The notes beneath the pieces were generated by a model, which was not told the origin of the DNA, did no database searches, and saw only the letters and a program-made list of their open reading frames with translations. From NCBI RefSeq assembly GCF_001425705.1, contig NZ_LMDC01000001.1:999072-1063071 (forward strand): 64,000 nt of DNA, written 5' to 3'. Shown here piece by piece: positions 1 to 64,000 of the stretch (positions are counted from its first letter, which is position 1; each line of letters opens with the position of its first letter). Position numbers and translations under genes: made by a program. The stretch is from Pelomonas sp. Root1217 (GTDB lineage Bacteria > Pseudomonadota > Gammaproteobacteria > Burkholderiales > Burkholderiaceae_C).

Positions 1-155
1 CCGCTGACGGTCCAGCTGAGCTGGTTGTCGTTGGCGCTGCCGGTGGCGCTCAGGCAGACGGTGGCGCCGCCGCCGCTGCCGCAGCTTTGCGCCTGGGCGA
101 GGGTGCCTGCGCTCACGCCGAAGGCGAGCAGCAGTGCAGGTATCAGGGTTCTCAT
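1..155 (-). CDS. Secreted protein, N-terminal part only
   Basis: The first 51 codons of a minus-strand gene run off the left edge of the window. The start ATG is preceded by an AAAGGTAG-type ribosome site about six bases away. Residues 1-22 form a signal peptide (MRTLIPALLLAF core, Ala-rich end, likely cleavage after AQA). The mature part begins with Ser/Gly-rich and Cys-containing sequence (QSCGSGGGATVCLSATGS). The visible part resembles the N-terminus of an extracellular carbohydrate-active enzyme or binding domain, but no family can be assigned from 51 residues. The neighbouring LacI regulator reads in the same direction, so sugar-responsive control is possible but unproven. Confidence 0.6.
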   Translation of the reverse strand, partial: MRTLIPALLLAFGVSAGTLAQAQSCGSGGGATVCLSATGSANDNQLSWTVS

Positions 156-441
156 GTTCTACCTTTCAGGGTTGAAAGTGCTCGGCCGGTTGTCTCCTCC
201 GGTCACGAGCGTTATGAAAGATGCAGCTTCAATGCATGGCTACATCCCGACGACAACGATGGACTGCCAGCGGCAGCGCCAGAACCCGGTCCTGCGGGCC
301 GGGCCGGGCTCAAAACGGCGCGGGCGCGGTGGCCCGCGGCGGCTCGACGTGGTGTGGGCGTGCATGGCTACCGCCGCCGGTTGATCCGGGTGGTCGGAGG
401 CTTGGCAAGTCGGCGTGAGCACCATGCGAGGATTGATTCGA

Positions 442-458
442 CGCCGAATCATTCGGCG
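442..458. promoter_or_regulatory. Perfect dyad, possible operator
   Basis: CGCCGAAT-C-ATTCGGCG is a perfect 8-base inverted repeat with a one-base centre, followed on the plus strand by a run of A. The A run is on the wrong side for a terminator of minus-strand genes, so an operator for the downstream secreted-protein gene is more likely. Its regulator is unknown; the adjacent LacI protein is a candidate. Confidence 0.35.
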
Positions 459-490
459 AAAAAAATGCGCAGCAGTGCCGCGAGGTCATC

Positions 491-515
491 TTAATTCGGC
501 CGACAACCGAACTAA
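491..515. promoter_or_regulatory. Imperfect dyad, possible operator
   Basis: TTAATTCGG and CCGAACTAA form a 9-base inverted repeat with one mismatch around a 7-base centre, in an AT-richer patch just after the LacI stop codon. The TTCGG/CCGAA half-sites recall the nearby dyad at 442-458, so both may bind one regulator. Confidence 0.3.
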
Positions 516-555
516 TTAGGGGAAACCATCGGCGCAGCTGCACCTGCTTACAGCT

Positions 556-1665
556 TCAGGAGATCATCAGCACCGCGCCGCGCGCAGGGGCGATCAAGGT
601 CCGGCCGGGAAGGATCTCAACGGGCAGGACAATGTTGCGCGGGCCCTCGTATGTCTGTCCGCTGCGCTGCGCCTCGATCAATTGCATGAGGACGTTGACC
701 GCCTGACGACCCATTTCGAGCAGGGGTTGGCGCACGGTCGTCATGCGCAGGGTGCGGGCCAGCAAGGTATCGTCAAAGCCAGCGATCGAAATGTCCCGAG
801 GCACGCTCAGGCCTCGCGCCTCCAGCGCTTCCATGCAACCGAACGCGATGGCGTCGTTGCCACAGAAGATGGCCTCGGGCAAGCGTTCACCGCGGTGGCC
901 CTGCAGCCACGTCTCCATCGCCTCTCGGCCGCCCTGCACGGTGAACCAGGTACGGATCACATGGTGGGCACCGACCTCGACGCCGGTTTCGGCATGCGCG
1001 CGCAAGAAGCCCTCGACACGGCGGTCCGCACCCTTGGTGTGCGGCGGCCCGCCCACGCACAGGATGTGGCGATGACCGAGTTCAAGCATGTGGCGCACGA
1101 TGCCAAAGCCGCCGGCCTCGTCGTCCGCCTCGACGTTCACCTGGCCCTGCAACTGCATGCCCGCGTGGATCGTGACCAAGGGCGTATGGGGAGGCAGCCA
1201 ATTCGTGCTGTCATCTTCCAGATACGGCGCCAGAACGACCAGCCCGTCGACGCGGCCGTCACACAGCGCGGGGATGCGCTTGGGCGCTTCTTCCCAGCCG
1301 CCTAGCGGGAAGACGCATGTCGCCTGCTCAGCCTCGGTCGCGCCGCGCACGACGCCGTTGAACACCTCCAGGAAGTAGAGGTTGGGTTCCTCATTGGCAA
1401 TGTTGGCGACGAAGCCGATGGCGTTGGCCCGTTGACGGCTGAGCGCACGCGCCGTCGCGTTGGGCCGGTAGCGCAGGCGCTCGGCCGCTGCCAGCACCCG
1501 TTCACGCGTTTCCATGGATACGCGTGTCGAACCCTTGCCGGCGTTGAGCGCGCAGGATGCCGCTACATCTGACACGCCAGCTTCTCGCGCGACGTCGGCG
1601 AGCGTCGGCAATCTGTGACGACGACTTTTTGTCGGCTGGGTAGGCTTGGGTGTCGAGGCGGACAC
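556..1665 (-). CDS. LacI-family transcriptional regulator
   Basis: A 369-residue DNA-binding regulator. After a basic 19-residue leader, the helix-turn-helix begins at LPTLADVAREAGVSDVAASC and is followed by a hinge (YRPNATARALSRQRANAIGF) and a periplasmic-binding-protein-like sensor domain ending in the usual GFDDT...TTVRQPLLEMGRQAV segment. The recognition helix reads VSDVAASCALN where most LacI proteins have a TVSRxLN pattern; this fits a divergent subgroup with different operator preference. The ligand is probably a sugar. It reads toward the truncated secreted-protein gene at the window edge, its most likely target besides itself. Confidence 0.9.
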   Translation of the reverse strand: MSASTPKPTQPTKSRRHRLPTLADVAREAGVSDVAASCALNAGKGSTRVSMETRERVLAAAERLRYRPNATARALSRQRANAIGFVANIANEEPNLYFLEVFNGVVRGATEAEQATCVFPLGGWEEAPKRIPALCDGRVDGLVVLAPYLEDDSTNWLPPHTPLVTIHAGMQLQGQVNVEADDEAGGFGIVRHMLELGHRHILCVGGPPHTKGADRRVEGFLRAHAETGVEVGAHHVIRTWFTVQGGREAMETWLQGHRGERLPEAIFCGNDAIAFGCMEALEARGLSVPRDISIAGFDDTLLARTLRMTTVRQPLLEMGRQAVNVLMQLIEAQRSGQTYEGPRNIVLPVEILPGRTLIAPARGAVLMIS

Positions 1666-1859
1666 TGACCGGCGGCGGGTTTGAGTGAGCGGCGCACTTT
1701 AGCACCGGGCCGCCCGCAAGCTCGGCGTCGTCACGGCTGGAAGCCGGCAGTAACCCGGTCGAGCAATTCACCTGGCCACCAGGGGCGCGTGCCGATCGGC
1801 GGATCGCGCCGCGCAGGCAATGGTTGATACCGGGCGAGAGCCGAGAGGCTCCCGCCAGC

Positions 1860-2471
1860 TCAGCGCATCACGATCAGTTGAACCCGCCGGTTCGTGCTGC
1901 GGCCTTCGCGGGTGTTGTTGTCGGCCAGGGGGGCAGATTCGCCGTAGCTGATCGTTGCCATGCGCGCCAGCGGCAGGCCGGCGCGGGCCAGGTGCAGGCG
2001 CACGGCTTCGGCCCGCTTGAGGCCCAGTTGCTGGTTGCCCGCGTCGCTGCCGGTAGCGTCGGTGTGCCCCTGGATTTCAATGAACACCGGCTGGTTGTCG
2101 GCCTTGAGCTTGGTGACGAGTTGATCGAGTTCCTGGCCGGCCTCCTCGGTGAGCTGGAAGCGGCCCGACTTGAATTTGATCTTGTCATCGGTCAGCACGG
2201 TGCTCATCAGCAGGCCGGGCGGCTTGGGCAGATTCTTGGCGGCCTGGGCGCGCGCCGCAGCCTCCTGCTCCAAGGTCGCGATGCGCGCATCGCTGCCCTG
2301 CAACCGGCCTTCCAGCGCCTTGAAGCTGTCGTCATGCGCCTGCACGCGGGTGCCAAGACCGTCCACGCTGGTCTGCACCGGAGCGACTGTCTCTTTGACG
2401 AAATCCTTGGTGGCGCAAGCGCTCAGCAACATGACGCTGCTGGCGACGATCAGGGGCGAAAGTCTCGACAT
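1860..2471 (-). CDS. OmpA-family outer membrane lipoprotein
   Basis: This 203-residue protein has a lipoprotein signal (LLSAC, Cys19), a predicted coiled-coil stretch at about residues 30-75 with heptad-like LGTRVQAHDDSFKALEGRL, and a C-terminal OmpA-like peptidoglycan-binding domain at about 95-200. The domain carries the IEIQGHTDATGSDAGNQQLG and SYGESAPLADNNTREGRSTNRRV motifs. It should tether the outer membrane to the cell wall. The gene stands alone. The order lipobox, coiled coil, OmpA domain is common in Burkholderiales, but the exact ortholog is not clear. Confidence 0.88.
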   Translation of the reverse strand: MSRLSPLIVASSVMLLSACATKDFVKETVAPVQTSVDGLGTRVQAHDDSFKALEGRLQGSDARIATLEQEAAARAQAAKNLPKPPGLLMSTVLTDDKIKFKSGRFQLTEEAGQELDQLVTKLKADNQPVFIEIQGHTDATGSDAGNQQLGLKRAEAVRLHLARAGLPLARMATISYGESAPLADNNTREGRSTNRRVQLIVMR

Positions 2472-2702
2472 CGGTAGTCTCGTGGAGGAGGAAAGTGGTG
2501 CGAATGTAGGCAGTCCTTCACGGACGAACGTACCGAGCTGTGAGCAATCCTTGCGCCATTAACCCGGCTGAACAAAGCCTTACCGTTGCGGGCCAATGCG
2601 CTACGGGTTGGGCGGTGCTCACAAGCTGTATCAAGCTCGAACGTCAACCGCACCGCAGGCCTGGCGTTCAAGGAGGGCCGACGGGATGACCTCGGCCCCT
2701 TG

Positions 2703-2924
2703 ATGAAAGCACCGATCATGACCACGCTGACCCTCGTCTTCAATGGCCCTTCGAATCAGGCCCGCAGGGCACTCGGGGGGCTGCTGCAGCGCTACCGTTC
2801 TGCCTATTTTGTTGAGCGCAGCAGCAATGAATACGCGGTGACGGCCGACGATGCCACCGTCGCGGAACTCACGAAGCAACCTCTCTGGTCGGCCCAGTTG
2901 GCCCAGGCGCCGGTACGCGGATGA
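2703..2924 (+). CDS. Small hypothetical protein
   Basis: An open frame of 73 codons starts MKAPIMTTLTLVFNG and ends SAQLAQAPVRG. It has a plausible globular composition: a hydrophobic start, an Arg-rich middle and a charged end. No clear Shine-Dalgarno site precedes this ATG or the second ATG (MTTLTL, 15 bases later). No family is recognised. It is transcribed divergently from the OmpA lipoprotein. It may be a real small gene or a chance frame. Confidence 0.35.
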   Translation: MKAPIMTTLTLVFNGPSNQARRALGGLLQRYRSAYFVERSSNEYAVTADDATVAELTKQPLWSAQLAQAPVRG

Positions 2925-3424
2925 CCGGCGCGCAGGGCTCCGCTGCTGAAAAGGCAAGCCGGGAGTTCTGGACAACGCGTGCAGGTGGACACCTGCAACG
3001 CTGCGAGTGTCAATCCGGTGCGCCGGCGAAGGCGGCGCGGCTGCGTGAATTTGGCAGCATTCGGTGCGTGTCTATTGAGTAGGGACGCTGAGGATTAAGG
3101 TGACGTTCCGTACCCTTTCGGCAGGGCGTTAGCAAAGTCGCTGAAGTGGAAAAGCTACTGTTGTGGCGGGTGATCTACACCCCCCCGAGTCACTCTTCAA
3201 AGTGACAGCTTCTGTTCGGGGCCGTGGCACTCGAGCAAGGCCTATATCGAGCAATGCGCGGCTGCACTGAGCAAGACTCGGCAGATTGGCCTGCAAAGCA
3301 ACAAGCAGGCGACGAATGGCGCCTGCACTTGGCCCACGCGCACCTGACACGGCTGGCCTGATCCCGGTAATGCGTCTGCGGATCGCGCCGGATGATGGGC
3401 AAATGGTTGCGCTATCATTTTGGC
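2925..3424. other. Gap without recognisable genes
   Basis: About 500 bases upstream of the SGNH hydrolase. Short frames on both strands have unlikely compositions and no ribosome sites. A short dyad GTCACT/AGTGAC (3189-3206) was the only structure noticed. The promoter of the hydrolase presumably lies near the right end. Confidence 0.5.
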
Positions 3425-4696
3425 ATGAGCCCATCTCCAAGAGCGAACTTCCGCTTCGGCTTGCTGACTGCCGTACTGCTGCTGGCTGCGTGCGCCAGCC
3501 CGCTGCGAGGCGATGCCGGCGGCAACTGGCTGGCGGCTTGGGCCAGCGCGCAGCTGGAGCAGGCGTCGCCAGCCGATGTCCAGCCCCCTTGGCGCCAGCC
3601 GATGCACGACGTCAGCCTGCGCCAGATCGTGCGCGTGGACGCTGCGGGGAAGGCCTTGCGAGTGCGCATCAGCAATCTCTTTGGCGCCGAACCTCTGGCA
3701 TTGGGCGGCGTCAGCGTGGCCCAGGCGGATGGCCTGGTGGTGAAGGCAGCCAGCCTGCGGCCACTGAGCTTTGGCGGCCAGCGCGGCGTCGTCGTGCCGG
3801 CGCATGCCGAGATCTGGAGCGACGCGGTCGAGTTCGCCGTGCCGCGCCAGGCCGATGTCGCCGTGCAGATGCATGTACAGGCCGGGCCGACCCTGGCCAG
3901 CGTGCATCCAGGTTCGCGCATCCGCAGTTGGGCGGTGTCAGGCGATCGCGTTGGCATGGCGGACTGGCCCGATGCTGTGGCCCAGGAGGGCTGGCGGCAT
4001 CTGGCAGCCGTGGATGTGCGGGCCGCCAGGGCGTTGCCCGTCCTCGTCGCGACAGGTGACTCCATCACCGACGGCTATGGCGTGCCCTCGGGCAGCTACC
4101 TGCGCTGGACCGATGTGCTGTCGCGTCGCCTGGTGGCCGAAAAGCGGGAGGTCTCGGTCATCAACACGGGTATCGGCGGCGGGCGCCTGCTGCGCGACGG
4201 GCTCGGTCCCAACCTCGTGTCGCGTTTTGACCGCGACGTGCTGGAAAGAACCGGTGCCACACATGCCGTCGTGCTGATCGGCGTCAACGATCTCGGTGTC
4301 AGTCACCGCGGGCGGCCGACGACGCCCGAGTCACGCGCCGCGCTGCTGGCCGAGATGAAGGCGGGTTTCACTGATCTCGCCACGCGCGCCCGTGCCCGCG
4401 GCGTCTGCCTGATCGCGTCGACCGTCATGCCGTATTCGGGCAGCGGCTATTACGCGCCGCAGGTCGAGAACGAGGCCGACCGGCAGACGCTGAACGCCTG
4501 GCTGCGCGAGCCTGGGCGCTTCGATGCCCTGGTCGACTTCGACGCGTTGATGCGCGACCCGGCGCGGCCGGCCTACCTGCGCGCCGACGTCGACAACGAC
4601 GGCCTGCATCCGTCCCTGGCCGGCTATCGTGTGATGGCGGAAGCCTTCCCTGTCGAAGTGCTCGACAGGCGTTGCGAGAAGGTCAGCGCCCCTTGA
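3425..4696 (+). CDS. SGNH/GDSL hydrolase lipoprotein
   Basis: A 423-residue esterase-type hydrolase. The chosen start gives a short basic n-region, a hydrophobic stretch and the lipobox LLAAC, so it should be an exported lipoprotein; an ATG 33 bases upstream is possible but lengthens the n-region. An N-terminal beta-rich domain (about 30-200) is followed by the SGNH fold with block I GDSITDGYG (nucleophile Ser), block II glycine in INTGIGGGRLL, block III GVND, and block V DGLHPS with the catalytic Asp and His. Such enzymes often remove acetyl or acyl groups from polysaccharides. Its end overlaps the end of the convergent RraA-like gene by 14 bases. A role in deacetylating xylan is plausible from the neighbourhood only. 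Confidence 0.85.
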   Translation: MSPSPRANFRFGLLTAVLLLAACASPLRGDAGGNWLAAWASAQLEQASPADVQPPWRQPMHDVSLRQIVRVDAAGKALRVRISNLFGAEPLALGGVSVAQADGLVVKAASLRPLSFGGQRGVVVPAHAEIWSDAVEFAVPRQADVAVQMHVQAGPTLASVHPGSRIRSWAVSGDRVGMADWPDAVAQEGWRHLAAVDVRAARALPVLVATGDSITDGYGVPSGSYLRWTDVLSRRLVAEKREVSVINTGIGGGRLLRDGLGPNLVSRFDRDVLERTGATHAVVLIGVNDLGVSHRGRPTTPESRAALLAEMKAGFTDLATRARARGVCLIASTVMPYSGSGYYAPQVENEADRQTLNAWLREPGRFDALVDFDALMRDPARPAYLRADVDNDGLHPSLAGYRVMAEAFPVEVLDRRCEKVSAP

Positions 4697-5393
4697 GCTG
4701 GCGCCAGGCCGCGAAGTCCGCAGCCACGTCGGCATCGGTCGGCGGGTACAGGCCCAGCACGCTGCGGCCGCCCATCACCTTGTCCTGCACATAGTCCTCA
4801 AAGACGGTCATCTCGACGGATTCGTTCGCGATCTCGTCGGCCAGGTGGGCCGGGATGACGATGACGCCCTCGGCATCGCCGACGATCACATCGCCCGGGA
4901 ACACCGGCGCATCGCCGCAGCCGATCGGCTCGTTGATGGCAATGGCCTGGTGCAGGGTCAGGTTGGTCGGTGCGCTCGGGCGCGAGTGATAGGCCGGCAT
5001 GCTGTAGCGGGCAATGTCCGGGCTGTCGCGAAAGCCCCCATCGGTGACGACGCCGGCCACGCCGCGCACCATCAGCCGGGCCACCAGGATGCCGCCGGCC
5101 GAGGCCGCGCGAGCATCCTTGCGGCTGTCGATGACGAGCACGGCGCCTTCGGGGCATTCCTCGACGGCCTTGCGCTGCGGATGGGCGCGGTCCTTGAACA
5201 CGCTGATGTCGTTCAGGTCCTCGCGCGCCGGCATGTAGCGCAGCGTGTAGGCCGGGCCGACCATGTTGGGCAGGCCGGGGTTCAGCGGCCTGACGTCCTG
5301 GATGAACTGACCGCGCAGGCCGCGCTTGAAAAGGGCGGTGCAGAGGGTGGCGGTGCTGACGCACATCAGCTTCTTGCGGGTATTTAGATTCAT
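4683..5393 (-). CDS. RraA-family protein, possible pyruvate aldolase
   Basis: A 236-residue RraA-fold protein, the last gene of the GH43-mutarotase-dehydratase operon. The family includes RNase E inhibitor-like proteins and class II aldolases such as 4-hydroxy-4-methyl-2-oxoglutarate aldolase. It keeps the aldolase signature GVVTDGGFRD with Arg122 and Asp123, the residues that bind pyruvate and the metal in the aldolases. In an operon with a sugar-acid dehydratase, cleavage of a 2-keto-3-deoxy sugar acid to pyruvate plus an aldehyde is the more likely job than RNA metabolism; this is inference. The ATG at 5393 was chosen over one 33 bases upstream because that one would place the start inside the hairpin repeat flank. 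Confidence 0.8.
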   Translation of the reverse strand: MNLNTRKKLMCVSTATLCTALFKRGLRGQFIQDVRPLNPGLPNMVGPAYTLRYMPAREDLNDISVFKDRAHPQRKAVEECPEGAVLVIDSRKDARAASAGGILVARLMVRGVAGVVTDGGFRDSPDIARYSMPAYHSRPSAPTNLTLHQAIAINEPIGCGDAPVFPGDVIVGDAEGVIVIPAHLADEIANESVEMTVFEDYVQDKVMGGRSVLGLYPPTDADVAADFAAWRQLKGR

Positions 5394-5409
5394 GAGCAAG
5401 TTCCAGGAA

Positions 5410-5484
5410 TGCAACCACAGAGGCACGGAGACGCAGAGAAGAGCGTTGAGCTTTCCTCAGTGCCTCTGTGACTCTGTGGTTGCA
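5410..5484. repeat. Hairpin repeat, CCACAGAG family, copy A
   Basis: Arms TGCAACCACAGAG (5410-5422) and CTCTGTGGTTGCA (5472-5484) are perfect complements, and pairing continues inward with few mismatches for about 29 positions. A related hairpin lies at 24863-24928. It sits in the gap between the dehydratase and the RraA-like gene, so the operon mRNA should carry a large stem-loop there. Repeats with this CCACAGAGGCACAGAG core occur in many bacterial genomes; their function is not established. Confidence 0.8.
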
Positions 5485-5496
5485 TTGGGTTTCAGT

Positions 5497-7239
5497 TCAA
5501 TAGATGACCGGCTCGGGCACCGGTGCGCCGAAGCTGGTTTCCAAGAAATCGAAGTCGCAGCCCTCGTGGGCCTGCAGGATGTGGCGGCCGAACATCCAGC
5601 CGTAGCCGCGCTCGTAGCGCGCGGGCGGCGGTGTCCAGGCGGCGCGGCGGGCGGCCAGTTCCTCGTCGCTGACTTCGAGATGGATGCGCCGGGCCGGCAC
5701 GTCGACGGTGATGCGGTCGCCCGTCTTCACCAGCGCCAGCGGCCCGCCGACGAAGGCTTCGGGGCTGCAATGCAGCAGGCAGCCGCCGTAGCTGGTGCCG
5801 CTCATGCGCGCGTCCGACAGGCGCAGCATGTCGGTCACGCCCGCTTTCAGCAGCTTGGTCGGGATGGGCAGCATGCCCCATTCGGGCATGCCGGCGCCCT
5901 TGGGTCCGGCGTTGCGCAGCACGAGGATGTCTTCGCCGGTCACGTCGAGGTCGGGGTCGTCGACGGCGGCCTTCAGGCTCGGGTAGTCGTCAAACACCAG
6001 CGCGCGGCCGGTGTGCTGCAGCAGGTGGGGCGCGACGGCGCTGGGCTTGATGACGACGCCGTCCGGCGCCAGGTTGCCGCGCAGCACGGCGAGCGCGCCC
6101 TCGGCATAGATGGGGTTGTCGAGCGGCCGGATGACGTCGGCGTTGAACACTTCGGCGCCCACAATGTTCTCGCGCACGCTGCGGCCGTTGACCGTCATTG
6201 CGTCGACGTCGAGCTTCTCCCGCATCACGTTCATCAGGGCCGGCAGGCCGCCGGCGTAGAAGAAGTCCTCCATCAGGTAGGCGTCGCCACTGGGCCGGAT
6301 GTTGGCGATGACGCCGACATGGCGGCTGGCCGCGTCGAAGTCGTCCAGCGTCACCGGCAGCCCGGCGCGGCGGCTGATGGCCACCAGATGGATGATGGCG
6401 TTGGTGCTGCAGCCCATCGCCATGGCCACCGCAATCGCGTTGGCGAAGCTGCCCGCGCTGAGCATGCGCGCCGGCGTCAGGTCGTCCCACACCATCTGCA
6501 CGATGCGCCGGCCGCATTCCGCCGACATGCGGATGTGGTTGGCGTCCGGCGCGGGGATGCTGCTCGCGCCCGGTAGCGTGAAGCCCAGCGCTTCGGCAAT
6601 GCCCATCATGGTGGCCGCCGTGCCCATGGTCATGCAGGTCCCGTGGCTGCGCGCGATGCCTGCCTCCATCTCGGCCCAGGCCTGGTCAGACAGGCGCCCG
6701 GCGCGGCGCTCGTCCCAGTACTTGAAGGCGTCCGACCCCGAGCCCAGCACCTGGCCGCGCCAGTTGCCACGCAGCATCGGGCCGGCCGGTAGGTAGATGC
6801 AGGGCAGGCCCATGCTCAGGGCCCCCATCAACAGGCCGGGCGTGGTCTTGTCGCAGCCGCCCATCAGCACGGCGCCGTCCACCGGGTGGCTGCGCAACAG
6901 CTCCTCGGTCTCCATCGCGAGGAAGTTGCGGTAGAGCATGGAGGTTGGCTTGACCATGCTTTCGCTGAGCGAAATGGCCGGCAGCTCCAGCGGCCAGCCG
7001 CCCGCTTGCAGCACGCCGCGCTTGACGTCCTCCACCCGCTGCTTGAAGTGGGTGTGGCACTGGTTGGCGTCGCTCCAGGTGTTGATGATGGCGATAACGG
7101 GTTTGCCGATGAAGTCCTCGGCGGCATAACCCATCTGCAGCACACGGCTGCGGTGGCCGAAGCTGCGGAAATCGTCCTTGGCGAACCAGCGCGCGCTGCG
7201 CAGCTCTTCGGGTGTCTTGGTCATGGGCAGCGAATTCAT
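5497..7239 (-). CDS. IlvD/Edd sugar-acid dehydratase, L-arabinonate type
   Basis: A 580-residue iron-sulfur dehydratase that turns an aldonic acid into a 2-keto-3-deoxy acid. The three cluster cysteines are Cys61 (NQCHTH), Cys129 (GGCDKTTP) and Cys202 (HGTCMTMGT). The length and the opening SARWFAKDDFRSFGHRSR match pentonate dehydratases of the L-arabinonate type more than XylD, which is encoded separately at 46650-48407. The substrate could be arabinonate, xylonate or another pentonate. Its start overlaps the mutarotase stop by four bases (ATGA), so the two are translationally coupled. The RraA-like gene follows after the hairpin repeat. Arabinose side chains of arabinoxylan would give it a substrate in this island. 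Confidence 0.87.
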   Translation of the reverse strand: MNSLPMTKTPEELRSARWFAKDDFRSFGHRSRVLQMGYAAEDFIGKPVIAIINTWSDANQCHTHFKQRVEDVKRGVLQAGGWPLELPAISLSESMVKPTSMLYRNFLAMETEELLRSHPVDGAVLMGGCDKTTPGLLMGALSMGLPCIYLPAGPMLRGNWRGQVLGSGSDAFKYWDERRAGRLSDQAWAEMEAGIARSHGTCMTMGTAATMMGIAEALGFTLPGASSIPAPDANHIRMSAECGRRIVQMVWDDLTPARMLSAGSFANAIAVAMAMGCSTNAIIHLVAISRRAGLPVTLDDFDAASRHVGVIANIRPSGDAYLMEDFFYAGGLPALMNVMREKLDVDAMTVNGRSVRENIVGAEVFNADVIRPLDNPIYAEGALAVLRGNLAPDGVVIKPSAVAPHLLQHTGRALVFDDYPSLKAAVDDPDLDVTGEDILVLRNAGPKGAGMPEWGMLPIPTKLLKAGVTDMLRLSDARMSGTSYGGCLLHCSPEAFVGGPLALVKTGDRITVDVPARRIHLEVSDEELAARRAAWTPPPARYERGYGWMFGRHILQAHEGCDFDFLETSFGAPVPEPVIY

Positions 7240-8273
7240 CGGGCGAGGGCGTCGAACTCCAGGCGCATCCAGCGCGCCAGCGTCTGGCCGGGGCGCAGGA
7301 TGCAGCCCTGTTCCCGCCAGCCCGGGTGGTTGGGCGCATCGGGGAAGAACTGTGGCTCCAGCGCGATGCCGGCATGGCGGGAAAAGGGCAGGCCATCGCG
7401 GCCTTTGGCATGGTGCACGAAATTGCCGCTGCAGACCTGCAGGCCAGGGTAGCTGGTGAAGAGCCGCATGGCCAGGCGTTCGTCGCTCGAGACCAGCGCG
7501 GCCGCAGGTGCCTCGCCGCGGGCGGCGTTCTCGTCCAGCACGAAGCAGTGGTCGTAGCCGCTGCCATGCGACTGTTGCTCACCCTGGCCCAGGCCGTCGC
7601 CGATGCGGCGTGGCTGACGCAGGTCGAAAGGCGTGCCGACGACCGGTGCGACTGCGCCGGTCGGAATCATGTCGGGCCGCACCGGCAGCATCGCGCTCGC
7701 GGCCACCTGTAGCCGGTGGCCGAGCACGGGCGCCGTCGTGCCGTCGAGGTTGAAGTAGGGGTGGCTGGTCAGGTTGACCGGGCAGGGCGCGTTGACGCGG
7801 GCGCCGAAGTGCAGCGTGACGGCCGGCCGCTGCGGGTCCAGGCGGTACTCGACTTCGGCGTCCAGCGCGCCCGGGTAGCCCTGGTCTCCGTCGGGCGAAT
7901 GCAGGGTCAGCCGCAGGTGGTGCGTGCCGTGGTCGACGACCGTCCAGCTGCGCCGGTCGAAGCCGTCGGGACCGCCGTGCAACTGGTTCTCGCCTTCGTT
8001 GGCGACGAGCCGATGCGCGCGCCCGTCCAGCGTGAAGGCGGCGCCACCGATGCGGTTGGCGAAGCGGCCGACGATGGCGCCGAAGAAGCCGGGCTCGCGC
8101 TGATGGTCGGCCGGCGTCGCATGCCCGAGCACGATCTCGCGCCGGCCGCCGCCCGGGATGGGCACGAGGCAGGACAGCCAGCGCGCGCCCAGGTCGCTCA
8201 CCTGGATCTGCAGGCCGTCGGCTGCGCCGAGCGTGAAGACCGCGGGACAGTCTGCTGCAGCCCCGGCGCTCAT
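7236..8273 (-). CDS. galM: Aldose 1-epimerase (mutarotase)
   Basis: A 345-residue cytosolic mutarotase that interconverts alpha and beta anomers of free aldoses. The family motifs are present: FGAIVGRFANRI, NQLHGG with the catalytic His, NLTSHPYFNL with the second His, and a Glu in GIALEPQ near the C-terminus. In this operon it should equilibrate xylose or arabinose released by the preceding GH43 so that downstream enzymes get the right anomer. It overlaps the GH43 stop and the dehydratase start by four bases on either side, a sign of tight co-expression. Confidence 0.93.
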   Translation of the reverse strand: MSAGAAADCPAVFTLGAADGLQIQVSDLGARWLSCLVPIPGGGRREIVLGHATPADHQREPGFFGAIVGRFANRIGGAAFTLDGRAHRLVANEGENQLHGGPDGFDRRSWTVVDHGTHHLRLTLHSPDGDQGYPGALDAEVEYRLDPQRPAVTLHFGARVNAPCPVNLTSHPYFNLDGTTAPVLGHRLQVAASAMLPVRPDMIPTGAVAPVVGTPFDLRQPRRIGDGLGQGEQQSHGSGYDHCFVLDENAARGEAPAAALVSSDERLAMRLFTSYPGLQVCSGNFVHHAKGRDGLPFSRHAGIALEPQFFPDAPNHPGWREQGCILRPGQTLARWMRLEFDALAR

Positions 8274-9892
8274 CGAGGCAGGTAGTCGAAGCTTGTGAAA
8301 TCCGCCGTGCGTGCCGCGCCGCTGGTGTCGAAGGCCAGCATGCCGATGAAGGCGCCGGTGAAGGAGCCATGCTCGCCGCGGCCGCCTTCGTCCGAGATGA
8401 CGCTCGCATCCAGCACGGGCCCCACGGGCTGCCAGCCCTGCCCCCAGTCGGCGAAGAACTGCAGCTGCGGGCCGTCGATGTCGGCAGCCAGGCGCACCGG
8501 GCCTTCGGCGGGCAGCACGACGGGCTCGGCCAGCGGGAACTGCAGCCGGTTATCAGGCCAGTCGCCAGGGCAGGACAGGATGCTGAGTACGCGACCCGAT
8601 CCGTCCTGCCAGGTCACGACGAGGGCGTGGAATTTGTGGCGGTTGTAGTAGTGAGCGAGGCCCGCCGCCTGCTGGTAGGTGTCCGGGGAAAAGCTGGCCA
8701 ACGTCGTCTCGGCGCGCAGGCTCGCGTCTTCCTGGCGGCGTGCCACCAGACTCTGTTCGAACCAGCTGCCCACCGACTCGCGGCCTGTCAACCGCAGCGC
8801 GTCGCCGGTCAGCCTGAACAGGCGGTCAGGCTCGGGCGTGCGCAGCCACTGGAACTCGGGCGGCAGGGCAGGGCAATGGACAAAGCTGCGCCGCACGGCC
8901 TCGCGCGGTCGCGGCTCGATGCCAGCGAAGGGCGCGGGCACGTCAACGGCAGGCACCATGCCGCCGTGCGCCAGGTAGAGCCAATCGTCGTCGCCCCACA
9001 CGCATTTCTGGATGGCGGTCTCGCGGCCACGCGGTGAGCGCCGCGTACCGGGCAGCGGCCGGCCGCAGAGGTGGGCGAGGTAGGTGCTGCCATCCTCCAG
9101 TTCCACCACCTGGCCATGGCCGGCGCGTTGCAGCGGCGCCTCGGGCGCGTCCTTGCTGCTGACGACATGCAGGTTGGGGTGCGTCTCGTAGGGGCCATGC
9201 AGCGTGCGTGAGCGCGCCAGCGTCACCGCATGGCCGTAGCCTGTGCCGCCCTCAGCGGTCATGAGGTAGTACCAGCCCTTGCGCTTGAACAGGTGCGGCC
9301 CCTCGACGAGGCCCAGCGACGTGCCCTTGTAGATGTTGCTTACCGGGCCGACGAGCTTGCCGCTGGCGGCATCCCATTGCTGCAGCAGGATGCCGTCGAA
9401 GGCCGGCGCCTTGGGTTGGCCGCCGATGGAGCCGGTGCGGTGGTTCCACAGCATGTTGATGAACCACTTGCGGCCATCGTCGTCATGGAACAGCGAGGGG
9501 TCGAAGCCCGAAGAGTTCACGTAGACCGGGTCGCTCCAGGGGCCCTCGATGCTGGGCGCCGTGACGATGTAATTGTGCGCATCCTTGAAGTTACCCTCGA
9601 AGCGCTTCACGTCGGTGTAGACCAGCCAGAACCGGCCGTCCGCGTACGACAGGCAGGGTGCCCAGATGCCGCAAGAGTCCGGGTTGCCGCGCATGTCAAG
9701 CTGGCTCTTGCGGTTCAGCGGGCGCGTCACCAGCGTCCAGTTGACGAGGTCTCGCGAGCGGTGGATCTGCACGCCGGGGTACCACTCGAAAGTGGAGGTC
9801 GCGATGTAGAAGTCATCGCCGACGCGGCAGAAGGAAGGGTCCGGGTTGAAGCCGGGCAGCACGGGGTTGTGGATCATCGCTGCGGTGCTCAC
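8270..9892 (-). CDS. GH43 beta-xylosidase/arabinofuranosidase
   Basis: First gene of a four-gene operon; 540 residues, no signal peptide, hence cytosolic. The five-bladed propeller domain carries the GH43 triad: catalytic base Asp18 in NPDPS, the pKa modulator Asp131 in SSGFDPSLF, and the acid Glu197 in LVEGPH. A C-terminal beta-sandwich domain (about 330-540) is typical of xylosidases of this size. It should remove terminal xylose or arabinose from imported xylo-oligosaccharides. A close paralog is at 27916-29559. The promoter region is shared with the divergent GH115-GH8 gene and contains two operator-like sites. Confidence 0.93.
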   Translation of the reverse strand: MSTAAMIHNPVLPGFNPDPSFCRVGDDFYIATSTFEWYPGVQIHRSRDLVNWTLVTRPLNRKSQLDMRGNPDSCGIWAPCLSYADGRFWLVYTDVKRFEGNFKDAHNYIVTAPSIEGPWSDPVYVNSSGFDPSLFHDDDGRKWFINMLWNHRTGSIGGQPKAPAFDGILLQQWDAASGKLVGPVSNIYKGTSLGLVEGPHLFKRKGWYYLMTAEGGTGYGHAVTLARSRTLHGPYETHPNLHVVSSKDAPEAPLQRAGHGQVVELEDGSTYLAHLCGRPLPGTRRSPRGRETAIQKCVWGDDDWLYLAHGGMVPAVDVPAPFAGIEPRPREAVRRSFVHCPALPPEFQWLRTPEPDRLFRLTGDALRLTGRESVGSWFEQSLVARRQEDASLRAETTLASFSPDTYQQAAGLAHYYNRHKFHALVVTWQDGSGRVLSILSCPGDWPDNRLQFPLAEPVVLPAEGPVRLAADIDGPQLQFFADWGQGWQPVGPVLDASVISDEGGRGEHGSFTGAFIGMLAFDTSGAARTADFTSFDYLPR

Positions 9893-9916
9893 GGGCCCTG
9901 GTCCCAGGAGACGACA

Positions 9917-9936
9917 AAAAGGTTACGCTACCATAA
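9917..9936. promoter_or_regulatory. Weak xyl-box-like operator
   Basis: AAAAGGTTACGCTACCATAA contains the right half-site GCTACCAT seen in three other sites of this window, with a degenerate left half. It lies 25 bases upstream of the GH43 start and about 100 bases upstream of the GH115-GH8 start. Repression of both directions by one LacI-type protein is the simplest reading. Confidence 0.45.
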
Positions 9937-9974
9937 ACCACTACAAGATCTTTCGCATTAGGGTGAAACCAGCC

Positions 9975-9988
9975 TGATTGCGTAACCA
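9975..9988. promoter_or_regulatory. ATTGCGYAA motif, site 1
   Basis: TGATTGCGTAACCA is a near-palindrome. Its reverse complement shares GGTTACGC with the site at 9921, so the two form an inverted pair about 50 bases apart in the divergent promoter region. Related ATTGCGCAA sequences occur before GH67 and before the LacI gene at 33327. Confidence 0.4.
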
Positions 9989-10036
9989 TTAGCGACCAGA
10001 GGCGCCGCTCCAAGGCGCCCCACGGAGACAAGACGC

Positions 10037-13000
10037 ATGAATTTCAGAGCGATGGCCGTCCTGCTGGGGGCGGTGCTGGCCGGCGCAGCGGCGAATGCCT
10101 GCGAGGCGCCGGTTTCCGTGTGCGAACGCGACCCTGGCCAGGGTCTGGCACTGATCCGTGCGGGCCGGCCAGCGGCCGTTCACATCGACGCGGGGGCCGA
10201 CCCGGCGCTGCGGCATGCCAGCCGCGCCCTGGCGGGCGACCTGGCACGCGTAGCCGGCCAGCCTGCCCCGGTGCTGGACCGCATCGCCGACGCGCATGGC
10301 GAAGTCGTCGTCATCGGCGTGCTGGGGCAAAGCGCCGTGCTGGCCGACCTCGTCGCCCGCCACAAGCTCAAGCTCGACGACCTGCGTGGCCAGTGGGAGG
10401 CTTATCGGCAGGTCGTCGTCGACAGGCCCTGGCCGAACGTGGCGCGCGCCCTCGTCATCGCCGGCTCGGACCGGCGCGGCGCCGTCTTCGGCACCTACGA
10501 CCTGTCTGCCCGCATCGGCGTCAGCCCCTGGACCTGGTGGGCCGATGTGCCGGTGCAGCAGAGGCAGGACGTCTTCCTGGCCGCGGGCGCGCGGCGCGAC
10601 CAGCCACAGGTGAAATACCGCGGCATCTTCATCAACGACGAGGCGCCGAACCTGAGCACCTGGGCGCAGGCCAAGTTCGGCGGTGCCAACTCGGCCTTCT
10701 ACGCCCATGTGTTCGAGCTGATCCTGCGCCTGCGTGGCAACTACCTGTGGCCGGCCATGTGGGCGCCGCGCGCCTTCAATGCCGACGACCCGAAGAACAT
10801 GGTGCTGGCCGACGAGATGGGCGTCGTCATGGGCACCTCGCATCACGAACCGATGTCGCGGGCGCATGACGAATGGGCGCGCTTCAAGGGCGGCGCCTGG
10901 GACTACACGAAGAACGCCGACAAGCTGCGCGAGTTCTGGCGCAGCGGCATGCAGCGCACGATGGGCCGGCCTGGCGGCAAGGCCTTCGACACCCTCATCA
11001 CCGTGGGCATGCGTGGCGACGGCGACGAGCCGATGAGCGAGGGCACGGCCACCGCACTACTCGAAGGCATCGTGCGCGACCAGCGCAAGATCATTGCCGA
11101 TGTGACCGGCCAGCCGGCCGAGAAGACGCCGCAGATGTGGGCCCTCTACAAGGAGGTGCAGGACTATTACGACAAAGGCATGCAGGTGCCCGACGACGTG
11201 CTGCTGCTGTTTGCCGACGACAACTGGGGCCAGATCCGCCGCCTGCCGGTGAAGGACCTCGACCGCAAGGGCGGCTACGGCGTGTACTACCACTTCGACT
11301 ACGTCGGTGGCCCGCGCAACTACAAGTGGCTCAACACCAACCAGATCGAGAAGACCTGGCAGCAGATGAACCTGGCGCACGAGCGGGGCGCCGACGCGCT
11401 GTGGATCGTCAATGTCGGCGACATCAAGCCGATGGAGTTCCCGATCAACTTCTTCCTCGACATGGCCTGGAGCCCGCAGCGCATGACGCCGACGGCGCTG
11501 GCGGCCTACCCGCGCAACTGGGCGGCGCAGACCTTCGCAGGCACTCAAGCCGCGGAGATCGGTGAGCTGGTCACGCGCTACAGCCAGTACGCGGCGCGGC
11601 GCAAGCCCGAGCTGGTCGACGCGGGCAGCTTTCCTCTCGGTAATGCCGCGCCCGATGCGCTGGACGGTGGCGACTTCGGCCGACGCGTCGCCGAATGGGA
11701 GGCGCTGGAAGCGCGCGTGGCGAAGGTCAAGGCCGGGCTGAAGGCCGACCAGCTCGACGCCTACTTCCAACTCGTCGAGCACCCCGTACTGGCGATGGCC
11801 AATCTCTACCGCCTGTACTACGCGGTGGCCTGGAACCGCAAGCTGGCCGCGGCAGGCGATGCGCGTGCCAATGTCTTTGCCGACCGCGCCGAGGCCGCTT
11901 TCCAGCGCGACCAGGCCATCGCCGACCAGTACCACGCCCTGGCGAACGGCAAGTGGGCCGGCATGATGCTGCAGACCCATATCGGCTACACGAGCTGGCA
12001 GCAGCCGGACAAGAACATCATGCCGGCAGTGAAGCGCGTGGCGGGCAGCGCCGATGCGGCCGAAGTTCAACGCCAGCTGCAGCGCTCTGCGGCAGCAGCG
12101 TCGAACGTGATCACGCTGGAGGCGATTCGCTTCAGCCGCGCCATCGACGGCCAGGGCCTGACCTGGACGGCCATCCCCAACCTCGGCCATGGCCTGGGCG
12201 CAGTGACGGCCTTGCCGCAAGGCCGCGCGCCGACAACACTGGCCGATGGAGTGAGGCTGGAGTACGACGTTGACACGTCGCATGCCGGTGACCTGCTGCT
12301 CAGCCTGCACATGGTGCCGACGCTGGACACGCGCAATGCGGGCGGCATCCGCCTGGCCGTGGCCATCGACGAGTTGCCGGCGCAGGAACTCAAGCTCCAT
12401 CTGACGCCCACCGCGGGCCCCGAGCTGAGCCGCGGCGAGAAGGACTGGGCGCAGGCCGTCAAGGACAACGGCTTTGTGCTCAGCGCACGCTTCGCCAGCC
12501 TGCAGCCCGGCCGCCATGTCATCAAGGTCTGGCGCCTCGATGACAACGCGGTGCTGCAAAAGCTCGTGCTGGCGCCGTTGGCCTCGGTCGTCCTTCCGCC
12601 GCGTGGTGCGGCACAGACCGGCAACTACCGCAATCTGCTGCGCGAGATCCGCCCCAGCGTGACCGAGGCCGACATCGACGCCAAGCTGGCCGGCTACTGG
12701 CAGTCGCTGTTCGAGGGCGACGCCGAACACCGTGTCGTCTATCCCGCGCCCGCCACACCTGACGGCCCGGCCGCCTATGTGCTGGACGTCAACAACGCCG
12801 ATGTGCGCAGCGAGGGCATGTCCTACGGGATGATGATTGCCGTGCAGATGGGTCGCAAGGCCGAGTTCGACGCGCTGTGGAACTGGGCCGCCACCCACAT
12901 GCGCTACCGCACGGGCCCACGCGCCGGCTACTTCCGCTGGCAATGCCGGCCCAAGGGCTGCGACAAGGACACTGTGCCCGCGTCCGACGGCGAGGAGTAC

Positions 13001-13768
13001 TTCGCCACGGCGCTGCTGATGGCGGCCGCCCGCTGGGGCAATGGCCAGGGCCAGTACGACTACAACGCCCAGGCCCAGGCCTTGCTCAGCACCATGCTGC
13101 ACAAGGAGGAGATGAACGGCGGCATCGTCGACGGCGTGCGCTCGATGTTCTCGCCCGAGCGCGGCCAGGTCGTCTTCGTGCCCATCGGCAAGGCCGCCGA
13201 CTTCAGCGACCCGTCCTACCACCTGCCCGCCTTCTACGAGATCTGGGCCCGCCGCGCCGCCAAACCCGAGGACCGCCAGCGCTGGGCCGAGATCGCCGCG
13301 ATCAGCCGCGCCTATTTCTCCATGGCGGCCCATCCCAGGACCGGCCTGACGCCCGACTACGCCGAATTCGACGGCCGCCCGCGCGTGCATGAAGGCCATG
13401 AGGACTTCCGCTACGACGCCTTCCGCACGGCGGTGAACTGGAGTGTCGACCAGGCCTGGTGGGACAAGAACCCCGACGCCGCGGGCTTGAGCCGCAAGCT
13501 GCTGGGCTTCTTCGCTTCACAAGGCAAGGACGGCAAGCCCTATCCGCATCTCTACGCGGTGGACGGCAAGCCCTTGAATGACGAGGCCTCCACGGGCCTG
13601 ATGGCCAGCAATGCCGTCGCGGCCTTACTCGTCGACAAGCCGCTGGGTGCGCGCTTCGTCAACGATCTCTGGGCGCTGGAGCCGCCCGCCGGCCAATGGC
13701 GTTACTACGACGGCCTGCTGCAGTTCATGGCGCTGCTGCATGTGACGGGGCGCTTCAAGGCTTGGTAG
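10037..13768 (+). CDS. GH115 alpha-glucuronidase fused to GH8 exo-oligoxylanase
   Basis: A 1243-residue exported protein with two catalytic modules in one uninterrupted frame. A signal peptide (about 1-22, cut near ANA) follows a GGAGAC ribosome site. Residues about 25-855 match GH115, which removes 4-O-methylglucuronic acid from xylan: the KYRGIFINDEAPNLSTW, RGNYLWPAMWAPRAF and GTSHHEPM blocks are intact and the C-terminal beta-domain ends near 855. From about residue 863 a complete GH8 module of the reducing-end xylose-releasing type follows, with the acid Glu926 in SEGMSYG and the probable base Asp1127 in FRYDAFR. The two activities act on the same debranched oligosaccharides. I know no common family architecture of this kind. 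A sequencing artefact is unlikely, since both modules keep normal codon use. Confidence 0.93.
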   Translation: MNFRAMAVLLGAVLAGAAANACEAPVSVCERDPGQGLALIRAGRPAAVHIDAGADPALRHASRALAGDLARVAGQPAPVLDRIADAHGEVVVIGVLGQSAVLADLVARHKLKLDDLRGQWEAYRQVVVDRPWPNVARALVIAGSDRRGAVFGTYDLSARIGVSPWTWWADVPVQQRQDVFLAAGARRDQPQVKYRGIFINDEAPNLSTWAQAKFGGANSAFYAHVFELILRLRGNYLWPAMWAPRAFNADDPKNMVLADEMGVVMGTSHHEPMSRAHDEWARFKGGAWDYTKNADKLREFWRSGMQRTMGRPGGKAFDTLITVGMRGDGDEPMSEGTATALLEGIVRDQRKIIADVTGQPAEKTPQMWALYKEVQDYYDKGMQVPDDVLLLFADDNWGQIRRLPVKDLDRKGGYGVYYHFDYVGGPRNYKWLNTNQIEKTWQQMNLAHERGADALWIVNVGDIKPMEFPINFFLDMAWSPQRMTPTALAAYPRNWAAQTFAGTQAAEIGELVTRYSQYAARRKPELVDAGSFPLGNAAPDALDGGDFGRRVAEWEALEARVAKVKAGLKADQLDAYFQLVEHPVLAMANLYRLYYAVAWNRKLAAAGDARANVFADRAEAAFQRDQAIADQYHALANGKWAGMMLQTHIGYTSWQQPDKNIMPAVKRVAGSADAAEVQRQLQRSAAAASNVITLEAIRFSRAIDGQGLTWTAIPNLGHGLGAVTALPQGRAPTTLADGVRLEYDVDTSHAGDLLLSLHMVPTLDTRNAGGIRLAVAIDELPAQELKLHLTPTAGPELSRGEKDWAQAVKDNGFVLSARFASLQPGRHVIKVWRLDDNAVLQKLVLAPLASVVLPPRGAAQTGNYRNLLREIRPSVTEADIDAKLAGYWQSLFEGDAEHRVVYPAPATPDGPAAYVLDVNNADVRSEGMSYGMMIAVQMGRKAEFDALWNWAATHMRYRTGPRAGYFRWQCRPKGCDKDTVPASDGEEYFATALLMAAARWGNGQGQYDYNAQAQALLSTMLHKEEMNGGIVDGVRSMFSPERGQVVFVPIGKAADFSDPSYHLPAFYEIWARRAAKPEDRQRWAEIAAISRAYFSMAAHPRTGLTPDYAEFDGRPRVHEGHEDFRYDAFRTAVNWSVDQAWWDKNPDAAGLSRKLLGFFASQGKDGKPYPHLYAVDGKPLNDEASTGLMASNAVAALLVDKPLGARFVNDLWALEPPAGQWRYYDGLLQFMALLHVTGRFKAW

Positions 13769-13829
13769 GCTGAGGAAGGTTACAAAATAAGGTTAGTGGA
13801 ATCCAAGTGGATGGTTGCATGATAGCGCC

Positions 13830-14252
13830 ATGCCTGCCACACCTTTGCTTTCACCCAGGACGGCCAAGCCTGTCGATGAAAAGCTGACCCTGAACATCGG
13901 CTGTGTCGATCTGGGCCAGATCGACTTGCTGGTCCAGGAAGGCTTCTATGCCAACCGCAGCGACCTGATCCGCACGGCCATTCGCAACCAGATCGCGACC
14001 CACGCGGACGTGGTGCGCCAGGTCGTTTCGCGCAAGAGCATCGTGCTGGGCATCCAGCAGTTCAGTGCCGCAGACCTGGCGGAGGTCCAGGCGGCGGGGC
14101 AGAAGCTGCAGATCCGCGTGCTGGGCCTCGCCGTCATCGCGCCCGATGTCACGCCGGAACTGGCGCTCGCCACCATCGAGTCGCTGACCGTGCTTGGCGC
14201 CCTCCACGCCAGTCCCGCCGTCAAAACGGCCCTGGTCGGGCGGCTGCTTTGA
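13830..14252 (+). CDS. Ribbon-helix-helix (CopG-like) regulator
   Basis: A 140-residue protein with an N-terminal ribbon-helix-helix segment (EKLTLNIGCVDLGQIDLLVQ, then FYANRSDLIRTAIRNQI) and a C-terminal part rich in Val, Leu and Ala (SIVLGIQQFSAADLAEVQAA) that may form an oligomerisation or sensor domain. The ATG at 13830 was chosen over an upstream TTG. The stop is 29 bases before the esterase start, so the two genes probably form an operon, with this protein as the local regulator. Confidence 0.75.
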   Translation: MPATPLLSPRTAKPVDEKLTLNIGCVDLGQIDLLVQEGFYANRSDLIRTAIRNQIATHADVVRQVVSRKSIVLGIQQFSAADLAEVQAAGQKLQIRVLGLAVIAPDVTPELALATIESLTVLGALHASPAVKTALVGRLL

Positions 14253-14281
14253 GCCGGGCCGCTCGACTCTCGAAAGTCCCC

Positions 14282-15325
14282 ATGCATCCGCAATTCGGTC
14301 AATTGATGAAGAACGCCACCGCGCTCACGCGTGCCGGCGACCTGCAGGCCGCGATGGCGGCCATCACCGAGGCGCTGGAACGCAGCGCAGCGCCGGTTCG
14401 CCCCTCCCCACCGCTGGATGACGCCGTCATTGACGTCGAAGCGCGTGTCATTGAAGAAGGGATGCCGGCGGCCGCTCCTGAAGTCAGCGCGAACTCGCAG
14501 TTCGTCAGCGGCCACTACACCCATCGCGCTGGTGTACGCGACTACCGCCTGTTCATCCCGCCGGCCCAGGCTGACAAGCCGCGCGCGCTGGTCCTCATGC
14601 TGCATGGCTGTACGCAGAATCCCGACGACTTCGCCAAGGGCACGCGCATGAACGCGCTCGGTGCCGAATACAACGCGCTGGTGCTTTACCCGGCACAGGC
14701 GCGCCAGGCCAATGCGCAGGGCTGCTGGAACTGGTTCAAGCACAACCACCAGGGCCGCAACCGCGGCGAACCCGCCTTGTTGACCGCGATGGTTCAGCAC
14801 ATCGCTGCCAGCCATGGCGTCGACGCCAAACACATCTTTGTGGCCGGCCTGTCCGCCGGCGGCGCGATGGCGGCGATCCTGGCCGACACGCACCCAGACG
14901 TCTTCGCCGCGGCAGGCGTGCACTCCGGGCTCGCTGCCGGTGCGGCGCGCGACCTGCCGGGCGCACTGGCCGCGATGCAGGGCCGGAGCAGCCCCACGCC
15001 GTCGGACAAGGCCAAATCCGGCGTGCGCATGATCGTCTTCCACGGCGATGCCGATGCCACGGTCCATCCGAGCAATGCCGACCAGGTGGCGGCCACCCAC
15101 GGCTGCACCGCCGTCAGCGTGGATGAACAGCAAGGTCTCCAGCGCGGCGGGCGTTTTTGCAGGCGGCGGCTGCACAAGGACGCGCAAGGCCAGGTCGTGA
15201 CCGAGCAATGGCTGGTGCGGGGTGCCGGCCACGCCTGGTCGGGCGGCGATCCGTCGGGCTCCTACGCGGACGCTCGCGGGCCCGATGCCAGCGCGGAAAT
15301 GATGCGTTTCTTTTTCGAGCGTTGA
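14282..15325 (+). CDS. PHB-depolymerase-family esterase
   Basis: A 347-residue alpha/beta hydrolase of the Esterase_PHB family. It has the oxyanion motif LHGCTQ, nucleophile Ser191 in GLSAGGAM, an Asp in HGDADATV and His317 in GAGHAW. There is no signal peptide: the first 70 residues are an Ala-rich helical extension (MKNATALTRAGDLQAAMAAI). So it is likely intracellular, acting on short polyhydroxyalkanoates or another ester. Members of this family also include feruloyl and acetyl xylan esterases, but those are secreted. It overlaps no neighbour; the convergent MFS gene ends 9 bases away. Confidence 0.82.
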   Translation: MHPQFGQLMKNATALTRAGDLQAAMAAITEALERSAAPVRPSPPLDDAVIDVEARVIEEGMPAAAPEVSANSQFVSGHYTHRAGVRDYRLFIPPAQADKPRALVLMLHGCTQNPDDFAKGTRMNALGAEYNALVLYPAQARQANAQGCWNWFKHNHQGRNRGEPALLTAMVQHIAASHGVDAKHIFVAGLSAGGAMAAILADTHPDVFAAAGVHSGLAAGAARDLPGALAAMQGRSSPTPSDKAKSGVRMIVFHGDADATVHPSNADQVAATHGCTAVSVDEQQGLQRGGRFCRRRLHKDAQGQVVTEQWLVRGAGHAWSGGDPSGSYADARGPDASAEMMRFFFER

Positions 15326-15334
15326 ACGCAGCGC

Positions 15335-16561
15335 TCAGGCCGCCGCAGCAGCCAATGGCCGCCGTGGCAGGCGCATGAACATCAGCGCCGACAGGAAGGC
15401 GCCGATGCCCAGTGCGAATGCGCCGATGAAGAGCCAGGCGTAGCTCGAGAACGAGTCGTAGATCAGCCCGCCCAGCACCGGCCCCAGCGCCATGCCGATG
15501 CTGCTGGCCATGGTGGTGCCGCCGATCACCGTGCCCATCATGCGCAGTGGAAAGTTCTCGCGTGCGATGACGGCGAACAGCGGCATCACGCCGGCATAGG
15601 TGAAGCCGAACAGGGCGGCCACGGTGTAGAAGCTCTTCAGCTCGCGCGCATAGAGATAGCCGAGCACCACCACCGCCTGGGCCAGCAAGGCCAGTACCAG
15701 CGTGCGTGCGGCACCGAAGCGGTCACCCAGCAGCCCGAACACCAGGCGGCCGCCCATGCCGGCCAGCCCTTCCAGGCTGTAGATCGACACGGCAGCCATC
15801 AGCGGGATGCCGCAGGTCACGGCATAGCTCACCGTATGGAAGATCGGGCCCGAGTGGGTGGCGCAGGTCAGGAAGCTGGTCAGCACCAGGATCAGGAAGG
15901 GTGCCGAGCGCACAGCCTGGCCGACGGACATGCCGGCTTCCTGCGCCTCGCCCGGCGTCGCGGCGGCTGCCGCCAGCGCCGGTGGCCGGCGCACGAGCAT
16001 TGCTGCCGGCAGCATGATGACGGCCACCAGCGCCGCGACGATCTGCAGCGTGCTGCGCCAGTCGTGGCCCTGCACCAGCCAGGCGACCAGCGGCGACATG
16101 GTCAGCGGCGCCATGCCCATGCCTGCCGAGACCAGGGACACGGCCAGGCTGCGACGCGTATCGAACCAGCCGGTGACGCAGGCCATCAGCGGCGCAAAGA
16201 TCGCCGCCGCGCTGACGCCGACGATGGCACCGAAGCAGAGCTGGAAAGCCACGAGCGAGGTGGCGAGGCTGGCCAGCACCAGGCCGGTGGTGAGCAGCAG
16301 GGCGCCCGTCACCACGACGAGGCGCGGGCCGACGCGATCGGACAGGGCGCCCCAGAACATGCTGCCGACGGCCAGCGCCACGAAGGCGACCGTCATGGCG
16401 GTGGAGATGCCCGTGGTGGACCAGCCGGTGTCCAGCGCGATGGGTCGCAGCAGCACGGGCAGGGAGAAGAGGGCGCCGATCGCCACGCAGCCAAGCAGGC
16501 CGCCGGCGGCGACGATGATCCAGCGGTAGTGCTCGCGCAGGGACGTTGACCAGGAGCGCAT
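15335..16561 (-). CDS. MFS transporter
   Basis: A 408-residue major facilitator protein with 12 predicted membrane segments, beginning after MRSWSTSLREHYRW. The loop 2-3 signature GALSDRVGPR and its repeat in the second half (GRLVFGLLGDRFGAA) are present. The family resembles oxalate/formate- and monocarboxylate-type MFS proteins; the substrate is unknown. The start at 16561 follows an AAAGGA ribosome site. It lies 14 bases behind the YCII gene, forming a two-gene operon divergent from a LacI regulator. Larger upstream extension of the frame was rejected because it runs through the YCII gene. Confidence 0.85.
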   Translation of the reverse strand: MRSWSTSLREHYRWIIVAAGGLLGCVAIGALFSLPVLLRPIALDTGWSTTGISTAMTVAFVALAVGSMFWGALSDRVGPRLVVVTGALLLTTGLVLASLATSLVAFQLCFGAIVGVSAAAIFAPLMACVTGWFDTRRSLAVSLVSAGMGMAPLTMSPLVAWLVQGHDWRSTLQIVAALVAVIMLPAAMLVRRPPALAAAAATPGEAQEAGMSVGQAVRSAPFLILVLTSFLTCATHSGPIFHTVSYAVTCGIPLMAAVSIYSLEGLAGMGGRLVFGLLGDRFGAARTLVLALLAQAVVVLGYLYARELKSFYTVAALFGFTYAGVMPLFAVIARENFPLRMMGTVIGGTTMASSIGMALGPVLGGLIYDSFSSYAWLFIGAFALGIGAFLSALMFMRLPRRPLAAAAA

Positions 16562-16575
16562 GGCCGGTCCTTTCT

Positions 16576-16953
16576 TCAGGAAATTGAATGGGTGCAGCCC
16601 TCTCCGGGGCCGTCGATCTGGCGCAGTTCGCACGCGAGGTCCCAGCCGGTGCCATGCAGACGCAGGAAGCGCTGGGTCAGCTCGAATGCCTCGGCACGGG
16701 AGGGCGCCTCGAAGATGGCGTAGCCGGCGATGACCTCCTTGGTCTCGGTGAAGGGGCCGTCCACCACCGAGAGCTGGCCGTCGCGGTGCAGGCGCACGCG
16801 CATGCCTTCCGAGGAGGGCCGCAGCCCGGCGGTGCTGACCAGCTGCCCCGAGCGGGTCAGCTCGTCGATCAGCTGGCCCATGTCGGCCATCAACTGCTCG
16901 GTGGGGCCTTGGCCGGCAGTTTCGTCGGCGCGGATCATCGAAAGGAATCGCAT
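16576..16953 (-). CDS. YCII/DGPF-domain protein
   Basis: A 125-residue protein of the YCII-related family, recognised by the opening MRFLSMIRADE and the diagnostic VDGPFTETKEVIAGYAIFE segment with Asp and Glu residues. Family members are small cytosolic alpha/beta-barrel proteins, often beside sigma factors, whose biochemical role is mostly unknown. Here the gene is first in an operon with an MFS transporter. Confidence 0.88.
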   Translation of the reverse strand: MRFLSMIRADETAGQGPTEQLMADMGQLIDELTRSGQLVSTAGLRPSSEGMRVRLHRDGQLSVVDGPFTETKEVIAGYAIFEAPSRAEAFELTQRFLRLHGTGWDLACELRQIDGPGEGCTHSIS

Positions 16954-17098
16954 GGTCGGGTCTCCAGAGGCAGGGTGCGGCAGAAGAATTCCGCCGTCTC
17001 ACCCCACGACGAACGACGGCCCGTGAAATCGACAAGCGATCTGGCCCGACCTCTGCGCTTGCTCAATTGCAGATGTTGATGCACGATTGCACACCGGT

Positions 17099-17112
17099 TG
17101 ACAACGCTGTCA
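17099..17112. promoter_or_regulatory. LacI-type operator over a -35 box
   Basis: TGACAACGCTGTCA has perfect TGACA/TGTCA arms around a 4-base centre and overlaps a TTGACA -35 hexamer at 17098-17103. It is 19 bases before the LacI start codon and 146 bases before the divergent YCII gene. The form fits a LacI-family operator, so autorepression is likely. Confidence 0.55.
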
Positions 17113-17130
17113 TTTCTGTCTGATGGTTCG

Positions 17131-18147
17131 ATGAAAAGTCACTCCCCCTCTTCCCATGCCGCCACGCTGCGCATGGTGGCCGACGCCTCCGGCGTGTCGA
17201 CGACGACGGCCTCGCGCGTGATCAACAACGCGCCGCATGTGCGCCCCGAGAAGCGCGACGCCGTGCTCGCGGCCATCGCGCGGCTGGGCTTCGTGCCCAA
17301 CACGATCGCGCGGGCGCTGGCCGATGGGCGCTCCCGCACCATCGGCATCGTCGTGCAGCACTTCGAGAGCCCCTGCTATGCCTGGACGCTGCGCGGCGTC
17401 GAGGAGGCGTTGTCCAAGGCTGGCTATGGCCTCGTTGTCGCCAGCGGGCATTGGGACCGGCGCGAGGAGGAGCGCTGCGTGCAGTCGCTGCGCGCCCGCC
17501 GCGTGGACGGCATCATCGTGCTGACGGGCACGCTGGACGACCGCTTCCTGACCGAGCTGGCCCTGGAGCTGCCGGTCGTGGCCACCGGCCGGGAACTGCG
17601 GGCACCGGGCCTGCACAGCCTGCACTCCAACGACTTCGAGGGCGCACGTGCCGCCACACGGCATCTGCTGCAGCGCGGCCATCGGCGCATCGCCCACATC
17701 ACCGGCGACCCGACCCACCCGGACGCGCTCGAGCGCGAGCAGGGCTACCGGGCCGCGCTGCAGGAGGCCGGCGTTGCGCTGGACCGCGCGTTGGTGGTGC
17801 GCGGCAACTACCAGGAGGCCAGCGGCGAGCGCGCCGCCGAAGACCTGCTGCGCCGGGGCATCGAGTTCTCGGCCCTCTTCGCTGCCAACGACCAGATGGC
17901 CACCGGCGCGGCACAGGCGTTCTACCGGCACGGCCTGCGCATTCCCGAGGACGTGTCCGTCGTCGGCTTCGACGATGTGCTGGCCGCGGCCCATGCCTGC
18001 CCGCCGCGCACGACAGTCAACCTGTCGCCGGCCGAACTGGGCCGCCGCGCCGCCGCGGCCATGCTGGACCTGCTGGCGCATCGCCGGCCCAGGGCCGTGG
18101 CGCCCGAACCCGAGTTGGTGGTGAGGCTGTCAACGCGCTTTGTCTGA
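17131..18147 (+). CDS. LacI-family transcriptional regulator
   Basis: A 338-residue regulator with a classic helix-turn-helix (TLRMVADASGVSTTTASRVINN), hinge (NTIARALADGRSRTIGIVVQ) and sugar-binding domain ending GFDDVLAAAHACPPRTTVNL. The ATG at 17131 is preferred; a TTG at 17098 lies inside the operator and -35 box. Because it is divergent from the YCII-MFS pair, it probably controls that pair and itself, responding to the transporter's substrate. Confidence 0.9.
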   Translation: MKSHSPSSHAATLRMVADASGVSTTTASRVINNAPHVRPEKRDAVLAAIARLGFVPNTIARALADGRSRTIGIVVQHFESPCYAWTLRGVEEALSKAGYGLVVASGHWDRREEERCVQSLRARRVDGIIVLTGTLDDRFLTELALELPVVATGRELRAPGLHSLHSNDFEGARAATRHLLQRGHRRIAHITGDPTHPDALEREQGYRAALQEAGVALDRALVVRGNYQEASGERAAEDLLRRGIEFSALFAANDQMATGAAQAFYRHGLRIPEDVSVVGFDDVLAAAHACPPRTTVNLSPAELGRRAAAAMLDLLAHRRPRAVAPEPELVVRLSTRFV

Positions 18148-18250
18148 AGCCATGACGCTGCATGGCCGGCGGATGTAATTGGCGCAGCGTCCTACAACAC
18201 GGCGAACCTCAGCGTCGCATGGTGGGAGCTTTCCACTCCCGGAGACGACC

Positions 18251-18568
18251 ATGCCCCGAGGTGACAAATCGTCGTACACCGACAAGCAGAAACGCCAGGC
18301 CGAGCACATCGAAAGCGGCTATGAACACCGCGGCGTGCCCAAGGAAGAAGCCGAGGCCCGCGCATGGGCGACGGTGAACAAGGAGACCGGCGGCGGCAAG
18401 AAGTCGGGCTCGGGCCGCGGCCAGCCCGAGAACCACGAGCCTTCGCGCAAAGGCGGCCGCCTGGGCGGCAAGGCCGCGGCCAGCCGCACGGCGGCCGAGC
18501 GCTCGGCGTCGGCCAAGAAGAGCGCCGAGACCCGCAAGCGCAACGCCGCAGCACGCACGCATCATTGA
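18251..18568 (+). CDS. Small basic stress/plasmid-stabilisation-like protein
   Basis: A 105-residue, highly charged protein starting MPRGDKSSYTDKQKRQAEH, with a GGAGACG ribosome site directly upstream. It contains GYEHRGVPKEEAEARAWATV and a Gly/Lys tail (RKGGRLGGKAAA). Similar proteins are widespread in proteobacteria and are often annotated as plasmid stabilisation proteins; their true function is unknown. Low complexity suggests intrinsic disorder and possible nucleic-acid binding. Confidence 0.75.
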   Translation: MPRGDKSSYTDKQKRQAEHIESGYEHRGVPKEEAEARAWATVNKETGGGKKSGSGRGQPENHEPSRKGGRLGGKAAASRTAAERSASAKKSAETRKRNAAARTHH

Positions 18569-18643
18569 GGCTGTCATCGACGGCGGTGCCTGGCCTGCGG
18601 TCAAATGGACCGCTAGGTACCGCTCGCTCCTCGACAGGCTTCA

Positions 18644-19459
18644 ATGACCGCCCTCCCGTTCCCGCCGGGAAGTCCCGCGCCCCTGGCGCGCTCAGCGCCG
18701 ATTCGTCGGGCGCTGCTGTTCCTGTTGATCTGCGCGCCGATCTGGGCGGTGCCAAGCCTCATCGCTGTTGGGCATCCGATCGTGCTGGTCGGGGCCGCCA
18801 TCGCGCTGAGCCATCTCTTCCTGCGATACGAGGGGCGTTCCCTTGCGGTGCTTGGCCTCAATGCGTCGTGGCGCCGGCTGGGGCAGCTGGGCGCCGGGTT
18901 TGCGGGCGGGGTGCTGCTCATCGTGGTGATCGCGGTCGTGATGCGGCTCGTGTTGCCCTTTCCCTGGGCGTGGAATCCGCGCTTCAGCGCAGGAATGGCG
19001 GCGTGGTCACTGCTCTGGCTGCTGTGCGGCAACGCGGTCGAAGAGCTCGTGTTCCGCGGCTACAGCTTCGAGCGCCTCATCGCGGGATGGGGCCACTGGC
19101 AGGCGCAGCTCTTCACGGCGCTGCTGTTTGCGGTGTTCCATGTCGTCAACGGCTGGCCCTGGCAGGTGGCGCTGCTGGGCACCACAGTGGGCTCGTTGTT
19201 GTTCGGGCTGGTGTTCGTGCGCTGGCGCAGCGTTCCCGCGGCGGCGGGCGTGCACGCCGCGGTGAACTGGACGCGAGACTTGCTGTTGAATGATCCGCCG
19301 ACGGTGAAGACGCTGCTGGCACCGCTCTCGCCGCGCCTATGGACGGCTGGCGAGCAGCTGAGCACGATGCTGGTGATGGACGGTGCCTTCCTGCTCGTGT
19401 GCGTCGCGCTTGCGGTCTCGATCAGGCGCCGACGGCTCTCAGCTTCTCAGTCGGGGTAG
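18644..19459 (+). CDS. CPBP-family intramembrane metalloprotease
   Basis: A 271-residue membrane protein with about seven hydrophobic segments and the CPBP/Abi motifs: EEXXXR (Glu133, Glu134, Arg138 in NAVEELVFRG), FXXXH (Phe162, His166 in FAVFHVVNG) and HXXXN (His204, Asn208 in GVHAAVNW). The family includes CAAX prenyl proteases and bacteriocin-immunity proteins; no prenylated target is evident here. Its 3' end overlaps the convergent esterase gene by 13 bases. Confidence 0.87.
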   Translation: MTALPFPPGSPAPLARSAPIRRALLFLLICAPIWAVPSLIAVGHPIVLVGAAIALSHLFLRYEGRSLAVLGLNASWRRLGQLGAGFAGGVLLIVVIAVVMRLVLPFPWAWNPRFSAGMAAWSLLWLLCGNAVEELVFRGYSFERLIAGWGHWQAQLFTALLFAVFHVVNGWPWQVALLGTTVGSLLFGLVFVRWRSVPAAAGVHAAVNWTRDLLLNDPPTVKTLLAPLSPRLWTAGEQLSTMLVMDGAFLLVCVALAVSIRRRRLSASQSG

Positions 19460-21405
19460 CGCCGGCCCAGCGTCTCCAGCGCCCAGCTGTCGCTGCGCCA
19501 AGGCGCCATCGGCAGCCCGTCGCCGCCGATCAGGTTGGCTTCGCTGGGGTTGTCGACCCAGGCGTAGCGCGCCGCCATCGGCGCGGCCACGGCCGGGCTG
19601 CTCAACACGATGACGTCGGCGCCCTCCAGCCGCGCCTGGGCCGGTTGCCAGCGCTGGTCGGCGCCCGCCAGCAGGAAGCCGCGCAAGGCTTCGCCGGCCC
19701 GGGCCGTGCGCAGGCCGCCGGCGGTCTGCGCAAACCGCAGCCGCAGCTCGTTGCCGTGCACCTCGGTGCCGGCCAGGCGTGGTCCCGTGGCGGGCGACGG
19801 GCGCAGGCCCAGCTCATGCATGGCCAGGGCGGCCAGGCGTTGGCCGACGCTGCGTTTGTTGCGGGGGTGGATGTCGGCCGCGTCGCCGATGTCGATGGCG
19901 ACCGCCATGCCGGTGTGCGGCAGGGCCAAAGCGGCGGCCTGGGCCTCGCGCAGTTCCGCCCAGCCGCCATGGCCGGGCCGGTTGTCGGCCAACGGCAGGA
20001 AGGCGGCCAGCTGCACGAAGAGGAAGGGCAGCTCGGGGGCCTGGAACTGGGCGCGCCAGTCCTGGATCAGCCGCTTGAAGCCGTCGGCATAGGCGGCCGC
20101 GCGGCCGGTGTTGCTCTCGCCCTGGTACCAGAGCACGCCGCGCACGCTCAGGCCCTGCAGCGGTGCGATCAAGCCGTTGTGGGCCAGCGTGGGCGCGTCG
20201 TTGGCAGTGGGACCGGTGCTGGCGCTGACTTGCTCGACGCGCGCCCGCCAGGCGCCGGCCAGCGGCAGGCTGCCGGCCGCCGTGTCCAGCCGCATCGCCG
20301 CCGCGTCGCCATGGAAGCCGCCACCGCCGCCGTTGTCGGTGACGCGCACGGCGATCCAATTGGCGCCGGCTCGCAACAGGCCCGGCGCCAGCTCGTAGCG
20401 GCGCGGCTGGTCGTAGCCGCACTGGCCGCCAACGCGCTGGCCGTTGACCCAGACCTCGTCGCAGTCGTCGACCTTGGCGAGGTGCAGCTGCGCGGCGCCG
20501 GCCGCCTGCGCGGCACTGAGCTCGATGCGCCGGCGCATCCAGACGATGCCGTCCAGGTCGGGCAGGCCTTGCGATTCCCAGACCTGCGGCGCCTGCAGCT
20601 TCGGCCAGGCGGTGTCGATGTCGGCGGCGGCCGACCAGCCGCTGGCGTCCACGCCCTGCCAAGGCAGGCCTGGTTGCCAGGCCGTGACCACGGCCTCGAT
20701 GCGCTCACGGCGCGCGCGGGCGAAGGCTTTCTCGTCGGCCGGCAGGGCCTTGACGGCCGGCGCCAGGTCCGGGTCGCGCAGGGCCGCTTCGCGGCGCATC
20801 CAGGTCTCGAGGTGGGAACCTCCCCAGGCGGTGTTGATGAGGCCGATGGGCACGCCCTGCACGGCCTGCATCTGGCGCGCAAAGTGGTAGCCGACGGCGC
20901 TGAACTCGCCCACGGCGCCGGGCTGGGCCACCTGCCAGGCGGCGGGCGCGATGTCGGCTTGCGGCAGCAGGCTGGCGCGCAGCGGCACGCGCAGCTGGCG
21001 CAGCTGCGGGTTCTGCGGCGAGGCGACCTCCTGCGGCCCGGTGTCGGTGGTCGCCAGCGGCCACTCCATGTTGGACTGGCCGGACAGCAGCCAGACATCG
21101 CCGATCAGCACGTCGCGCAGCTCCACCGTTTGGTCGCCCTGCACGCGCAGGCGGTGCGGGCCGCCGGCGGGCAGGGGAGGCAGCTGCGCGCGCCAACGGC
21201 CGTTGGCGGCGACTTGCGTGCGGGCCTGGTGCCCGGCCAACTCGACGGTCAGCGTCTGGCCGGGCGTGGCCTGGCCCCACAGGCGCAGCGGGCGCTCGCG
21301 CTGCAGCACCATGTGCTCGCCGAACACGGGGGCCAGGCGCACCTCGGCCTGAGCGGTGGCGGTCAGCAGTGAAAGCAGCGCGGATAGGAGGGCGGTCTTC
21401 TTCAT
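19447..21405 (-). CDS. Sialate-O-acetylesterase-family esterase (SASA)
   Basis: Last gene of the xylose operon; 652 residues with a signal peptide (MKKTALLSALLSLLTATAQA). After an N-terminal beta domain the SASA hydrolase begins: nucleophile Ser111 in LSGQSNMEW, AWGGSHLETW, and the Asp/His pair in DIHPRNKRSVGQRLA near residue 512. A jelly-roll domain of the beta-galactosidase type (about 290-420; DDCDEVWVNGQRVGGQCGYD) is inserted in the hydrolase. Sialic acid is unlikely here: with GH30, GH67 and GH115 nearby the substrate is probably acetylated xylan or acetylated xylo-oligosaccharide. The start is 14 bases behind the GH30 stop. Confidence 0.85.
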   Translation of the reverse strand: MKKTALLSALLSLLTATAQAEVRLAPVFGEHMVLQRERPLRLWGQATPGQTLTVELAGHQARTQVAANGRWRAQLPPLPAGGPHRLRVQGDQTVELRDVLIGDVWLLSGQSNMEWPLATTDTGPQEVASPQNPQLRQLRVPLRASLLPQADIAPAAWQVAQPGAVGEFSAVGYHFARQMQAVQGVPIGLINTAWGGSHLETWMRREAALRDPDLAPAVKALPADEKAFARARRERIEAVVTAWQPGLPWQGVDASGWSAAADIDTAWPKLQAPQVWESQGLPDLDGIVWMRRRIELSAAQAAGAAQLHLAKVDDCDEVWVNGQRVGGQCGYDQPRRYELAPGLLRAGANWIAVRVTDNGGGGGFHGDAAAMRLDTAAGSLPLAGAWRARVEQVSASTGPTANDAPTLAHNGLIAPLQGLSVRGVLWYQGESNTGRAAAYADGFKRLIQDWRAQFQAPELPFLFVQLAAFLPLADNRPGHGGWAELREAQAAALALPHTGMAVAIDIGDAADIHPRNKRSVGQRLAALAMHELGLRPSPATGPRLAGTEVHGNELRLRFAQTAGGLRTARAGEALRGFLLAGADQRWQPAQARLEGADVIVLSSPAVAAPMAARYAWVDNPSEANLIGGDGLPMAPWRSDSWALETLGRRYPD

Positions 21406-21419
21406 CGGGTTGTCTCGTC

Positions 21420-23276
21420 TTATGGGGTGACCAGGGTCGTGAGGCTTTTGGCGGGCAGCGTCACGCTCACGCGCCCGGCCGTGGCGGGCAAGGCCGCCTG
21501 CCGCGCGAAACGGCCGTTGGCGGTCGTGACATAGGGCGTCCAGCTGCTGTCCGTGCGGCCGGCCAGAGCCAGCTCCAGCGTTTGCGGCTGGCTGCCCTCG
21601 TTGATCAGCACCAGCACCGCGCGCGGGCTGGTGGCATCGGCCGGCGTGGCATAGGCCGACAGCCTCACGCCCGGCAGCGGCTGGGCGGTGGCCTCGACGC
21701 GCTGCGACCCGGGGCGGACGAAGTACGCGAAATGCTTGAGCCCCAGGCCAAAGTGGTTGGGTTGGTTGGCCGCGTCGATGAGGCCGGTGGGCTGGGCGTC
21801 GTTGGCGTTCACCAGCCACCAGTGCACATAGGCGTTGTACTGGCCGAGGGCGAAGCCCTCGTGCACCTCGCGCGCGATGGCCAGGGCGTCGTCGATGCCG
21901 GTGGCCCAGGCCGCGGCCGTGCCGGACTTGTTGACCGAGTCCTGGAAGTGCTCGGTCATCCACACCGGCCGGCCCTGCGCGCCTTCGGCCGTCTGCGGCA
22001 CGCCGCCGTAGAGGTGGCCGCCGAGGATGCCGATGCGCGCGGCCACGGCGGGGTCGGCCAGCAGCGCCTCGGTGGTGGCGGGGGAGAAGTTCAGCGACTC
22101 GGGCGCCATCAGCAGCGTCTTCGTGCCGGCCACGGCCGCCGCGCCGTGGTTGGCGATCCAGGCCTTGAGCTCGTCGGCATTCCACAGGCAGGACTCGTAG
22201 TCGGCCGGGTCCCAGTCGGGCTCGTTCTGCGGCGAGACCGCGTAGAGGCTGACGCCGCGGCTCGTGGCGTAGCGCAGGTAGGCGTTCAGGTACTCGGCAT
22301 AGGCGGCGTAGGCGGCCGGGTCCAGCCGCCCGCTCCACAGCGGGTCGCGCCGCTCGGGATTGGCGAGCTTCATCGAGGCGGGCGGCGTCCAGGCCGAGGC
22401 GAACACCAAAGCCCCGCGTGCCTGTGCGGCGACGGCATTGCCCATCTCGGCGCTCCAGGCGCCGGTGTCGGCGGTCCGGGCGGTGGCGTCCCAGGCCGCG
22501 GGGGCGATGCGCAGGCGCAGGATGCTCAGGCCGAGGGCGTCATCGCCCTGGGTGCCGAACAGCACATCGGCGCGGGCGGCGGCCATGGGCGTGTAGTACC
22601 AGGCCGCCGAGCCGCCGAAGCCCTGGATGGTCTGGCGCGCCGCGCCGAAGTCAACGCTCGCGGTGGCTGCCGCGGGCTTGACGCTCAGCAGGGTCTGCAC
22701 CCAGCCCGGCTCATAGTGGGCGCTGTCCTGCGGCAGGAAACGGGCGCGCAGCACGGCGCTGCCGGGCGTGGCGCTGGCCTGGCTCAGCGGCCGGCCGTCC
22801 AGCAGGCTGAATGAGGCCGGGTCGGCCGTGCCTTGCACGCCGTAGAGGGCGCGGGGTGCGCTGCCCAGGGCCGCGGCCGGCACGGCGGCGCCCTGCACAA
22901 CCGCCCCGGGCGCGTCCCAGCGCAGCGCCGGCCGCGTTTTATCGACCCGCAGCGGGCGGCTGATCGTGACGCTGCGGTAGTGCGTCGCATCCTGGGGCGT
23001 GAAGACCAGGCTCAGCGTCTGGCTGCCCACCTCGGGCCGGCTGCCGGTGGCCGGCGTGTAGGCATAGCTGCCCGCCACGCTGGCCTTGGCATTGAGCTGG
23101 GCGGCGCTGAGCGTGGTGCCCCAGGTGATGGCGGCCGGTTCGGGCCAGGTCAGCTCGGGCGTCAGCAGGGCCGGCGTGCTGGCCGGGGGCTGTTCGGCGG
23201 CACCGCTTCCACCGCCGCCGCCGCATCCAACGAGCAAGGCGAGGAGCAGGGCGGCGAAGGTGGTGGTGGGGCGCAT
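21420..23276 (-). CDS. GH30 glucuronoxylanase lipoprotein
   Basis: A 618-residue surface or periplasmic lipoprotein: lipobox LVGC (Cys18), then a Gly/Ala/Pro linker. Two Ig-like repeats of the bacterial YTPATG/SLVFTPQDATHY type occupy about 40-110 and 115-200. The GH30 barrel and side domain follow (about 205-618), with acid/base Glu352 in SPQNEPDWD and nucleophile Glu442 in VWMTEHF. GH30 xylanases of this class cut xylan at a position set by a glucuronic acid branch, which suits the alpha-glucuronidases nearby. Start ATG at 23276 gives the lipoprotein signal; upstream extension lacks one. Confidence 0.88.
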   Translation of the reverse strand: MRPTTTFAALLLALLVGCGGGGGSGAAEQPPASTPALLTPELTWPEPAAITWGTTLSAAQLNAKASVAGSYAYTPATGSRPEVGSQTLSLVFTPQDATHYRSVTISRPLRVDKTRPALRWDAPGAVVQGAAVPAAALGSAPRALYGVQGTADPASFSLLDGRPLSQASATPGSAVLRARFLPQDSAHYEPGWVQTLLSVKPAAATASVDFGAARQTIQGFGGSAAWYYTPMAAARADVLFGTQGDDALGLSILRLRIAPAAWDATARTADTGAWSAEMGNAVAAQARGALVFASAWTPPASMKLANPERRDPLWSGRLDPAAYAAYAEYLNAYLRYATSRGVSLYAVSPQNEPDWDPADYESCLWNADELKAWIANHGAAAVAGTKTLLMAPESLNFSPATTEALLADPAVAARIGILGGHLYGGVPQTAEGAQGRPVWMTEHFQDSVNKSGTAAAWATGIDDALAIAREVHEGFALGQYNAYVHWWLVNANDAQPTGLIDAANQPNHFGLGLKHFAYFVRPGSQRVEATAQPLPGVRLSAYATPADATSPRAVLVLINEGSQPQTLELALAGRTDSSWTPYVTTANGRFARQAALPATAGRVSVTLPAKSLTTLVTP

Positions 23277-23370
23277 GCGCAGGGCTGGGTGCTGATGAGA
23301 GCAGATCAGTGGTCCGAGCGCTTCAGTGTCGGCGATGAATGGCGCGATGCCGCCCGCCTGGCAGTGACGC

Positions 23371-24834
<1,464 letters not shown>

Positions 24835-24862
24835 GGGTCAGGGGTCCGATTCAATGAACACG

Positions 24863-24928
24863 GCCACAGAGACACAGAGGCACAGAGAAAAGCCTCTGAA
24901 TTGCTCTGTGTCTCAGTGCCTCTGTGGC
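24863..24928. repeat. Hairpin repeat, CCACAGAG family, copy B
   Basis: GCCACAGAGACACAGAGGCA on the left and a matching CTCTGTG...CTCTGTGGC arm on the right pair over about 25 bases with few mismatches. The sequence is related to copy A at 5410-5484. It lies between xylA and xylB, again inside an operon, so the transcript would fold into a stem-loop between the two cistrons. Confidence 0.8.
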
Positions 24929-24964
24929 TTTGTTATTGGGCCGCTGTCATCAGCCAAAAATCCG

Positions 24965-26281
24965 TCAGACGAAGTTGTTGACGACGTTTTCCAGTCGTTC
25001 CTGGCGGCCGGAACGGGCGACCGGCGAGATGCCTTGCGCGTGAACTACGGCAGCGAGCTCGTCAAGGCTGGCGCCCGCCTGGATCTTCTGGCCCAGCTCG
25101 CCGTTCCAGCCCGCATAGCGATCGCCCACGGCCTTCTCCAGCTGGCCGCTTTCGTACAGCGCCGCCGCACTCAGGAAAGCGCGCGCCATGGTGTCCATGC
25201 CGCCGATATGGCCCTCGAGCTGGTCGGTCGGGTCGATGGACTGGCGGCGCACCTTGGCGTCGAAGTTGGTGCCGCCGGTCGTGAAGCCGCCCGCGCGGAT
25301 GATCTCCAGCATGGCCGGCACGAGGGCCGCGTGGTTGTTGGGGAACTGGTCCGTGTCCCAGCCCAGTTGCTCATCGCCGCGGTTGGCGTCGATGGAGCCG
25401 AAGATACCCAGGGCGCAGGCGGTGGCGACCTCATGCTCGAAGCTGTGGCCGGCCAGCGTGGCGTGATTCACCTCCAGGTTGACCTTGACCTCGTTCTCCA
25501 GGCCATAGGTCTTCAGGAAGCCGTAGACCGTGGCGCTGTCGTAGTCGTATTGGTGCTTGGTCGGCTCCTGCGGCTTGGGCTCGATGAGGATGGCGCCCTT
25601 GAAGCCGATCTTGTGCTTGTGCTCGACGACGGCGCTGAGGAAGCGGCCGTACTGGGCCAGCTCGCGCTTGAGGTCGGTGTTCAGCAGGGTCTCGTAGCCC
25701 TCGCGGCCACCCCACAGCACGTAGTTCTGGCCGCCCAGGCGGTTCGTCCACTCCAGCACATGCTTCACTTGCGCGGCGGCATAGGCGAAGACCTCGGGGT
25801 CGGGGTTGGTGGCTGCGCCGCTCATGAAACGCGGGTTGGAGAACAGGTTGGCCGTGCCCCAGAGCAGGCCGATCTTCTGGTCCTGCATCTTCTTGGCCGC
25901 GGCTTCGAGCAGGCCGTCGAGGATGCGGTTGGATTCGGCCAGCGTCGCGCCTTCGGGGGCCACGTCGCGGTCATGGAAGCACCAGTAAGGCAGGCCCAGC
26001 TTGCTGAAGAGGTCGAAGGCGGCGTCGAGCTTGAGCTTGGCGGCCGTGACGGCGTCAGCCTCGGCGAACCAGTTGCGCTGGTGGGCGGTGGCGCCCAGGC
26101 CGAAGATGTCCTCGCCCTTCCAGCAGAAGTTGTGCCAGTAGCAGACGGCCGGGCGCAGGTGCTCGGCCAGCGTCTTGCCCATCACGACGCGCTTGGCGTC
26201 ATACCAGTGGTAAGCCAGCGGGTTGGTGGATTGCGGGCCTTCGTACTGGACGGTAGGGAGGTCGGAATAGGCGGTGCTCAT
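24965..26281 (-). CDS. xylA: Xylose isomerase
   Basis: A 438-residue class II xylose isomerase that converts D-xylose to D-xylulose using two divalent metals. The catalytic His103 and Asp106 lie in CFHDRD; Glu234 and Lys236 in [15 protein letters not shown] bind metal and substrate; the later HDxD-type region is in [14 protein letters not shown] and IDANRGD. Length is typical of the class with the N-terminal extension. It sits between the symporter and xylB in the operon. Confidence 0.97.
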
Positions 26282-26324
26282 GGCGGGTCCTTACTGCGGA
26301 ATCAGGGAAGGGTGGTGAAAGAGG

Positions 26325-27881
26325 TCAGGCGGTGGCCGGCACGGCATTGGCCGGGCCGATGTCGTCACCGTTGTTGGCGCCGGCCTTGCTGCGGCGCCGG
26401 GCGAGTTCGTCGGCCATTTGCAGCGTGGTCTGCTTGTTCAGCTTGTTGGCGATCAGGCAGAAGGTGCAGCCGGCAAACAGCGCGGCGACGACGAAGCTGG
26501 ACATCACACGATAGCCTTCGATGGCATTGGGTGCTGTCGGTTGCATCGTGTCGTAACCGAAGAAGCCGGCCATCAGCCACAGGAAGCAGGCCGAGCCGAG
26601 GGCCAAGCCGGCCTTCAGCGAGAAGCCGATGGTGGCGAACACCATGCCGGTGAAGCGGCGGCCGGTCTGCCACTCGGAGTAGTCGGCCGCGTCGGCGTAC
26701 ATGGCCCACATGATGGCGCAGGTGGGCGCGTAGACGATGGCGCCCAGCACCTGCAGGCCGACCATGGCCCAGGTGGCCGTTGGCGGCAGCAGGTACATCG
26801 CGGCTGCGGTCAAAGTCGACAGGCCGAAGCAGGTGACGGCCACGGTGCGTTTGCCGAAGCGCGCCGACAGCCCCACCGACAGCATGATCACGATGATGGT
26901 CGTCAGGAAGCCGGCCATGTTGACGATGCTGTTGAACACATCGGCGACATTGGAACTCGCCAAGCCGTCGCGCGTGCCGTGCACGATGTAGCCCAGCGTG
27001 TCGGCCAGGCTGCCGGTGCCGGCTGGGTCGGGTGTCGTCAGGCCCAGCGAGGCGACGAAGTCGAACATCGCGGCCTTGTCGGCATAGTGGTGATAGAAGT
27101 TGTAGTGGGCACCGCCACGCAGGGCCAGCATCGCGAAGTGAAAGACCGTGTAGGCCACCAGGGCGATCCACGGGCCGTTCTTCAACAGGTCGACGAAGTC
27201 CTGCTTGGGCGAGGCGTGCGTCTCGACGATGGGCTTGACGCGTTCCCTGGTCGTGAAGAAGGTGACCATGAAGAGCACCAGGCAGGCCACGGCCCAGATC
27301 GTCATCGTCATCTGCCAGCCGTACGCGCGGTCATGCCCCTGCGCGAACTTGGCCACCAGCGGCAGCGTGAAGCCGCCGACGATGAATTGCGCCGCGTTGA
27401 CCGATACGAAACGGTAGGAATTGAGCTTGGTGCGCTCATTCAGGTCCGCCGTCATGACCCCGCCCAGCGCGGAGTAGGGCATGTTGTTCATCGAGTACAG
27501 CGTCATCAGCAGCGTGTTGGTGATGCCCGCGTAGGCCACCACCATGGCGGTGCTCCAGCCCCAGCTCTTGTCGGGCGTGGTGTAGGCCAGGACCATGACG
27601 ACGCACCAGGGCACGGCGGTCCAGAGCACCCAGGGGCGGAACTTGCCCCAGCGCGTGTTGGTGCGGTCGGCCAGCACGCCCATGACGGGGTCGAAGACGG
27701 CGTCCCACAGCCGCGGCCACAGCAGGATGGCCGCCGCCGTGCTCGCGCTCAGCCCGAACACGTCGGTGTAGAAGTTGAGCTGGAACAGGATCATGGACAT
27801 GAAGACCAGGTTCGCAGCCGCGTCGCCGCAGCTGTAACCGGCCTTCTCCACGAAGGACAAGGGCTGATGGGTGGTGGCCAT
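26325..27881 (-). CDS. GPH-family sugar:cation symporter
   Basis: A 518-residue glycoside-pentoside-hexuronide transporter with 12 predicted membrane segments. Family features include FDPVMGVLADRTNTRWGKFR after segment 2 and NNMPYSALGGVMTADLNERT. A loop of about 50 residues in the middle (near 285-315) makes it longer than most members. It should import xylose, xylo-oligosaccharides or xylosides. The downstream genes are xylA and xylB; upstream is a cytosolic GH43, which suggests intact short oligosaccharides enter the cell. Confidence 0.92.
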   Translation of the reverse strand: MATTHQPLSFVEKAGYSCGDAAANLVFMSMILFQLNFYTDVFGLSASTAAAILLWPRLWDAVFDPVMGVLADRTNTRWGKFRPWVLWTAVPWCVVMVLAYTTPDKSWGWSTAMVVAYAGITNTLLMTLYSMNNMPYSALGGVMTADLNERTKLNSYRFVSVNAAQFIVGGFTLPLVAKFAQGHDRAYGWQMTMTIWAVACLVLFMVTFFTTRERVKPIVETHASPKQDFVDLLKNGPWIALVAYTVFHFAMLALRGGAHYNFYHHYADKAAMFDFVASLGLTTPDPAGTGSLADTLGYIVHGTRDGLASSNVADVFNSIVNMAGFLTTIIVIMLSVGLSARFGKRTVAVTCFGLSTLTAAAMYLLPPTATWAMVGLQVLGAIVYAPTCAIMWAMYADAADYSEWQTGRRFTGMVFATIGFSLKAGLALGSACFLWLMAGFFGYDTMQPTAPNAIEGYRVMSSFVVAALFAGCTFCLIANKLNKQTTLQMADELARRRSKAGANNGDDIGPANAVPATA

Positions 27882-27915
27882 GGGGTGTCTCGTGTCGTTT
27901 TAAGAGCGCGCGGTC

Positions 27916-29559
27916 TCAGGGCCGTGCTTCGTAGGAAAGGTAGTCGAAGTCCGCGGCAAGGCGCTGGCCCGACAGATCTTGACAGGCAATGCCGATGAAA
28001 TTGCCGGTGAAGCCAAAGCTGCGCGCGTAGCCGTCGACGAAGCGCGTCACGGCCTCGTCGCTGAGCATGGCGGTGTCCAGCGCCGGGCCGATGTCCTGCC
28101 AGGCGCCGCCGGCTTGATGGGCTTGAGCGAACTGGAACTGGTAGCGGTCGTGACGGAACTCGACGGCCAGGTCGACCGGGCCCTCCGCCAGCACAACGGG
28201 TGTGGCCGGCTCGCACAACGCCGAGTCGCGGTTGACGGTCAGCCGCAGCACGCGCTGGCCGGAGTCGACATCGCGGCTGACGTGCAGATAGGCATGGTTG
28301 CCGGTGTTGTAGTAAGCCACCAGGCCGGCCATCTGCTGGAACAGCTCGGGCGCGAACTCCAGGCGCGTCTCGACCCGGCAGTTGAAGTGCTGCTGGCGCC
28401 GCGCGACCAGGCTCTGGTCGAACAGGCTCATCAGCGACTCGCGGCCCTTCAGGCGCAGCCAGCCGGGGCGTTCGGTCAGTGAGATCCAGCTTTCATCAAA
28501 GGGCACGCGCAGTGAGTTCAGGTGGTGATTGAGCGTTGCCGAGTCGAAGTCGTCGCGCGCCGGCTCGGCCGGGAACACATGCTCGGGAAGGCCCGGCCCG
28601 GCAACCTGCAGGCGCGGCGCATTGCCGCCACCCTCGATCTCCGGCCAGTCGTCATCGCGCCAGTGGATGCGCTGGATGCCGGTCTCGCGGCCCAGCGGGC
28701 AATGCAATTTCTCGTAGACGCCGTTCTGCTTGTCGGCATTCGGGCCGCTCCATTCCAGCGGCCGGCCGCAGAGGTGCGCCAGGTACCAGTCGCCGTTGTG
28801 CGTCTGCACCAGGCTGGCGTGGCCGCTGCGCTGCAGGCCGTCGGTGGGCTGCTGCCAGGCCGTCAGCAGCGGGTTGCCGGGCAATGTCTCGTAGGGGCCG
28901 TCAATGGCACGCGAGCGGGCCAGCGTGACGGCGTGCTCGTAGAAGGTGCCGCCCTCGGCCGTCAGCAGGTAGTACCAGCCGTTGCGGCGGTACAGGTGAG
29001 GCCCTTCGACGACGCCCAGCGGTGTGCCGGCATAGATGTTCTTCACCGGGCCGACCAGGCGCCTGGCCTCGTGGTCGTATTCCTGCAGCAGGATGCCGTT
29101 GAAGTGGTGCTTGCCCGGTTGGTGGATCCACTGCTGGTTCAGCAGCCACTGCCGGCCATCATCGTCGTGGAACAGGCTGGGGTCGAAGCCCGAGCTGTTC
29201 AGGTAGATGGGCTCGCTCCACGGGCCGTCGATGCTTGGCGCGGTGACCAGGTAGTTGTGTGTGTCCTTGAAGGCGCCGAAGGTGGAGCGCACGTCGGTGT
29301 AGATCAGCCAGAACTGGCCGCCGGCATAGCTCAGGCAGGGCGCCCAGACGCCGGCCGAGTCGGGGTGGCCGAGCAGGTCGAGCTGGCTCTTGCGCGTGAC
29401 GGCGTAGCTGTGGTGGCGCCAGTTTTGCAGGTCGCGCGAATGGTGGATGCGCACGCCGGGCCACCACTCGAAGGTCGAGGTGGCGATGTAGTAGTCATCA
29501 CCGACGCGGCATATCGAGGGGTCGGCGTGGAAGCCCGGCAGGATGGGGTTGGTGATCAT
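27916..29559 (-). CDS. GH43 beta-xylosidase/arabinofuranosidase, second copy
   Basis: A 547-residue cytosolic GH43 enzyme, paralogous to the one at 8270-9892. The triad is Asp13 (FHADPS), Asp126 (SSGFDPSLF) and Glu185 (VVEGPHLY), with the same C-terminal beta-sandwich domain. The two copies differ in many positions, so they may split xylose- and arabinose-ended or linear and branched substrates. It lies 18 bases behind the ROK regulator and 34 bases before the symporter gene. Confidence 0.93.
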   Translation of the reverse strand: MITNPILPGFHADPSICRVGDDYYIATSTFEWWPGVRIHHSRDLQNWRHHSYAVTRKSQLDLLGHPDSAGVWAPCLSYAGGQFWLIYTDVRSTFGAFKDTHNYLVTAPSIDGPWSEPIYLNSSGFDPSLFHDDDGRQWLLNQQWIHQPGKHHFNGILLQEYDHEARRLVGPVKNIYAGTPLGVVEGPHLYRRNGWYYLLTAEGGTFYEHAVTLARSRAIDGPYETLPGNPLLTAWQQPTDGLQRSGHASLVQTHNGDWYLAHLCGRPLEWSGPNADKQNGVYEKLHCPLGRETGIQRIHWRDDDWPEIEGGGNAPRLQVAGPGLPEHVFPAEPARDDFDSATLNHHLNSLRVPFDESWISLTERPGWLRLKGRESLMSLFDQSLVARRQQHFNCRVETRLEFAPELFQQMAGLVAYYNTGNHAYLHVSRDVDSGQRVLRLTVNRDSALCEPATPVVLAEGPVDLAVEFRHDRYQFQFAQAHQAGGAWQDIGPALDTAMLSDEAVTRFVDGYARSFGFTGNFIGIACQDLSGQRLAADFDYLSYEARP

Positions 29560-29577
29560 GTGTCGGTGCAGGGAGAG

Positions 29578-30774
29578 TCAGGCGGCCGCAGCCAGGCGGC
29601 TGGCGGCGATCAGGGGGCGGGTGAGACGGTAGCGGGCCAGAGCGGCGGCGCCGACGGCGACAGCATCGACGCCGAAACGCGACAGGGTGACCAGGGGCGG
29701 CGACACGCCGGCGGCACTGGCATAGGCTTCCAGCGTGCGAAAGGCGTGCTCGAGAAAGGGGGCGCCGATCTCGACGGCGGGGCCGCCGAGCACGATGCGG
29801 CCGGGGTCGTAGGCGGCGCAGAGATTGCCCAGCAGCATGCCGAGATAGCGGCCGGCGCGGGCGACGGCTTCAGTGCTGTCGGGCTGCCTGGCGCTCAGCC
29901 GGCGCTGGATCCCGGCCAGGCCACCGCCTTCTTCGCCGGGGGGCAGCATGGTTCGAAAGCCGATCATGGCTTCGGCGCAGCCGCGGCGGCCGCAGCTGCA
30001 GCGCGGGCCGTCGATCTCCAGCGTCGTGTGGCCGACCTCGCCGGCCAGGCCGTGAGCGCCGGTCAGCAGTCGGTCCTCGACGACGATGCCTGCGCCCACA
30101 CCCAGGCCCAGGCTCAGGTAGATCAGCGGGTCGCGGCCGTCGGCGCTGAACTCCAGCTCGCCCAAGGCCGCCGCATCGGCGTCGTTTTGCACGAACAGCG
30201 GCACGCCCTGTAGCGGTGTATTGCGCAGATGCTCGACCAGCAGCCGGCCGACGGGCAGGTCGCGCCAGCCGAGGTTGTGGGCGAAATGCAGATGGCCGCG
30301 TTGCTCGTCCACGCCGCCGGGCAGCCCGACGCCGATGCCGATGACCCGCTGGGACGGCGTGTCCAGGCGCGCGTACACCTGCGTCAGCAGCCGCGCGGCG
30401 CGCATCAGCGCAAGAGGGGCGTCTCGCCCGGCATCCAGCGGCGCACGCGCGCGGGCCAGCACGTCGCCGGTCAGCGAAGTGGCGACGACCTGCACGCCCT
30501 CCACGCCCAGCTCGGCGCCCAGCAGCACCAGCCGCCCCGGATCGACGAAGAGGGGCGTCGGCCGGCGGCCCAGCTCGCCGGTCGCGACGATCTCGCGCTC
30601 CAGCAGCCAGCCCTCGTGGATCAACTCCTTCACCAGCCCGCTGACGGTGGACTTGGTCAGCTGTAGCGATTCGGCCAGCGCCGCTCGTGACTGCCCGGGC
30701 CAGGCGCTCAGCTGCCGCACGACGGCCATGCGGTTGAGGTCCTTGAGCAGGTGCTGGTCGGCGGTGAACTGCAT
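29578..30774 (-). CDS. ROK-family transcriptional repressor (XylR type)
   Basis: A 398-residue regulator that heads the xylose operon. The N-terminal winged helix (NRMAVVRQLSAWPGQSRAAL, then LTKSTVSGLVKELIHEGWL) is followed by the ROK sugar-kinase-like domain with GVGLPGGVDEQRG, the Asp of QNDADAAALGE and the zinc motif CSCGRRGCAEA. Such proteins repress xylose genes until xylose binds. The ATG at 30774 puts the helix-turn-helix at the usual distance; an upstream extension to 30849 adds a Pro-rich leader without family match. Being first gene in the operon, it should be autoregulated. Confidence 0.9.
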   Translation of the reverse strand: MQFTADQHLLKDLNRMAVVRQLSAWPGQSRAALAESLQLTKSTVSGLVKELIHEGWLLEREIVATGELGRRPTPLFVDPGRLVLLGAELGVEGVQVVATSLTGDVLARARAPLDAGRDAPLALMRAARLLTQVYARLDTPSQRVIGIGVGLPGGVDEQRGHLHFAHNLGWRDLPVGRLLVEHLRNTPLQGVPLFVQNDADAAALGELEFSADGRDPLIYLSLGLGVGAGIVVEDRLLTGAHGLAGEVGHTTLEIDGPRCSCGRRGCAEAMIGFRTMLPPGEEGGGLAGIQRRLSARQPDSTEAVARAGRYLGMLLGNLCAAYDPGRIVLGGPAVEIGAPFLEHAFRTLEAYASAAGVSPPLVTLSRFGVDAVAVGAAALARYRLTRPLIAASRLAAAA

Positions 30775-31047
30775 GTGGGCTCTAGATGGGTTGCAGCCCG
30801 CCGGCCGCGAAGGGCCGCAGGTTGAGGGCGTGGTTGAAGGTGGTCGCAACGAAGAGCGGCGCGCGCATAACCCAGCGCTGCCGGCCCGGCGGCATGGCGA
30901 CAGCCCCGACCATCACGCGGCTTTCAGCGCATCTCCCCGAAGCGCGAGGGCGCCGGGGCAGGTGGCGGGAGCCGGTAGGGCGGGGTGAGAATTCAATGCG
31001 GTCTCCGTCTTGAGCGGCGTCCTTCCGACACCGCTTGCTATGGACTC

Positions 31048-31066
31048 AAATGTAGCGCTACCATTT
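31048..31066. promoter_or_regulatory. Xyl-box-like operator before GH67
   Basis: AAATGTAGC/GCTACCATTT is a near-perfect dyad around GTAGCGCTAC, missing one base in the left arm of the ideal AAATGGTAGC half-site. It lies about 80 bases before the GH67 start. Its core closely resembles the LacI-type xyl-box known from Xanthomonas (TGGTAGCGCTAACA). Confidence 0.7.
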
Positions 31067-31069
31067 TGC

Positions 31070-31080
31070 ATTGCGCAAGC
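31070..31080. promoter_or_regulatory. ATTGCGYAA motif, site 2
   Basis: ATTGCGCAAGC contains the palindrome TTGCGCAA and starts three bases after the xyl-box-like site. Similar sequences lie at 9978 and 33289. Confidence 0.4.
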
Positions 31081-31144
31081 GAGAAATCTCTAACATTCCC
31101 GCGATCCCGGGGTGCAACCCCGGCCGGCCCATACAGGAGACTTG

Positions 31145-33268
31145 ATGAAGACATGGGCCCGAGGCCTGGCCGGCTTGCTGCTGGCGGCCGCGCTTCAGCC
31201 GGCGTGGAGCGCCGTGGAGGACGGCTACGAGCTGTGGCAGCGCTACCGCGCACTGCCGCCCGTGACTCAAAGCGAGGTGCTCGTGCGGGCTCTCAGCATC
31301 CTCCCCGCCACGCCGATGACGCCAACACTGCAGGCCGCCGTCGCCGAATTGAAGCGCGGTGTGGCAGGCCTGACGGGGCGGGAGCCGGCCGTGTCGGCCC
31401 AACTGGCGGACGGCGCTCTGCTGCTGGCCACGCCGGCCAGCGCCCCGGCCGGACTGAACCTGCCCTGGGCCGAGTTGGGCCGCGAAGGCTATCTGCTGCG
31501 CAGCGTGAAGCTGCAAGGCCGGGCCGTGACCTTGATCGCCGCCAACACCGACATCGGCCTGCTTTACGGCAGTTTTGCCTGGTTGCGCGCGGCACAGACG
31601 GGCGCCGACCTGGGCAAGCTGGACCTGCGTTCCGCACCCAGGCTCGGCTTGCGCCTGCTCAACCACTGGGACAACCTGGATCGCACCGTCGAGCGCGGCT
31701 ATGCCGGTGCGTCGATCTGGGACTGGTGGAAGCTGCCCGACATCCGCGATGCGCGCTACGTGGATTACGCCCGCGCCAATGCGTCGCTGGGCATCAACGG
31801 CACGGTGCTGAACAACGTCAATGCCAAGGCCGATTCCCTGACCGCGCCCTTCCTTGCCAAGGCGGCGGCGCTGGCCGATGTGTTCAGGCCGTATGGCATC
31901 CGCGTCTACCTGTCGGCACGCTTCTCGGCGCCGGTGGAACTGGGCGGGCTGAAAACCGCCGACCCGCTGGACCCGGCCGTGCGCGCCTGGTGGAAGGCCA
32001 AGGCCGACGAGATCTACCGGCGCATCCCCGACTTCGGTGGCTTTCTCGTCAAGGCCAATTCCGAGGGTCAGCCGGGGCCGCAGGACTATGGCCGCAACCA
32101 TGCCGACGGCGCCAACATGCTGGCCGAGGCACTGACGCCGCATGGCGGCGTCGTCATGTGGAGGGCCTTCGTCTACGCGCCGGATGCGGGCGACCGCGCG
32201 AAGCAGGGCTACGCGGAGTTCCAACCGCTGGACGGCCGCTTTGCGCCCAACGTCATGGTGCAGGTCAAGAACGGCGCCATCGACTTCCAGCCGCGCGAGC
32301 CCTTCCATCCGCTGCTTGGCGCCATGCCGAAGACACCGTTGGCGCTGGAGCTGCAGATCACCAAGGAATACCTGGGCTTCTCGACGCACCTGGTTTATCT
32401 CGGCCCGCTGTTCGAAGAGGTGTTGCGCACGGACACCCAACGGCCGTCGGGCGTGACGGTTGCCGGCCAGCTGACGGCGATGGCCGGCGTGGCCAACATT
32501 GGCACCGATCGCAACTGGTGCGGCTCCCACTTCGACTGCGCCAACTGGTATGCCTTCGGCCGCCTGGCCTGGAACGCCGACCTGCACGCGTCCGACCTCG
32601 CCCGCGAATGGGTCATGCAGACCTTCACGGCCAAGCCCGGGGCCGTCGACAGCATCGTCTCGATGATGACGGCCTCGCGCGAGGCGGTGGTTGACTACAT
32701 GACGCCGCTGGGCCTGCACCATCTGATGGGCACGGGCCACCACCATGGCCCGGCGCCCTGGGTTGACAACCTGGAGCGGGCCGACTGGAACCCGGTCTAC
32801 TTCCACCGCGCTGGCCGTGACGGCATCGGTTTCGACCGCTCGCCGCGCGGCAGCAACGCGACGGCCCAGTACGCGCCCGGCTGGGCCGCCCGCCTGGCAC
32901 GGCCGGAGACGACGCCCGAGGAGTGGCTGCTCTGGTTCCACCACCTGCCCTGGGATTACCGGCTGGCGTCTGGCCGCACGCTGTGGGCCGAATTGGTAGC
33001 GCGCTACGACCGTGGCGTCGCGAGCGTCGTCGACATGCGCGCGCGCTGGGCCACGCTGCAAGCCGACATCGACCCCGTCCGCCATGCCGACGTCACCGCC
33101 TACCTGGCAGTGCAGGAGGCCGAGGCTCGCTGGTGGCGGGATGCCTGCCTTGCCTATTTTCAGTCCGCCTCGGGGTTGCCGCTGCCGCCCGGCGTGCGGC
33201 CCCCCGAGCGCTCGCTGAACGACTACAAAGCGCTGCGCTTCAATTTCGCGCCGGGTCGCGGCGGCTGA
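31145..33268 (+). CDS. GH67 alpha-glucuronidase
   Basis: A 707-residue exported enzyme that removes (4-O-methyl)glucuronic acid from the non-reducing end of xylo-oligosaccharides. A signal peptide covers about residues 1-22 and an AGGAGA ribosome site precedes the ATG at 31145. Catalytic residues follow the known GH67 spacing: acid Glu307 in NSEGQPGP, Asp380 in AIDFQPRE and Glu408 in ITKEYLG (intervals 73 and 28). GH115 acts on internal branches and GH67 on terminal ones, so the two complement each other. It is the first gene of a plus-strand unit with a LacI regulator, uronate dehydrogenase and a lactonase. Confidence 0.96.
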   Translation: MKTWARGLAGLLLAAALQPAWSAVEDGYELWQRYRALPPVTQSEVLVRALSILPATPMTPTLQAAVAELKRGVAGLTGREPAVSAQLADGALLLATPASAPAGLNLPWAELGREGYLLRSVKLQGRAVTLIAANTDIGLLYGSFAWLRAAQTGADLGKLDLRSAPRLGLRLLNHWDNLDRTVERGYAGASIWDWWKLPDIRDARYVDYARANASLGINGTVLNNVNAKADSLTAPFLAKAAALADVFRPYGIRVYLSARFSAPVELGGLKTADPLDPAVRAWWKAKADEIYRRIPDFGGFLVKANSEGQPGPQDYGRNHADGANMLAEALTPHGGVVMWRAFVYAPDAGDRAKQGYAEFQPLDGRFAPNVMVQVKNGAIDFQPREPFHPLLGAMPKTPLALELQITKEYLGFSTHLVYLGPLFEEVLRTDTQRPSGVTVAGQLTAMAGVANIGTDRNWCGSHFDCANWYAFGRLAWNADLHASDLAREWVMQTFTAKPGAVDSIVSMMTASREAVVDYMTPLGLHHLMGTGHHHGPAPWVDNLERADWNPVYFHRAGRDGIGFDRSPRGSNATAQYAPGWAARLARPETTPEEWLLWFHHLPWDYRLASGRTLWAELVARYDRGVASVVDMRARWATLQADIDPVRHADVTAYLAVQEAEARWWRDACLAYFQSASGLPLPPGVRPPERSLNDYKALRFNFAPGRGG

Positions 33269-33288
33269 CACACCTCAAGCCAAATATG

Positions 33289-33299
33289 ATTGCGCAAAC
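33289..33299. promoter_or_regulatory. ATTGCGYAA motif, site 3
   Basis: ATTGCGCAAAC with the TTGCGCAA palindrome lies 28 bases before the LacI start codon, in the 58-base gap after GH67. It could be an autoregulatory site. Confidence 0.4.
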
Positions 33300-33326
33300 A
33301 AACCCATCACCATCCGAGGGACCCTT

Positions 33327-34409
33327 TTGAAGCCAACCGCTCGCTCCGGGCGCAGCCCCAAGGTCGCGACCATCGCCGATGTCGCCGCGCTGGCCGGGGT
33401 GTCGCCGATGACGGTGTCGCGGGTCATCAACGGGGAGCAGAACGTGCGCCCGGGCACGCGTGAGAAGGTGCAGGCCGCCGTCGCCGAGCTGAATTACCTG
33501 CCCAACCAGGCCGCCCGCCACCTGGCCGGGTCGGAGCCCATCCGCATCGGCATGCTCTACATCGATCCGACGGCCGGCTATCTCAATGAATTCCTCATCG
33601 GCCTGCTGAACAAGGCCAGCCTGCGCCATGTGCAGCTCGTCGTGCAGCGCTGCGAGGCCGCGCGCGAGGGCGAGGAGAAGCCGGTAGCCGAGATGATCGC
33701 CAACGGCATCGACGGCCTCATCCTGCCGCCGCCCTTCTGCGATTCCCAGCCGCTGCTCAGGCTGGTGGCCGAGACGGACACGCCGGCCGTGGTCGTGTCC
33801 AGCGGCGTGCCGCCCGAAGCCGTCTGCGCCGTCGGCATCGACGATTACCAGGCCGCCTACGAGATGACGCGCCATTTGCTGAATCTGGGCCACCACCGCC
33901 TGGGCTTCATCATCGGCGACCCCTACCAGAGCAGCAGCGCCCGCCGCCTGGCCGGCTTCCATGCAGCGATGACCGACGCCGGCCTCAACATCGAGGAGGA
34001 GGAGGTCGTCGCCCAGGGCATGTTCACCTACCGCTCGGGCCTGGACGCGGCCGAGTTCCTGCTTTCGCAGGAGCGCCGGCCGACGGCCATCTTCGCCAGC
34101 AATGACGACATGGCGGCGGCCACAGTCGCCATCGCCCATCGCATGGGCCTGGACGTGCCCAGCGACCTGACTGTCGTCGGCTTCGACGATGCGCCGCTGG
34201 CCACGACCATCTGGCCCGAGCTGACCACCGTGCGCCAGCCCATCATGGAGATGGCCGGCGCCGCGGTGGACCTGCTGGTGCGCCACATCCGCGCGCGCCG
34301 CACCGGAGAGCCCCTGCCCTGCGAGCACGAGCTCATGGATTTCGCGCTGGTCCGGCGCCAGTCCGACGCCGCGCCCCGGCTGCGCCCGCCGCTGCGCATC
34401 GGCGCATGA
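33327..34409 (+). CDS. LacI-family regulator, candidate xylan/uronate repressor
   Basis: A 360-residue LacI protein with helix-turn-helix VATIADVAALAGVSPMTVSR, hinge (YLPNQAARHLAGSEPIRIGM) and sugar-binding domain ending VVGFDDAPLATTIWPELTTV. The start is a TTG: it follows a GAGGGA ribosome site by six bases, and no in-frame ATG exists before the one inside the recognition helix. Its place between GH67 and uronate dehydrogenase makes it the best candidate to bind the xyl-box-like dyads in this window. A palindrome-rich element begins at its stop codon. Confidence 0.92.
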   Translation: MKPTARSGRSPKVATIADVAALAGVSPMTVSRVINGEQNVRPGTREKVQAAVAELNYLPNQAARHLAGSEPIRIGMLYIDPTAGYLNEFLIGLLNKASLRHVQLVVQRCEAAREGEEKPVAEMIANGIDGLILPPPFCDSQPLLRLVAETDTPAVVVSSGVPPEAVCAVGIDDYQAAYEMTRHLLNLGHHRLGFIIGDPYQSSSARRLAGFHAAMTDAGLNIEEEEVVAQGMFTYRSGLDAAEFLLSQERRPTAIFASNDDMAAATVAIAHRMGLDVPSDLTVVGFDDAPLATTIWPELTTVRQPIMEMAGAAVDLLVRHIRARRTGEPLPCEHELMDFALVRRQSDAAPRLRPPLRIGA

Positions 34410-34444
34410 AATGAAGCCCCTCGTCCAAGGCGTACCTTGGCCGG
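34407..34444 (+). repeat. Stop-codon-linked repeat element, copy 1
   Basis: Starting exactly at the LacI stop codon, 34413-34444 matches 61713-61744 at 28 of 32 positions (core CCCCTCGTCC, then GTACCTTGGCCGG), and the TGAA before it also matches. The second copy likewise starts at the stop codon of an unrelated gene. The element therefore may supply the stop codon it overlaps. Confidence 0.7.
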
Positions 34445-34448
34445 GACC

Positions 34449-34564
34449 GCGCTGCGGACCACGGTCCGCAGCGCTTCGGCAGGCACATCATGTCCACTGG
34501 ACATGATGTGTCCGGCCTCAGCCCCCGCGGGGACGGCGATGCTTGCCGGATTGACCGGCAAGCA
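34449..34564. repeat. Cluster of four perfect palindromes
   Basis: Directly after the repeat element there are four perfect inverted repeats: GCGCTGCGGACC/GGTCCGCAGCGC (34449-34474, 2-base loop), CACATCATGTCCA/TGGACATGATGTG (34484-34510, 1-base loop), CCCCGCGGGG (34523-34532) and TGCTTGCCGG/CCGGCAAGCA (34540-34564, 5-base loop). No coding function is evident. The array lies between the LacI gene and udh and could act on transcript stability or partial termination, or be part of a small mobile element. Confidence 0.8.
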
Positions 34565-34634
34565 CATCACCCAAGGCGGGCCGGCTTGGGAGCGCCCCGG
34601 CGCTCGGCCCGCAATTCAAATGCACCGCCCTGAA

Positions 34635-35468
34635 ATGAACCCTCTCTCCGCTCCGCGCTTCAAGCGCCTGCTGCTGACCGGCGCTGCCGGCAATCTCGGC
34701 CGCGTGCTGCGGCCGCGCATGAAGCATTACTGCGACGTGCTGCGGCTGTCGGACCTCGCACCCATGGACCCCGCCGGCGAGGGCGAGGAAGTCGTGCAGG
34801 CGCCGCTCGAGGATCTGGCTGCCATGCAGTCACTGCTCAAGGATGTCGATGCCGTGCTGCACTTCGGCGGCGTGTCCATCGAGAAACCCTTCGACGTGGT
34901 GCTGCCGGCCAATATCGTCGGCGCCTACAACGTCTACGAGTCGGCCCGCCAGCGCGGCGTCAAGCGCATCATCTTCGCCAGCTCCAACCACGTCACCGGC
35001 TTCTACAGCCAGGGCGAGACGTTGACGCCAAGGGCCGCGCCGCGGCCGGACAGCTACTACGGGCTGTCCAAGGCCTTTGGTGAGGACCTGGCGCAGTTCT
35101 ATTTCGACCGCTACGGGTTGGAGACGGTCTCGGTGCGCATCGGTTCCAGCTGGCCCGTGCCGACCGACCGCCGTATGCTGTCGAGCTGGCTGAGCTTTGA
35201 CGACCTGGAACGCCTGCTCGTCGCCGCACTGAGCGCCCCCGTCGTCGGCCACAGCATCATCTACGGCATGAGCGACAACCGCTCGACCTGGTGGGACAAC
35301 AGCGCGTCCAACCACATCGGCTTCAAGCCCCAGGACAGCTCCGAGCCCTGGCGCGCCGAGGTCGAGGCGGCCCAGCCCTATGTCGACCCGAGCCGGCCCG
35401 AGGTGCGCTGCCAGGGCGGCCAGTTCGTCATCCAAGGCCCCTTCGAGAAGGCGCCAGAAGACCAATGA
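34635..35468 (+). CDS. udh: Uronate dehydrogenase
   Basis: A 277-residue NAD-dependent short-chain dehydrogenase of the epimerase type that oxidises glucuronate or galacturonate at C1 to the aldarolactone. The Rossmann motif is TGAAGNLGR (residues 15-23); the active site includes Ser116/Ser117 in FASSNHVTGFY and the YGLSK pair Tyr142/Lys146. The segments GGVSIEKP, SYYGLSKAFGEDLAQFYFDRYG and RIGSSWPVPTDRRML are very close to characterised Udh proteins. The ATG at 34635 starts directly before the domain; longer frames run through the palindromes. It overlaps the lactonase start by four bases, giving an oxidation-plus-hydrolysis pair. Confidence 0.93.
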   Translation: MNPLSAPRFKRLLLTGAAGNLGRVLRPRMKHYCDVLRLSDLAPMDPAGEGEEVVQAPLEDLAAMQSLLKDVDAVLHFGGVSIEKPFDVVLPANIVGAYNVYESARQRGVKRIIFASSNHVTGFYSQGETLTPRAAPRPDSYYGLSKAFGEDLAQFYFDRYGLETVSVRIGSSWPVPTDRRMLSSWLSFDDLERLLVAALSAPVVGHSIIYGMSDNRSTWWDNSASNHIGFKPQDSSEPWRAEVEAAQPYVDPSRPEVRCQGGQFVIQGPFEKAPEDQ

Positions 35469-36430
35469 AGATCCCCTTCACGCCCAACGCCCGCCGGCCT
35501 GACCCGGCCATCGAGGTGCTGGACGAGGCCTTCCTGCCGCTGCGCCTGTTCGCCGCCGGCGTCGAGCAGCTCGCCACGGGCCTGGCCTGGGCCGAGGGGC
35601 CGGTCTGGTTTGGCGACGGGCGCTACCTGCTCGTCTCCGACATCCCCAACAACCGCATCCTGCGCTGGGACGAGACGACCGGCGCCGTCAGCGAGTTCCG
35701 CAACCCGAGCAACAACGCCAATGGTCATGTGCGCGACAGCCAGGGGCGGCTTGTCAGCTGCGAGCACCTGACGCGGCGCATCACGCGCACCGAGTACGAC
35801 GGCCGCATCACCGTGCTGGCGGATCGCCATCAAGGCAAGCGGCTGAATTCGCCCAACGACATCACCTGCCAGCCGGGCGACGGCAGCCTGTGGTTCAGCG
35901 ACCCGCTGTTCGGCATCGCCAGCGACTTCGAGGGCGAGAAGGCCGAGTCTGAATTGACGCCGGCCGTCTACCGCATCGACGGCGCGACCGGCGAACTGAC
36001 ACTGCAGATCGACGACCTCAAGGGCCCGAACGGCCTAGCCTTCAGCCCTGACGGCAAGACGCTCTACGTCATCGAAAGCCGCGCCCAGCCGCATCGGTTG
36101 ATCTGGGCCTATGACGTGGATGGCGTGTCCTTGAGCAACAAGCGGCTGCTGGTCGACCCGGGGTGCCCGGGGGCTTTCGACGGCATGGCCGTCGATGTGC
36201 AAGGCAATCTCTGGTGTGGCTTTGGCAGTGACGGCAGCGCGGATGCTGATGCGGCGGTGCTGGATGGTGTCCGTGTCTACAACCCCATGGGCAAGCTGTT
36301 GGCCCATATCCACCTGCCCGAGCGCTGCGCCAATCTCTGCTTCGGCGGCGCCAAGGGCAACCGCCTCTTCATGGCGAGCACGCATTCGCTGTATGCGCTG
36401 TACGTGAACACGCGCGGCGCAGTCACTTGA
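35465..36430 (+). CDS. SMP-30/gluconolactonase-type lactonase
   Basis: A 321-residue six-bladed propeller lactonase. Family motifs: EGPVWFGDGRYLLVSDIPNNRI (metal Glu in EGP), RLNSPNDI with the metal-binding Asn, and FSPDGKTLYVIES. With udh directly upstream and overlapping, its likely substrate is the aldarolactone made by Udh, yielding the open aldarate. Xylonolactone is an alternative, given xylD in the same island. It closes the GH67-LacI-udh unit, followed by a terminator. Confidence 0.9.
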   Translation: MKIPFTPNARRPDPAIEVLDEAFLPLRLFAAGVEQLATGLAWAEGPVWFGDGRYLLVSDIPNNRILRWDETTGAVSEFRNPSNNANGHVRDSQGRLVSCEHLTRRITRTEYDGRITVLADRHQGKRLNSPNDITCQPGDGSLWFSDPLFGIASDFEGEKAESELTPAVYRIDGATGELTLQIDDLKGPNGLAFSPDGKTLYVIESRAQPHRLIWAYDVDGVSLSNKRLLVDPGCPGAFDGMAVDVQGNLWCGFGSDGSADADAAVLDGVRVYNPMGKLLAHIHLPERCANLCFGGAKGNRLFMASTHSLYALYVNTRGAVT

Positions 36431-36455
36431 CGTCATCATGAGGCCGAGCCACAAA

Positions 36456-36484
36456 AAAGCCCTGGCGTTTGAGGCCAGGGCTTT
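36456..36484. terminator. Bidirectional intrinsic terminator
   Basis: AAAGCCCTGGC and GCCAGGGCTTT form a perfect 11-base stem with a 7-base loop, with A and T runs on the two sides. It separates the lactonase from the convergent PEP-CTERM gene and can stop transcription from both. Confidence 0.85.
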
Positions 36485-36531
36485 GGGGACTTCGGCGGAT
36501 CACTGCACGAGCGACCCAGAAATCAATTCAA

Positions 36532-37044
36532 TTACCGGTCGCGACGGCGGCGGGAAGCAACAAAACCGATGACGCCCAGGCCTGCGGCCAGCATGGCGTA
36601 GGTTTCGGGTTCCGGCACCGGCAGCGCGGTGGCCGAAGCCGAAATCGCGTAGGCCGACGGCGCCTGGTTAGCCATCGCGAACACGTTGAAGTAATAGTTG
36701 CCGGCGCTCAGGTTCGTGAAGTGCCCGGTCGACGTGGACGTGAAGGCAAAGCCGATGATGACGGTGTCGTCAGTGCCGCCCACGACGTGATCGGCGCCAG
36801 TGCTGACGATGCTGTAGAAGGCCGGCGACAGGCTGCCGAAGAACGTCGTCACATTGCTCTGCACGCTCGAAGCCGACGCGAGCGAGAACGTGAAGGTGTC
36901 GTTCAGCAGGCTGGGCACGACGGCGACATTGCCGCTGTTGACCGTGGTGGTGCCCAGCGTGCCGGTGCCCAACACGAAGGGGGTGGCCTGCGCCGCAAGG
37001 CTGCCCAGGGACAGCACAGAGGCCAAGGCAAGAGACTTCAACAT
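36532..37044 (-). CDS. PEP-CTERM exosortase substrate
   Basis: A 170-residue exported protein: signal peptide 1-20 (ending LAAQA), a Ser/Thr/Gly-rich beta-type body containing NDTFTFSLAS near 48-58, and a C-terminal sorting signal with VPEP at 143-146, a hydrophobic helix and RRRR at 165-168. Such proteins are processed by exosortase EpsH and linked to exopolysaccharide and floc or biofilm formation. The exosortase genes are not in this window. A sigma-54 promoter lies just upstream. Confidence 0.93.
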   Translation of the reverse strand: MLKSLALASVLSLGSLAAQATPFVLGTGTLGTTTVNSGNVAVVPSLLNDTFTFSLASASSVQSNVTTFFGSLSPAFYSIVSTGADHVVGGTDDTVIIGFAFTSTSTGHFTNLSAGNYYFNVFAMANQAPSAYAISASATALPVPEPETYAMLAAGLGVIGFVASRRRRDR

Positions 37045-37078
37045 AGTTACTTACTCCCAAAGAAAGACCCAAGCTAAT

Positions 37079-37095
37079 TAGCAAGCACCGTGCCA
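37079..37095 (-). promoter_or_regulatory. Sigma-54 promoter of the PEP-CTERM gene
   Basis: On the minus strand TGGCACGGTGCTTGCTA matches the sigma-54 (RpoN) -24/-12 consensus, with GG and GC exactly ten bases apart. The start codon is about 35 bases downstream, and GGGAG serves as ribosome site. PEP-CTERM genes in related beta-proteobacteria are known to depend on RpoN and the PrsK/PrsR pair. Confidence 0.8.
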
Positions 37096-37133
37096 TCAGA
37101 GAAAACCCTGCTGTGGCGGTGATTTACTTGCGG

Positions 37134-37526
37134 TCAGCCTTCTGGGTGTAAAGAACGCCGACACCAACGGGCCTTGTCGTCGAGAAAGTAGTCCTCGTCC
37201 GGCGGCTCGATGGGCTCGCCTTCAAAGAGCCCTGCGGGAAAGCCATAAGCCCTTGGCAGCCGCGCGTCCGCGGTGAAGACGTGCGATCCGCATGTCTTGC
37301 AAAACGAGCGCTGCAGATTGGGCGTGGGACAGAACACCGACAGCCCTTCAGGGTTGTTCACAACGACCTGATCGCGCGGCGCCGTGATCCATGTGGTGAA
37401 GGCCGCACCACTGAGGCGGCGGCATTCGCCGCAGTGGCAATTGTCCGGACGGCGCAAAGGCGATGGGACCGTGACGGACACGGCGCCACAGTAGCAGGAG
37501 CCGCGGGCAGCAAGAGGGGGGATCAT
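37134..37526 (-). CDS. GFA-family zinc protein
   Basis: A 130-residue protein of the GFA/CENP-V family, named after the glutathione-dependent formaldehyde-activating enzyme. The zinc-binding cysteines are in [16 protein letters not shown] and FCKTCGSH. Most family members have no proven enzyme activity. The ATG at 37526 gives the normal family start directly before the first Cys motif; a longer frame exists upstream but lacks similarity. It stands alone, 90 bases beyond the PEP-CTERM gene start. Confidence 0.88.
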
Positions 37527-37705
37527 CGGCTTCAAGGCAAGGGGAAGAGCCAGGACTATGCCGCTGCCGCGTTGCTGAACTCCGTTGCCCGCTCGCGATC
37601 GGCGTGGGCAGGACTCACCGGCTGGCGGGGTGCCTTCTGCTGACAAGCCGTTGTCGCGACCTCCCGCCATCATGGCGATTCCCAATTTGCGCACGAGTCG
37701 CTCCG

Positions 37706-38203
37706 ATGAAAAACGCCACCCTGTGGGAGGAATCGGCACAGGCCGGCATGGCCGCGCCGCGCGGCAACTGGATTGCCGTGGCCAGCGCCACCCACGCACG
37801 CCGAGGCTGCGCGGAACGCGGCGCAGGCTATATGCAGGTGTGCCATGGCAAGGTCGCGCCGTTGCGGCGCGTGAGGCCCGGTGACCGCGTGGCCTACTAC
37901 GCGCCCACAGTCACCATGGGCGGCAGCGACAAGCTGCAGGCCTTTGTGTCGCTCGGGCTGGTCAGGCCCGGCGAGCCCTACGCCTTCGACATGGGTGGCG
38001 GCTTCGTCCCCTTCCGCAAGGATGTGGACTATGTGCCGGCACGCGAGGCGCCCATTGCCCCGCTGATCGACCGCTTCGAGTTCGTGCAGGACCGCGCGCG
38101 CTGGGGCTATTCGTTCCGTTTCGGACTGTTTGCCATCAGCGACCATGACATGAGGCTGATTGCCGATGCCATGGGTGCCGATTCGGATGCCCTGCATTTC
38201 TGA
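37706..38203 (+). CDS. EVE-domain protein
   Basis: A 165-residue protein with an EVE/PUA-like fold (UPF0310 type), recognised by [39 protein letters not shown] and [10 protein letters not shown]. These proteins are thought to bind modified bases in nucleic acids. The ATG at 37706 is used; the second ATG at 37748 (MAAPRGNW) is also possible and is closer to the usual family start. The GNAT gene starts 10 bases downstream. Confidence 0.85.
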
Positions 38204-38212
38204 ACTGCACAG

Positions 38213-38899
38213 ATGACCCTGCCATCCATGAATCCTGAGGGTGACCGCAACACCGGCGCGTTCGATCCCGCGGTCGCTGCGCGTGCCTGGGCCAATGGCT
38301 GGGCGATTTCGCGGCGCACGCCAGCGCCGGTCAGGCGCTCTGGCTGCTTACAGATTTCGGTCGGAAAGCCCGGGCAGACGACTCGCTATGTTCTTCCCGC
38401 CCTTGATCGACATCTTCTTCAAGAACTTGTCACCGAGACCGGCCCCGGCAGCTGGCTGAAGATCTGCGCACCACGTGAAAGCGTGTCTCCCTTGCTTTCC
38501 CATCATTGGCAGGTTCACGACGCTGAGTTTCTGATGTGCACCGATCTCATGGGCGGCGACGCCAGCGCCCCTGAGGGCTATCGCATGCAGACCGAGAAGG
38601 TGGGAGAGGTCGCATTTGCCAGGCTGATCGCAGGTTCAGGGGAAATCGCGGCCGGCGGCCAGGTGGCGATCGAGGGTCCGTTCGCCACCTTCGATCAAAT
38701 CGTCACGGCCGAGGCCCACAGGAGGAAGGGGCTGGGGCGACGCATCATGACCATCTTGTCAAGCATCGCGCTCGATCTGGAGGCAAGGCAAGGCGTGCTG
38801 GTGGCCACGGAGTCGGGCGCTGCTCTGTACAAGGCGATGGGTTGGTCCCTGGTCTCGCCGGTCACGGCGGCGTCGTATCCAACCGCGCAGGCGGGCTGA
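38213..38899 (+). CDS. GNAT-family N-acetyltransferase
   Basis: A 228-residue protein with a C-terminal acetyltransferase domain. The acetyl-CoA-binding segment is FDQIVTAEAHRRKGLGRRIM (about residues 160-180), followed by ALYKAMGWSLVSP. The N-terminal half is less conserved. Its substrate is unknown. The gene follows the EVE-domain gene closely and is probably co-transcribed. Confidence 0.83.
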   Translation: MTLPSMNPEGDRNTGAFDPAVAARAWANGWAISRRTPAPVRRSGCLQISVGKPGQTTRYVLPALDRHLLQELVTETGPGSWLKICAPRESVSPLLSHHWQVHDAEFLMCTDLMGGDASAPEGYRMQTEKVGEVAFARLIAGSGEIAAGGQVAIEGPFATFDQIVTAEAHRRKGLGRRIMTILSSIALDLEARQGVLVATESGAALYKAMGWSLVSPVTAASYPTAQAG

Positions 38900-38996
38900 C
38901 GGGTGATGGGGATGAGCCTTTTCACCTGACCGTCTTGCGTACCGGGTTGTCCCCTTCGACGAACCGAAGGTTTCAGCCCTGCTACGAAAGACCGCC

Positions 38997-40016
38997 ATGT
39001 GCCGACTGCTCGCCCCGCTGCTCCTTGCCACGCTCACCCTCCTGGCTGGCGTGCCGCCAGCCGCCGCGCAAGCTGCTGCGCCGACGGTCTCCGTCGGCAG
39101 CGACAACGGCGCGGCCATCAAGGGTGCGCGCCGTGTCGCCATCGACCAGTTCGGGATCGAATTCGTCACCACGCTGAAGGCGAGCGGCAGCGGCGGGGGC
39201 AACAGTACCTCGGTGCAGGCCGAACTGCGCGGCGTGCCGGATGCGGCGATGCAGGCACTGACCGACCGCGTCTACCGCGACACCGTCGAGGCGCTGACCG
39301 CCGCCGGCTTTGAAGTCGTCAGCATGGACACGGTTCGCGCGCGCCCCGAGTACGCCGAAGTCGAGGCCCGCATGGGCAAGCCGGCGCCCTATGTCATCGA
39401 CGACACGGGCGCCGTCTCCAAGATCTTCGCGCCCACCGGCATGCCGGCCTTCTTCCAGACGGCAGGAGGCCGCGGCACGCTGAGCGACCGCATCACCGCG
39501 CTGGACGGTGCCAACGGTGCAAAGGCCAGCGCGGTGGCGCAGGCGCTCGACCTGCATTTCGTGCGCCTGCACTTCTTTGCGAGCTTCGGCACCGCCTCCG
39601 GCAGCAAGGGCTTCCTGGCCAATATCGCGCGTCGCTCACAGTCCTCCATCGAGGCCGGTCCGGTGCTTTACCCCAACGAGACCCAGCTGCAGATCGTGTC
39701 GCAGGAGGGCCAGCGCATCTTCCGCACGACGTCGCGCAGCGGCGTCAACGGCGCCTTCTACGTCGACCGCCTGGTTCAGGGCGCGACTGAAGGCTTCACG
39801 CTCGTCGACACCACCACCGACGAGTCGCGCAAGTCAGACAACACGAGCAACGCGCTGTCGATGGGCCTGGCGCTGTTGACCGGTGGCCGCTCGCGTGGCA
39901 CCAGCAATGCGACTGCCGCGGTCACGCTCGACGAGGCCAGCTTCGAGCGGGCTTTCCTGCCCATGATCGGCAGCGCGCGGGATGCGCTGGTGCAGCGGTT
40001 GAAGAGCGCCAGGTGA
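38997..40016 (+). CDS. Exported protein of unknown function
   Basis: A 339-residue protein with a clear signal peptide (MCRLLAPLLLATLTLLAGVPPAAA, about 1-25). The mature part contains FGIEFVTTLKASGSGGG, an alpha/beta stretch around TVEALTAAGFEVV and a conserved-looking FYVDRLVQGATEGFTLVDTTTDES. No family is recognised. It converges with the ECF sigma gene, 15 bases apart, so it may belong to the neighbouring sigma factor/kinase locus, but nothing in it proves this. Confidence 0.7.
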   Translation: MCRLLAPLLLATLTLLAGVPPAAAQAAAPTVSVGSDNGAAIKGARRVAIDQFGIEFVTTLKASGSGGGNSTSVQAELRGVPDAAMQALTDRVYRDTVEALTAAGFEVVSMDTVRARPEYAEVEARMGKPAPYVIDDTGAVSKIFAPTGMPAFFQTAGGRGTLSDRITALDGANGAKASAVAQALDLHFVRLHFFASFGTASGSKGFLANIARRSQSSIEAGPVLYPNETQLQIVSQEGQRIFRTTSRSGVNGAFYVDRLVQGATEGFTLVDTTTDESRKSDNTSNALSMGLALLTGGRSRGTSNATAAVTLDEASFERAFLPMIGSARDALVQRLKSAR

Positions 40017-40031
40017 ACCTCCGCCCTCGCG

Positions 40032-40634
40032 TCAGGCCAGCGGCGCGGCGCCCAGTTCGCGGCGCAGCCAGGCGCGGGCCAGCGCCCAGTCGCGCTTGAC
40101 GGTGGCGAGCGACAGATCGAGCGCCTGCGCGATCTCGTCGTTTTCTAGCCCGCCGAAGAACTTCAGCTCCACCACCTTGGCCGCGCGCGGGTCGACGGCT
40201 TCGAGGGCCAGGATGGCCTCGTGCACGGCCACCACGTCGGGCTCGGCCTGCACGCCGATTTCCGGTGCGCCGGTGATCGACAGCGACACCAGCTGCGCCT
40301 CGCGCTTCTCGGTGCGTTTGGCCAGCGCGTGGTTCACCAGGATGCGCCGCATCATGGTCGAGGCCACCGACAGGAAATGCGCGCGGTTGGACCATTGCGT
40401 GCGCGTCTGCTCGGCCATGCGGAACCAGGCCTCGTGCGTGAGCACCGTCGGGCTCAGCGTGTGCGCGTTCGCCTCGCGGCCCATGTGGGCGCGCGCGATG
40501 CGGTGCAGCTCGCCGTAGAGCAGCTCGAAGAGCTGGTTCGATGCGCCGGCCGCATCCGTGTCGAGCCGGCGCAGCCACTCGGTGACATCGGCGGCGGCGG
40601 GGTTCGAAGCGGACAGGGCAGTCATAGCGGTCAT
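40032..40634 (-). CDS. ECF sigma factor, kinase-linked type
   Basis: A 200-residue RNA polymerase sigma factor. Sigma-2 carries YGELHRIARAHMGRE and HTLSPTVLTHEAWFRM; sigma-4 carries the helix-turn-helix ELKFFGGLENDEIAQALDLS and TVKRDW. The HTLxPT...HEA segment replaces the acidic DAED motif of ordinary ECF factors. This is the mark of the group (ECF43-like) that needs threonine phosphorylation by a Ser/Thr kinase to bind core polymerase, and such a kinase is encoded at 42482-45157. No anti-sigma factor is nearby. Several ATGs lie close together; 40634 is used. Confidence 0.87.
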   Translation of the reverse strand: MTAMTALSASNPAAADVTEWLRRLDTDAAGASNQLFELLYGELHRIARAHMGREANAHTLSPTVLTHEAWFRMAEQTRTQWSNRAHFLSVASTMMRRILVNHALAKRTEKREAQLVSLSITGAPEIGVQAEPDVVAVHEAILALEAVDPRAAKVVELKFFGGLENDEIAQALDLSLATVKRDWALARAWLRRELGAAPLA

Positions 40635-40800
40635 GGCGCCGCGCATTTTGCGCGCGGCGCCGCGACATGCCTGCGAAGGATTGCTCGGTTCATGCGTGCC
40701 TGTTTTCAAGCCCGATGAGCCTTTTGGCCGCGCCACGCTGCGTACCCCGACATGCCCCTCGAATCGGCGAGGGGTGCCACCCCTCCCACCGGACTCCACC

Positions 40801-42396
40801 ATGACATCGACCCCTTGCCCAACTCCCCACGGCCTGCGTGGCCTCGTGATCGCGGCGGCCACCGTGGCCGTTGCCACCTTGGCCGGCTGCGGGGGTGGCG
40901 GCACCACGGCGCCCGCAGTACCGGCTCCTGCACCGGTCGCAACAGCGCCTGCGCCCGTCCCCGCGCCTGCACCCGCCCCTGCGCCCGCGCCTGCGCCTGC
41001 CCCGGCGGTTGTCAAGGCCACATTGACCGGCGTGGCTGCGAGCGGCGCGCCCGTCGTTGGCGGCACGGTCACGGCCACCTGTACCAGCGGGCCGGCGACG
41101 GTCTCGCTGCCGACCAGCGCCACCGGCACCTGGACTGTCGACGTGCCGGCCAACACGCTGCCCTGCGCACTGCAGGTGTCGGGTGGCACGGTGGGCGGCG
41201 TGCCGAATGCGCTTTCGCTGCACAGCATTGCCGTGGCCGCCGGGCGCGTGAACATCACCACCCTCACCGACCTGACGATTGCGCGTGCTGCCGGCATGCC
41301 GCCCGCGACCTGGTTTGCAGGCCTGGCCGCCGCACCGGCGGGCACCCGGCTCGAAACCGCCGGCGCGCTCACCCAGCTGATTGCCACCCTCACGGCCGGC
41401 AGCTATGTGCTGCCCAGCGGGCCGTTCGACCCGTTCACCGTCGTGTTCGACGCCAAGCCGGGCGATTCCACGGACGCGCTGCTGGACAGTGTCATGGCCG
41501 CCGCACTCGCCAGCCACAAGACCTACATCGACCTGATCGCCGACTTCAGCGCCGCAACCAATGGCATCTACCGCCTGCCGCCCGCGCTGACGGGCACAGA
41601 TCCCACGCCACCGGCGCCGCACGCCATCGTGCTCACACCCAAGGGGCAGGCGGCAGCCGCTGACGTCGCGCCGGCCATCGGCACCTGGCAGGGCCAGCTC
41701 GGGCGTGTCTTCACGCCGGGCCAGGCGACGCAGGAGACCACCTCGTGCAGCATTGCCGTGGCCAAGGACGGCATGCTGACCGTCTCGGCCGGTGGGCGCA
41801 GCCTGCAGGCCGCCGTCAACGGCGACGTGGGCGACCTCATCCTGAATGTCGTCAGCCTCACCCGGGTCCAGGCCAGCGACGTGCCGAACGACCGCTACGC
41901 ACAACTCACCCTCGTCAAGGGCGTGATGGCGCAAGGCGTGGCGCGCCAGGGTGGGACTGGCTTCACCACGGCCACGGACCGGGTGGAGTGCTGGCTGAGC
42001 AACCCCAACCCGACCAGCGCAGGCAGCGCCAATGTCGCGGCCCTGAACGGCGCCACGGCGGCCGACATGTCTTCGGCACTCGTCGGCCACTACACGAGCA
42101 GCAGCTGCACGCTGGACGTGTCGAGCAGCGGCGTCTTCCACCTGGTGAGTGGCAATGTTGACGTGACGACCCGCCTCGCCGGCGACGAGGACGACGTCAT
42201 CGTCACATTTGGCGAGAGCGTGGCGGTGCAGGCGCAGGACTATTTCACCGCCGGTGAACAAACCTGGGTGACGCTGGCCTACCAGCCGGCCAATGCGGCA
42301 CTGAACGTGCCTGCCTCGTACAGCGCCGACGCCAGCCACCGCGCGCCGCGACCGGTCAAGTCGCTCGCGCAGTGCAACAGCCTCGTCAAGCAGTGA
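40801..42396 (+). CDS. Lipoprotein of unknown function
   Basis: A 531-residue exported lipoprotein: lipobox LAGC, then a Pro/Ala-rich flexible linker (about 35-70, many PAPAPA units), then two apparent beta-rich regions (about 75-320 and 325-530). Conserved-looking motifs include TLTGVAASGAPVVGGTVTATC and GHYTSSSCTLDVSSSGVFHL. No family is assigned. It lies between the divergent ECF sigma gene and the kinase gene, 85 bases before the latter, so it may be the signal sensor or the main target of that system; this is inference from position. Confidence 0.75.
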   Translation: MTSTPCPTPHGLRGLVIAAATVAVATLAGCGGGGTTAPAVPAPAPVATAPAPVPAPAPAPAPAPAPAPAVVKATLTGVAASGAPVVGGTVTATCTSGPATVSLPTSATGTWTVDVPANTLPCALQVSGGTVGGVPNALSLHSIAVAAGRVNITTLTDLTIARAAGMPPATWFAGLAAAPAGTRLETAGALTQLIATLTAGSYVLPSGPFDPFTVVFDAKPGDSTDALLDSVMAAALASHKTYIDLIADFSAATNGIYRLPPALTGTDPTPPAPHAIVLTPKGQAAAADVAPAIGTWQGQLGRVFTPGQATQETTSCSIAVAKDGMLTVSAGGRSLQAAVNGDVGDLILNVVSLTRVQASDVPNDRYAQLTLVKGVMAQGVARQGGTGFTTATDRVECWLSNPNPTSAGSANVAALNGATAADMSSALVGHYTSSSCTLDVSSSGVFHLVSGNVDVTTRLAGDEDDVIVTFGESVAVQAQDYFTAGEQTWVTLAYQPANAALNVPASYSADASHRAPRPVKSLAQCNSLVKQ

Positions 42397-42481
42397 TGGC
42401 ACGGGGGCGGTTCCCCCGCTCCCGCACTTGCCGACGCGTCACTACAGTCGCGTCGCCACCGCCCAGCCCCGAGCCCGCCGA

Positions 42482-45157
<2,676 letters not shown>

Positions 45158-45287
45158 GCCGGCATCGGGCTAGCCGGTTGCGCGGTCAAGTCCTACACCT
45201 GCGGGTGGGTCTTGCGAGGAGAGTCGGCACAGGTTCAAGGCGCTTCGCGCCGTTGAATCGTGAGCCCCAACTACCAAGGAGACCGCC

Positions 45288-45446
45288 ATGAGTCTAGGTG
45301 CCATTCTGCTGGTCGTGCTGATCCTTCTTCTGCTCGGCGCCATCCCGGCGTGGCCACACAGCCGCGGCTGGGGCTATGGGCCAACGGGAGGGATCGGCCT
45401 GGTTTTGCTTATCGTGCTCGTGCTGTTCTTTATGGGCCGGATATAG
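45288..45446 (+). CDS. Small DUF3309-type membrane protein
   Basis: A 52-residue protein (MSLGAILLVVLILLLLGAIP, then WPHSRGWGYGPTGG and a second hydrophobic segment ending FFMGRI). Two membrane helices flank the aromatic HSRGWGYGP loop that marks the family. An AAGGAGACC ribosome site precedes it. The function is unknown; genes of this type are often induced by envelope or osmotic stress. Confidence 0.85.
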   Translation: MSLGAILLVVLILLLLGAIPAWPHSRGWGYGPTGGIGLVLLIVLVLFFMGRI

Positions 45447-45466
45447 CCGTCCCGACATGAGCGCGT

Positions 45467-45685
45467 CTACCCCTGGCCGGTGTCGCCCGGCTCGTTGGGT
45501 GGCCGCCCTCGCCGGGGCGCCGGGCTGGCGGCCGGCTTGATGCCGCGCCGCGCCAGCGCCTCGCGCAGCAGCACTTCGACCTGCGCATTGGCCGAGCGCA
45601 GTTCCTGGGCTGCCAGGCGTTCGATTTGTGCCCACAGCGCCGGGTCCACCCGCAACGCGAAGGCCTTCTTGTCGGGGCTGGCCAT
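45467..45685 (-). CDS. Arc-like ribbon-helix-helix protein
   Basis: A 72-residue protein with a ribbon-helix-helix fold: [20 protein letters not shown] followed by [19 protein letters not shown], then a basic Pro/Arg tail. It lies 12 bases after the SPFH gene. This gene pair recurs in many bacteria. It is probably the autoregulator of the pair; an antitoxin label would not be justified since no toxin is present. Confidence 0.8.
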
Positions 45686-45697
45686 GCCGCGGCGCGC

Positions 45698-46591
45698 TCA
45701 GGCGTACAGAGTGCCAGCGTTGATGATGGGTTGGGCGTCCTTGTCCGAGCACAGTACGACGAGCAGGTTGGACACCATGGCTGCCTTGCGCTCGTCGTCC
45801 AGTACGACGATCTCGCGCTCCGACAGCCCCCGCAGCGCCTCCTCCACCATCGTCACCGCGCCCTGCACGATCTTCTTGCGCGCGCTAATGATGGCCTCGG
45901 CCTGCTGGCGGCGCAGCATCACCTGGGCGATTTCCGGCGCGTAGGCGAGGTGCGTGATCTTGGCCTCCAGCACCGTCACGCCGGCCTGGGCGCAGCGCTC
46001 TTGCAGTTCGGCGATCAGCGCCTTGACGACCTCATCCTGGCCGGCGCGCAGCGTCGTTTCGCCGGGGTCCAGGTCCTCGCCATCGTCGTAGGCGAACTGC
46101 GTGGCCAGATGGCGGATGGCCGTCTCAGCCTGCACGCCCACGTAGGTTTCGAACTTGTCCACGTCGAAGACTGCGCGCGCCGTGTCCTGCACGCGCCAGA
46201 CGATGGCGGCGCTGATTTCGATCGGGTTGCCGCGCTTGTCGTTGACCTTGATGTGCGGTGCGTTCAGGTTGCGCGCGCGCAGCGAGATGCGCTCCCGCAT
46301 CGCGAACGGGTTGGCCCAGCGAAGGCCTTCATGGCGGTCGGTGCCGACATAGCGGCCGAACAGCGTCAGGATCCGCGCCTCATTGGGCTCCTGCATGTAG
46401 ACCCCGATCAGCATGAGCAAACTGGCCGCGAAGAGGAGCACCGTCAACACCATCAGAGCCAGGTTGCCGATGGACCACACGAACAGCGCCGCCGCCGCTG
46501 CCGCTCCGCCCAGGCTGCAGGCAATGGGCACGAAGCCGCTGAACGCGCGAGCCGGCAGTTCAAGACGAGGGAGCTGTTCGAGGATGGGCAT
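45698..46591 (-). CDS. SPFH/stomatin-like membrane protein
   Basis: A 297-residue SPFH protein. Two hydrophobic segments at about 22-66 anchor it; the SPFH (band 7) domain spans about 70-240 ([40 protein letters not shown]). The C-terminal part holds a coiled coil ([20 protein letters not shown]). Such proteins form membrane rings or scaffolds. The next gene codes for an Arc-like regulator. Confidence 0.9.
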
Positions 46592-46606
46592 GGCGACATC
46601 TCAGAA

Positions 46607-46623
46607 AAAGGAGATATCACTTT
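46607..46623. promoter_or_regulatory. Possible operator before the SPFH gene
   Basis: AAAGGAGATATCACTTT is a loose dyad around GATATC, 15-30 bases upstream of the SPFH start codon. It could bind the Arc-like protein encoded by the second gene. Confidence 0.3.
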
Positions 46624-46649
46624 AATTCACTTTGCCCGGCGTGACCACA

Positions 46650-48407
46650 CTAATGGTTGTGCCGCGGCGGCGTGTCGATCACGCCGCGATAGGGCAAGGC
46701 GAGTTCCAGGCAGGCGCCGGTCGACAGCTGCCCCACCGTCGAGCGGTAGATCTCCTGCCACGGTGTCTGGCTCGGCGGTACCGCGGGTGGCGCATCTTCG
46801 GCCCGACGGCGCGCGAGCTCCTCGTCGCTGAGCAGTACATCGCAGCGGCCGGCGATCAGGTCGACGCGGATGACATCGCCCGTGCGCAGCCAGGCCAACC
46901 CGCCGCCGATGGCGCTCTCGGGCGAGGCATGCACGATGGAGGGGCTGTCCGACGTGCCCGACTGGCGGCCGTCGCCCAGCGTGGGCAGGCTCATCACACC
47001 GCGCCGGATCAGCGCGTCCGGAGGCTGCATGTTGACGACCTCGGCGGAGCCTGGCCAGCCCATCGGCCCGGCGCCGCGCATGACGAGGATGCAGCCCTCG
47101 TCGATGCCGAGCGCGGGATCGTTGATGCGCGCGTGATAGTCATCGGGCCCGTCGAAGACGATGGCCCGGCACTCAAAGGCGCCGCCCTTCAGGTAGCGCT
47201 CGCGGAAAGCCGCCGAGATGACGCTGGCCTTCAGGATGGCGAAGTCAAACAGGTTGCCGCTCAGCACAACGAAACCGGCATCGGGCTTCAGCGGCGCGCT
47301 GACCGGGTAGATGACTTCACGGTCCTGCGTCTCGCGGCCATCGAGATTGGCGGCCATCGTGCGGCCGGTCACCGTCGGTCGCTCGGTGCGCAGCAAGCCC
47401 GCCTGCTGCAGTTCCCACATGACGGCCGGCACGCCGCCGGCGCGGTGGAAGCGCTCCCCAAGGAACTGGCCGGCCGGCTGCATGTTCAACAGCAGCGGCA
47501 CATGCTGGCCCACGTCCGTCCAGTCGGCTGCGGTCAGCTCGACGCCGGCATGCCGGGCCATGGCCATCAGGTGCGGCTGGGCGTTGGTCGAGCCGCCGAT
47601 GGCCGCGTTGACGACGATGGCGTCAAGGAAGGCCTCGCGGCTGAGGATGCGTGAAGGCCGCTGGTCCTCGCGCGCCATGTCGACGATGCGCCGGCCGGTT
47701 TCATAGGCCATCTGGCCGCGCTCGCGGTAGGGCGCGGGGATGGCCGAGCAGCCGGTCAGCGACAGGCCCAGGCACTCGGCCAGCGCATTCATCGTCGAGG
47801 CCGTGCCCATGGTGTTGCAGTGGCCGGCCGAGGGGGCGGAAGCCGCGGCAATCTCGATGAAGGTCTCTTCGTCGATCTCGCCGGCCGCCAGGCGCCGGCG
47901 GCCGGCCCAGATGGCGGCGCCCGAGCCGACGAGCTGGCCCTCGAACCACCCGTCCAGCATCGGCCCGCCGGACAGCACGATGGCCGGGATGTCGACCGTG
48001 CTTGCCGCCATGACCTGAGCGGGCGTGGTCTTGTCGCAGCCGGTCGTCAGCACGACGGCGTCCAGCGGATAGCCGTGCAGGATCTCGACGAGGCCGAGAT
48101 AGGCCATGTTGCGGTCCAGCGCCGCGGTGGGGCGGCGGCAGTTCTCGAAGATGGGATGCAGCGGGAACTCCATCGGGATGCCGCCCGCGTCGCGGATGCC
48201 ATCGCGCACGCGCTTCGCCAGCTCCAAATGGATGCGGTTGCAGGGACTCAGATCGCTGCCGCTCTGCGCGATGCCGATGATGGGACGGCCCGAGCGCAGC
48301 TCCTGCGGGGTGAGGCCGTAGTTCATGAAACGCTCCAGGTAGAGCGCCGTCATGTCGACGTGGTCGGGGTTGTCGAACCAGTCCTGGGAGCGCAGTCGGC
48401 GCGTCAT
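46650..48407 (-). CDS. xylD: D-xylonate dehydratase
   Basis: A 585-residue IlvD/Edd-family enzyme that makes 2-keto-3-deoxy-xylonate from D-xylonate. The opening RLRSQDWFDNPDHVDMTALY and the segments HPIFENCRRPTAALDRN and PGSAEVVNMQPPD match Caulobacter XylD closely. The iron-sulfur cysteines are Cys56, Cys124 (TTGCDKTTP) and Cys197 (SAGHCNTM). It belongs to the oxidative Weimberg/Dahms route; xylose dehydrogenase and the later enzymes are not in the window, though the lactonase at 35465 or the RraA-like protein could contribute. Its start overlaps a tiny upstream frame by four bases, and a xyl-box-like dyad lies further upstream. Confidence 0.95.
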   Translation of the reverse strand: MTRRLRSQDWFDNPDHVDMTALYLERFMNYGLTPQELRSGRPIIGIAQSGSDLSPCNRIHLELAKRVRDGIRDAGGIPMEFPLHPIFENCRRPTAALDRNMAYLGLVEILHGYPLDAVVLTTGCDKTTPAQVMAASTVDIPAIVLSGGPMLDGWFEGQLVGSGAAIWAGRRRLAAGEIDEETFIEIAAASAPSAGHCNTMGTASTMNALAECLGLSLTGCSAIPAPYRERGQMAYETGRRIVDMAREDQRPSRILSREAFLDAIVVNAAIGGSTNAQPHLMAMARHAGVELTAADWTDVGQHVPLLLNMQPAGQFLGERFHRAGGVPAVMWELQQAGLLRTERPTVTGRTMAANLDGRETQDREVIYPVSAPLKPDAGFVVLSGNLFDFAILKASVISAAFRERYLKGGAFECRAIVFDGPDDYHARINDPALGIDEGCILVMRGAGPMGWPGSAEVVNMQPPDALIRRGVMSLPTLGDGRQSGTSDSPSIVHASPESAIGGGLAWLRTGDVIRVDLIAGRCDVLLSDEELARRRAEDAPPAVPPSQTPWQEIYRSTVGQLSTGACLELALPYRGVIDTPPRHNH

Positions 48408-48535
48408 CGCGCGCGGCTCCGCAGGTGCTTCGACAGCAGGCCGACGCCATGGGCCATCGTGGCGGCGTGGGCGGAGATGTCCACCAGAGCGCCTTCGGCG
48501 TCGGCAGGGAGGAAGCTGGGGTGGGTCAAGGTCAT
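48404..48535 (-). CDS. Tiny protein coupled to xylD
   Basis: A 43-codon frame (MTLTHPSFLPADAEGALVDI through SKHLRSRAR) whose stop overlaps the xylD start codon by four bases (ATGA). The overlap suggests translational coupling. No ribosome site is obvious and no family is recognised. It could be a small protein, a leader peptide, or the remnant of a longer gene that once preceded xylD. Confidence 0.4.
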   Translation of the reverse strand: MTLTHPSFLPADAEGALVDISAHAATMAHGVGLLSKHLRSRAR

Positions 48536-48567
48536 GCAGCTCGCGGTGCGGTAGGGGAGGCGGTCCG

Positions 48568-48587
48568 AATTGTGAGCGCTACCGATT
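48568..48587. promoter_or_regulatory. Xyl-box-like operator before xylD
   Basis: AATTGTGAGCGCTACCGATT is a dyad with seven of ten matching positions and the conserved GCTACC right half-site. It lies 33 bases before the small coupled frame and about 160 bases before xylD, a position fitting repression of this transcript. Confidence 0.65.
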
Positions 48588-48621
48588 TCGCCCGCCAAGC
48601 GAGGGGCGAGGAGGCTGCAGC

Positions 48622-49302
48622 TCAAGAGACGATGAGGTACTCAGGGTAGCGCTGCTGGATCTCTTCCACCGAGGCCAGCGTGCCGGACAGATGCTCGCGC
48701 ACGGCCTGCTGCGCGCCCTGCGCGTCGCCCGATTCGATGGCTTGCAGGATGGCCAGATGGCCGACCAGGATGGACTCGGCCTTGCCCTCGCTCGGCGCGT
48801 GCAGCAGGCGCAGCCGGTCGATGTGGCCCGACATGCGCGTCACCACCGACCACAGCCGCGGCAAGCCGGCGGCGACGTACATCAACCGGTGGAACTCCTT
48901 GTCGGCCGCGATGAAGGCCGGATAGTCCTTGCTGGCAGCAAGGCCCTCCTGACGCGCCAGCTGGGCACGCAGGTCGTCGATCACTGCCTGGTCGTGCGAG
49001 AGCGCCAGCAGGCGTGCAATCTCGATTTCGATGGCGCGGCGCAGGAAATGCGCCTCGCGGGCCGCCGGCACGTCGATGCGGCTGACCTGGGTCGTGTACT
49101 GGGCGCGGATGAGGACCAGGCCTTCCTCGCTGAGCCGCATCAGCGCGTCGCGCACGGGCGTCTGGCTGACGCCGAAGCCCTGGGCCAGCTCGGCGCGGTC
49201 GAGGGCGCTCCCCGGCGCCAATTCCAGCGAAATGATGGCGGCGCGAAGCGCTTCGACGACCTGGGGCGCCGCATGGCGGGTGGGATCTAGCGTGAAGTTC
49301 AT
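48622..49302 (-). CDS. GntR-family (FCD) regulator
   Basis: A 226-residue regulator with an N-terminal winged helix (QVVEALRAAIISLELAPGSA, then LAQGFGVSQTPVRDALMRL) and a C-terminal FCD ligand-binding domain with conserved His/Asp residues in AADKEFHRLMY and RMSGHIDRLR. FCD regulators respond to sugar acids and other carboxylates, so xylonate, an aldarate or a keto-deoxy acid is a likely effector. The ATG at 49302 is chosen because the domain starts there. It is divergent from the TonB receptor and reads in the same direction as xylD, 87 bases upstream of the tiny coupled frame. Confidence 0.88.
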   Translation of the reverse strand: MNFTLDPTRHAAPQVVEALRAAIISLELAPGSALDRAELAQGFGVSQTPVRDALMRLSEEGLVLIRAQYTTQVSRIDVPAAREAHFLRRAIEIEIARLLALSHDQAVIDDLRAQLARQEGLAASKDYPAFIAADKEFHRLMYVAAGLPRLWSVVTRMSGHIDRLRLLHAPSEGKAESILVGHLAILQAIESGDAQGAQQAVREHLSGTLASVEEIQQRYPEYLIVS

Positions 49303-49604
49303 CTCGGGTGGCAAGCCAAATCTGCCGCTGGCGCGCGAATGCTGGGCGCTATTGTCATCGCGGGGTCGATGCATGTTGCGCACGGGGCCCGGATGAAAGC
49401 TGGCAGGGTGGGTGGACTTGGCCTTTCCGACGGTTTGGGCTGATTTCGGACATCTGGCATGGGTCGTTCCGACTCTCAGGTTGTCAGGCGGGCCTTCCCT
49501 GGCGCGGCGGCTGGCCGCCTGGACGGGCCGTCCGGCAAGCTTGAGAGCGCTATCTAGCTTTCTAAAAAGTTGCAATTCCCAAGCGACTTTCTGTCTCGCC
49601 GCTC

Positions 49605-49618
49605 ACTAATACATTAGT
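49605..49618. promoter_or_regulatory. Perfect dyad, candidate GntR operator
   Basis: ACTAAT and ATTAGT are perfect 6-base arms around a 2-base centre. The form and the position between a GntR gene and its divergent neighbour suggest it is that regulator's operator. Confidence 0.4.
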
Positions 49619-49629
49619 ACACACCCTCG

Positions 49630-49658
49630 TTGACTGCCGATTCCTGCGGACGTAAATT
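49630..49658 (+). promoter_or_regulatory. Predicted promoter of the TonB receptor gene
   Basis: TTGACT (49630-49635) and TAAATT (49653-49658) are 17 bases apart, a sigma-70-like pair. The operator at 49661-49680 would overlap the transcription start, which suits direct repression. Confidence 0.5.
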
Positions 49659-49660
49659 GA

Positions 49661-49680
49661 AAATGTGCGCGCTACCATTT
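49661..49680. promoter_or_regulatory. Xyl-box-like operator before the TonB receptor
   Basis: AAATGTGCGCGCTACCATTT is a 20-base dyad with the full right half-site GCTACCATTT, identical over ten bases to the site before GH67. It lies just downstream of the predicted -10 box. Confidence 0.7.
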
Positions 49681-49718
49681 GATGGGTGGAGGCGTCATAG
49701 AACCAATCAGGAGACAAG

Positions 49719-52700
49719 ATGAGCAAGACCATTTCGCGGCCGAGCCGCCGTGCCCGCCTGGACCGCCAGCTGGCCGTGGGCACCACGCTGCTGGCCGGCC
49801 TGATCGCGCAGGCCTATGCGCAGACAGCGCCGGCAGCACCGAGCCAGCAGCTGGAAACGGTCGTCGTCACCGGCATCCGCAGCTCCTTGGCTGCCTCGGC
49901 GCTGTCGAAGCGCGACAACATCGGCCTGTCGGACTCGATCCATGCCGAAGACATCGGCAAGTTCCCCGACAACAACCTGGCCGAGTCGATCTCGCGCATT
50001 CCCGGCGTCCAGGTGAACCGCGACGTGACGGGCGAAGGCCTGAACATCCAAGTCCGTGGCTTGGGTTCCAACTTCACACGCATCCTGATGAACGGTAACC
50101 CCGTCGCATCGGCCTCCACGAGCTTCAGCAGTGCCGGTAGCGCCAACCGCGAAGTCGACCTGGACTTCATGCCGGGCGACCTTTTCTCGCGCATCACGGT
50201 GTCCAAGAGCCCGACTGCCGGGATGTTGGAAGGCGCTATCGCCGGCGTCGTGAACATGCGCAACGCCCGCCCGTTCGACAAGGCCGGCACGCGCGGCACC
50301 GTCAAGCTGCAACTGGCCAAGAACGACCCCGCGCCCAAGCCCAGCACGCGCGGCACGGCGATCTTCAGCACGACCTTCGGCGACACCTTCGGCGTGCTGG
50401 CCGGCGTGTCCTTCGCCCGCAACAAGATCACCACGCGCGGCTTCGAGGACGGTACCGACTGGGTCACGCCCCGTCTGACCAACCCTTTGCAGACCGGCAC
50501 GGGTACCTCAACCACCAACGGTGCCTGGGGCATCCCGACGACTGTGCCCGCTGCGGCCGCCGGTACCTATGGTTCGACGACATTGGCAGCCGGCCAGGCC
50601 GTCGATATGGCGCTGCTGAAACAGCTGAACCCCAATGCCACCATCCAGCAACTGGACAACGGCTACATGCCGCGCCTGCCGCGCCCGGTGAACTTCACGG
50701 GTGAGCGCAACCGTGCCAATGGTCTGCTGAGCTTCGAGTTCCGCCCGACCGCAGATTTCGACGCCTACCTTGATTTGCTGACCGGCAGCAAGACCAGCAA
50801 GCAGGAGCGTGTCGACTTCGACATCAACGTCCGCAACAGCGCCGTCATCCCTTCGGCAATGAGCTATGACCGCAGCGACTGCTCGGTCTACTGCTTCGTG
50901 ACAGGCGGCACCCTCCTCAACGGCACCGGCTTCCTTGAATACCGCCGCATGGACGAGAGGAGCAGTTTCACGTCCGTGAACCCGGGCTTCGAATGGCGCA
51001 TCTCCGACAAGTGGACGCTGGACGCGCAGGCCAATCAGGCCAGCAGCAAATTCAGCCGCACCGCGCCCACGCTCCTGGTCCCGACCGACGCGGCCAAGCC
51101 GTTCACGGTGAAGATCGGCGCCAACGCCAATTTCCCGGTCTACACGCCCAACGGCTTCGACCCCAACAGCCCGGCCGGCTACACCTGGGATCACCACGGC
51201 AACGCGACGGGCGCCCAGATCAGCGTCAATCGTGAAGACCGTGAGATCAAGACGAGGGGTGCACGCTGGAATCTGGCCTGGGGTGACGAGAGCCTGACCG
51301 TCAAGGGCGGCATGGCCTATGACACCTACCACCGCCTGATCACGCCGTTCAACGACGATGGCCGTCTGCAGAATGTCGTCTGCGGCGGCAACCTCAACGT
51401 CCGCATGTACGCGCCCAACACCACCAACCCGAATGGCTGCGCGATCATTCCGATCACGGCCAACCCGGCGACGCAATACCCTGGCTACGGCAAGGGTTCG
51501 ACGGCGGGCGGGCCCGCGCTGGCCTATCAGGGCTCGGCCGTGCCGGACATTTCCAAGTACCTGGTGCCCGGCCCCAACGGCTTTGTCACGATTGATTGGA
51601 ACCGCTTCGCTGGGGCCACCGGCTACGACAACATCGCCGCCGGCATGGTCCAGCAAGCGGGCAGCAACGCCCTCAGCGGCGCGTCGCCGCAGGACTTCGG
51701 TGAAAACGTCTTCGGCAACTACATCGAGGTGACCGGCCAGACGCGCGTCTTCGACCGCCTGCTGCGCTATGACGCGGGCCTGCGCCGCACGCGCACCTCG
51801 CAGAGCGTCGGCGCGTACACGGGCAATGTGGCCGATCCGCGCAATGCAGGCCAGACCAATGGCGGCCTGTACCCGAACCTCGTCACGGAGACGATGGGCC
51901 AGACGTCCTACAGCAACACCCTGCCCAGCGGCACGCTGGCCTACAACCTGGCTGACGACATGATCGTCCGCGCGGCGGCTTCGAAGGCCATCACCCGTGC
52001 TGACCCCAAGGCGCTGCAGCCGCTGAGGGCGACGTCCAATGACGTGGCCCTGTCGAACGCCTCCGCCACCAACCCGGGGCTGAAGCCCTTCGAGTCCAAG
52101 AACCTGGACTTCGGATGGGAGTGGTACACGGACAAGAAGGGCAGCTATGTCGCGGCGGCCTATTTCGAAAAGAAGATCAAGAACTTCCCGCGCACTGTCG
52201 TGCGCCAGATGACGCTATCGCAGATCCGCCAGGAGTTCGGTGCCGACTCGCTGCAGTACGCGGCGGGCAGCGCGATCGACCTGGCGGTGATTGCGGCCGG
52301 CGGCCCCGACAAGTTCAACATTCCGCTGTCGCAGCCGCTCAACACCGAAGACATCATGAAGCTCAAGGGCTGGGAGTTGAGCTGGGCGCAGTCGCTGGAC
52401 CGCTTCCTGCCGATCAACGGCTTCGGCTTCTACGCCAACTACACCCGCACCAAGCAGGATGCAGGCACCAGTGGCCAGGTGCCGATTGGCGCGGCGCCCT
52501 ATACGGCCAACCTGACCGTGTACTTCGAAAACAGCCGCGGCTCCATCCGCCTGAGCAACAGTTACCAGGCCCGGACTCCGTTTGAGTCGAAGAACACGGA
52601 TTCCATCCCGGCAGGCACCATGTTCAAGTACAACAAGGCCTACTACCAGGCGGACCTCTCGACCCGTCTGGAAATCGGCGACTGGGTGGGCTGGAAGCAG

Positions 52701-52835
52701 GGCGTGTCGCTCAACTTTGACGTTGCCAACCTGAACAAGGCCACGCAGAAGTCCTACATCCAGGAAGAGCTCGCCGTGCGTGGCTACTGGGATCCGGGCC
52801 GTACTTATCAGCTGACCGCTCAGATGAAGTTCTGA
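49719..52835 (+). CDS. TonB-dependent receptor for xylan oligosaccharides
   Basis: A 1038-residue outer-membrane transporter. The signal peptide runs to about residue 35 (IAQAYAQ) and an AGGAGAC ribosome site precedes the ATG. The plug domain starts with a TonB-box-like LETVVVTGIRSSLAAS and contains DIGKFPDNNLAESISRIPGV and GLNIQVRGLGSNFTRILMNG. The barrel ends with YWDPGRTYQLTAQMKF, an aromatic-ended last strand. This receptor class imports plant oligosaccharides in Xanthomonas and Caulobacter. A xyl-box-like operator in its promoter links it to the xylan island. It is followed by a fragment of another receptor and a terminator. Confidence 0.93.
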   Translation: MSKTISRPSRRARLDRQLAVGTTLLAGLIAQAYAQTAPAAPSQQLETVVVTGIRSSLAASALSKRDNIGLSDSIHAEDIGKFPDNNLAESISRIPGVQVNRDVTGEGLNIQVRGLGSNFTRILMNGNPVASASTSFSSAGSANREVDLDFMPGDLFSRITVSKSPTAGMLEGAIAGVVNMRNARPFDKAGTRGTVKLQLAKNDPAPKPSTRGTAIFSTTFGDTFGVLAGVSFARNKITTRGFEDGTDWVTPRLTNPLQTGTGTSTTNGAWGIPTTVPAAAAGTYGSTTLAAGQAVDMALLKQLNPNATIQQLDNGYMPRLPRPVNFTGERNRANGLLSFEFRPTADFDAYLDLLTGSKTSKQERVDFDINVRNSAVIPSAMSYDRSDCSVYCFVTGGTLLNGTGFLEYRRMDERSSFTSVNPGFEWRISDKWTLDAQANQASSKFSRTAPTLLVPTDAAKPFTVKIGANANFPVYTPNGFDPNSPAGYTWDHHGNATGAQISVNREDREIKTRGARWNLAWGDESLTVKGGMAYDTYHRLITPFNDDGRLQNVVCGGNLNVRMYAPNTTNPNGCAIIPITANPATQYPGYGKGSTAGGPALAYQGSAVPDISKYLVPGPNGFVTIDWNRFAGATGYDNIAAGMVQQAGSNALSGASPQDFGENVFGNYIEVTGQTRVFDRLLRYDAGLRRTRTSQSVGAYTGNVADPRNAGQTNGGLYPNLVTETMGQTSYSNTLPSGTLAYNLADDMIVRAAASKAITRADPKALQPLRATSNDVALSNASATNPGLKPFESKNLDFGWEWYTDKKGSYVAAAYFEKKIKNFPRTVVRQMTLSQIRQEFGADSLQYAAGSAIDLAVIAAGGPDKFNIPLSQPLNTEDIMKLKGWELSWAQSLDRFLPINGFGFYANYTRTKQDAGTSGQVPIGAAPYTANLTVYFENSRGSIRLSNSYQARTPFESKNTDSIPAGTMFKYNKAYYQADLSTRLEIGDWVGWKQGVSLNFDVANLNKATQKSYIQEELAVRGYWDPGRTYQLTAQMKF

Positions 52836-52848
52836 CCAGAGGCTGGCC

Positions 52849-52971
52849 ATGTTCGGCTCCGTCCACCTGCCCCGCGCCTCGCAGCGCACCAGCTTCCAGT
52901 TGGCCAACGCGCCGTACGCGATCTACGCGCCGGGTCGCACCTGCCAGGTGGGTCTGCGCGCCAGCTTCTGA
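52849..52971 (+). pseudogene. C-terminal remnant of a second TonB receptor
   Basis: A 40-codon frame begins 13 bases after the receptor stop, in a different frame. Its end, PYAIYAPGRTCQVGLRASF, has the typical last-strand form of TonB receptors (Tyr, PGR, terminal Phe). It does not match the end of the intact receptor, so it derives from a paralog, most likely after deletion between tandem receptor genes. Confidence 0.65.
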
Positions 52972-53022
52972 TTCATCGTCTGTGTCTCCGCCAGCGGTCC
53001 GGGTGTGGCCCGCTGGTGTTTC

Positions 53023-53069
53023 GATGAGGGTCCTCGCCGGCCGATGGCGAGCGCCCTCATCTTTTTATT
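53023..53069 (+). terminator. Intrinsic terminator after the receptor genes
   Basis: GATGAGGG and CCCTCATC form the outer stem, CTCGCC and GGCGAG an inner stem, followed by a TTTTTATTT run. It should end the receptor transcript; the convergent TetR gene stops 23 bases further on. Confidence 0.85.
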
Positions 53070-53091
53070 TGGGGTTGGGTTCCTCAGGGAA

Positions 53092-53688
53092 TCATTCGTC
53101 GGCCTGGAAATGGCGCAGGGCCACCAGGGCCAGGTGAACGACGTTGCGGGTCTCGGTGACGCTGGCGCCGGCCTTGGCACTCAGGCGCAGGCCGCGCATG
53201 ATGGTCAACACGAAGTCGGCGGCTGCGGTCTCATCCAACGTGGGCGGCAGCTCGTCCTGCGTCTTGGCCTGGGCCAGCGCGGCAGCGACGTCGGTCTTGG
53301 ACCGCTTGGCGCCTTCACGCAGGATGGCGGCGACCTCTTCGTCGTTGGTACCGATCTCGGCGGCCGTGTTGACCGACATGCAACCTCTTGTGCGCGCCAC
53401 GCCACTCGAGGACGCGATGGATGTCAGCAGCGTTTCGATGCCAGCCAGAGGTGAGGGTGCGGACGCCAGCACCTTCTGCAGCGACTGGGCGCGTTCAGCC
53501 TGATAAAGGCGCAGGGCCTCCAGGAAGAGGCCGCGCTTGCTCTCGAAGGCGTTGTAGAGGCTTTGACGACCGATGCCCATGGCCTCAACGAGGTCGGGCA
53601 TGCCCGTCGCCTCGAAGCCCTGGCACCAGAACACCTCCATCGCGCGGTGGAGGACTTCGTTCCTGTCGAATTCGGAAGGTCTTGCCAT
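53092..53688 (-). CDS. TetR-family regulator
   Basis: A 198-residue repressor with the TetR helix-turn-helix (ATGMPDLVEAMGIGRQSLYNAF) at about 28-49 and an all-helical C-terminal domain with a TetR_C type motif (GCMSVNTAAEIGTNDEEVAA). The ATG at 53688 is the usual family start (MARPSEFDRNEVLHRAMEVF). It is divergent from a thioredoxin-like gene, with a dyad between them, so it probably represses that gene and itself. Confidence 0.9.
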   Translation of the reverse strand: MARPSEFDRNEVLHRAMEVFWCQGFEATGMPDLVEAMGIGRQSLYNAFESKRGLFLEALRLYQAERAQSLQKVLASAPSPLAGIETLLTSIASSSGVARTRGCMSVNTAAEIGTNDEEVAAILREGAKRSKTDVAAALAQAKTQDELPPTLDETAAADFVLTIMRGLRLSAKAGASVTETRNVVHLALVALRHFQADE

Positions 53689-53708
53689 GAATGAATTGGA
53701 CTTGTTTT

Positions 53709-53722
53709 TGAACGATCGGTCA
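53709..53722. promoter_or_regulatory. TetR-type operator
   Basis: TGAACGATCGGTCA is a near-perfect dyad (12 of 14 positions) centred on CGATCG, 20 bases from the TetR start and 45 bases from the divergent gene. Size and position fit a TetR operator controlling both genes. Confidence 0.6.
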
Positions 53723-53766
53723 ATAATAATGAACGCCATCGATTTCGCAACCCGCAGTTCCAAGCC

Positions 53767-54768
53767 ATGAACTTCGCGAGAAAGCTCTCCATCGCCGCCG
53801 GGCTCGCCGTGTTCATGACCGCTCACGCTTGCGCCGAACCGCGGCTGGACGGTGGCGGTGAATGGATCAACTCGCCGCCGCTGACCCTTGCCGGGCTGCG
53901 TGGCAAGGTCGTGCTGGTCGACTTCTGGACCTACTCCTGCATCAACTGCCAGCGCACCTTGCCCTACCTTCGTGCCTGGGCGCAGAAGTACGGCCCCCAG
54001 GGCCTGGTCGTCGTCGGCGTGCATGCACCGGAATTCGGCTTCGAGCGCGATGTGAAGCGTGTGCGCAAGGCGGCGAAAGAAGGCCAGCTCGACTACCCCA
54101 TCGTGCTCGACAACGACTTCACGATCTGGCGCGCCTTTCGCAACCAGGCCTGGCCGGCGCTGTATTTCGTCGATGCTCAGGGTCGCGTGCGCCACCAGCA
54201 GTTCGGCGAGGGCGACTACGAGCGCGCCGAGCAGGTCATCCGTGAGCTGCTGCGCGAGGCCGGCAAGGCGCCGGGGGCAGACATGGCCCAGGTGGCGGCA
54301 ACCGGCATCGGCCTGGCGCCCGACACCGCCCATGTGCGCTCACCCGAGACCTATCTCGGTCATGGGCACGGCGCGCCCCGCGGCATCCTGCACGACCGGC
54401 TCAAGCGCTACGCCGGCGGCAACCCCCGGCTCAATGAGTGGTCGCTGGCCGGTGACTGGACCGTGCGTGCCGAATATGCCGAGCTGTCGGGCGACAGTGG
54501 CAGCGTGGCGCTGCGCTTTCAAGCGCGCGACCTGCACCTCGTGCTCGGCCCCGCAGCCGACGGCAGGCCGCTGCCATTCCGCATCACCCTCGACGGCCAG
54601 CCACCCGGCGCCGACGCGGGCCTGGACGTGGGTGCCGACGGCCGCGGCTTGGCCAGTGGCGAGCGCCTGTATCAGCTGGTGCGCCAGCGCGGCCCGGTGC
54701 TTGAACGCACTTTCGAGATCCGCTTCGATGCACCCGGCGCTCGCGCCTATGCCTTCACCTTCGGTTGA
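53767..54768 (+). CDS. Exported thioredoxin-like protein, DipZ C-terminal type
   Basis: A 333-residue periplasmic protein: signal peptide 1-23, a redoxin domain (about 30-170) with the active Cys58-Ile-Asn-Cys61 in WTYSCINCQRT, and a C-terminal beta-sandwich (about 190-333; NEWSLAGDWTVRAEYAEL, FEIRFDAPGARAYAFTFG). The layout matches the soluble part of DipZ/CcdA-type proteins, but the membrane part is missing. It may reduce or oxidise envelope proteins or act in peroxide defence. TetR control is likely. Confidence 0.88.
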   Translation: MNFARKLSIAAGLAVFMTAHACAEPRLDGGGEWINSPPLTLAGLRGKVVLVDFWTYSCINCQRTLPYLRAWAQKYGPQGLVVVGVHAPEFGFERDVKRVRKAAKEGQLDYPIVLDNDFTIWRAFRNQAWPALYFVDAQGRVRHQQFGEGDYERAEQVIRELLREAGKAPGADMAQVAATGIGLAPDTAHVRSPETYLGHGHGAPRGILHDRLKRYAGGNPRLNEWSLAGDWTVRAEYAELSGDSGSVALRFQARDLHLVLGPAADGRPLPFRITLDGQPPGADAGLDVGADGRGLASGERLYQLVRQRGPVLERTFEIRFDAPGARAYAFTFG

Positions 54769-54786
54769 CTTCACTGAGGACTTCGG

Positions 54787-54915
54787 ATGAACACCTTGCC
54801 CCTGCCCACGATGCCGCAGCCGCTGCCGCGCCCCGCGGTCTCCTTCGCCCGCATGCTGGTGCTGGCTCAGCGCCGCTTTCGCGATCAGCAGCAGAGACCC
54901 GCGGCGGCGGCCTAG
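54787..54915 (+). CDS. Small basic protein downstream of thioredoxin
   Basis: A 42-codon frame (MNTLPLPTMPQPLPRPAVSF to RRFRDQQQRPAAAA) 18 bases after the thioredoxin stop. It has a good GAGGA ribosome site six bases upstream, so it is probably translated with the thioredoxin gene. Pro-rich start and basic Gln/Arg end; no family known. Its stop overlaps the end of the convergent kinase gene by four bases. Confidence 0.5.
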   Translation: MNTLPLPTMPQPLPRPAVSFARMLVLAQRRFRDQQQRPAAAA

Positions 54916-56858
54916 CGTCGCGCCCGCGCCGTGGCCAGCGCGCTGTCCAGCGCCTCCAGCAGCCGCCGCGGTTCCAGCGGCTTGGTCAGGTAGCGGAAGA
55001 AGCCCGCGGCCAGGCCGGCCACCGCAGCATCGGGCATGGCGTTGGCAGTCAGCGCGATGATGGGGATATGGGCCGTGCGCGGGTCCATGTGCAGAATGGA
55101 CTGGGCCTCGCGCCCGGTCATGCGGGGCATGTTGTTGTCCATCAGGATGACGTCGGGCACGTATTGCCGGGCCATCTCGACGCCGCGCTGGCCGTCATGC
55201 GCCGTCAGCAGCCGGACGTCGCCGCGGGCGGCCAGCAGTTCCTCGACGAGCTGGCGGCTGGCGGGGTTGTCTTCCACGTAGAGCACGGTGGCCGGCGCCT
55301 CGCCCTCGCGAGGTGCTGTCGTCAGGCTGGCCAGGTCGCCCCAGTCGGTCTCGGCATGCGCGATGGCGGGGAGTTCGCTGGCCCGCAGGTCGACCCAGAA
55401 CACGCTGCCTTCACCGGGCACGCTGTGCACGCCGATCTGGCCGCCCATCAGCTCGACCAGGCGTTGGGTGACGACCAGGCCGATGCCCGTGCCCTGCTCG
55501 GGGCCGCCCTCCTGGCCGAGGCGGTTGAAGGGCTGGAACAGCGCCTGGACCTGTTCGGGCTTGAGCCCGGCGCCGGTGTCCTTCACCGAGATGCGCACGC
55601 GCTGGGCATCGAGCGGGTCGCAGTCCACGCGCACCGAACCGCCGGGGCGGTTGTACTTGATGGCGTTGCTGACGAGGTTGAGCACCACCTGCTTGAGCCG
55701 CATGCGGTCGGCCAGCGCGACGCTGCCGCTGCTGCTGGTGAACTGTGTCGCGATGCCACGCTGGCTGGCCATGGGGTCGATCATCTTGCGGCACTCGGCC
55801 AGCACATCGTCCAGCGGTACCGGCTCGACCGACAGCTCCACATGGCCGCTCTCGATGCGGGCGAGGTTGAGGATCTCGTTGATCAGCGTCAGCAGATGCT
55901 TGCCGGCGCCGACGATGTGGTCGACGAACTCCTGGCGCCGCTCGGGCTTGGCATCGGCGATGCTTGTGCCGAGCAGCTGGCCGAAGCCGATGATGGCATT
56001 CAGCGGCGTGCGCAGCTCGTGGCTCATGCTCGACAGGAACTCCGATTTCGCGCGGTTGGCCTTCTCGGCCACGGCGGTCGCGAGCCGCAGGTCCTCGTTG
56101 GAGGTCTCGAGCTGTGCCGTGCGTTCGCGCACCCGGGCTTCCAGTTGTTCGTTGAGCCGCATGACCTCCTGGGCGTGCCTCTCGATCTCGCCCAGCATGC
56201 CGTTGAAGGAATCGGCCAGCACGCCGACCTCGTCGTCGGTCATCTTGGCGGCCCGGCGCGAATAGTCCTGGCGCTGCATGACGTCGCGGGCCACCTCGCT
56301 GATGGCGAGGATGGGCCGCACGACGGCGCGCTGCAGTCGCATGGACAGCAGGAAGGCGATGCCCAGGGCAGCCAGCGCGACGATGGCGGCGATGCCGAGA
56401 TAGGTGAGCACGCGGTCAACCAGCGCGTACTCGGCGCGCAGATAGACGCTGCCGATGGTGCGCCCGTCCTGGACGATGGGCAGGGCGACGGCGATGTCAC
56501 GGTCGGCACGGTGCGCGCCCTGCTTCTCGGCTCGCGAGGGCAGGGGGGCATCAGTGCCCGCCGCCGTGTAGGAGGCGAAGCGCTCTCCGTGGGGGCCGTA
56601 GATGGCGGCCGCACGCACGCGCGGCTGCAGGCGCAGCAGGGCGAGGTTCTCGCTGGCCACCTTGACGTCGTCGAACTCCAGGGCCGGCGCCGTCGAATGG
56701 CCCAGCAGTTCGGCCTGGGCCCTCAGTTCGGCCACCCAGCCCTCGTGATAGGACTTCAGGTCATAGGCCACCATCGCCCCCAGCGCGACGAGCAGCGCCA
56801 CCAGCGCCGTCAACATCGTGACGCCGAGCAGCCTGCGTTGGAGCGAGAGTCTGAACAT
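54912..56858 (-). CDS. Hybrid sensor histidine kinase
   Basis: A 648-residue membrane kinase. Two membrane segments (about 9-32 and 151-172) enclose a periplasmic CHASE8-like domain; HAMP follows (about 173-226), then a coiled coil, the dimerisation domain with His280 in SMSHELRTPLN, the ATPase domain (N box LVSNAIKYNR, DTGAG, GTGIGLVV) and a C-terminal receiver with acceptor Asp574 in DVILMDNNMP. No separate output regulator is nearby, so the phosphate must go to an unlinked protein. It follows YfiR with no gap, in an operon with a TonB receptor. Confidence 0.93.
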   Translation of the reverse strand: MFRLSLQRRLLGVTMLTALVALLVALGAMVAYDLKSYHEGWVAELRAQAELLGHSTAPALEFDDVKVASENLALLRLQPRVRAAAIYGPHGERFASYTAAGTDAPLPSRAEKQGAHRADRDIAVALPIVQDGRTIGSVYLRAEYALVDRVLTYLGIAAIVALAALGIAFLLSMRLQRAVVRPILAISEVARDVMQRQDYSRRAAKMTDDEVGVLADSFNGMLGEIERHAQEVMRLNEQLEARVRERTAQLETSNEDLRLATAVAEKANRAKSEFLSSMSHELRTPLNAIIGFGQLLGTSIADAKPERRQEFVDHIVGAGKHLLTLINEILNLARIESGHVELSVEPVPLDDVLAECRKMIDPMASQRGIATQFTSSSGSVALADRMRLKQVVLNLVSNAIKYNRPGGSVRVDCDPLDAQRVRISVKDTGAGLKPEQVQALFQPFNRLGQEGGPEQGTGIGLVVTQRLVELMGGQIGVHSVPGEGSVFWVDLRASELPAIAHAETDWGDLASLTTAPREGEAPATVLYVEDNPASRQLVEELLAARGDVRLLTAHDGQRGVEMARQYVPDVILMDNNMPRMTGREAQSILHMDPRTAHIPIIALTANAMPDAAVAGLAAGFFRYLTKPLEPRRLLEALDSALATARARR

Positions 56859-57419
56859 CTAGGACCTGCCTTCAACCCGGCGTGCAACGCCAAGCAGGCG
56901 CACGCTGATCTTGAGGCCACTTTGCGTAGCAGGTGGCAACAGGATGTCAAAACGCACCTTGTCGTCGATGACCACAAAATTGATCATGCCCGTCGCGACG
57001 CCCGGTTCGAGCTCGGTGACGGTCAGCACCGGCCGGCCATGCAGCGCCGCGAGCAGGCCGGGCGCATGTGAGGCCATGCCCCGCGACATGAAGACGACTT
57101 GCACACCCTCAGGCACCTCGCCGCGCACAAGCCGGCGCACCTCGACCGGCCGCCCGGCCACCAAGGCCGCCGTGGCGGTGCGGCGGAACTCCTCGACGAC
57201 CGCTTCACTGGCCAGCACGCCAACGCGAAACGGCTCGCCCGTCGCGCCCAGTGACTGCGGCGGCCAGTCGACGTAGTTGCCGAACTTGCAGACGAAGGCG
57301 GCCTTGACCTGGTACTCGACCAGGCCATCGTCCTCGCCTGCATGCGCCGCACTCGCCGCGCCCGCGGCAGCCAATGCCGCGAGCAGCAGCGTTCGGCGAG
57401 CGAGGCGGGCGGCTGTCAT
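56859..57419 (-). CDS. YfiR-family periplasmic protein (DUF4154)
   Basis: A 186-residue exported protein: signal peptide (ending ASAAHA) and the YfiR domain, recognised by EYQVKAAFVCKFGNYVDWP at the mature N-terminus, FRVGVLA, and GMINFVVIDDKVRFDI. In Pseudomonas YfiR binds a periplasmic domain and silences the YfiN cyclase. Here the partner is likely the CHASE8-like domain of the kinase encoded directly downstream. It overlaps the receptor stop by one base (TGATG). Confidence 0.9.
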   Translation of the reverse strand: MTAARLARRTLLLAALAAAGAASAAHAGEDDGLVEYQVKAAFVCKFGNYVDWPPQSLGATGEPFRVGVLASEAVVEEFRRTATAALVAGRPVEVRRLVRGEVPEGVQVVFMSRGMASHAPGLLAALHGRPVLTVTELEPGVATGMINFVVIDDKVRFDILLPPATQSGLKISVRLLGVARRVEGRS

Positions 57420-59356
57420 CAGAGAAAGCGCTTGCGCAACTGGAGCATGAGGTTGCGCCCGAACTCGGTGCGGGTCTGGACGGCGGTGAACTCCCCATGG
57501 CTGCCGAGCAGGTTCTGGGCCACCAGCGCGACGTCGATGTCGCGACCGACGCGCCCGCCCAGGCGCAGGTCCACGGCCGTGTAGGCCGGCACATCGGGCG
57601 CACGCAGGGCGCTGACATGGCGCAGCATGAGGTCCAGCTCGGTGTCGCGCGGCAGATTGAAAGCGGCGCGCAGCCGCCACATCTGACGCGGCATCGCGCC
57701 CTCGGCCGCGGCCACGGAGCCGGCAGTGTCGATGCTGCCCGGCTTGAGCTGCAGATGTGGCCTCAGCAGCGTGACGCCGCCATGCAGGCGCAGCCGGGGC
57801 GCGGCCTGCAGGCTGCCCCAGGCCTCCAGGCCGCTGACGCGGCCCTGCATGCCGTTGCCGAAATAGACCGAGGTGCCGCTGGGCGCCAGTTCCTGGGTGT
57901 GCAGATGGTCGTAGTCGCCATGGAAGGCGGTCGCGGACAGCGTCACCGCCGGCAGCGGCTGGCCGCGGTAGCCCAGTTCCAGCACATTGGCTGTCTCGGC
58001 GCGAAAGGCCGGGCCGCCGTTGAGGATGAAGGGCGGCTGGGCAGGAATGTAGATGTCGCGGTCCAGCCGCGATGGCGCGCGCACCGTGTGCGCGGCCGAA
58101 GCCCACCACAGCTGGCCGGGCGAGGGCTTCCAGGCCAGGCGCAGATTGGGCAGGAACTCGTTGCCCGTGTAGTCGTTGCGTTCGACACGGGCGCCCAGCG
58201 TCAGGCGCAGCGCCGGGTTCAGCGCCACCTCGTCCTGGGCATACAGGCTGGTCCAGGCCTGATTGAGGCGTTCCGGCAGGAAGGCGAATTGCGGCGCGCC
58301 GTGGCCGACGCGGCCCTGCGAGCGCCGGTGGTTGAGGCCCAACACGACGGTGTGTTCCGGCGCCGGGCGCAGCGCATACTGGACTTCGAAATCGGCCATC
58401 TCCAAGGTTTCATCGAAGGTGGGCGGCGTGACGCGCACGGTGCGGTCCAGGTAGCCCTGCACGCTGAGCTCGCCCCCGCCCACCGGCCGCTCCCACCGCG
58501 CCAGCAGGTTCGCGCCGGACAGCGAGATGGTGTCCAGCGCGAACTTCACCCCCGTGATGTTGATGCTGCCCGGCAGGGGCTGGCCGTGGTTGCCGCGGTA
58601 GACATTGCCTTGCAGCGTGACGCGGTCGTCGTTGCGCCCCCAGTCGGCGCGAAAGCCGCCCCTGAGCATGTGGCCCGCGTCCTCCACGCGCGCGCCGGCC
58701 GCCGTTTCGGTGTGGTCGTTGGCGGTGTGCTTGACGTACAGCCGCATGCTGCCGCCGTCGCCCAGGGCCCAGCCATGGCGCAGCACGGCGGCACGCTGTC
58801 GGCTGCCGGCGACCGCCGACGCCAGCGTGCCGCGGGTGGCCGCGGCGCTGCGCGTGATGATGTTGATGACGCCATTGACTGCGTTGACGCCCCACAGCGT
58901 GCTGCCCGGGCCGCTGCTGACCTCGATGCGGTCGATGTCCTCCAGGGCCACGTCCTGCACATCCCAGAACACGCCCGCGAACAACGGCGTGTAGACCGAG
59001 CGTCCATCGATGAGGACGAGCAGCTTGTTGGCCGAGTTGGCGTTGAAGCCCCGTGCGCTGATCGCATAGGCACCGCTGTAGACCTCGGCGACGTGCAGAT
59101 TGGGTGCCAGGCGCAGCGCCTCGGGCAGACGGGTGACGCCGGCGCGGTGGACGTCGTCGGCCGTGATGACGTAGAGGGAGGCCGCCGCATCGCCCAGGCG
59201 CTGCTCGCGCTTGGCCGTGGACGTGATGGTGACGTTGCCCAGCTCTTCCAGGCTGAGGTCCACGAGCGGGGCCTGGGAGACCGCAGGCCCCGCCCACAGC
59301 GCGGCTGCTGCAATGCAATATGCCCGGCTTGGTGACAGTCCCATGCACCCTCCCAA
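57419..59356 (-). CDS. TonB-dependent receptor, small plug type
   Basis: A 645-residue outer-membrane receptor and first gene of the receptor-YfiR-kinase operon. Signal peptide ends near residue 28; the plug contains LGNVTITSTAKREQRLGDAA and SSGPGSTLWGVNAVNGVINI, a clear TonB-plug signature, and the barrel ends RNLMLQLRKRFL. It resembles receptors of the iron-complex/vitamin type more than the xylan receptor at 49719, so the ligand is unknown. An ATG 12 bases downstream (MGLSPS) is also possible. Confidence 0.88.
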   Translation of the reverse strand: MGGCMGLSPSRAYCIAAAALWAGPAVSQAPLVDLSLEELGNVTITSTAKREQRLGDAAASLYVITADDVHRAGVTRLPEALRLAPNLHVAEVYSGAYAISARGFNANSANKLLVLIDGRSVYTPLFAGVFWDVQDVALEDIDRIEVSSGPGSTLWGVNAVNGVINIITRSAAATRGTLASAVAGSRQRAAVLRHGWALGDGGSMRLYVKHTANDHTETAAGARVEDAGHMLRGGFRADWGRNDDRVTLQGNVYRGNHGQPLPGSINITGVKFALDTISLSGANLLARWERPVGGGELSVQGYLDRTVRVTPPTFDETLEMADFEVQYALRPAPEHTVVLGLNHRRSQGRVGHGAPQFAFLPERLNQAWTSLYAQDEVALNPALRLTLGARVERNDYTGNEFLPNLRLAWKPSPGQLWWASAAHTVRAPSRLDRDIYIPAQPPFILNGGPAFRAETANVLELGYRGQPLPAVTLSATAFHGDYDHLHTQELAPSGTSVYFGNGMQGRVSGLEAWGSLQAAPRLRLHGGVTLLRPHLQLKPGSIDTAGSVAAAEGAMPRQMWRLRAAFNLPRDTELDLMLRHVSALRAPDVPAYTAVDLRLGGRVGRDIDVALVAQNLLGSHGEFTAVQTRTEFGRNLMLQLRKRFL

Positions 59357-59518
59357 CGGTGACGTGGCCGCACGACGATAACGCAGCGACCTGACGGCGG
59401 CAACGCGGCATCGGCTCCGAGGTGGCGCCAGACGGCAACCCGTGAGGTACGGCTCATTTCAGGGGCGCTGTCTGGCCGGCGCCGCGAATTTGGCGACGTC
59501 GGGCAGCGTCAGCCGTGA

Positions 59519-59630
59519 ACAGGCGGCACGGGCCTGGCCATCGCCGAGCGGGCGGCGGCGCGCAACGGCGCCAGCATCCGCCTGGACGCCGGGCCCGACG
59601 GTCGCGGCCCGCTCGTCAGCGTGGATTTTT
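59519..59630 (+). pseudogene. Histidine-kinase ATPase remnant
   Basis: Reading on the plus strand after a stop codon at 59516, the sequence gives GGTGLAIAERAAARNGAS, then IRLDAGPDGRGPLVSVDF. This is the G2 box and last strands of a histidine-kinase ATPase domain. No start codon or upstream kinase sequence remains, and the frame runs on into the end of the MFS gene on the other strand. It looks like the tail of a deleted kinase gene. Confidence 0.5.
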
Positions 59631-60863
59631 CCTGGGCACGCTCTTCTGCAGCTGCCACAGCAACACGCAGACGATCAGCGTCGTGCCGATCAGCACGTTG
59701 CCGACCCACGGAAAGTGCTCCAGCTTGCCGTCGCTGCCAATGCTCACGATATGGCCGGACACCAGCGCCGCCAGACCGCCAGCCAGCTGCTGCAACGCGG
59801 CATTGATGGCCGTGAAGGCGCCGCGCTGCTCCGGCGCGGGAATGCCGGTGACGACGACCTGCCAGGGCACCATGCGCGAGAAGATGCCGGCGAAGAGGAT
59901 GACGTTGACGACGACCAGCGTCGTCAGCGATGAAGGACCCAGCCGTGTGTAGATCGCCACCATCACGATGGTGATGGCACTGCCCGTGAAGAACACCGGC
60001 AACGGGCCGAAACGGTCGACGAGGCGGCCCACCAGCGGTGCGACGAACATCGTGCTGATGCCGGTGACGAGGTAGACCATGGGCAGGTGCTGCAGATCGA
60101 TGCCGACGTTGTTCACCGAGAAGGCGCTGGCGAACGGCATGATCATGAAGCCGCCGGTCGTCAGCAGCGCCGTGATCAGGAAGGCATGCAGGTGGCGGCG
60201 CACGGCGACCGTGTGCCACAGGTGGCCAAAGGCGCTGCGGTCGTTCTGCAGTTTCAAGTGGGCATCCACCGGCTTCATGCGCCAGGCGATCAGCAGGCCG
60301 CCGACCGCCCCGAAAGCCACCAGTGCCATGAAGGGCGCGTGCCAGTCCCAGTGCGTGGCGAGGTAGAGGCCGAAAGGCAGGCCCAGCACCTGGCTGGCCG
60401 CGAAGCCGCCCTGCAGCAGGCCCATGACGCGGCCGCGCAGCGCCGGCTCGAACAGGTCGGCCGCGATGGCCATGACGATGGAGCCGATGACGCCGCCGAA
60501 CAGGCCGGTAACGATGCGCGCCATCAGCAGCGATTCGAAGCTGGTGGCCAGGCCACACCACAGCGTGCCGAGCAGAAACCCGCCATAGAAGAACAGCAGC
60601 AGCTTCTTGCGGTCAAAGCGGTCGGCGAAGCCTGCCGTCAGCAGGCCGGAGATGCCGGCGCTGAAGGCATAGGCCGACACGACGAGGCCGAACTGCTGGG
60701 CCGTCATCGACATCGCCGGCATGATCATGGCGCCGAGCGGCGACATGATCATGAAGTCCAGGATGACGGCGAACTGCAGCAGTGTCAGCAGGCCGGTGGC
60801 AAAGCGCTGGTAGGGCGTGAAAGCAGGTGGCGGAGCAGTGGCTGGAGCGGCGGCTTCGGGCAT
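59616..60863 (-). CDS. MFS transporter
   Basis: A 415-residue major facilitator with 12 predicted membrane segments. The loop signature is AGFADRFDRKKLLLFFYGGF and the repeat in the second half is GRLVDRFGPLPVF. The family resembles drug and arabinose-type efflux MFS proteins; the substrate is not known. The gene stands alone. Confidence 0.87.
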   Translation of the reverse strand: MPEAAAPATAPPPAFTPYQRFATGLLTLLQFAVILDFMIMSPLGAMIMPAMSMTAQQFGLVVSAYAFSAGISGLLTAGFADRFDRKKLLLFFYGGFLLGTLWCGLATSFESLLMARIVTGLFGGVIGSIVMAIAADLFEPALRGRVMGLLQGGFAASQVLGLPFGLYLATHWDWHAPFMALVAFGAVGGLLIAWRMKPVDAHLKLQNDRSAFGHLWHTVAVRRHLHAFLITALLTTGGFMIMPFASAFSVNNVGIDLQHLPMVYLVTGISTMFVAPLVGRLVDRFGPLPVFFTGSAITIVMVAIYTRLGPSSLTTLVVVNVILFAGIFSRMVPWQVVVTGIPAPEQRGAFTAINAALQQLAGGLAALVSGHIVSIGSDGKLEHFPWVGNVLIGTTLIVCVLLWQLQKSVPRKNPR

Positions 60864-61238
60864 GGGCGGCGGTGGTGGCAGGCGCGGGGCCTGATGGCGG
60901 GATCTTGGGCGCTGGCGTACCGCACGATAGCGGCGTTGGCGTTGTCAAGCAGTGTGCGCGAGGGCGGGCCCGGACCTGGCAGCAGACTTGAATTTAACGG
61001 TACGTCAAGCAAACCGCGCTCCCAGGCGGAACTGGCGCGGCTGGCCATGCGACGGCATGCCGCGAGCGCATGCGGCAAGGCGCGCGGCGTCATGCAGGCT
61101 TTGAGCGCGGAGGGAGCGACGCCTGCGGGGCTCAAGCAGGTCTGGCGCGCCGTCCTACACGGCGTCGCGCCGCAGGCTCACGCGGGTGCAGAGATGGCCG
61201 CGCGAGAGTGAAGCATCCCGATTCGCGGAGATGCAATC
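60864..61238. other. Gap without convincing genes
   Basis: About 375 bases between the MFS gene and the hypothetical protein at 61239. One plus-strand frame (about 61048-61211) has Ala-rich helical composition but no ribosome site or family; it is not annotated. Confidence 0.5.
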
Positions 61239-61709
61239 ATGGACACGATGATGGACAGCCCGCCCCGGCTGGAAACAGCACCTTCGCAGGCGGCGGACGT
61301 GCTGATCTGCGTTGTCGGCACGGCCGATGTGATGCAAGCCTGCGAAGCCGACTTGGCGGTGCTGGTGGCAAACAGCAGCGTGCATCGCGTGGACTGGCGC
61401 CTGGACGACGAGTTCGGCGAGCCGCCCGTCGAGGCCGATTGGGCCGACGGCCTCATCGTGCTGAACTCCGACGCGTGGGCCGCACCCACGGGCTGCGCCA
61501 AGCTGCAAGCATTGCTGAAAATGGCCTGGCGCTGCGGCCGGACCGTGGCGCTGTGCGGCGATGCGCTGAATTCGCTGGGCACGCTGGGCTTTGCGGCCGA
61601 TGTGCCTGCCGAGGCCGAAGGCCTCTTCCTCTGCCCCAACGGGCCTTGTAGCGAGACCTTGCGCGAGTTCCTCGACGCCATCCAGGAGCAGCCGCATCGC
61701 GGCCGGTGA
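61239..61709 (+). CDS. Hypothetical protein
   Basis: A 156-residue cytosolic protein with a GGAG ribosome site before the ATG. It has an alpha/beta look: ADVLICVVGTADVMQACEADLA, WADGLIVLNSDAW, RTVALCGDALNSLGTLGF. The ALCGDAL segment recalls the nucleophile elbow of DJ-1/PfpI-type proteins, but the similarity is weak. A repeat element starts at its stop codon, followed by a strong terminator. Confidence 0.6.
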   Translation: MDTMMDSPPRLETAPSQAADVLICVVGTADVMQACEADLAVLVANSSVHRVDWRLDDEFGEPPVEADWADGLIVLNSDAWAAPTGCAKLQALLKMAWRCGRTVALCGDALNSLGTLGFAADVPAEAEGLFLCPNGPCSETLREFLDAIQEQPHRGR

Positions 61710-61770
61710 ACTGAGCCCCCTCGTCCGAGGAGTACCTTGGCCGGCCTTGCAGGCCGCGCTGCAGCTACGC
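61707..61770 (+). repeat. Stop-codon-linked repeat element, copy 2
   Basis: 61713-61744 matches 34413-34444 at 28 of 32 positions, and both begin at the stop codon of the preceding gene. Both also contain CCGCGCTGC shortly after. This copy has a short GGCCT/AGGCC hairpin in place of the palindrome array and ends at the terminator. Confidence 0.7.
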
Positions 61771-61772
61771 AA

Positions 61773-61802
61773 AAAACAGCCCTGAACTATCAGGGCTGTT
61801 TT
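61773..61802. terminator. Bidirectional intrinsic terminator
   Basis: AAAACAGCCCTGA and TCAGGGCTGTTTT form a perfect 13-base stem with a 4-base loop, flanked by A and T runs. It separates the hypothetical gene from the convergent small membrane protein. Confidence 0.88.
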
Positions 61803-61822
61803 GCTTGAAGGGCGCTCCCTCG

Positions 61823-61984
61823 CTATCTGCGCATCAGTCCCACCACCAAGCTGATGATGGCCAGGATGATGAAACCGTAGAACAGCAGTTGGGCAATGCC
61901 TGCGGCGCTGGCGGCAATGCCACCAAAGCCGAACAGGGCCGCCACGAGGGCGACGACAAAGAAGATGATCGCGTAACGCAGCAT
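61823..61984 (-). CDS. DUF1328/UPF0391 small membrane protein
   Basis: A 53-residue protein with two membrane helices ([20 protein letters not shown] and [19 protein letters not shown]) separated by [11 protein letters not shown], the family pattern. An AAGGAGA ribosome site precedes the start. The function is unknown; expression is often stress-induced. Confidence 0.9.
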
Positions 61985-62019
61985 GAAGTTTCTCCTTGGG
62001 GACTGTTGGCACCGCTAAT

Positions 62020-63990
62020 CTAGGGCTGGCGCTGGCGCTGGGGTGCCGGCCCCCGCCGCGCTGCCGGGTAGGAAGCCGCCGACGCGGCGACAGCCGGCTT
62101 GGCGCTCGTATCGGCACGTGGCGCCGCAGCCGGCCCATCACAGCTTACGGGGGGCAAGTCCTCGCCGGGGTCGATGAAGGCCAGCAGCGCGGCCGGCGGC
62201 GCCAGTGCGCCCAGGGCGATGGCAGCGATGGCCTTTCCACCGAGGGCCTTGCCCTCGAGGGCGATGCGCGGGTCGCCCAGCGTGCCCTGCACGCGCACCG
62301 GTGAGCGCAGTGTCAGCAATGAAAAGTCCTTGGGCTTGGCGACCACCCGCAGATCCAGCGTCTCGTCGGCCAGGCTGATCCGGCCGTCGATGTCGATGCG
62401 GCTGTCGCGGTTGTCCACCACGGCCGAGCGCGGCCTCAGTACGCCCGCCTTGAAGTTGCCGTCCAGGCGCGCGCAGTTCAGCGCCAGGTTCTTGTCGCCA
62501 CGCAGCAGGATGCCCAGGCCCTGGGCCAGGTCCAGCCCCGTGGCTTCGGTCAGCAGATGGGAGATGCTGCCCTTGTCGAGCTGCAGGCGTACAGGCCCGT
62601 TCAGGCTGCCCAGCAATGCGGCCGTGCTGCCGCCGTGGCCCTGCACGTCGATGTCGGCGCGCATGCGGCCGGTCACGGGGTGTTCGCTCAGGCTCTTGGC
62701 CTGGAACTTGAACCATTGCTCGATGGCCATGCCGCGCACATCGGCATGCACCTGCCACAGCGGCGGCGTGGGGCGGGTATCCAGTCGCACCTGCCCAGCC
62801 AGCTCGCCGCCGGCCACGCCGGCATTGAAGTTTTCCAGCGTCAGCACGCCGCTTTCCAGCACAACGCTGGTGTTCACCGGCGCCAGCGGCGCGAGCTTGG
62901 CGCTGCCGAGGTCGAGCTGGCTCAGCGCGACGGCGACGCGCGCGTCCATCGTGCTCAGCGACGGCAGGTCCAGCGGCCGGTCGGGTAGCACGCGGCCCGG
63001 GCGGCTCGGCGGCGCGTCCGCGCCGACGGCCGGGCCCAGGTCGGCCAGGCGCAGCGGGCCGCCGCGCAGCACGCCGCTGAGCATGGGGCGCTTGCCGCGA
63101 GTGTCGAAACTGAAATCACCGGCCAGGTTGCTGCGGCCGACGCGGGCTCGTGCACCGCCCAGTTGCCAGACGCCCGAGGCATGCTGCAGCCGCCCGCTGA
63201 GTTCCAGCGGCGGCGTGCTGGGCAGTGTGATGCCGAAGGGCCTGGCGATGTCGGCCAGCGAGTTGCCGCGCACCTGCAGCTGGCCGTCCAGCGCGCGGGC
63301 GTCCAGCAGTGATGCGGCCGTGCCAGCGAAGGCGATGCGGCCGTCACGCTGGGTCAGCTCGGCGCGCAGCTGCACCGGCGCCAGGCCGGCGTCGGCGGGC
63401 GCGAGCAGGGCCAGCCCGGCGCCGGCTTCGGCCTTCAGCGCGAGTTGCTGGCCGCGCAGCTTGCCCTTCAGATCGGCCGTCCAGTGGCCATCGGCCTGGG
63501 TCGCGAAGCGCGCGTCGCCAACCAGCAGCAGTGGCGCATCGTCCAGTTGCGCGCTGCCATGGCGGATGACGAGATGGTCGATCTGCGGCAGCTCGGCCGG
63601 TTCATCGCGGGCGCCCGAAGGTTGCACAGGCCAAGCCGTGCGGCCGGCGGCGTCGCGCTGCCAGTTCAGGGAAAGGGACTCGGCCTGAACCAGGCGCAGC
63701 CGCAATGGAGCGCCGCGCCGCCAGGCCCAGATGTCCCCCCATTGCCAGTTCAGCTGCACGTCCTTGGCGTCGGCCAGTGGCTCCCCGCGGCTGCCGCTGA
63801 CGCGCAGGCGGGGGGCTTCGAGCCGGGGTTTCCACAGGAGATGGAGCCGGGCGCCGGCGTCCATGTCCAGGCCGCGCTCGGCCTGGGCGGCCAGCCGGGG
63901 CGCGAGTCCAGGCCAGCCGGCCACGTCCATGCCCACGATGGCAACAACGACCAGCACGACGGCGCCGGCGACGGTGACGGCGACTTTCAT
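62020..63990 (-). CDS. AsmA-family envelope protein
   Basis: A 656-residue protein: N-terminal membrane anchor (AVVLVVVAIVGMDVAGWPGL), then a long repeat-rich beta region in the periplasm ending in the AsmA_2 C-terminal domain (GSISHLLTEATGLDLAQGLG, SRIDIDGRISLADETLDLRV). AsmA-like proteins are thought to bridge the inner and outer membranes and move phospholipids. The last 45 residues are a low-complexity Ala/Pro/Arg tail. The start lies 10 bases from the window edge. Confidence 0.87.
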   Translation of the reverse strand: MKVAVTVAGAVVLVVVAIVGMDVAGWPGLAPRLAAQAERGLDMDAGARLHLLWKPRLEAPRLRVSGSRGEPLADAKDVQLNWQWGDIWAWRRGAPLRLRLVQAESLSLNWQRDAAGRTAWPVQPSGARDEPAELPQIDHLVIRHGSAQLDDAPLLLVGDARFATQADGHWTADLKGKLRGQQLALKAEAGAGLALLAPADAGLAPVQLRAELTQRDGRIAFAGTAASLLDARALDGQLQVRGNSLADIARPFGITLPSTPPLELSGRLQHASGVWQLGGARARVGRSNLAGDFSFDTRGKRPMLSGVLRGGPLRLADLGPAVGADAPPSRPGRVLPDRPLDLPSLSTMDARVAVALSQLDLGSAKLAPLAPVNTSVVLESGVLTLENFNAGVAGGELAGQVRLDTRPTPPLWQVHADVRGMAIEQWFKFQAKSLSEHPVTGRMRADIDVQGHGGSTAALLGSLNGPVRLQLDKGSISHLLTEATGLDLAQGLGILLRGDKNLALNCARLDGNFKAGVLRPRSAVVDNRDSRIDIDGRISLADETLDLRVVAKPKDFSLLTLRSPVRVQGTLGDPRIALEGKALGGKAIAAIALGALAPPAALLAFIDPGEDLPPVSCDGPAAAPRADTSAKPAVAASAASYPAARRGPAPQRQRQP

Positions 63991-64000
63991 GGCGCCATGC

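Follow-up and report, generated by a model that had tools for sequence, protein, structure and literature searches.

Both halves of the fusion protein described here, a GH115 and a GH8 module, are of known enzyme types. Among xylan-acting GH115 enzymes, those of four domains that have been characterised are dimers, and BtGH115A (5by3) is believed to be monomeric. In BoAgu115A, Asp206, Arg328, Asp332, Glu375, His422 and Asp424 are reported to be functionally important (PMC3879575). On the GH8 side, TtGH8 yields xylotriose and binds X6 from subsite -3 to +3, while in PbRex8A, a reducing-end exo-oligoxylanase (Rex), a Leu-His-Pro (LHP) loop closes the cleft after subsite +1. BeRex8A is reported to be a Rex without this loop; the same report describes the CE15-GH8 fusion as confined to Bacteroidetes, finds that BeCE15A-Rex8A performed no better than its two halves mixed in equimolar amounts, and depicts the tested multicatalytic enzymes as disagreeing on the benefit of joining (PMC8417218). 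Here, we analysed a GH115-GH8 fusion frame within a 64,000-nucleotide stretch of DNA (the window) of Pelomonas sp. Root1217. The host of the fusion protein is a soil bacterium.

Architecture of the fusion protein

The frame at 10037-13768 (+) translates into 1243 codons with a single stop at its end, and it carries three Pfam domains that exceed their curated cut-offs: Glyco_hydro_115 at residues 188-526 (E 1.4e-146, 488.7 bits versus 27), GH115_C at residues 688-846 (E 1.3e-28, 100.4 bits versus 24.1) and Glyco_hydro_8 at residues 920-1235 (E 3.9e-25, 89 bits versus 24). The original prediction of one frame joining a complete GH115 to a complete GH8 module is thus confirmed, and Glu926 and Asp1127, which it had placed in the GH8 active site, are indeed there, together with Asp984. 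The parts of the gene are as follows:

10037..13768, + strand: fusion gene, 1243 aa; 137 kDa, 135 kDa minus the signal
10037..10099, + strand: export signal, residues 1-21; probable cleavage ANA↓C, read by eye
10598..11614, + strand: GH115 catalytic core, residues 188-526; D201, R326, D330, E373, H419, D421
12098..12574, + strand: GH115 C-terminal beta-sandwich domain, residues 688-846
12572..12604, + strand: junction, residues 846-856, APLASVVLPPR
12605..13765, + strand: GH8 module, residues 857-1243; endoxylanase-like; acid E926, D984, base D1127; no LHP loop

The protein therefore combines two complete catalytic modules in one chain with an export signal judged by eye, the combination that defines a multicatalytic CAZyme. 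The signal was read at A19-N20-A21↓C22 without a prediction program, and on this reading the protein would be exported, as had been proposed before. Cys 22 and Cys 29 (numbering of the window frame) recur in nearly all rows of the genus; the pair possibly marks a signal peptidase I substrate with a disulfide, or else a weak lipobox. The distance between the last GH115_C strand and the conserved RNLL of GH8 is 19 residues in the window and 12-20 across the genus.

Alignment to 7pug combined with motif spacing maps the six BoAgu115A residues listed above, in the same order, onto D201, R326, D330, E373, H419 and D421 of the window protein, and all six are invariant in 14/14 rows of a fusion-frame alignment, in which the window's own frame accounts for two rows. 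Residues 637-763 of 4zmh, the C+ domain, have no counterpart in the window protein, which places its GH115 half in the four-domain type. The GH115 half is predicted to release MeGlcA from xylan.

In the predicted structure (mean pLDDT 89.9, pTM 0.70) the GH115 and GH8 folds are both present. Confidence is low at residues 850-855, the junction, and together with the pTM this means that the model does not fix the relative placement of the halves. The single-chain model deviates by about 20 A rmsd from the four-domain 4c90 and 7pug and by 5.2-5.3 A from 4zmh, which has five domains, and from BtGH115A (5.3 A for the latter), and thus its C-terminal domain sits differently than in 4c90 and 7pug. 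A BoAgu115A-like dimer, in which this domain lines the substrate site of the partner, had been our initial expectation and may still apply, although the single-chain model does not place the domain as such dimers do; this slightly lowered our confidence both in the coupled enzyme and in the bolder version of it discussed below.

Affinity of the GH8 module

The catalytic residues E926, D984 and D1127 are likewise invariant in the 14-row alignment. The best solved match of the GH8 half is TtGH8 (E 2.5e-120, 54% identity), while PbRex8A follows at E 1.7e-87 and 45% identity. A match to BcsZ, the cellulose-synthase endoglucanase, was rejected, having scored 55.9 bits against an NCBIfam cut-off of 299. 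Structural comparison by Foldseek did not separate endo-acting enzymes from Rex (TMt 0.93 to TtGH8, 0.92-0.94 to Rex), while the sequence and the lack of the loop would fit an open -3 to +3 cleft of the TtGH8 type. Neither the window nor any of the 84 aligned loci has the LHP loop; these loci, two of them duplicates, were mostly chosen for likeness to the window. Elsewhere, locus L205 has the loop, and L206 carries an insertion of similar length with different letters.

Two GH8 trees were built. The first held 86 rows, with L111 dropped and L046 counted as unfused though its contig begins near GH8; because PbRex8A met another long branch there, more distant rows were included in the second, which comprised 52 hand-chosen rows and, as characterised members, one Rex (PbRex8A) and one endoxylanase (TtGH8). 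The window GH8 and TtGH8 fall into a supported group, with PbRex8A and the LHP-bearing L205 outside it, and GH8s that adjoin GH115 in other phyla (L197, L198, L199 and L110) also lie outside the PbRex8A/L205 branch. Thus, the part of the original prediction that does not hold is the assignment of the GH8 to the reducing-end xylose-releasing type (EC 3.2.1.156): by identity, loop and tree position the module does not look like a Rex. Since BeRex8A is a Rex even without the loop, the LHP test is not absolute and leaves endo action unproven.

Distribution of the fusion

A full-length fusion frame occurs in 13 of the 20 genomes of the genus (Roseateles/Pelomonas), own included, with 74-92% identity to the window's frame. 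Isolates and MAGs are both represented, and the 12 other genomes have the same uninterrupted frame with a similarly short junction; R. puraquae and R. saccharophilus are among the fused species. A stop or frameshift between the modules, which could have undone the fusion, was found neither in the window nor in these 12 assemblies. Elsewhere in the genus, the frame is broken in one MAG (G013/L044), and one isolate (G003) has separate genes. In R. cellulosilyticus P8 the two halves are encoded apart, on either side of a Sde182-like gene, from which it follows that the join is not essential.

GH10 is absent from 15/20 genus genomes, own included, and GH11 from all 20. Because neither was found in the own genome, we considered that the GH8 might be its sole endoxylanase; the idea was dropped on two grounds: the cluster encodes a GH30-like protein that matches XynC, and GH10 does occur in 3 of the 13 fused genomes (G004, G008, G009). 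In G004, a GH10 and the fusion are separated by a few hundred bases.

Outside the genus, no GH115-GH8 fusion was seen in the sampled family, class, Bacteroidota and order of a Sphingobium relative; these large surveys covered sampled groups and scored at most two candidates per genome, so rare fusions may be missed. Luteimonas (L093) and two Sphingomonadales-order genomes (L195, L196) have long GH8 frames, but at E 0.001 these showed no Pfam family besides GH8. Of 46 matching plasmid records, none covers 80% of the query at a single site. A GH115-GH8 frame is present in a Phycisphaerales MAG of the Planctomycetota (L115, the same locus as L125 in the GH115 tree, where L016 and L019 are likewise one MAG locus), and in its relative L110 the GH115 and GH8 genes are adjacent and unfused, so that the two look like the states after and before a fusion. 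Adjacent GH8/GH115 gene pairs also occur in other phyla (L197, L198, L199 and L200, besides L110). The fusion is not a one-off: it is frequent in the genus and most likely had a second, separate origin in Planctomycetota. In the literature searched we found no description of this domain pair, in keeping with the earlier remark that it is not known as a standard architecture.

Gene neighbourhood

The surroundings of the fusion gene are best read as a glucuronoxylan-use cluster, with the following features:

5497-7239, - strand: L-arabinonate dehydratase
7236-8273, - strand: aldose 1-epimerase
8270..9892, - strand: GH43 with C-terminal ConA-like domain, divergent neighbour of the fusion gene
9920-9933 (+) and 9975-9988 (-): two putative, weak LacI-type operator-like sites between the divergent GH43 and fusion genes
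19447..23573, - strand: SASA-type carbohydrate esterase and GH30-like protein (listed ORF limits, true starts not set)
23371..30849, - strand: xylulokinase, xylose isomerase, GPH-type symporter, GH43, ROK regulator
31112..34409, + strand: GH67 alpha-glucuronidase and LacI-family regulator
49719..52835, + strand: TonB-dependent receptor (TIGR01782)

The GH30-like protein resembles the glucuronoarabinoxylan endoxylanase XynC (220.8 bits, under the family cut-off of 650) and may already be an endoxylanase. In 11 of 12 genus loci, similar 8-mers occur upstream (six 8-mers scanned, without a shuffled control), and the 3 matches in the window were reached by 14 of 100 shuffles.

Discussion

Our analyses bear out the fusion, its catalytic residues, its export signal as judged by eye and an architecture absent from the literature searched, and part from the original prediction on the type of the GH8. 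We consider it rather probable that the gene encodes an exported bifunctional enzyme in which removal of MeGlcA is coupled to endo-cleavage of the bared glucuronoxylan chain by GH8. In favour of this reading count the modules with their residues and predicted folds, the affinity of the GH8 to TtGH8, the spread of the frame through the genus with its short junction, the scarcity of GH10 and absence of GH11 there, the xylan cluster, and the GH115-GH8 pairing in other phyla. The N-terminal GH115 would take (4-O-methyl)glucuronic acid off internal xylose units, and the GH8, held by the short junction, would make internal cuts in the newly bared beta-1,4-xylan, so that most products would be short, xylobiose and xylotriose for instance. 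Linkage would set the cutter beside the just-debranched stretch, ahead of chain packing or insolubility, and the protein would act alongside the GH30-like, GH43, GH67, esterase and xylose genes of the cluster. A bolder version, in which two phyla independently fused existing GH115/GH8 pairs and the short junction aligns the clefts so that the debranched chain passes directly to the endo-GH8, enabling the enzyme to work along glucuronoxylan as its unlinked halves in a mixture could not, strikes us as unlikely.

That the join is an artefact, a misassembly or missed stop linking two genes, might be suspected from the broken frame in the G013/L044 MAG and the separate genes of isolate G003; it is refuted by the same uninterrupted frame in 13 separately assembled genomes of the genus, which speaks against sequencing or assembly error and makes this explanation vanishingly improbable. 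A different objection concerns the GH8: as first proposed, GH115 would strip MeGlcA from oligosaccharides and a Rex would then take xylose off their reducing end. Rex enzymes share the GH8 fold and catalytic residues, and BeRex8A, as reported in PMC8417218, does without the loop and is fused to a MeGlcA-acting CE15. Nevertheless, the higher identity to TtGH8, the missing loop, the supported forks that keep the window GH8 out of the PbRex8A/L205 branch, and the like position of the tree-placed GH8s beside GH115 elsewhere make a Rex improbable.

A more serious contender, to which we give somewhat less than even chances, is that the join means mere co-expression and co-export, neighbouring genes having merged through loss of a stop and a second signal and the product having been kept by drift. 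Its account of the two activities overlaps with ours. The adjacent gene pairs of several phyla, the before-and-after appearance of L110 and L115, and the separate R. cellulosilyticus P8 genes with a Sde182-like gene between them all fit such a course, and the result reported for BeCE15A-Rex8A (PMC8417218) implies that linkage need not give coupling. Against drift stand the retention of the fusion in 13/20 genomes at 74-92% identity and its probable second origin in Planctomycetota. Returning to the bifunctional enzyme with coupled activities, if the coupling is real, the protein would offer a model from nature for degrading hardwood glucuronoxylan in a single step despite the acid branches that hinder xylanases. 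It may also go some way towards explaining how bacteria that lack GH10 or GH11 xylanases manage. The separate-gene species and the unfused Planctomycetota pair provide ready controls for whether joining enzymes helps.

Compared with known systems, the GH115 half shares its catalytic residues with BoAgu115A (4c90) and wtsAgu115A (7pug), and the C+ domain is missing in all three; unlike the window fusion, both are stand-alone enzymes with no second catalytic module. The GH8 half has the catalytic acid and base of the Teredinibacter turnerae endoxylanase TtGH8 (6g00) and, like it, no LHP loop, whereas TtGH8 is a single-domain protein with no GH115 half. PbRex8A has the GH8 fold and catalytic residues in common with the window GH8 and differs by its LHP loop and its separate branch in the tree. 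In overall plan, the fusion resembles BeCE15A-Rex8A of Bacteroides eggerthii, a CE15-GH8 protein in which an N-terminal MeGlcA-acting enzyme is likewise followed, after a short linker, by a C-terminal GH8; there, however, the N-terminal half is an esterase rather than a glucuronidase, and the GH8 is a Rex (PMC8417218).

Domain architecture of the fusion protein

On translation, the forward strand of the window holds a single open frame of 1243 codons (10037-13768) with three Pfam domains, all above their curated cut-offs, which bears out the predicted union of GH115 and GH8 in one frame:

10037-13768, forward strand, fusion gene
Residues 188-526, GH115 core
Residues 688-846, GH115_C
Residues 920-1235, GH8

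The first part of the protein finds its best solved matches among GH115 enzymes (e.g. 4zmh, 7pug and 4c90), and residues 854-1243 among GH8 enzymes. Since the alignment to 4zmh stops at residue 636 of that structure and restarts at 764, the C+ (fifth) domain is absent, which makes this a four-domain GH115. It has the residues reported as important in BoAgu115A (PMC3879575) and wtsAgu115A (PMC9063842), as far as the available parts of these sources describe them. Both these residues and the GH8 acid and base, whose presence had also been predicted, are invariant across 14 aligned rows of fusion frames, to which the window's own frame contributes two. GC content hardly changes along the gene, at 68.4% for GH115 and 67.9% for GH8, and by this measure the GH8 half is no recent foreign insertion.

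In the fusions of the genus, the junction, counted from the final strand of GH115_C to the conserved GH8 motif RNLL, spans 12-20 residues. In the structure model of the fusion protein (mean pLDDT 89.9, pTM 0.70), junction residues 850-855 form one of three segments with pLDDT below 50. The single-chain model deviates by ~20 Å rmsd from 4c90 and 7pug, versus 5.2-5.3 Å from the five-domain structures 4zmh and 6nps and from BtGH115A (5by3), the latter believed to be a monomer in the available part of PMC9063842. These values fit a C-terminal domain placed otherwise than in the 4c90/7pug dimers, and this modelled placement would speak against a dimer of that type.

Type of the GH8 module

The original prediction of a reducing-end xylose-releasing GH8 was not supported. 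The closest solved match is TtGH8 (54% identity), versus 45% for PbRex8A, a reducing-end exo-oligoxylanase (Rex). In the available part of its description, TtGH8 is an endoxylanase that produces xylotriose and binds X6 across subsites -3 to +3 (PMC6173055). The Leu-His-Pro loop, which closes PbRex8A after subsite +1, is carried solely by that enzyme in an 87-row alignment; besides the window and two PDB sequences, its rows are 84 loci that were mostly chosen for likeness to the window. A Lachnospiraceae GH8 with the loop (L205; 58% identity to PbRex8A) pairs with PbRex8A (100/100), and in the wider 52-row tree both lie outside a 25-row group (100/93) that contains the window GH8 and TtGH8. Moreover, the compost GH8 endoxylanase XYL32 is highly active on polymeric xylan, according to the available part of PMC6682842. 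Foldseek scores do not discriminate between the two types for the window GH8. Taken together, the identity to TtGH8, the lack of the loop, the tree placement and the XYL32 precedent make endo action the better call, and, judged from sequence, the module is quite probably endo-acting rather than Rex. The MAG that carries L205 (G1180) also has a loop-less GH8 adjoining a GH115 (L200), and these two GH8s constitute a natural pair for comparison.

Distribution and origin of the fusion

The full-length frame occurs in 13 of the 20 genus genomes, including the window's own (6.6 Mb), for which Pelomonas and Roseateles records are the nearest named relatives in the scan. Roseateles cellulosilyticus P8 (G003; 1 of the 20) has separate genes for GH115 and GH8 with an Sde182-like gene between them, and its GH8 carries an apparent signal sequence of its own. 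The frame is broken in a MAG (G013, locus L044), the GH8 of G017 starts close to a contig end, and in the incomplete G019 (750 contigs) the only relatives are more distant ones that lie on separate contigs. G011, G012 and G018 yielded no match to the fusion, nor to the GH8 half alone as query. The intervening gene in R. cellulosilyticus P8 (4380-5834 of locus L078) is of the nucleoside-hydrolase-like Sde182-like family and is annotated as cellulose-binding. The GH8 on a contig labelled as a Methylotenera MAG (L046) is separated from the Roseateles puraquae GH8 by a tree path of ~0.04, and the label is probably wrong.

Full-length fusions were found in five of 399 sampled genomes of the family, all in the window's genus, and in one of 369 of the class, the window's own; none was found in 375 sampled Bacteroidota genomes or 376 from the order of the Sphingobium relative (at most two candidates scored per genome in these four surveys). 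A genome-wide scan revealed 424 stretches encoding a GH8 relative; among the best 80 of these are 12 complete fusions in records that belong to the window's group, the broken locus L044 and one locus from a Phycisphaerales MAG (L115). The taxonomic spread is thus restricted to the genus in the family and class samples, with a second case in Planctomycetota, where the genome of L115, on which the search was centred, is the only carrier among 392 sampled. We found no description of a GH115-GH8 architecture in the open-licence literature searched, as far as its sources were available and with joined names and phrases included, in line with the original view that the pair is not known as a standard one; the main text of a 2026 GH115 survey (PMC13059095) does not mention GH8.

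The L115 frame encodes 1437 residues. The GH115 part is a more remote relative (44% identity) in which core and C-terminal domain lie ~100 residues further apart than in the window. The GH115 tree groups L115 with the Sedimentisphaerales locus L110, apart from Roseateles, and so does the wider GH8 tree; this pairing is less supported in the first GH8 tree (98/65). At L110 both genes share one frame with a single stop between them, and the GH8 there bears a lipoprotein-like signal. Unfused neighbours occur elsewhere: in three Bacteroidota genomes (L197, L198, L199) GH8 precedes GH115 and either overlaps it or leaves a gap of 21-23 bases, GH115 precedes GH8 in L200, and in Sphingobium sp. Sx8-8 the two are on opposite strands at a distance of ~7.6 kb. 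The simplest reading is that the fusion arose twice, by merging of neighbouring genes; a single old fusion followed by several losses is still strictly compatible with the counts.

In two loci from the Sphingobium relative's order (L195, 1724-5185, reverse strand; L196, 2234-5281, forward strand; starts approximate), GH8 stands at the end of long frames (1015-1153 residues), and the 600-750 residues at their start gave no Pfam match at E 0.001. A Polyangiaceae GH8 protein (L067, 4053-6209) lacks a GH115 core, and its C-terminal stretch matches the GH115 C-terminal domain over positions 131-172.

Genomic context

Divergent from the fusion gene: GH43, then an epimerase, then L-arabinonate dehydratase
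Further along: SASA-family esterase
Further along: GH30-like protein, a strong but sub-threshold match to glucuronoarabinoxylan xylanase XynC
Further along: xylulokinase, xylose isomerase, GPH symporter, second GH43, ROK regulator
Further along: GH67 alpha-glucuronidase (gene at 31112), LacI regulator
Further along, 49719: TonB receptor

The region has the look of a locus for glucuronoxylan use. Outside the genus, the most similar unfused GH115 seen (G312, another genus of the family; 73% identity) lies near L-arabinonate dehydratase, GH43, a GPH symporter and xylose isomerase; all seven candidates scored in that genome gave no match to the GH8 half. The search for GH10 found none in 15 of the 20 genus genomes, the window's own among them, and GH11 was found in none of the 20; three of the 13 fused genomes have GH10. 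In G004 the fusion gene has a GH10 xylanase gene at most a few hundred bases away (C8:513458-514459), as does the separate GH115 gene of R. cellulosilyticus P8 (C1:321993-323024).

LacI-type operator-like sites lie upstream of the fusion gene (9920-9988), and similar 8-mers lie upstream in 11 of 12 genus loci, by a scan run without a shuffled control. Matches at 31055 and 49669, before GH67 and the TonB receptor, are two of 15 that a loose scan gave in the window, many of them intragenic. These sites hint at one putative xylan regulon.

Mechanism and functional coupling

GH30 enzymes of the XynC kind require a MeGlcA branch. In the scheme we propose, the GH115 half would take off internal MeGlcA, after which the GH8 half would cleave the bared chain, for which we infer a preference. 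Labour would thus be divided between the GH30-like protein on MeGlcA-branched xylan and GH8 on the bare chain. Because debranched xylan can turn water-insoluble (available part of PMC13059095), immediate cutting would be useful. Alternatively, the join may serve mere co-export of the two enzymes. The one close precedent for such a joined enzyme is the Bacteroides eggerthii fusion BeCE15A-Rex8A, in which, according to the available part of PMC8417218, the linkage brought no gain, so that co-export stays a strong rival to coupled action.
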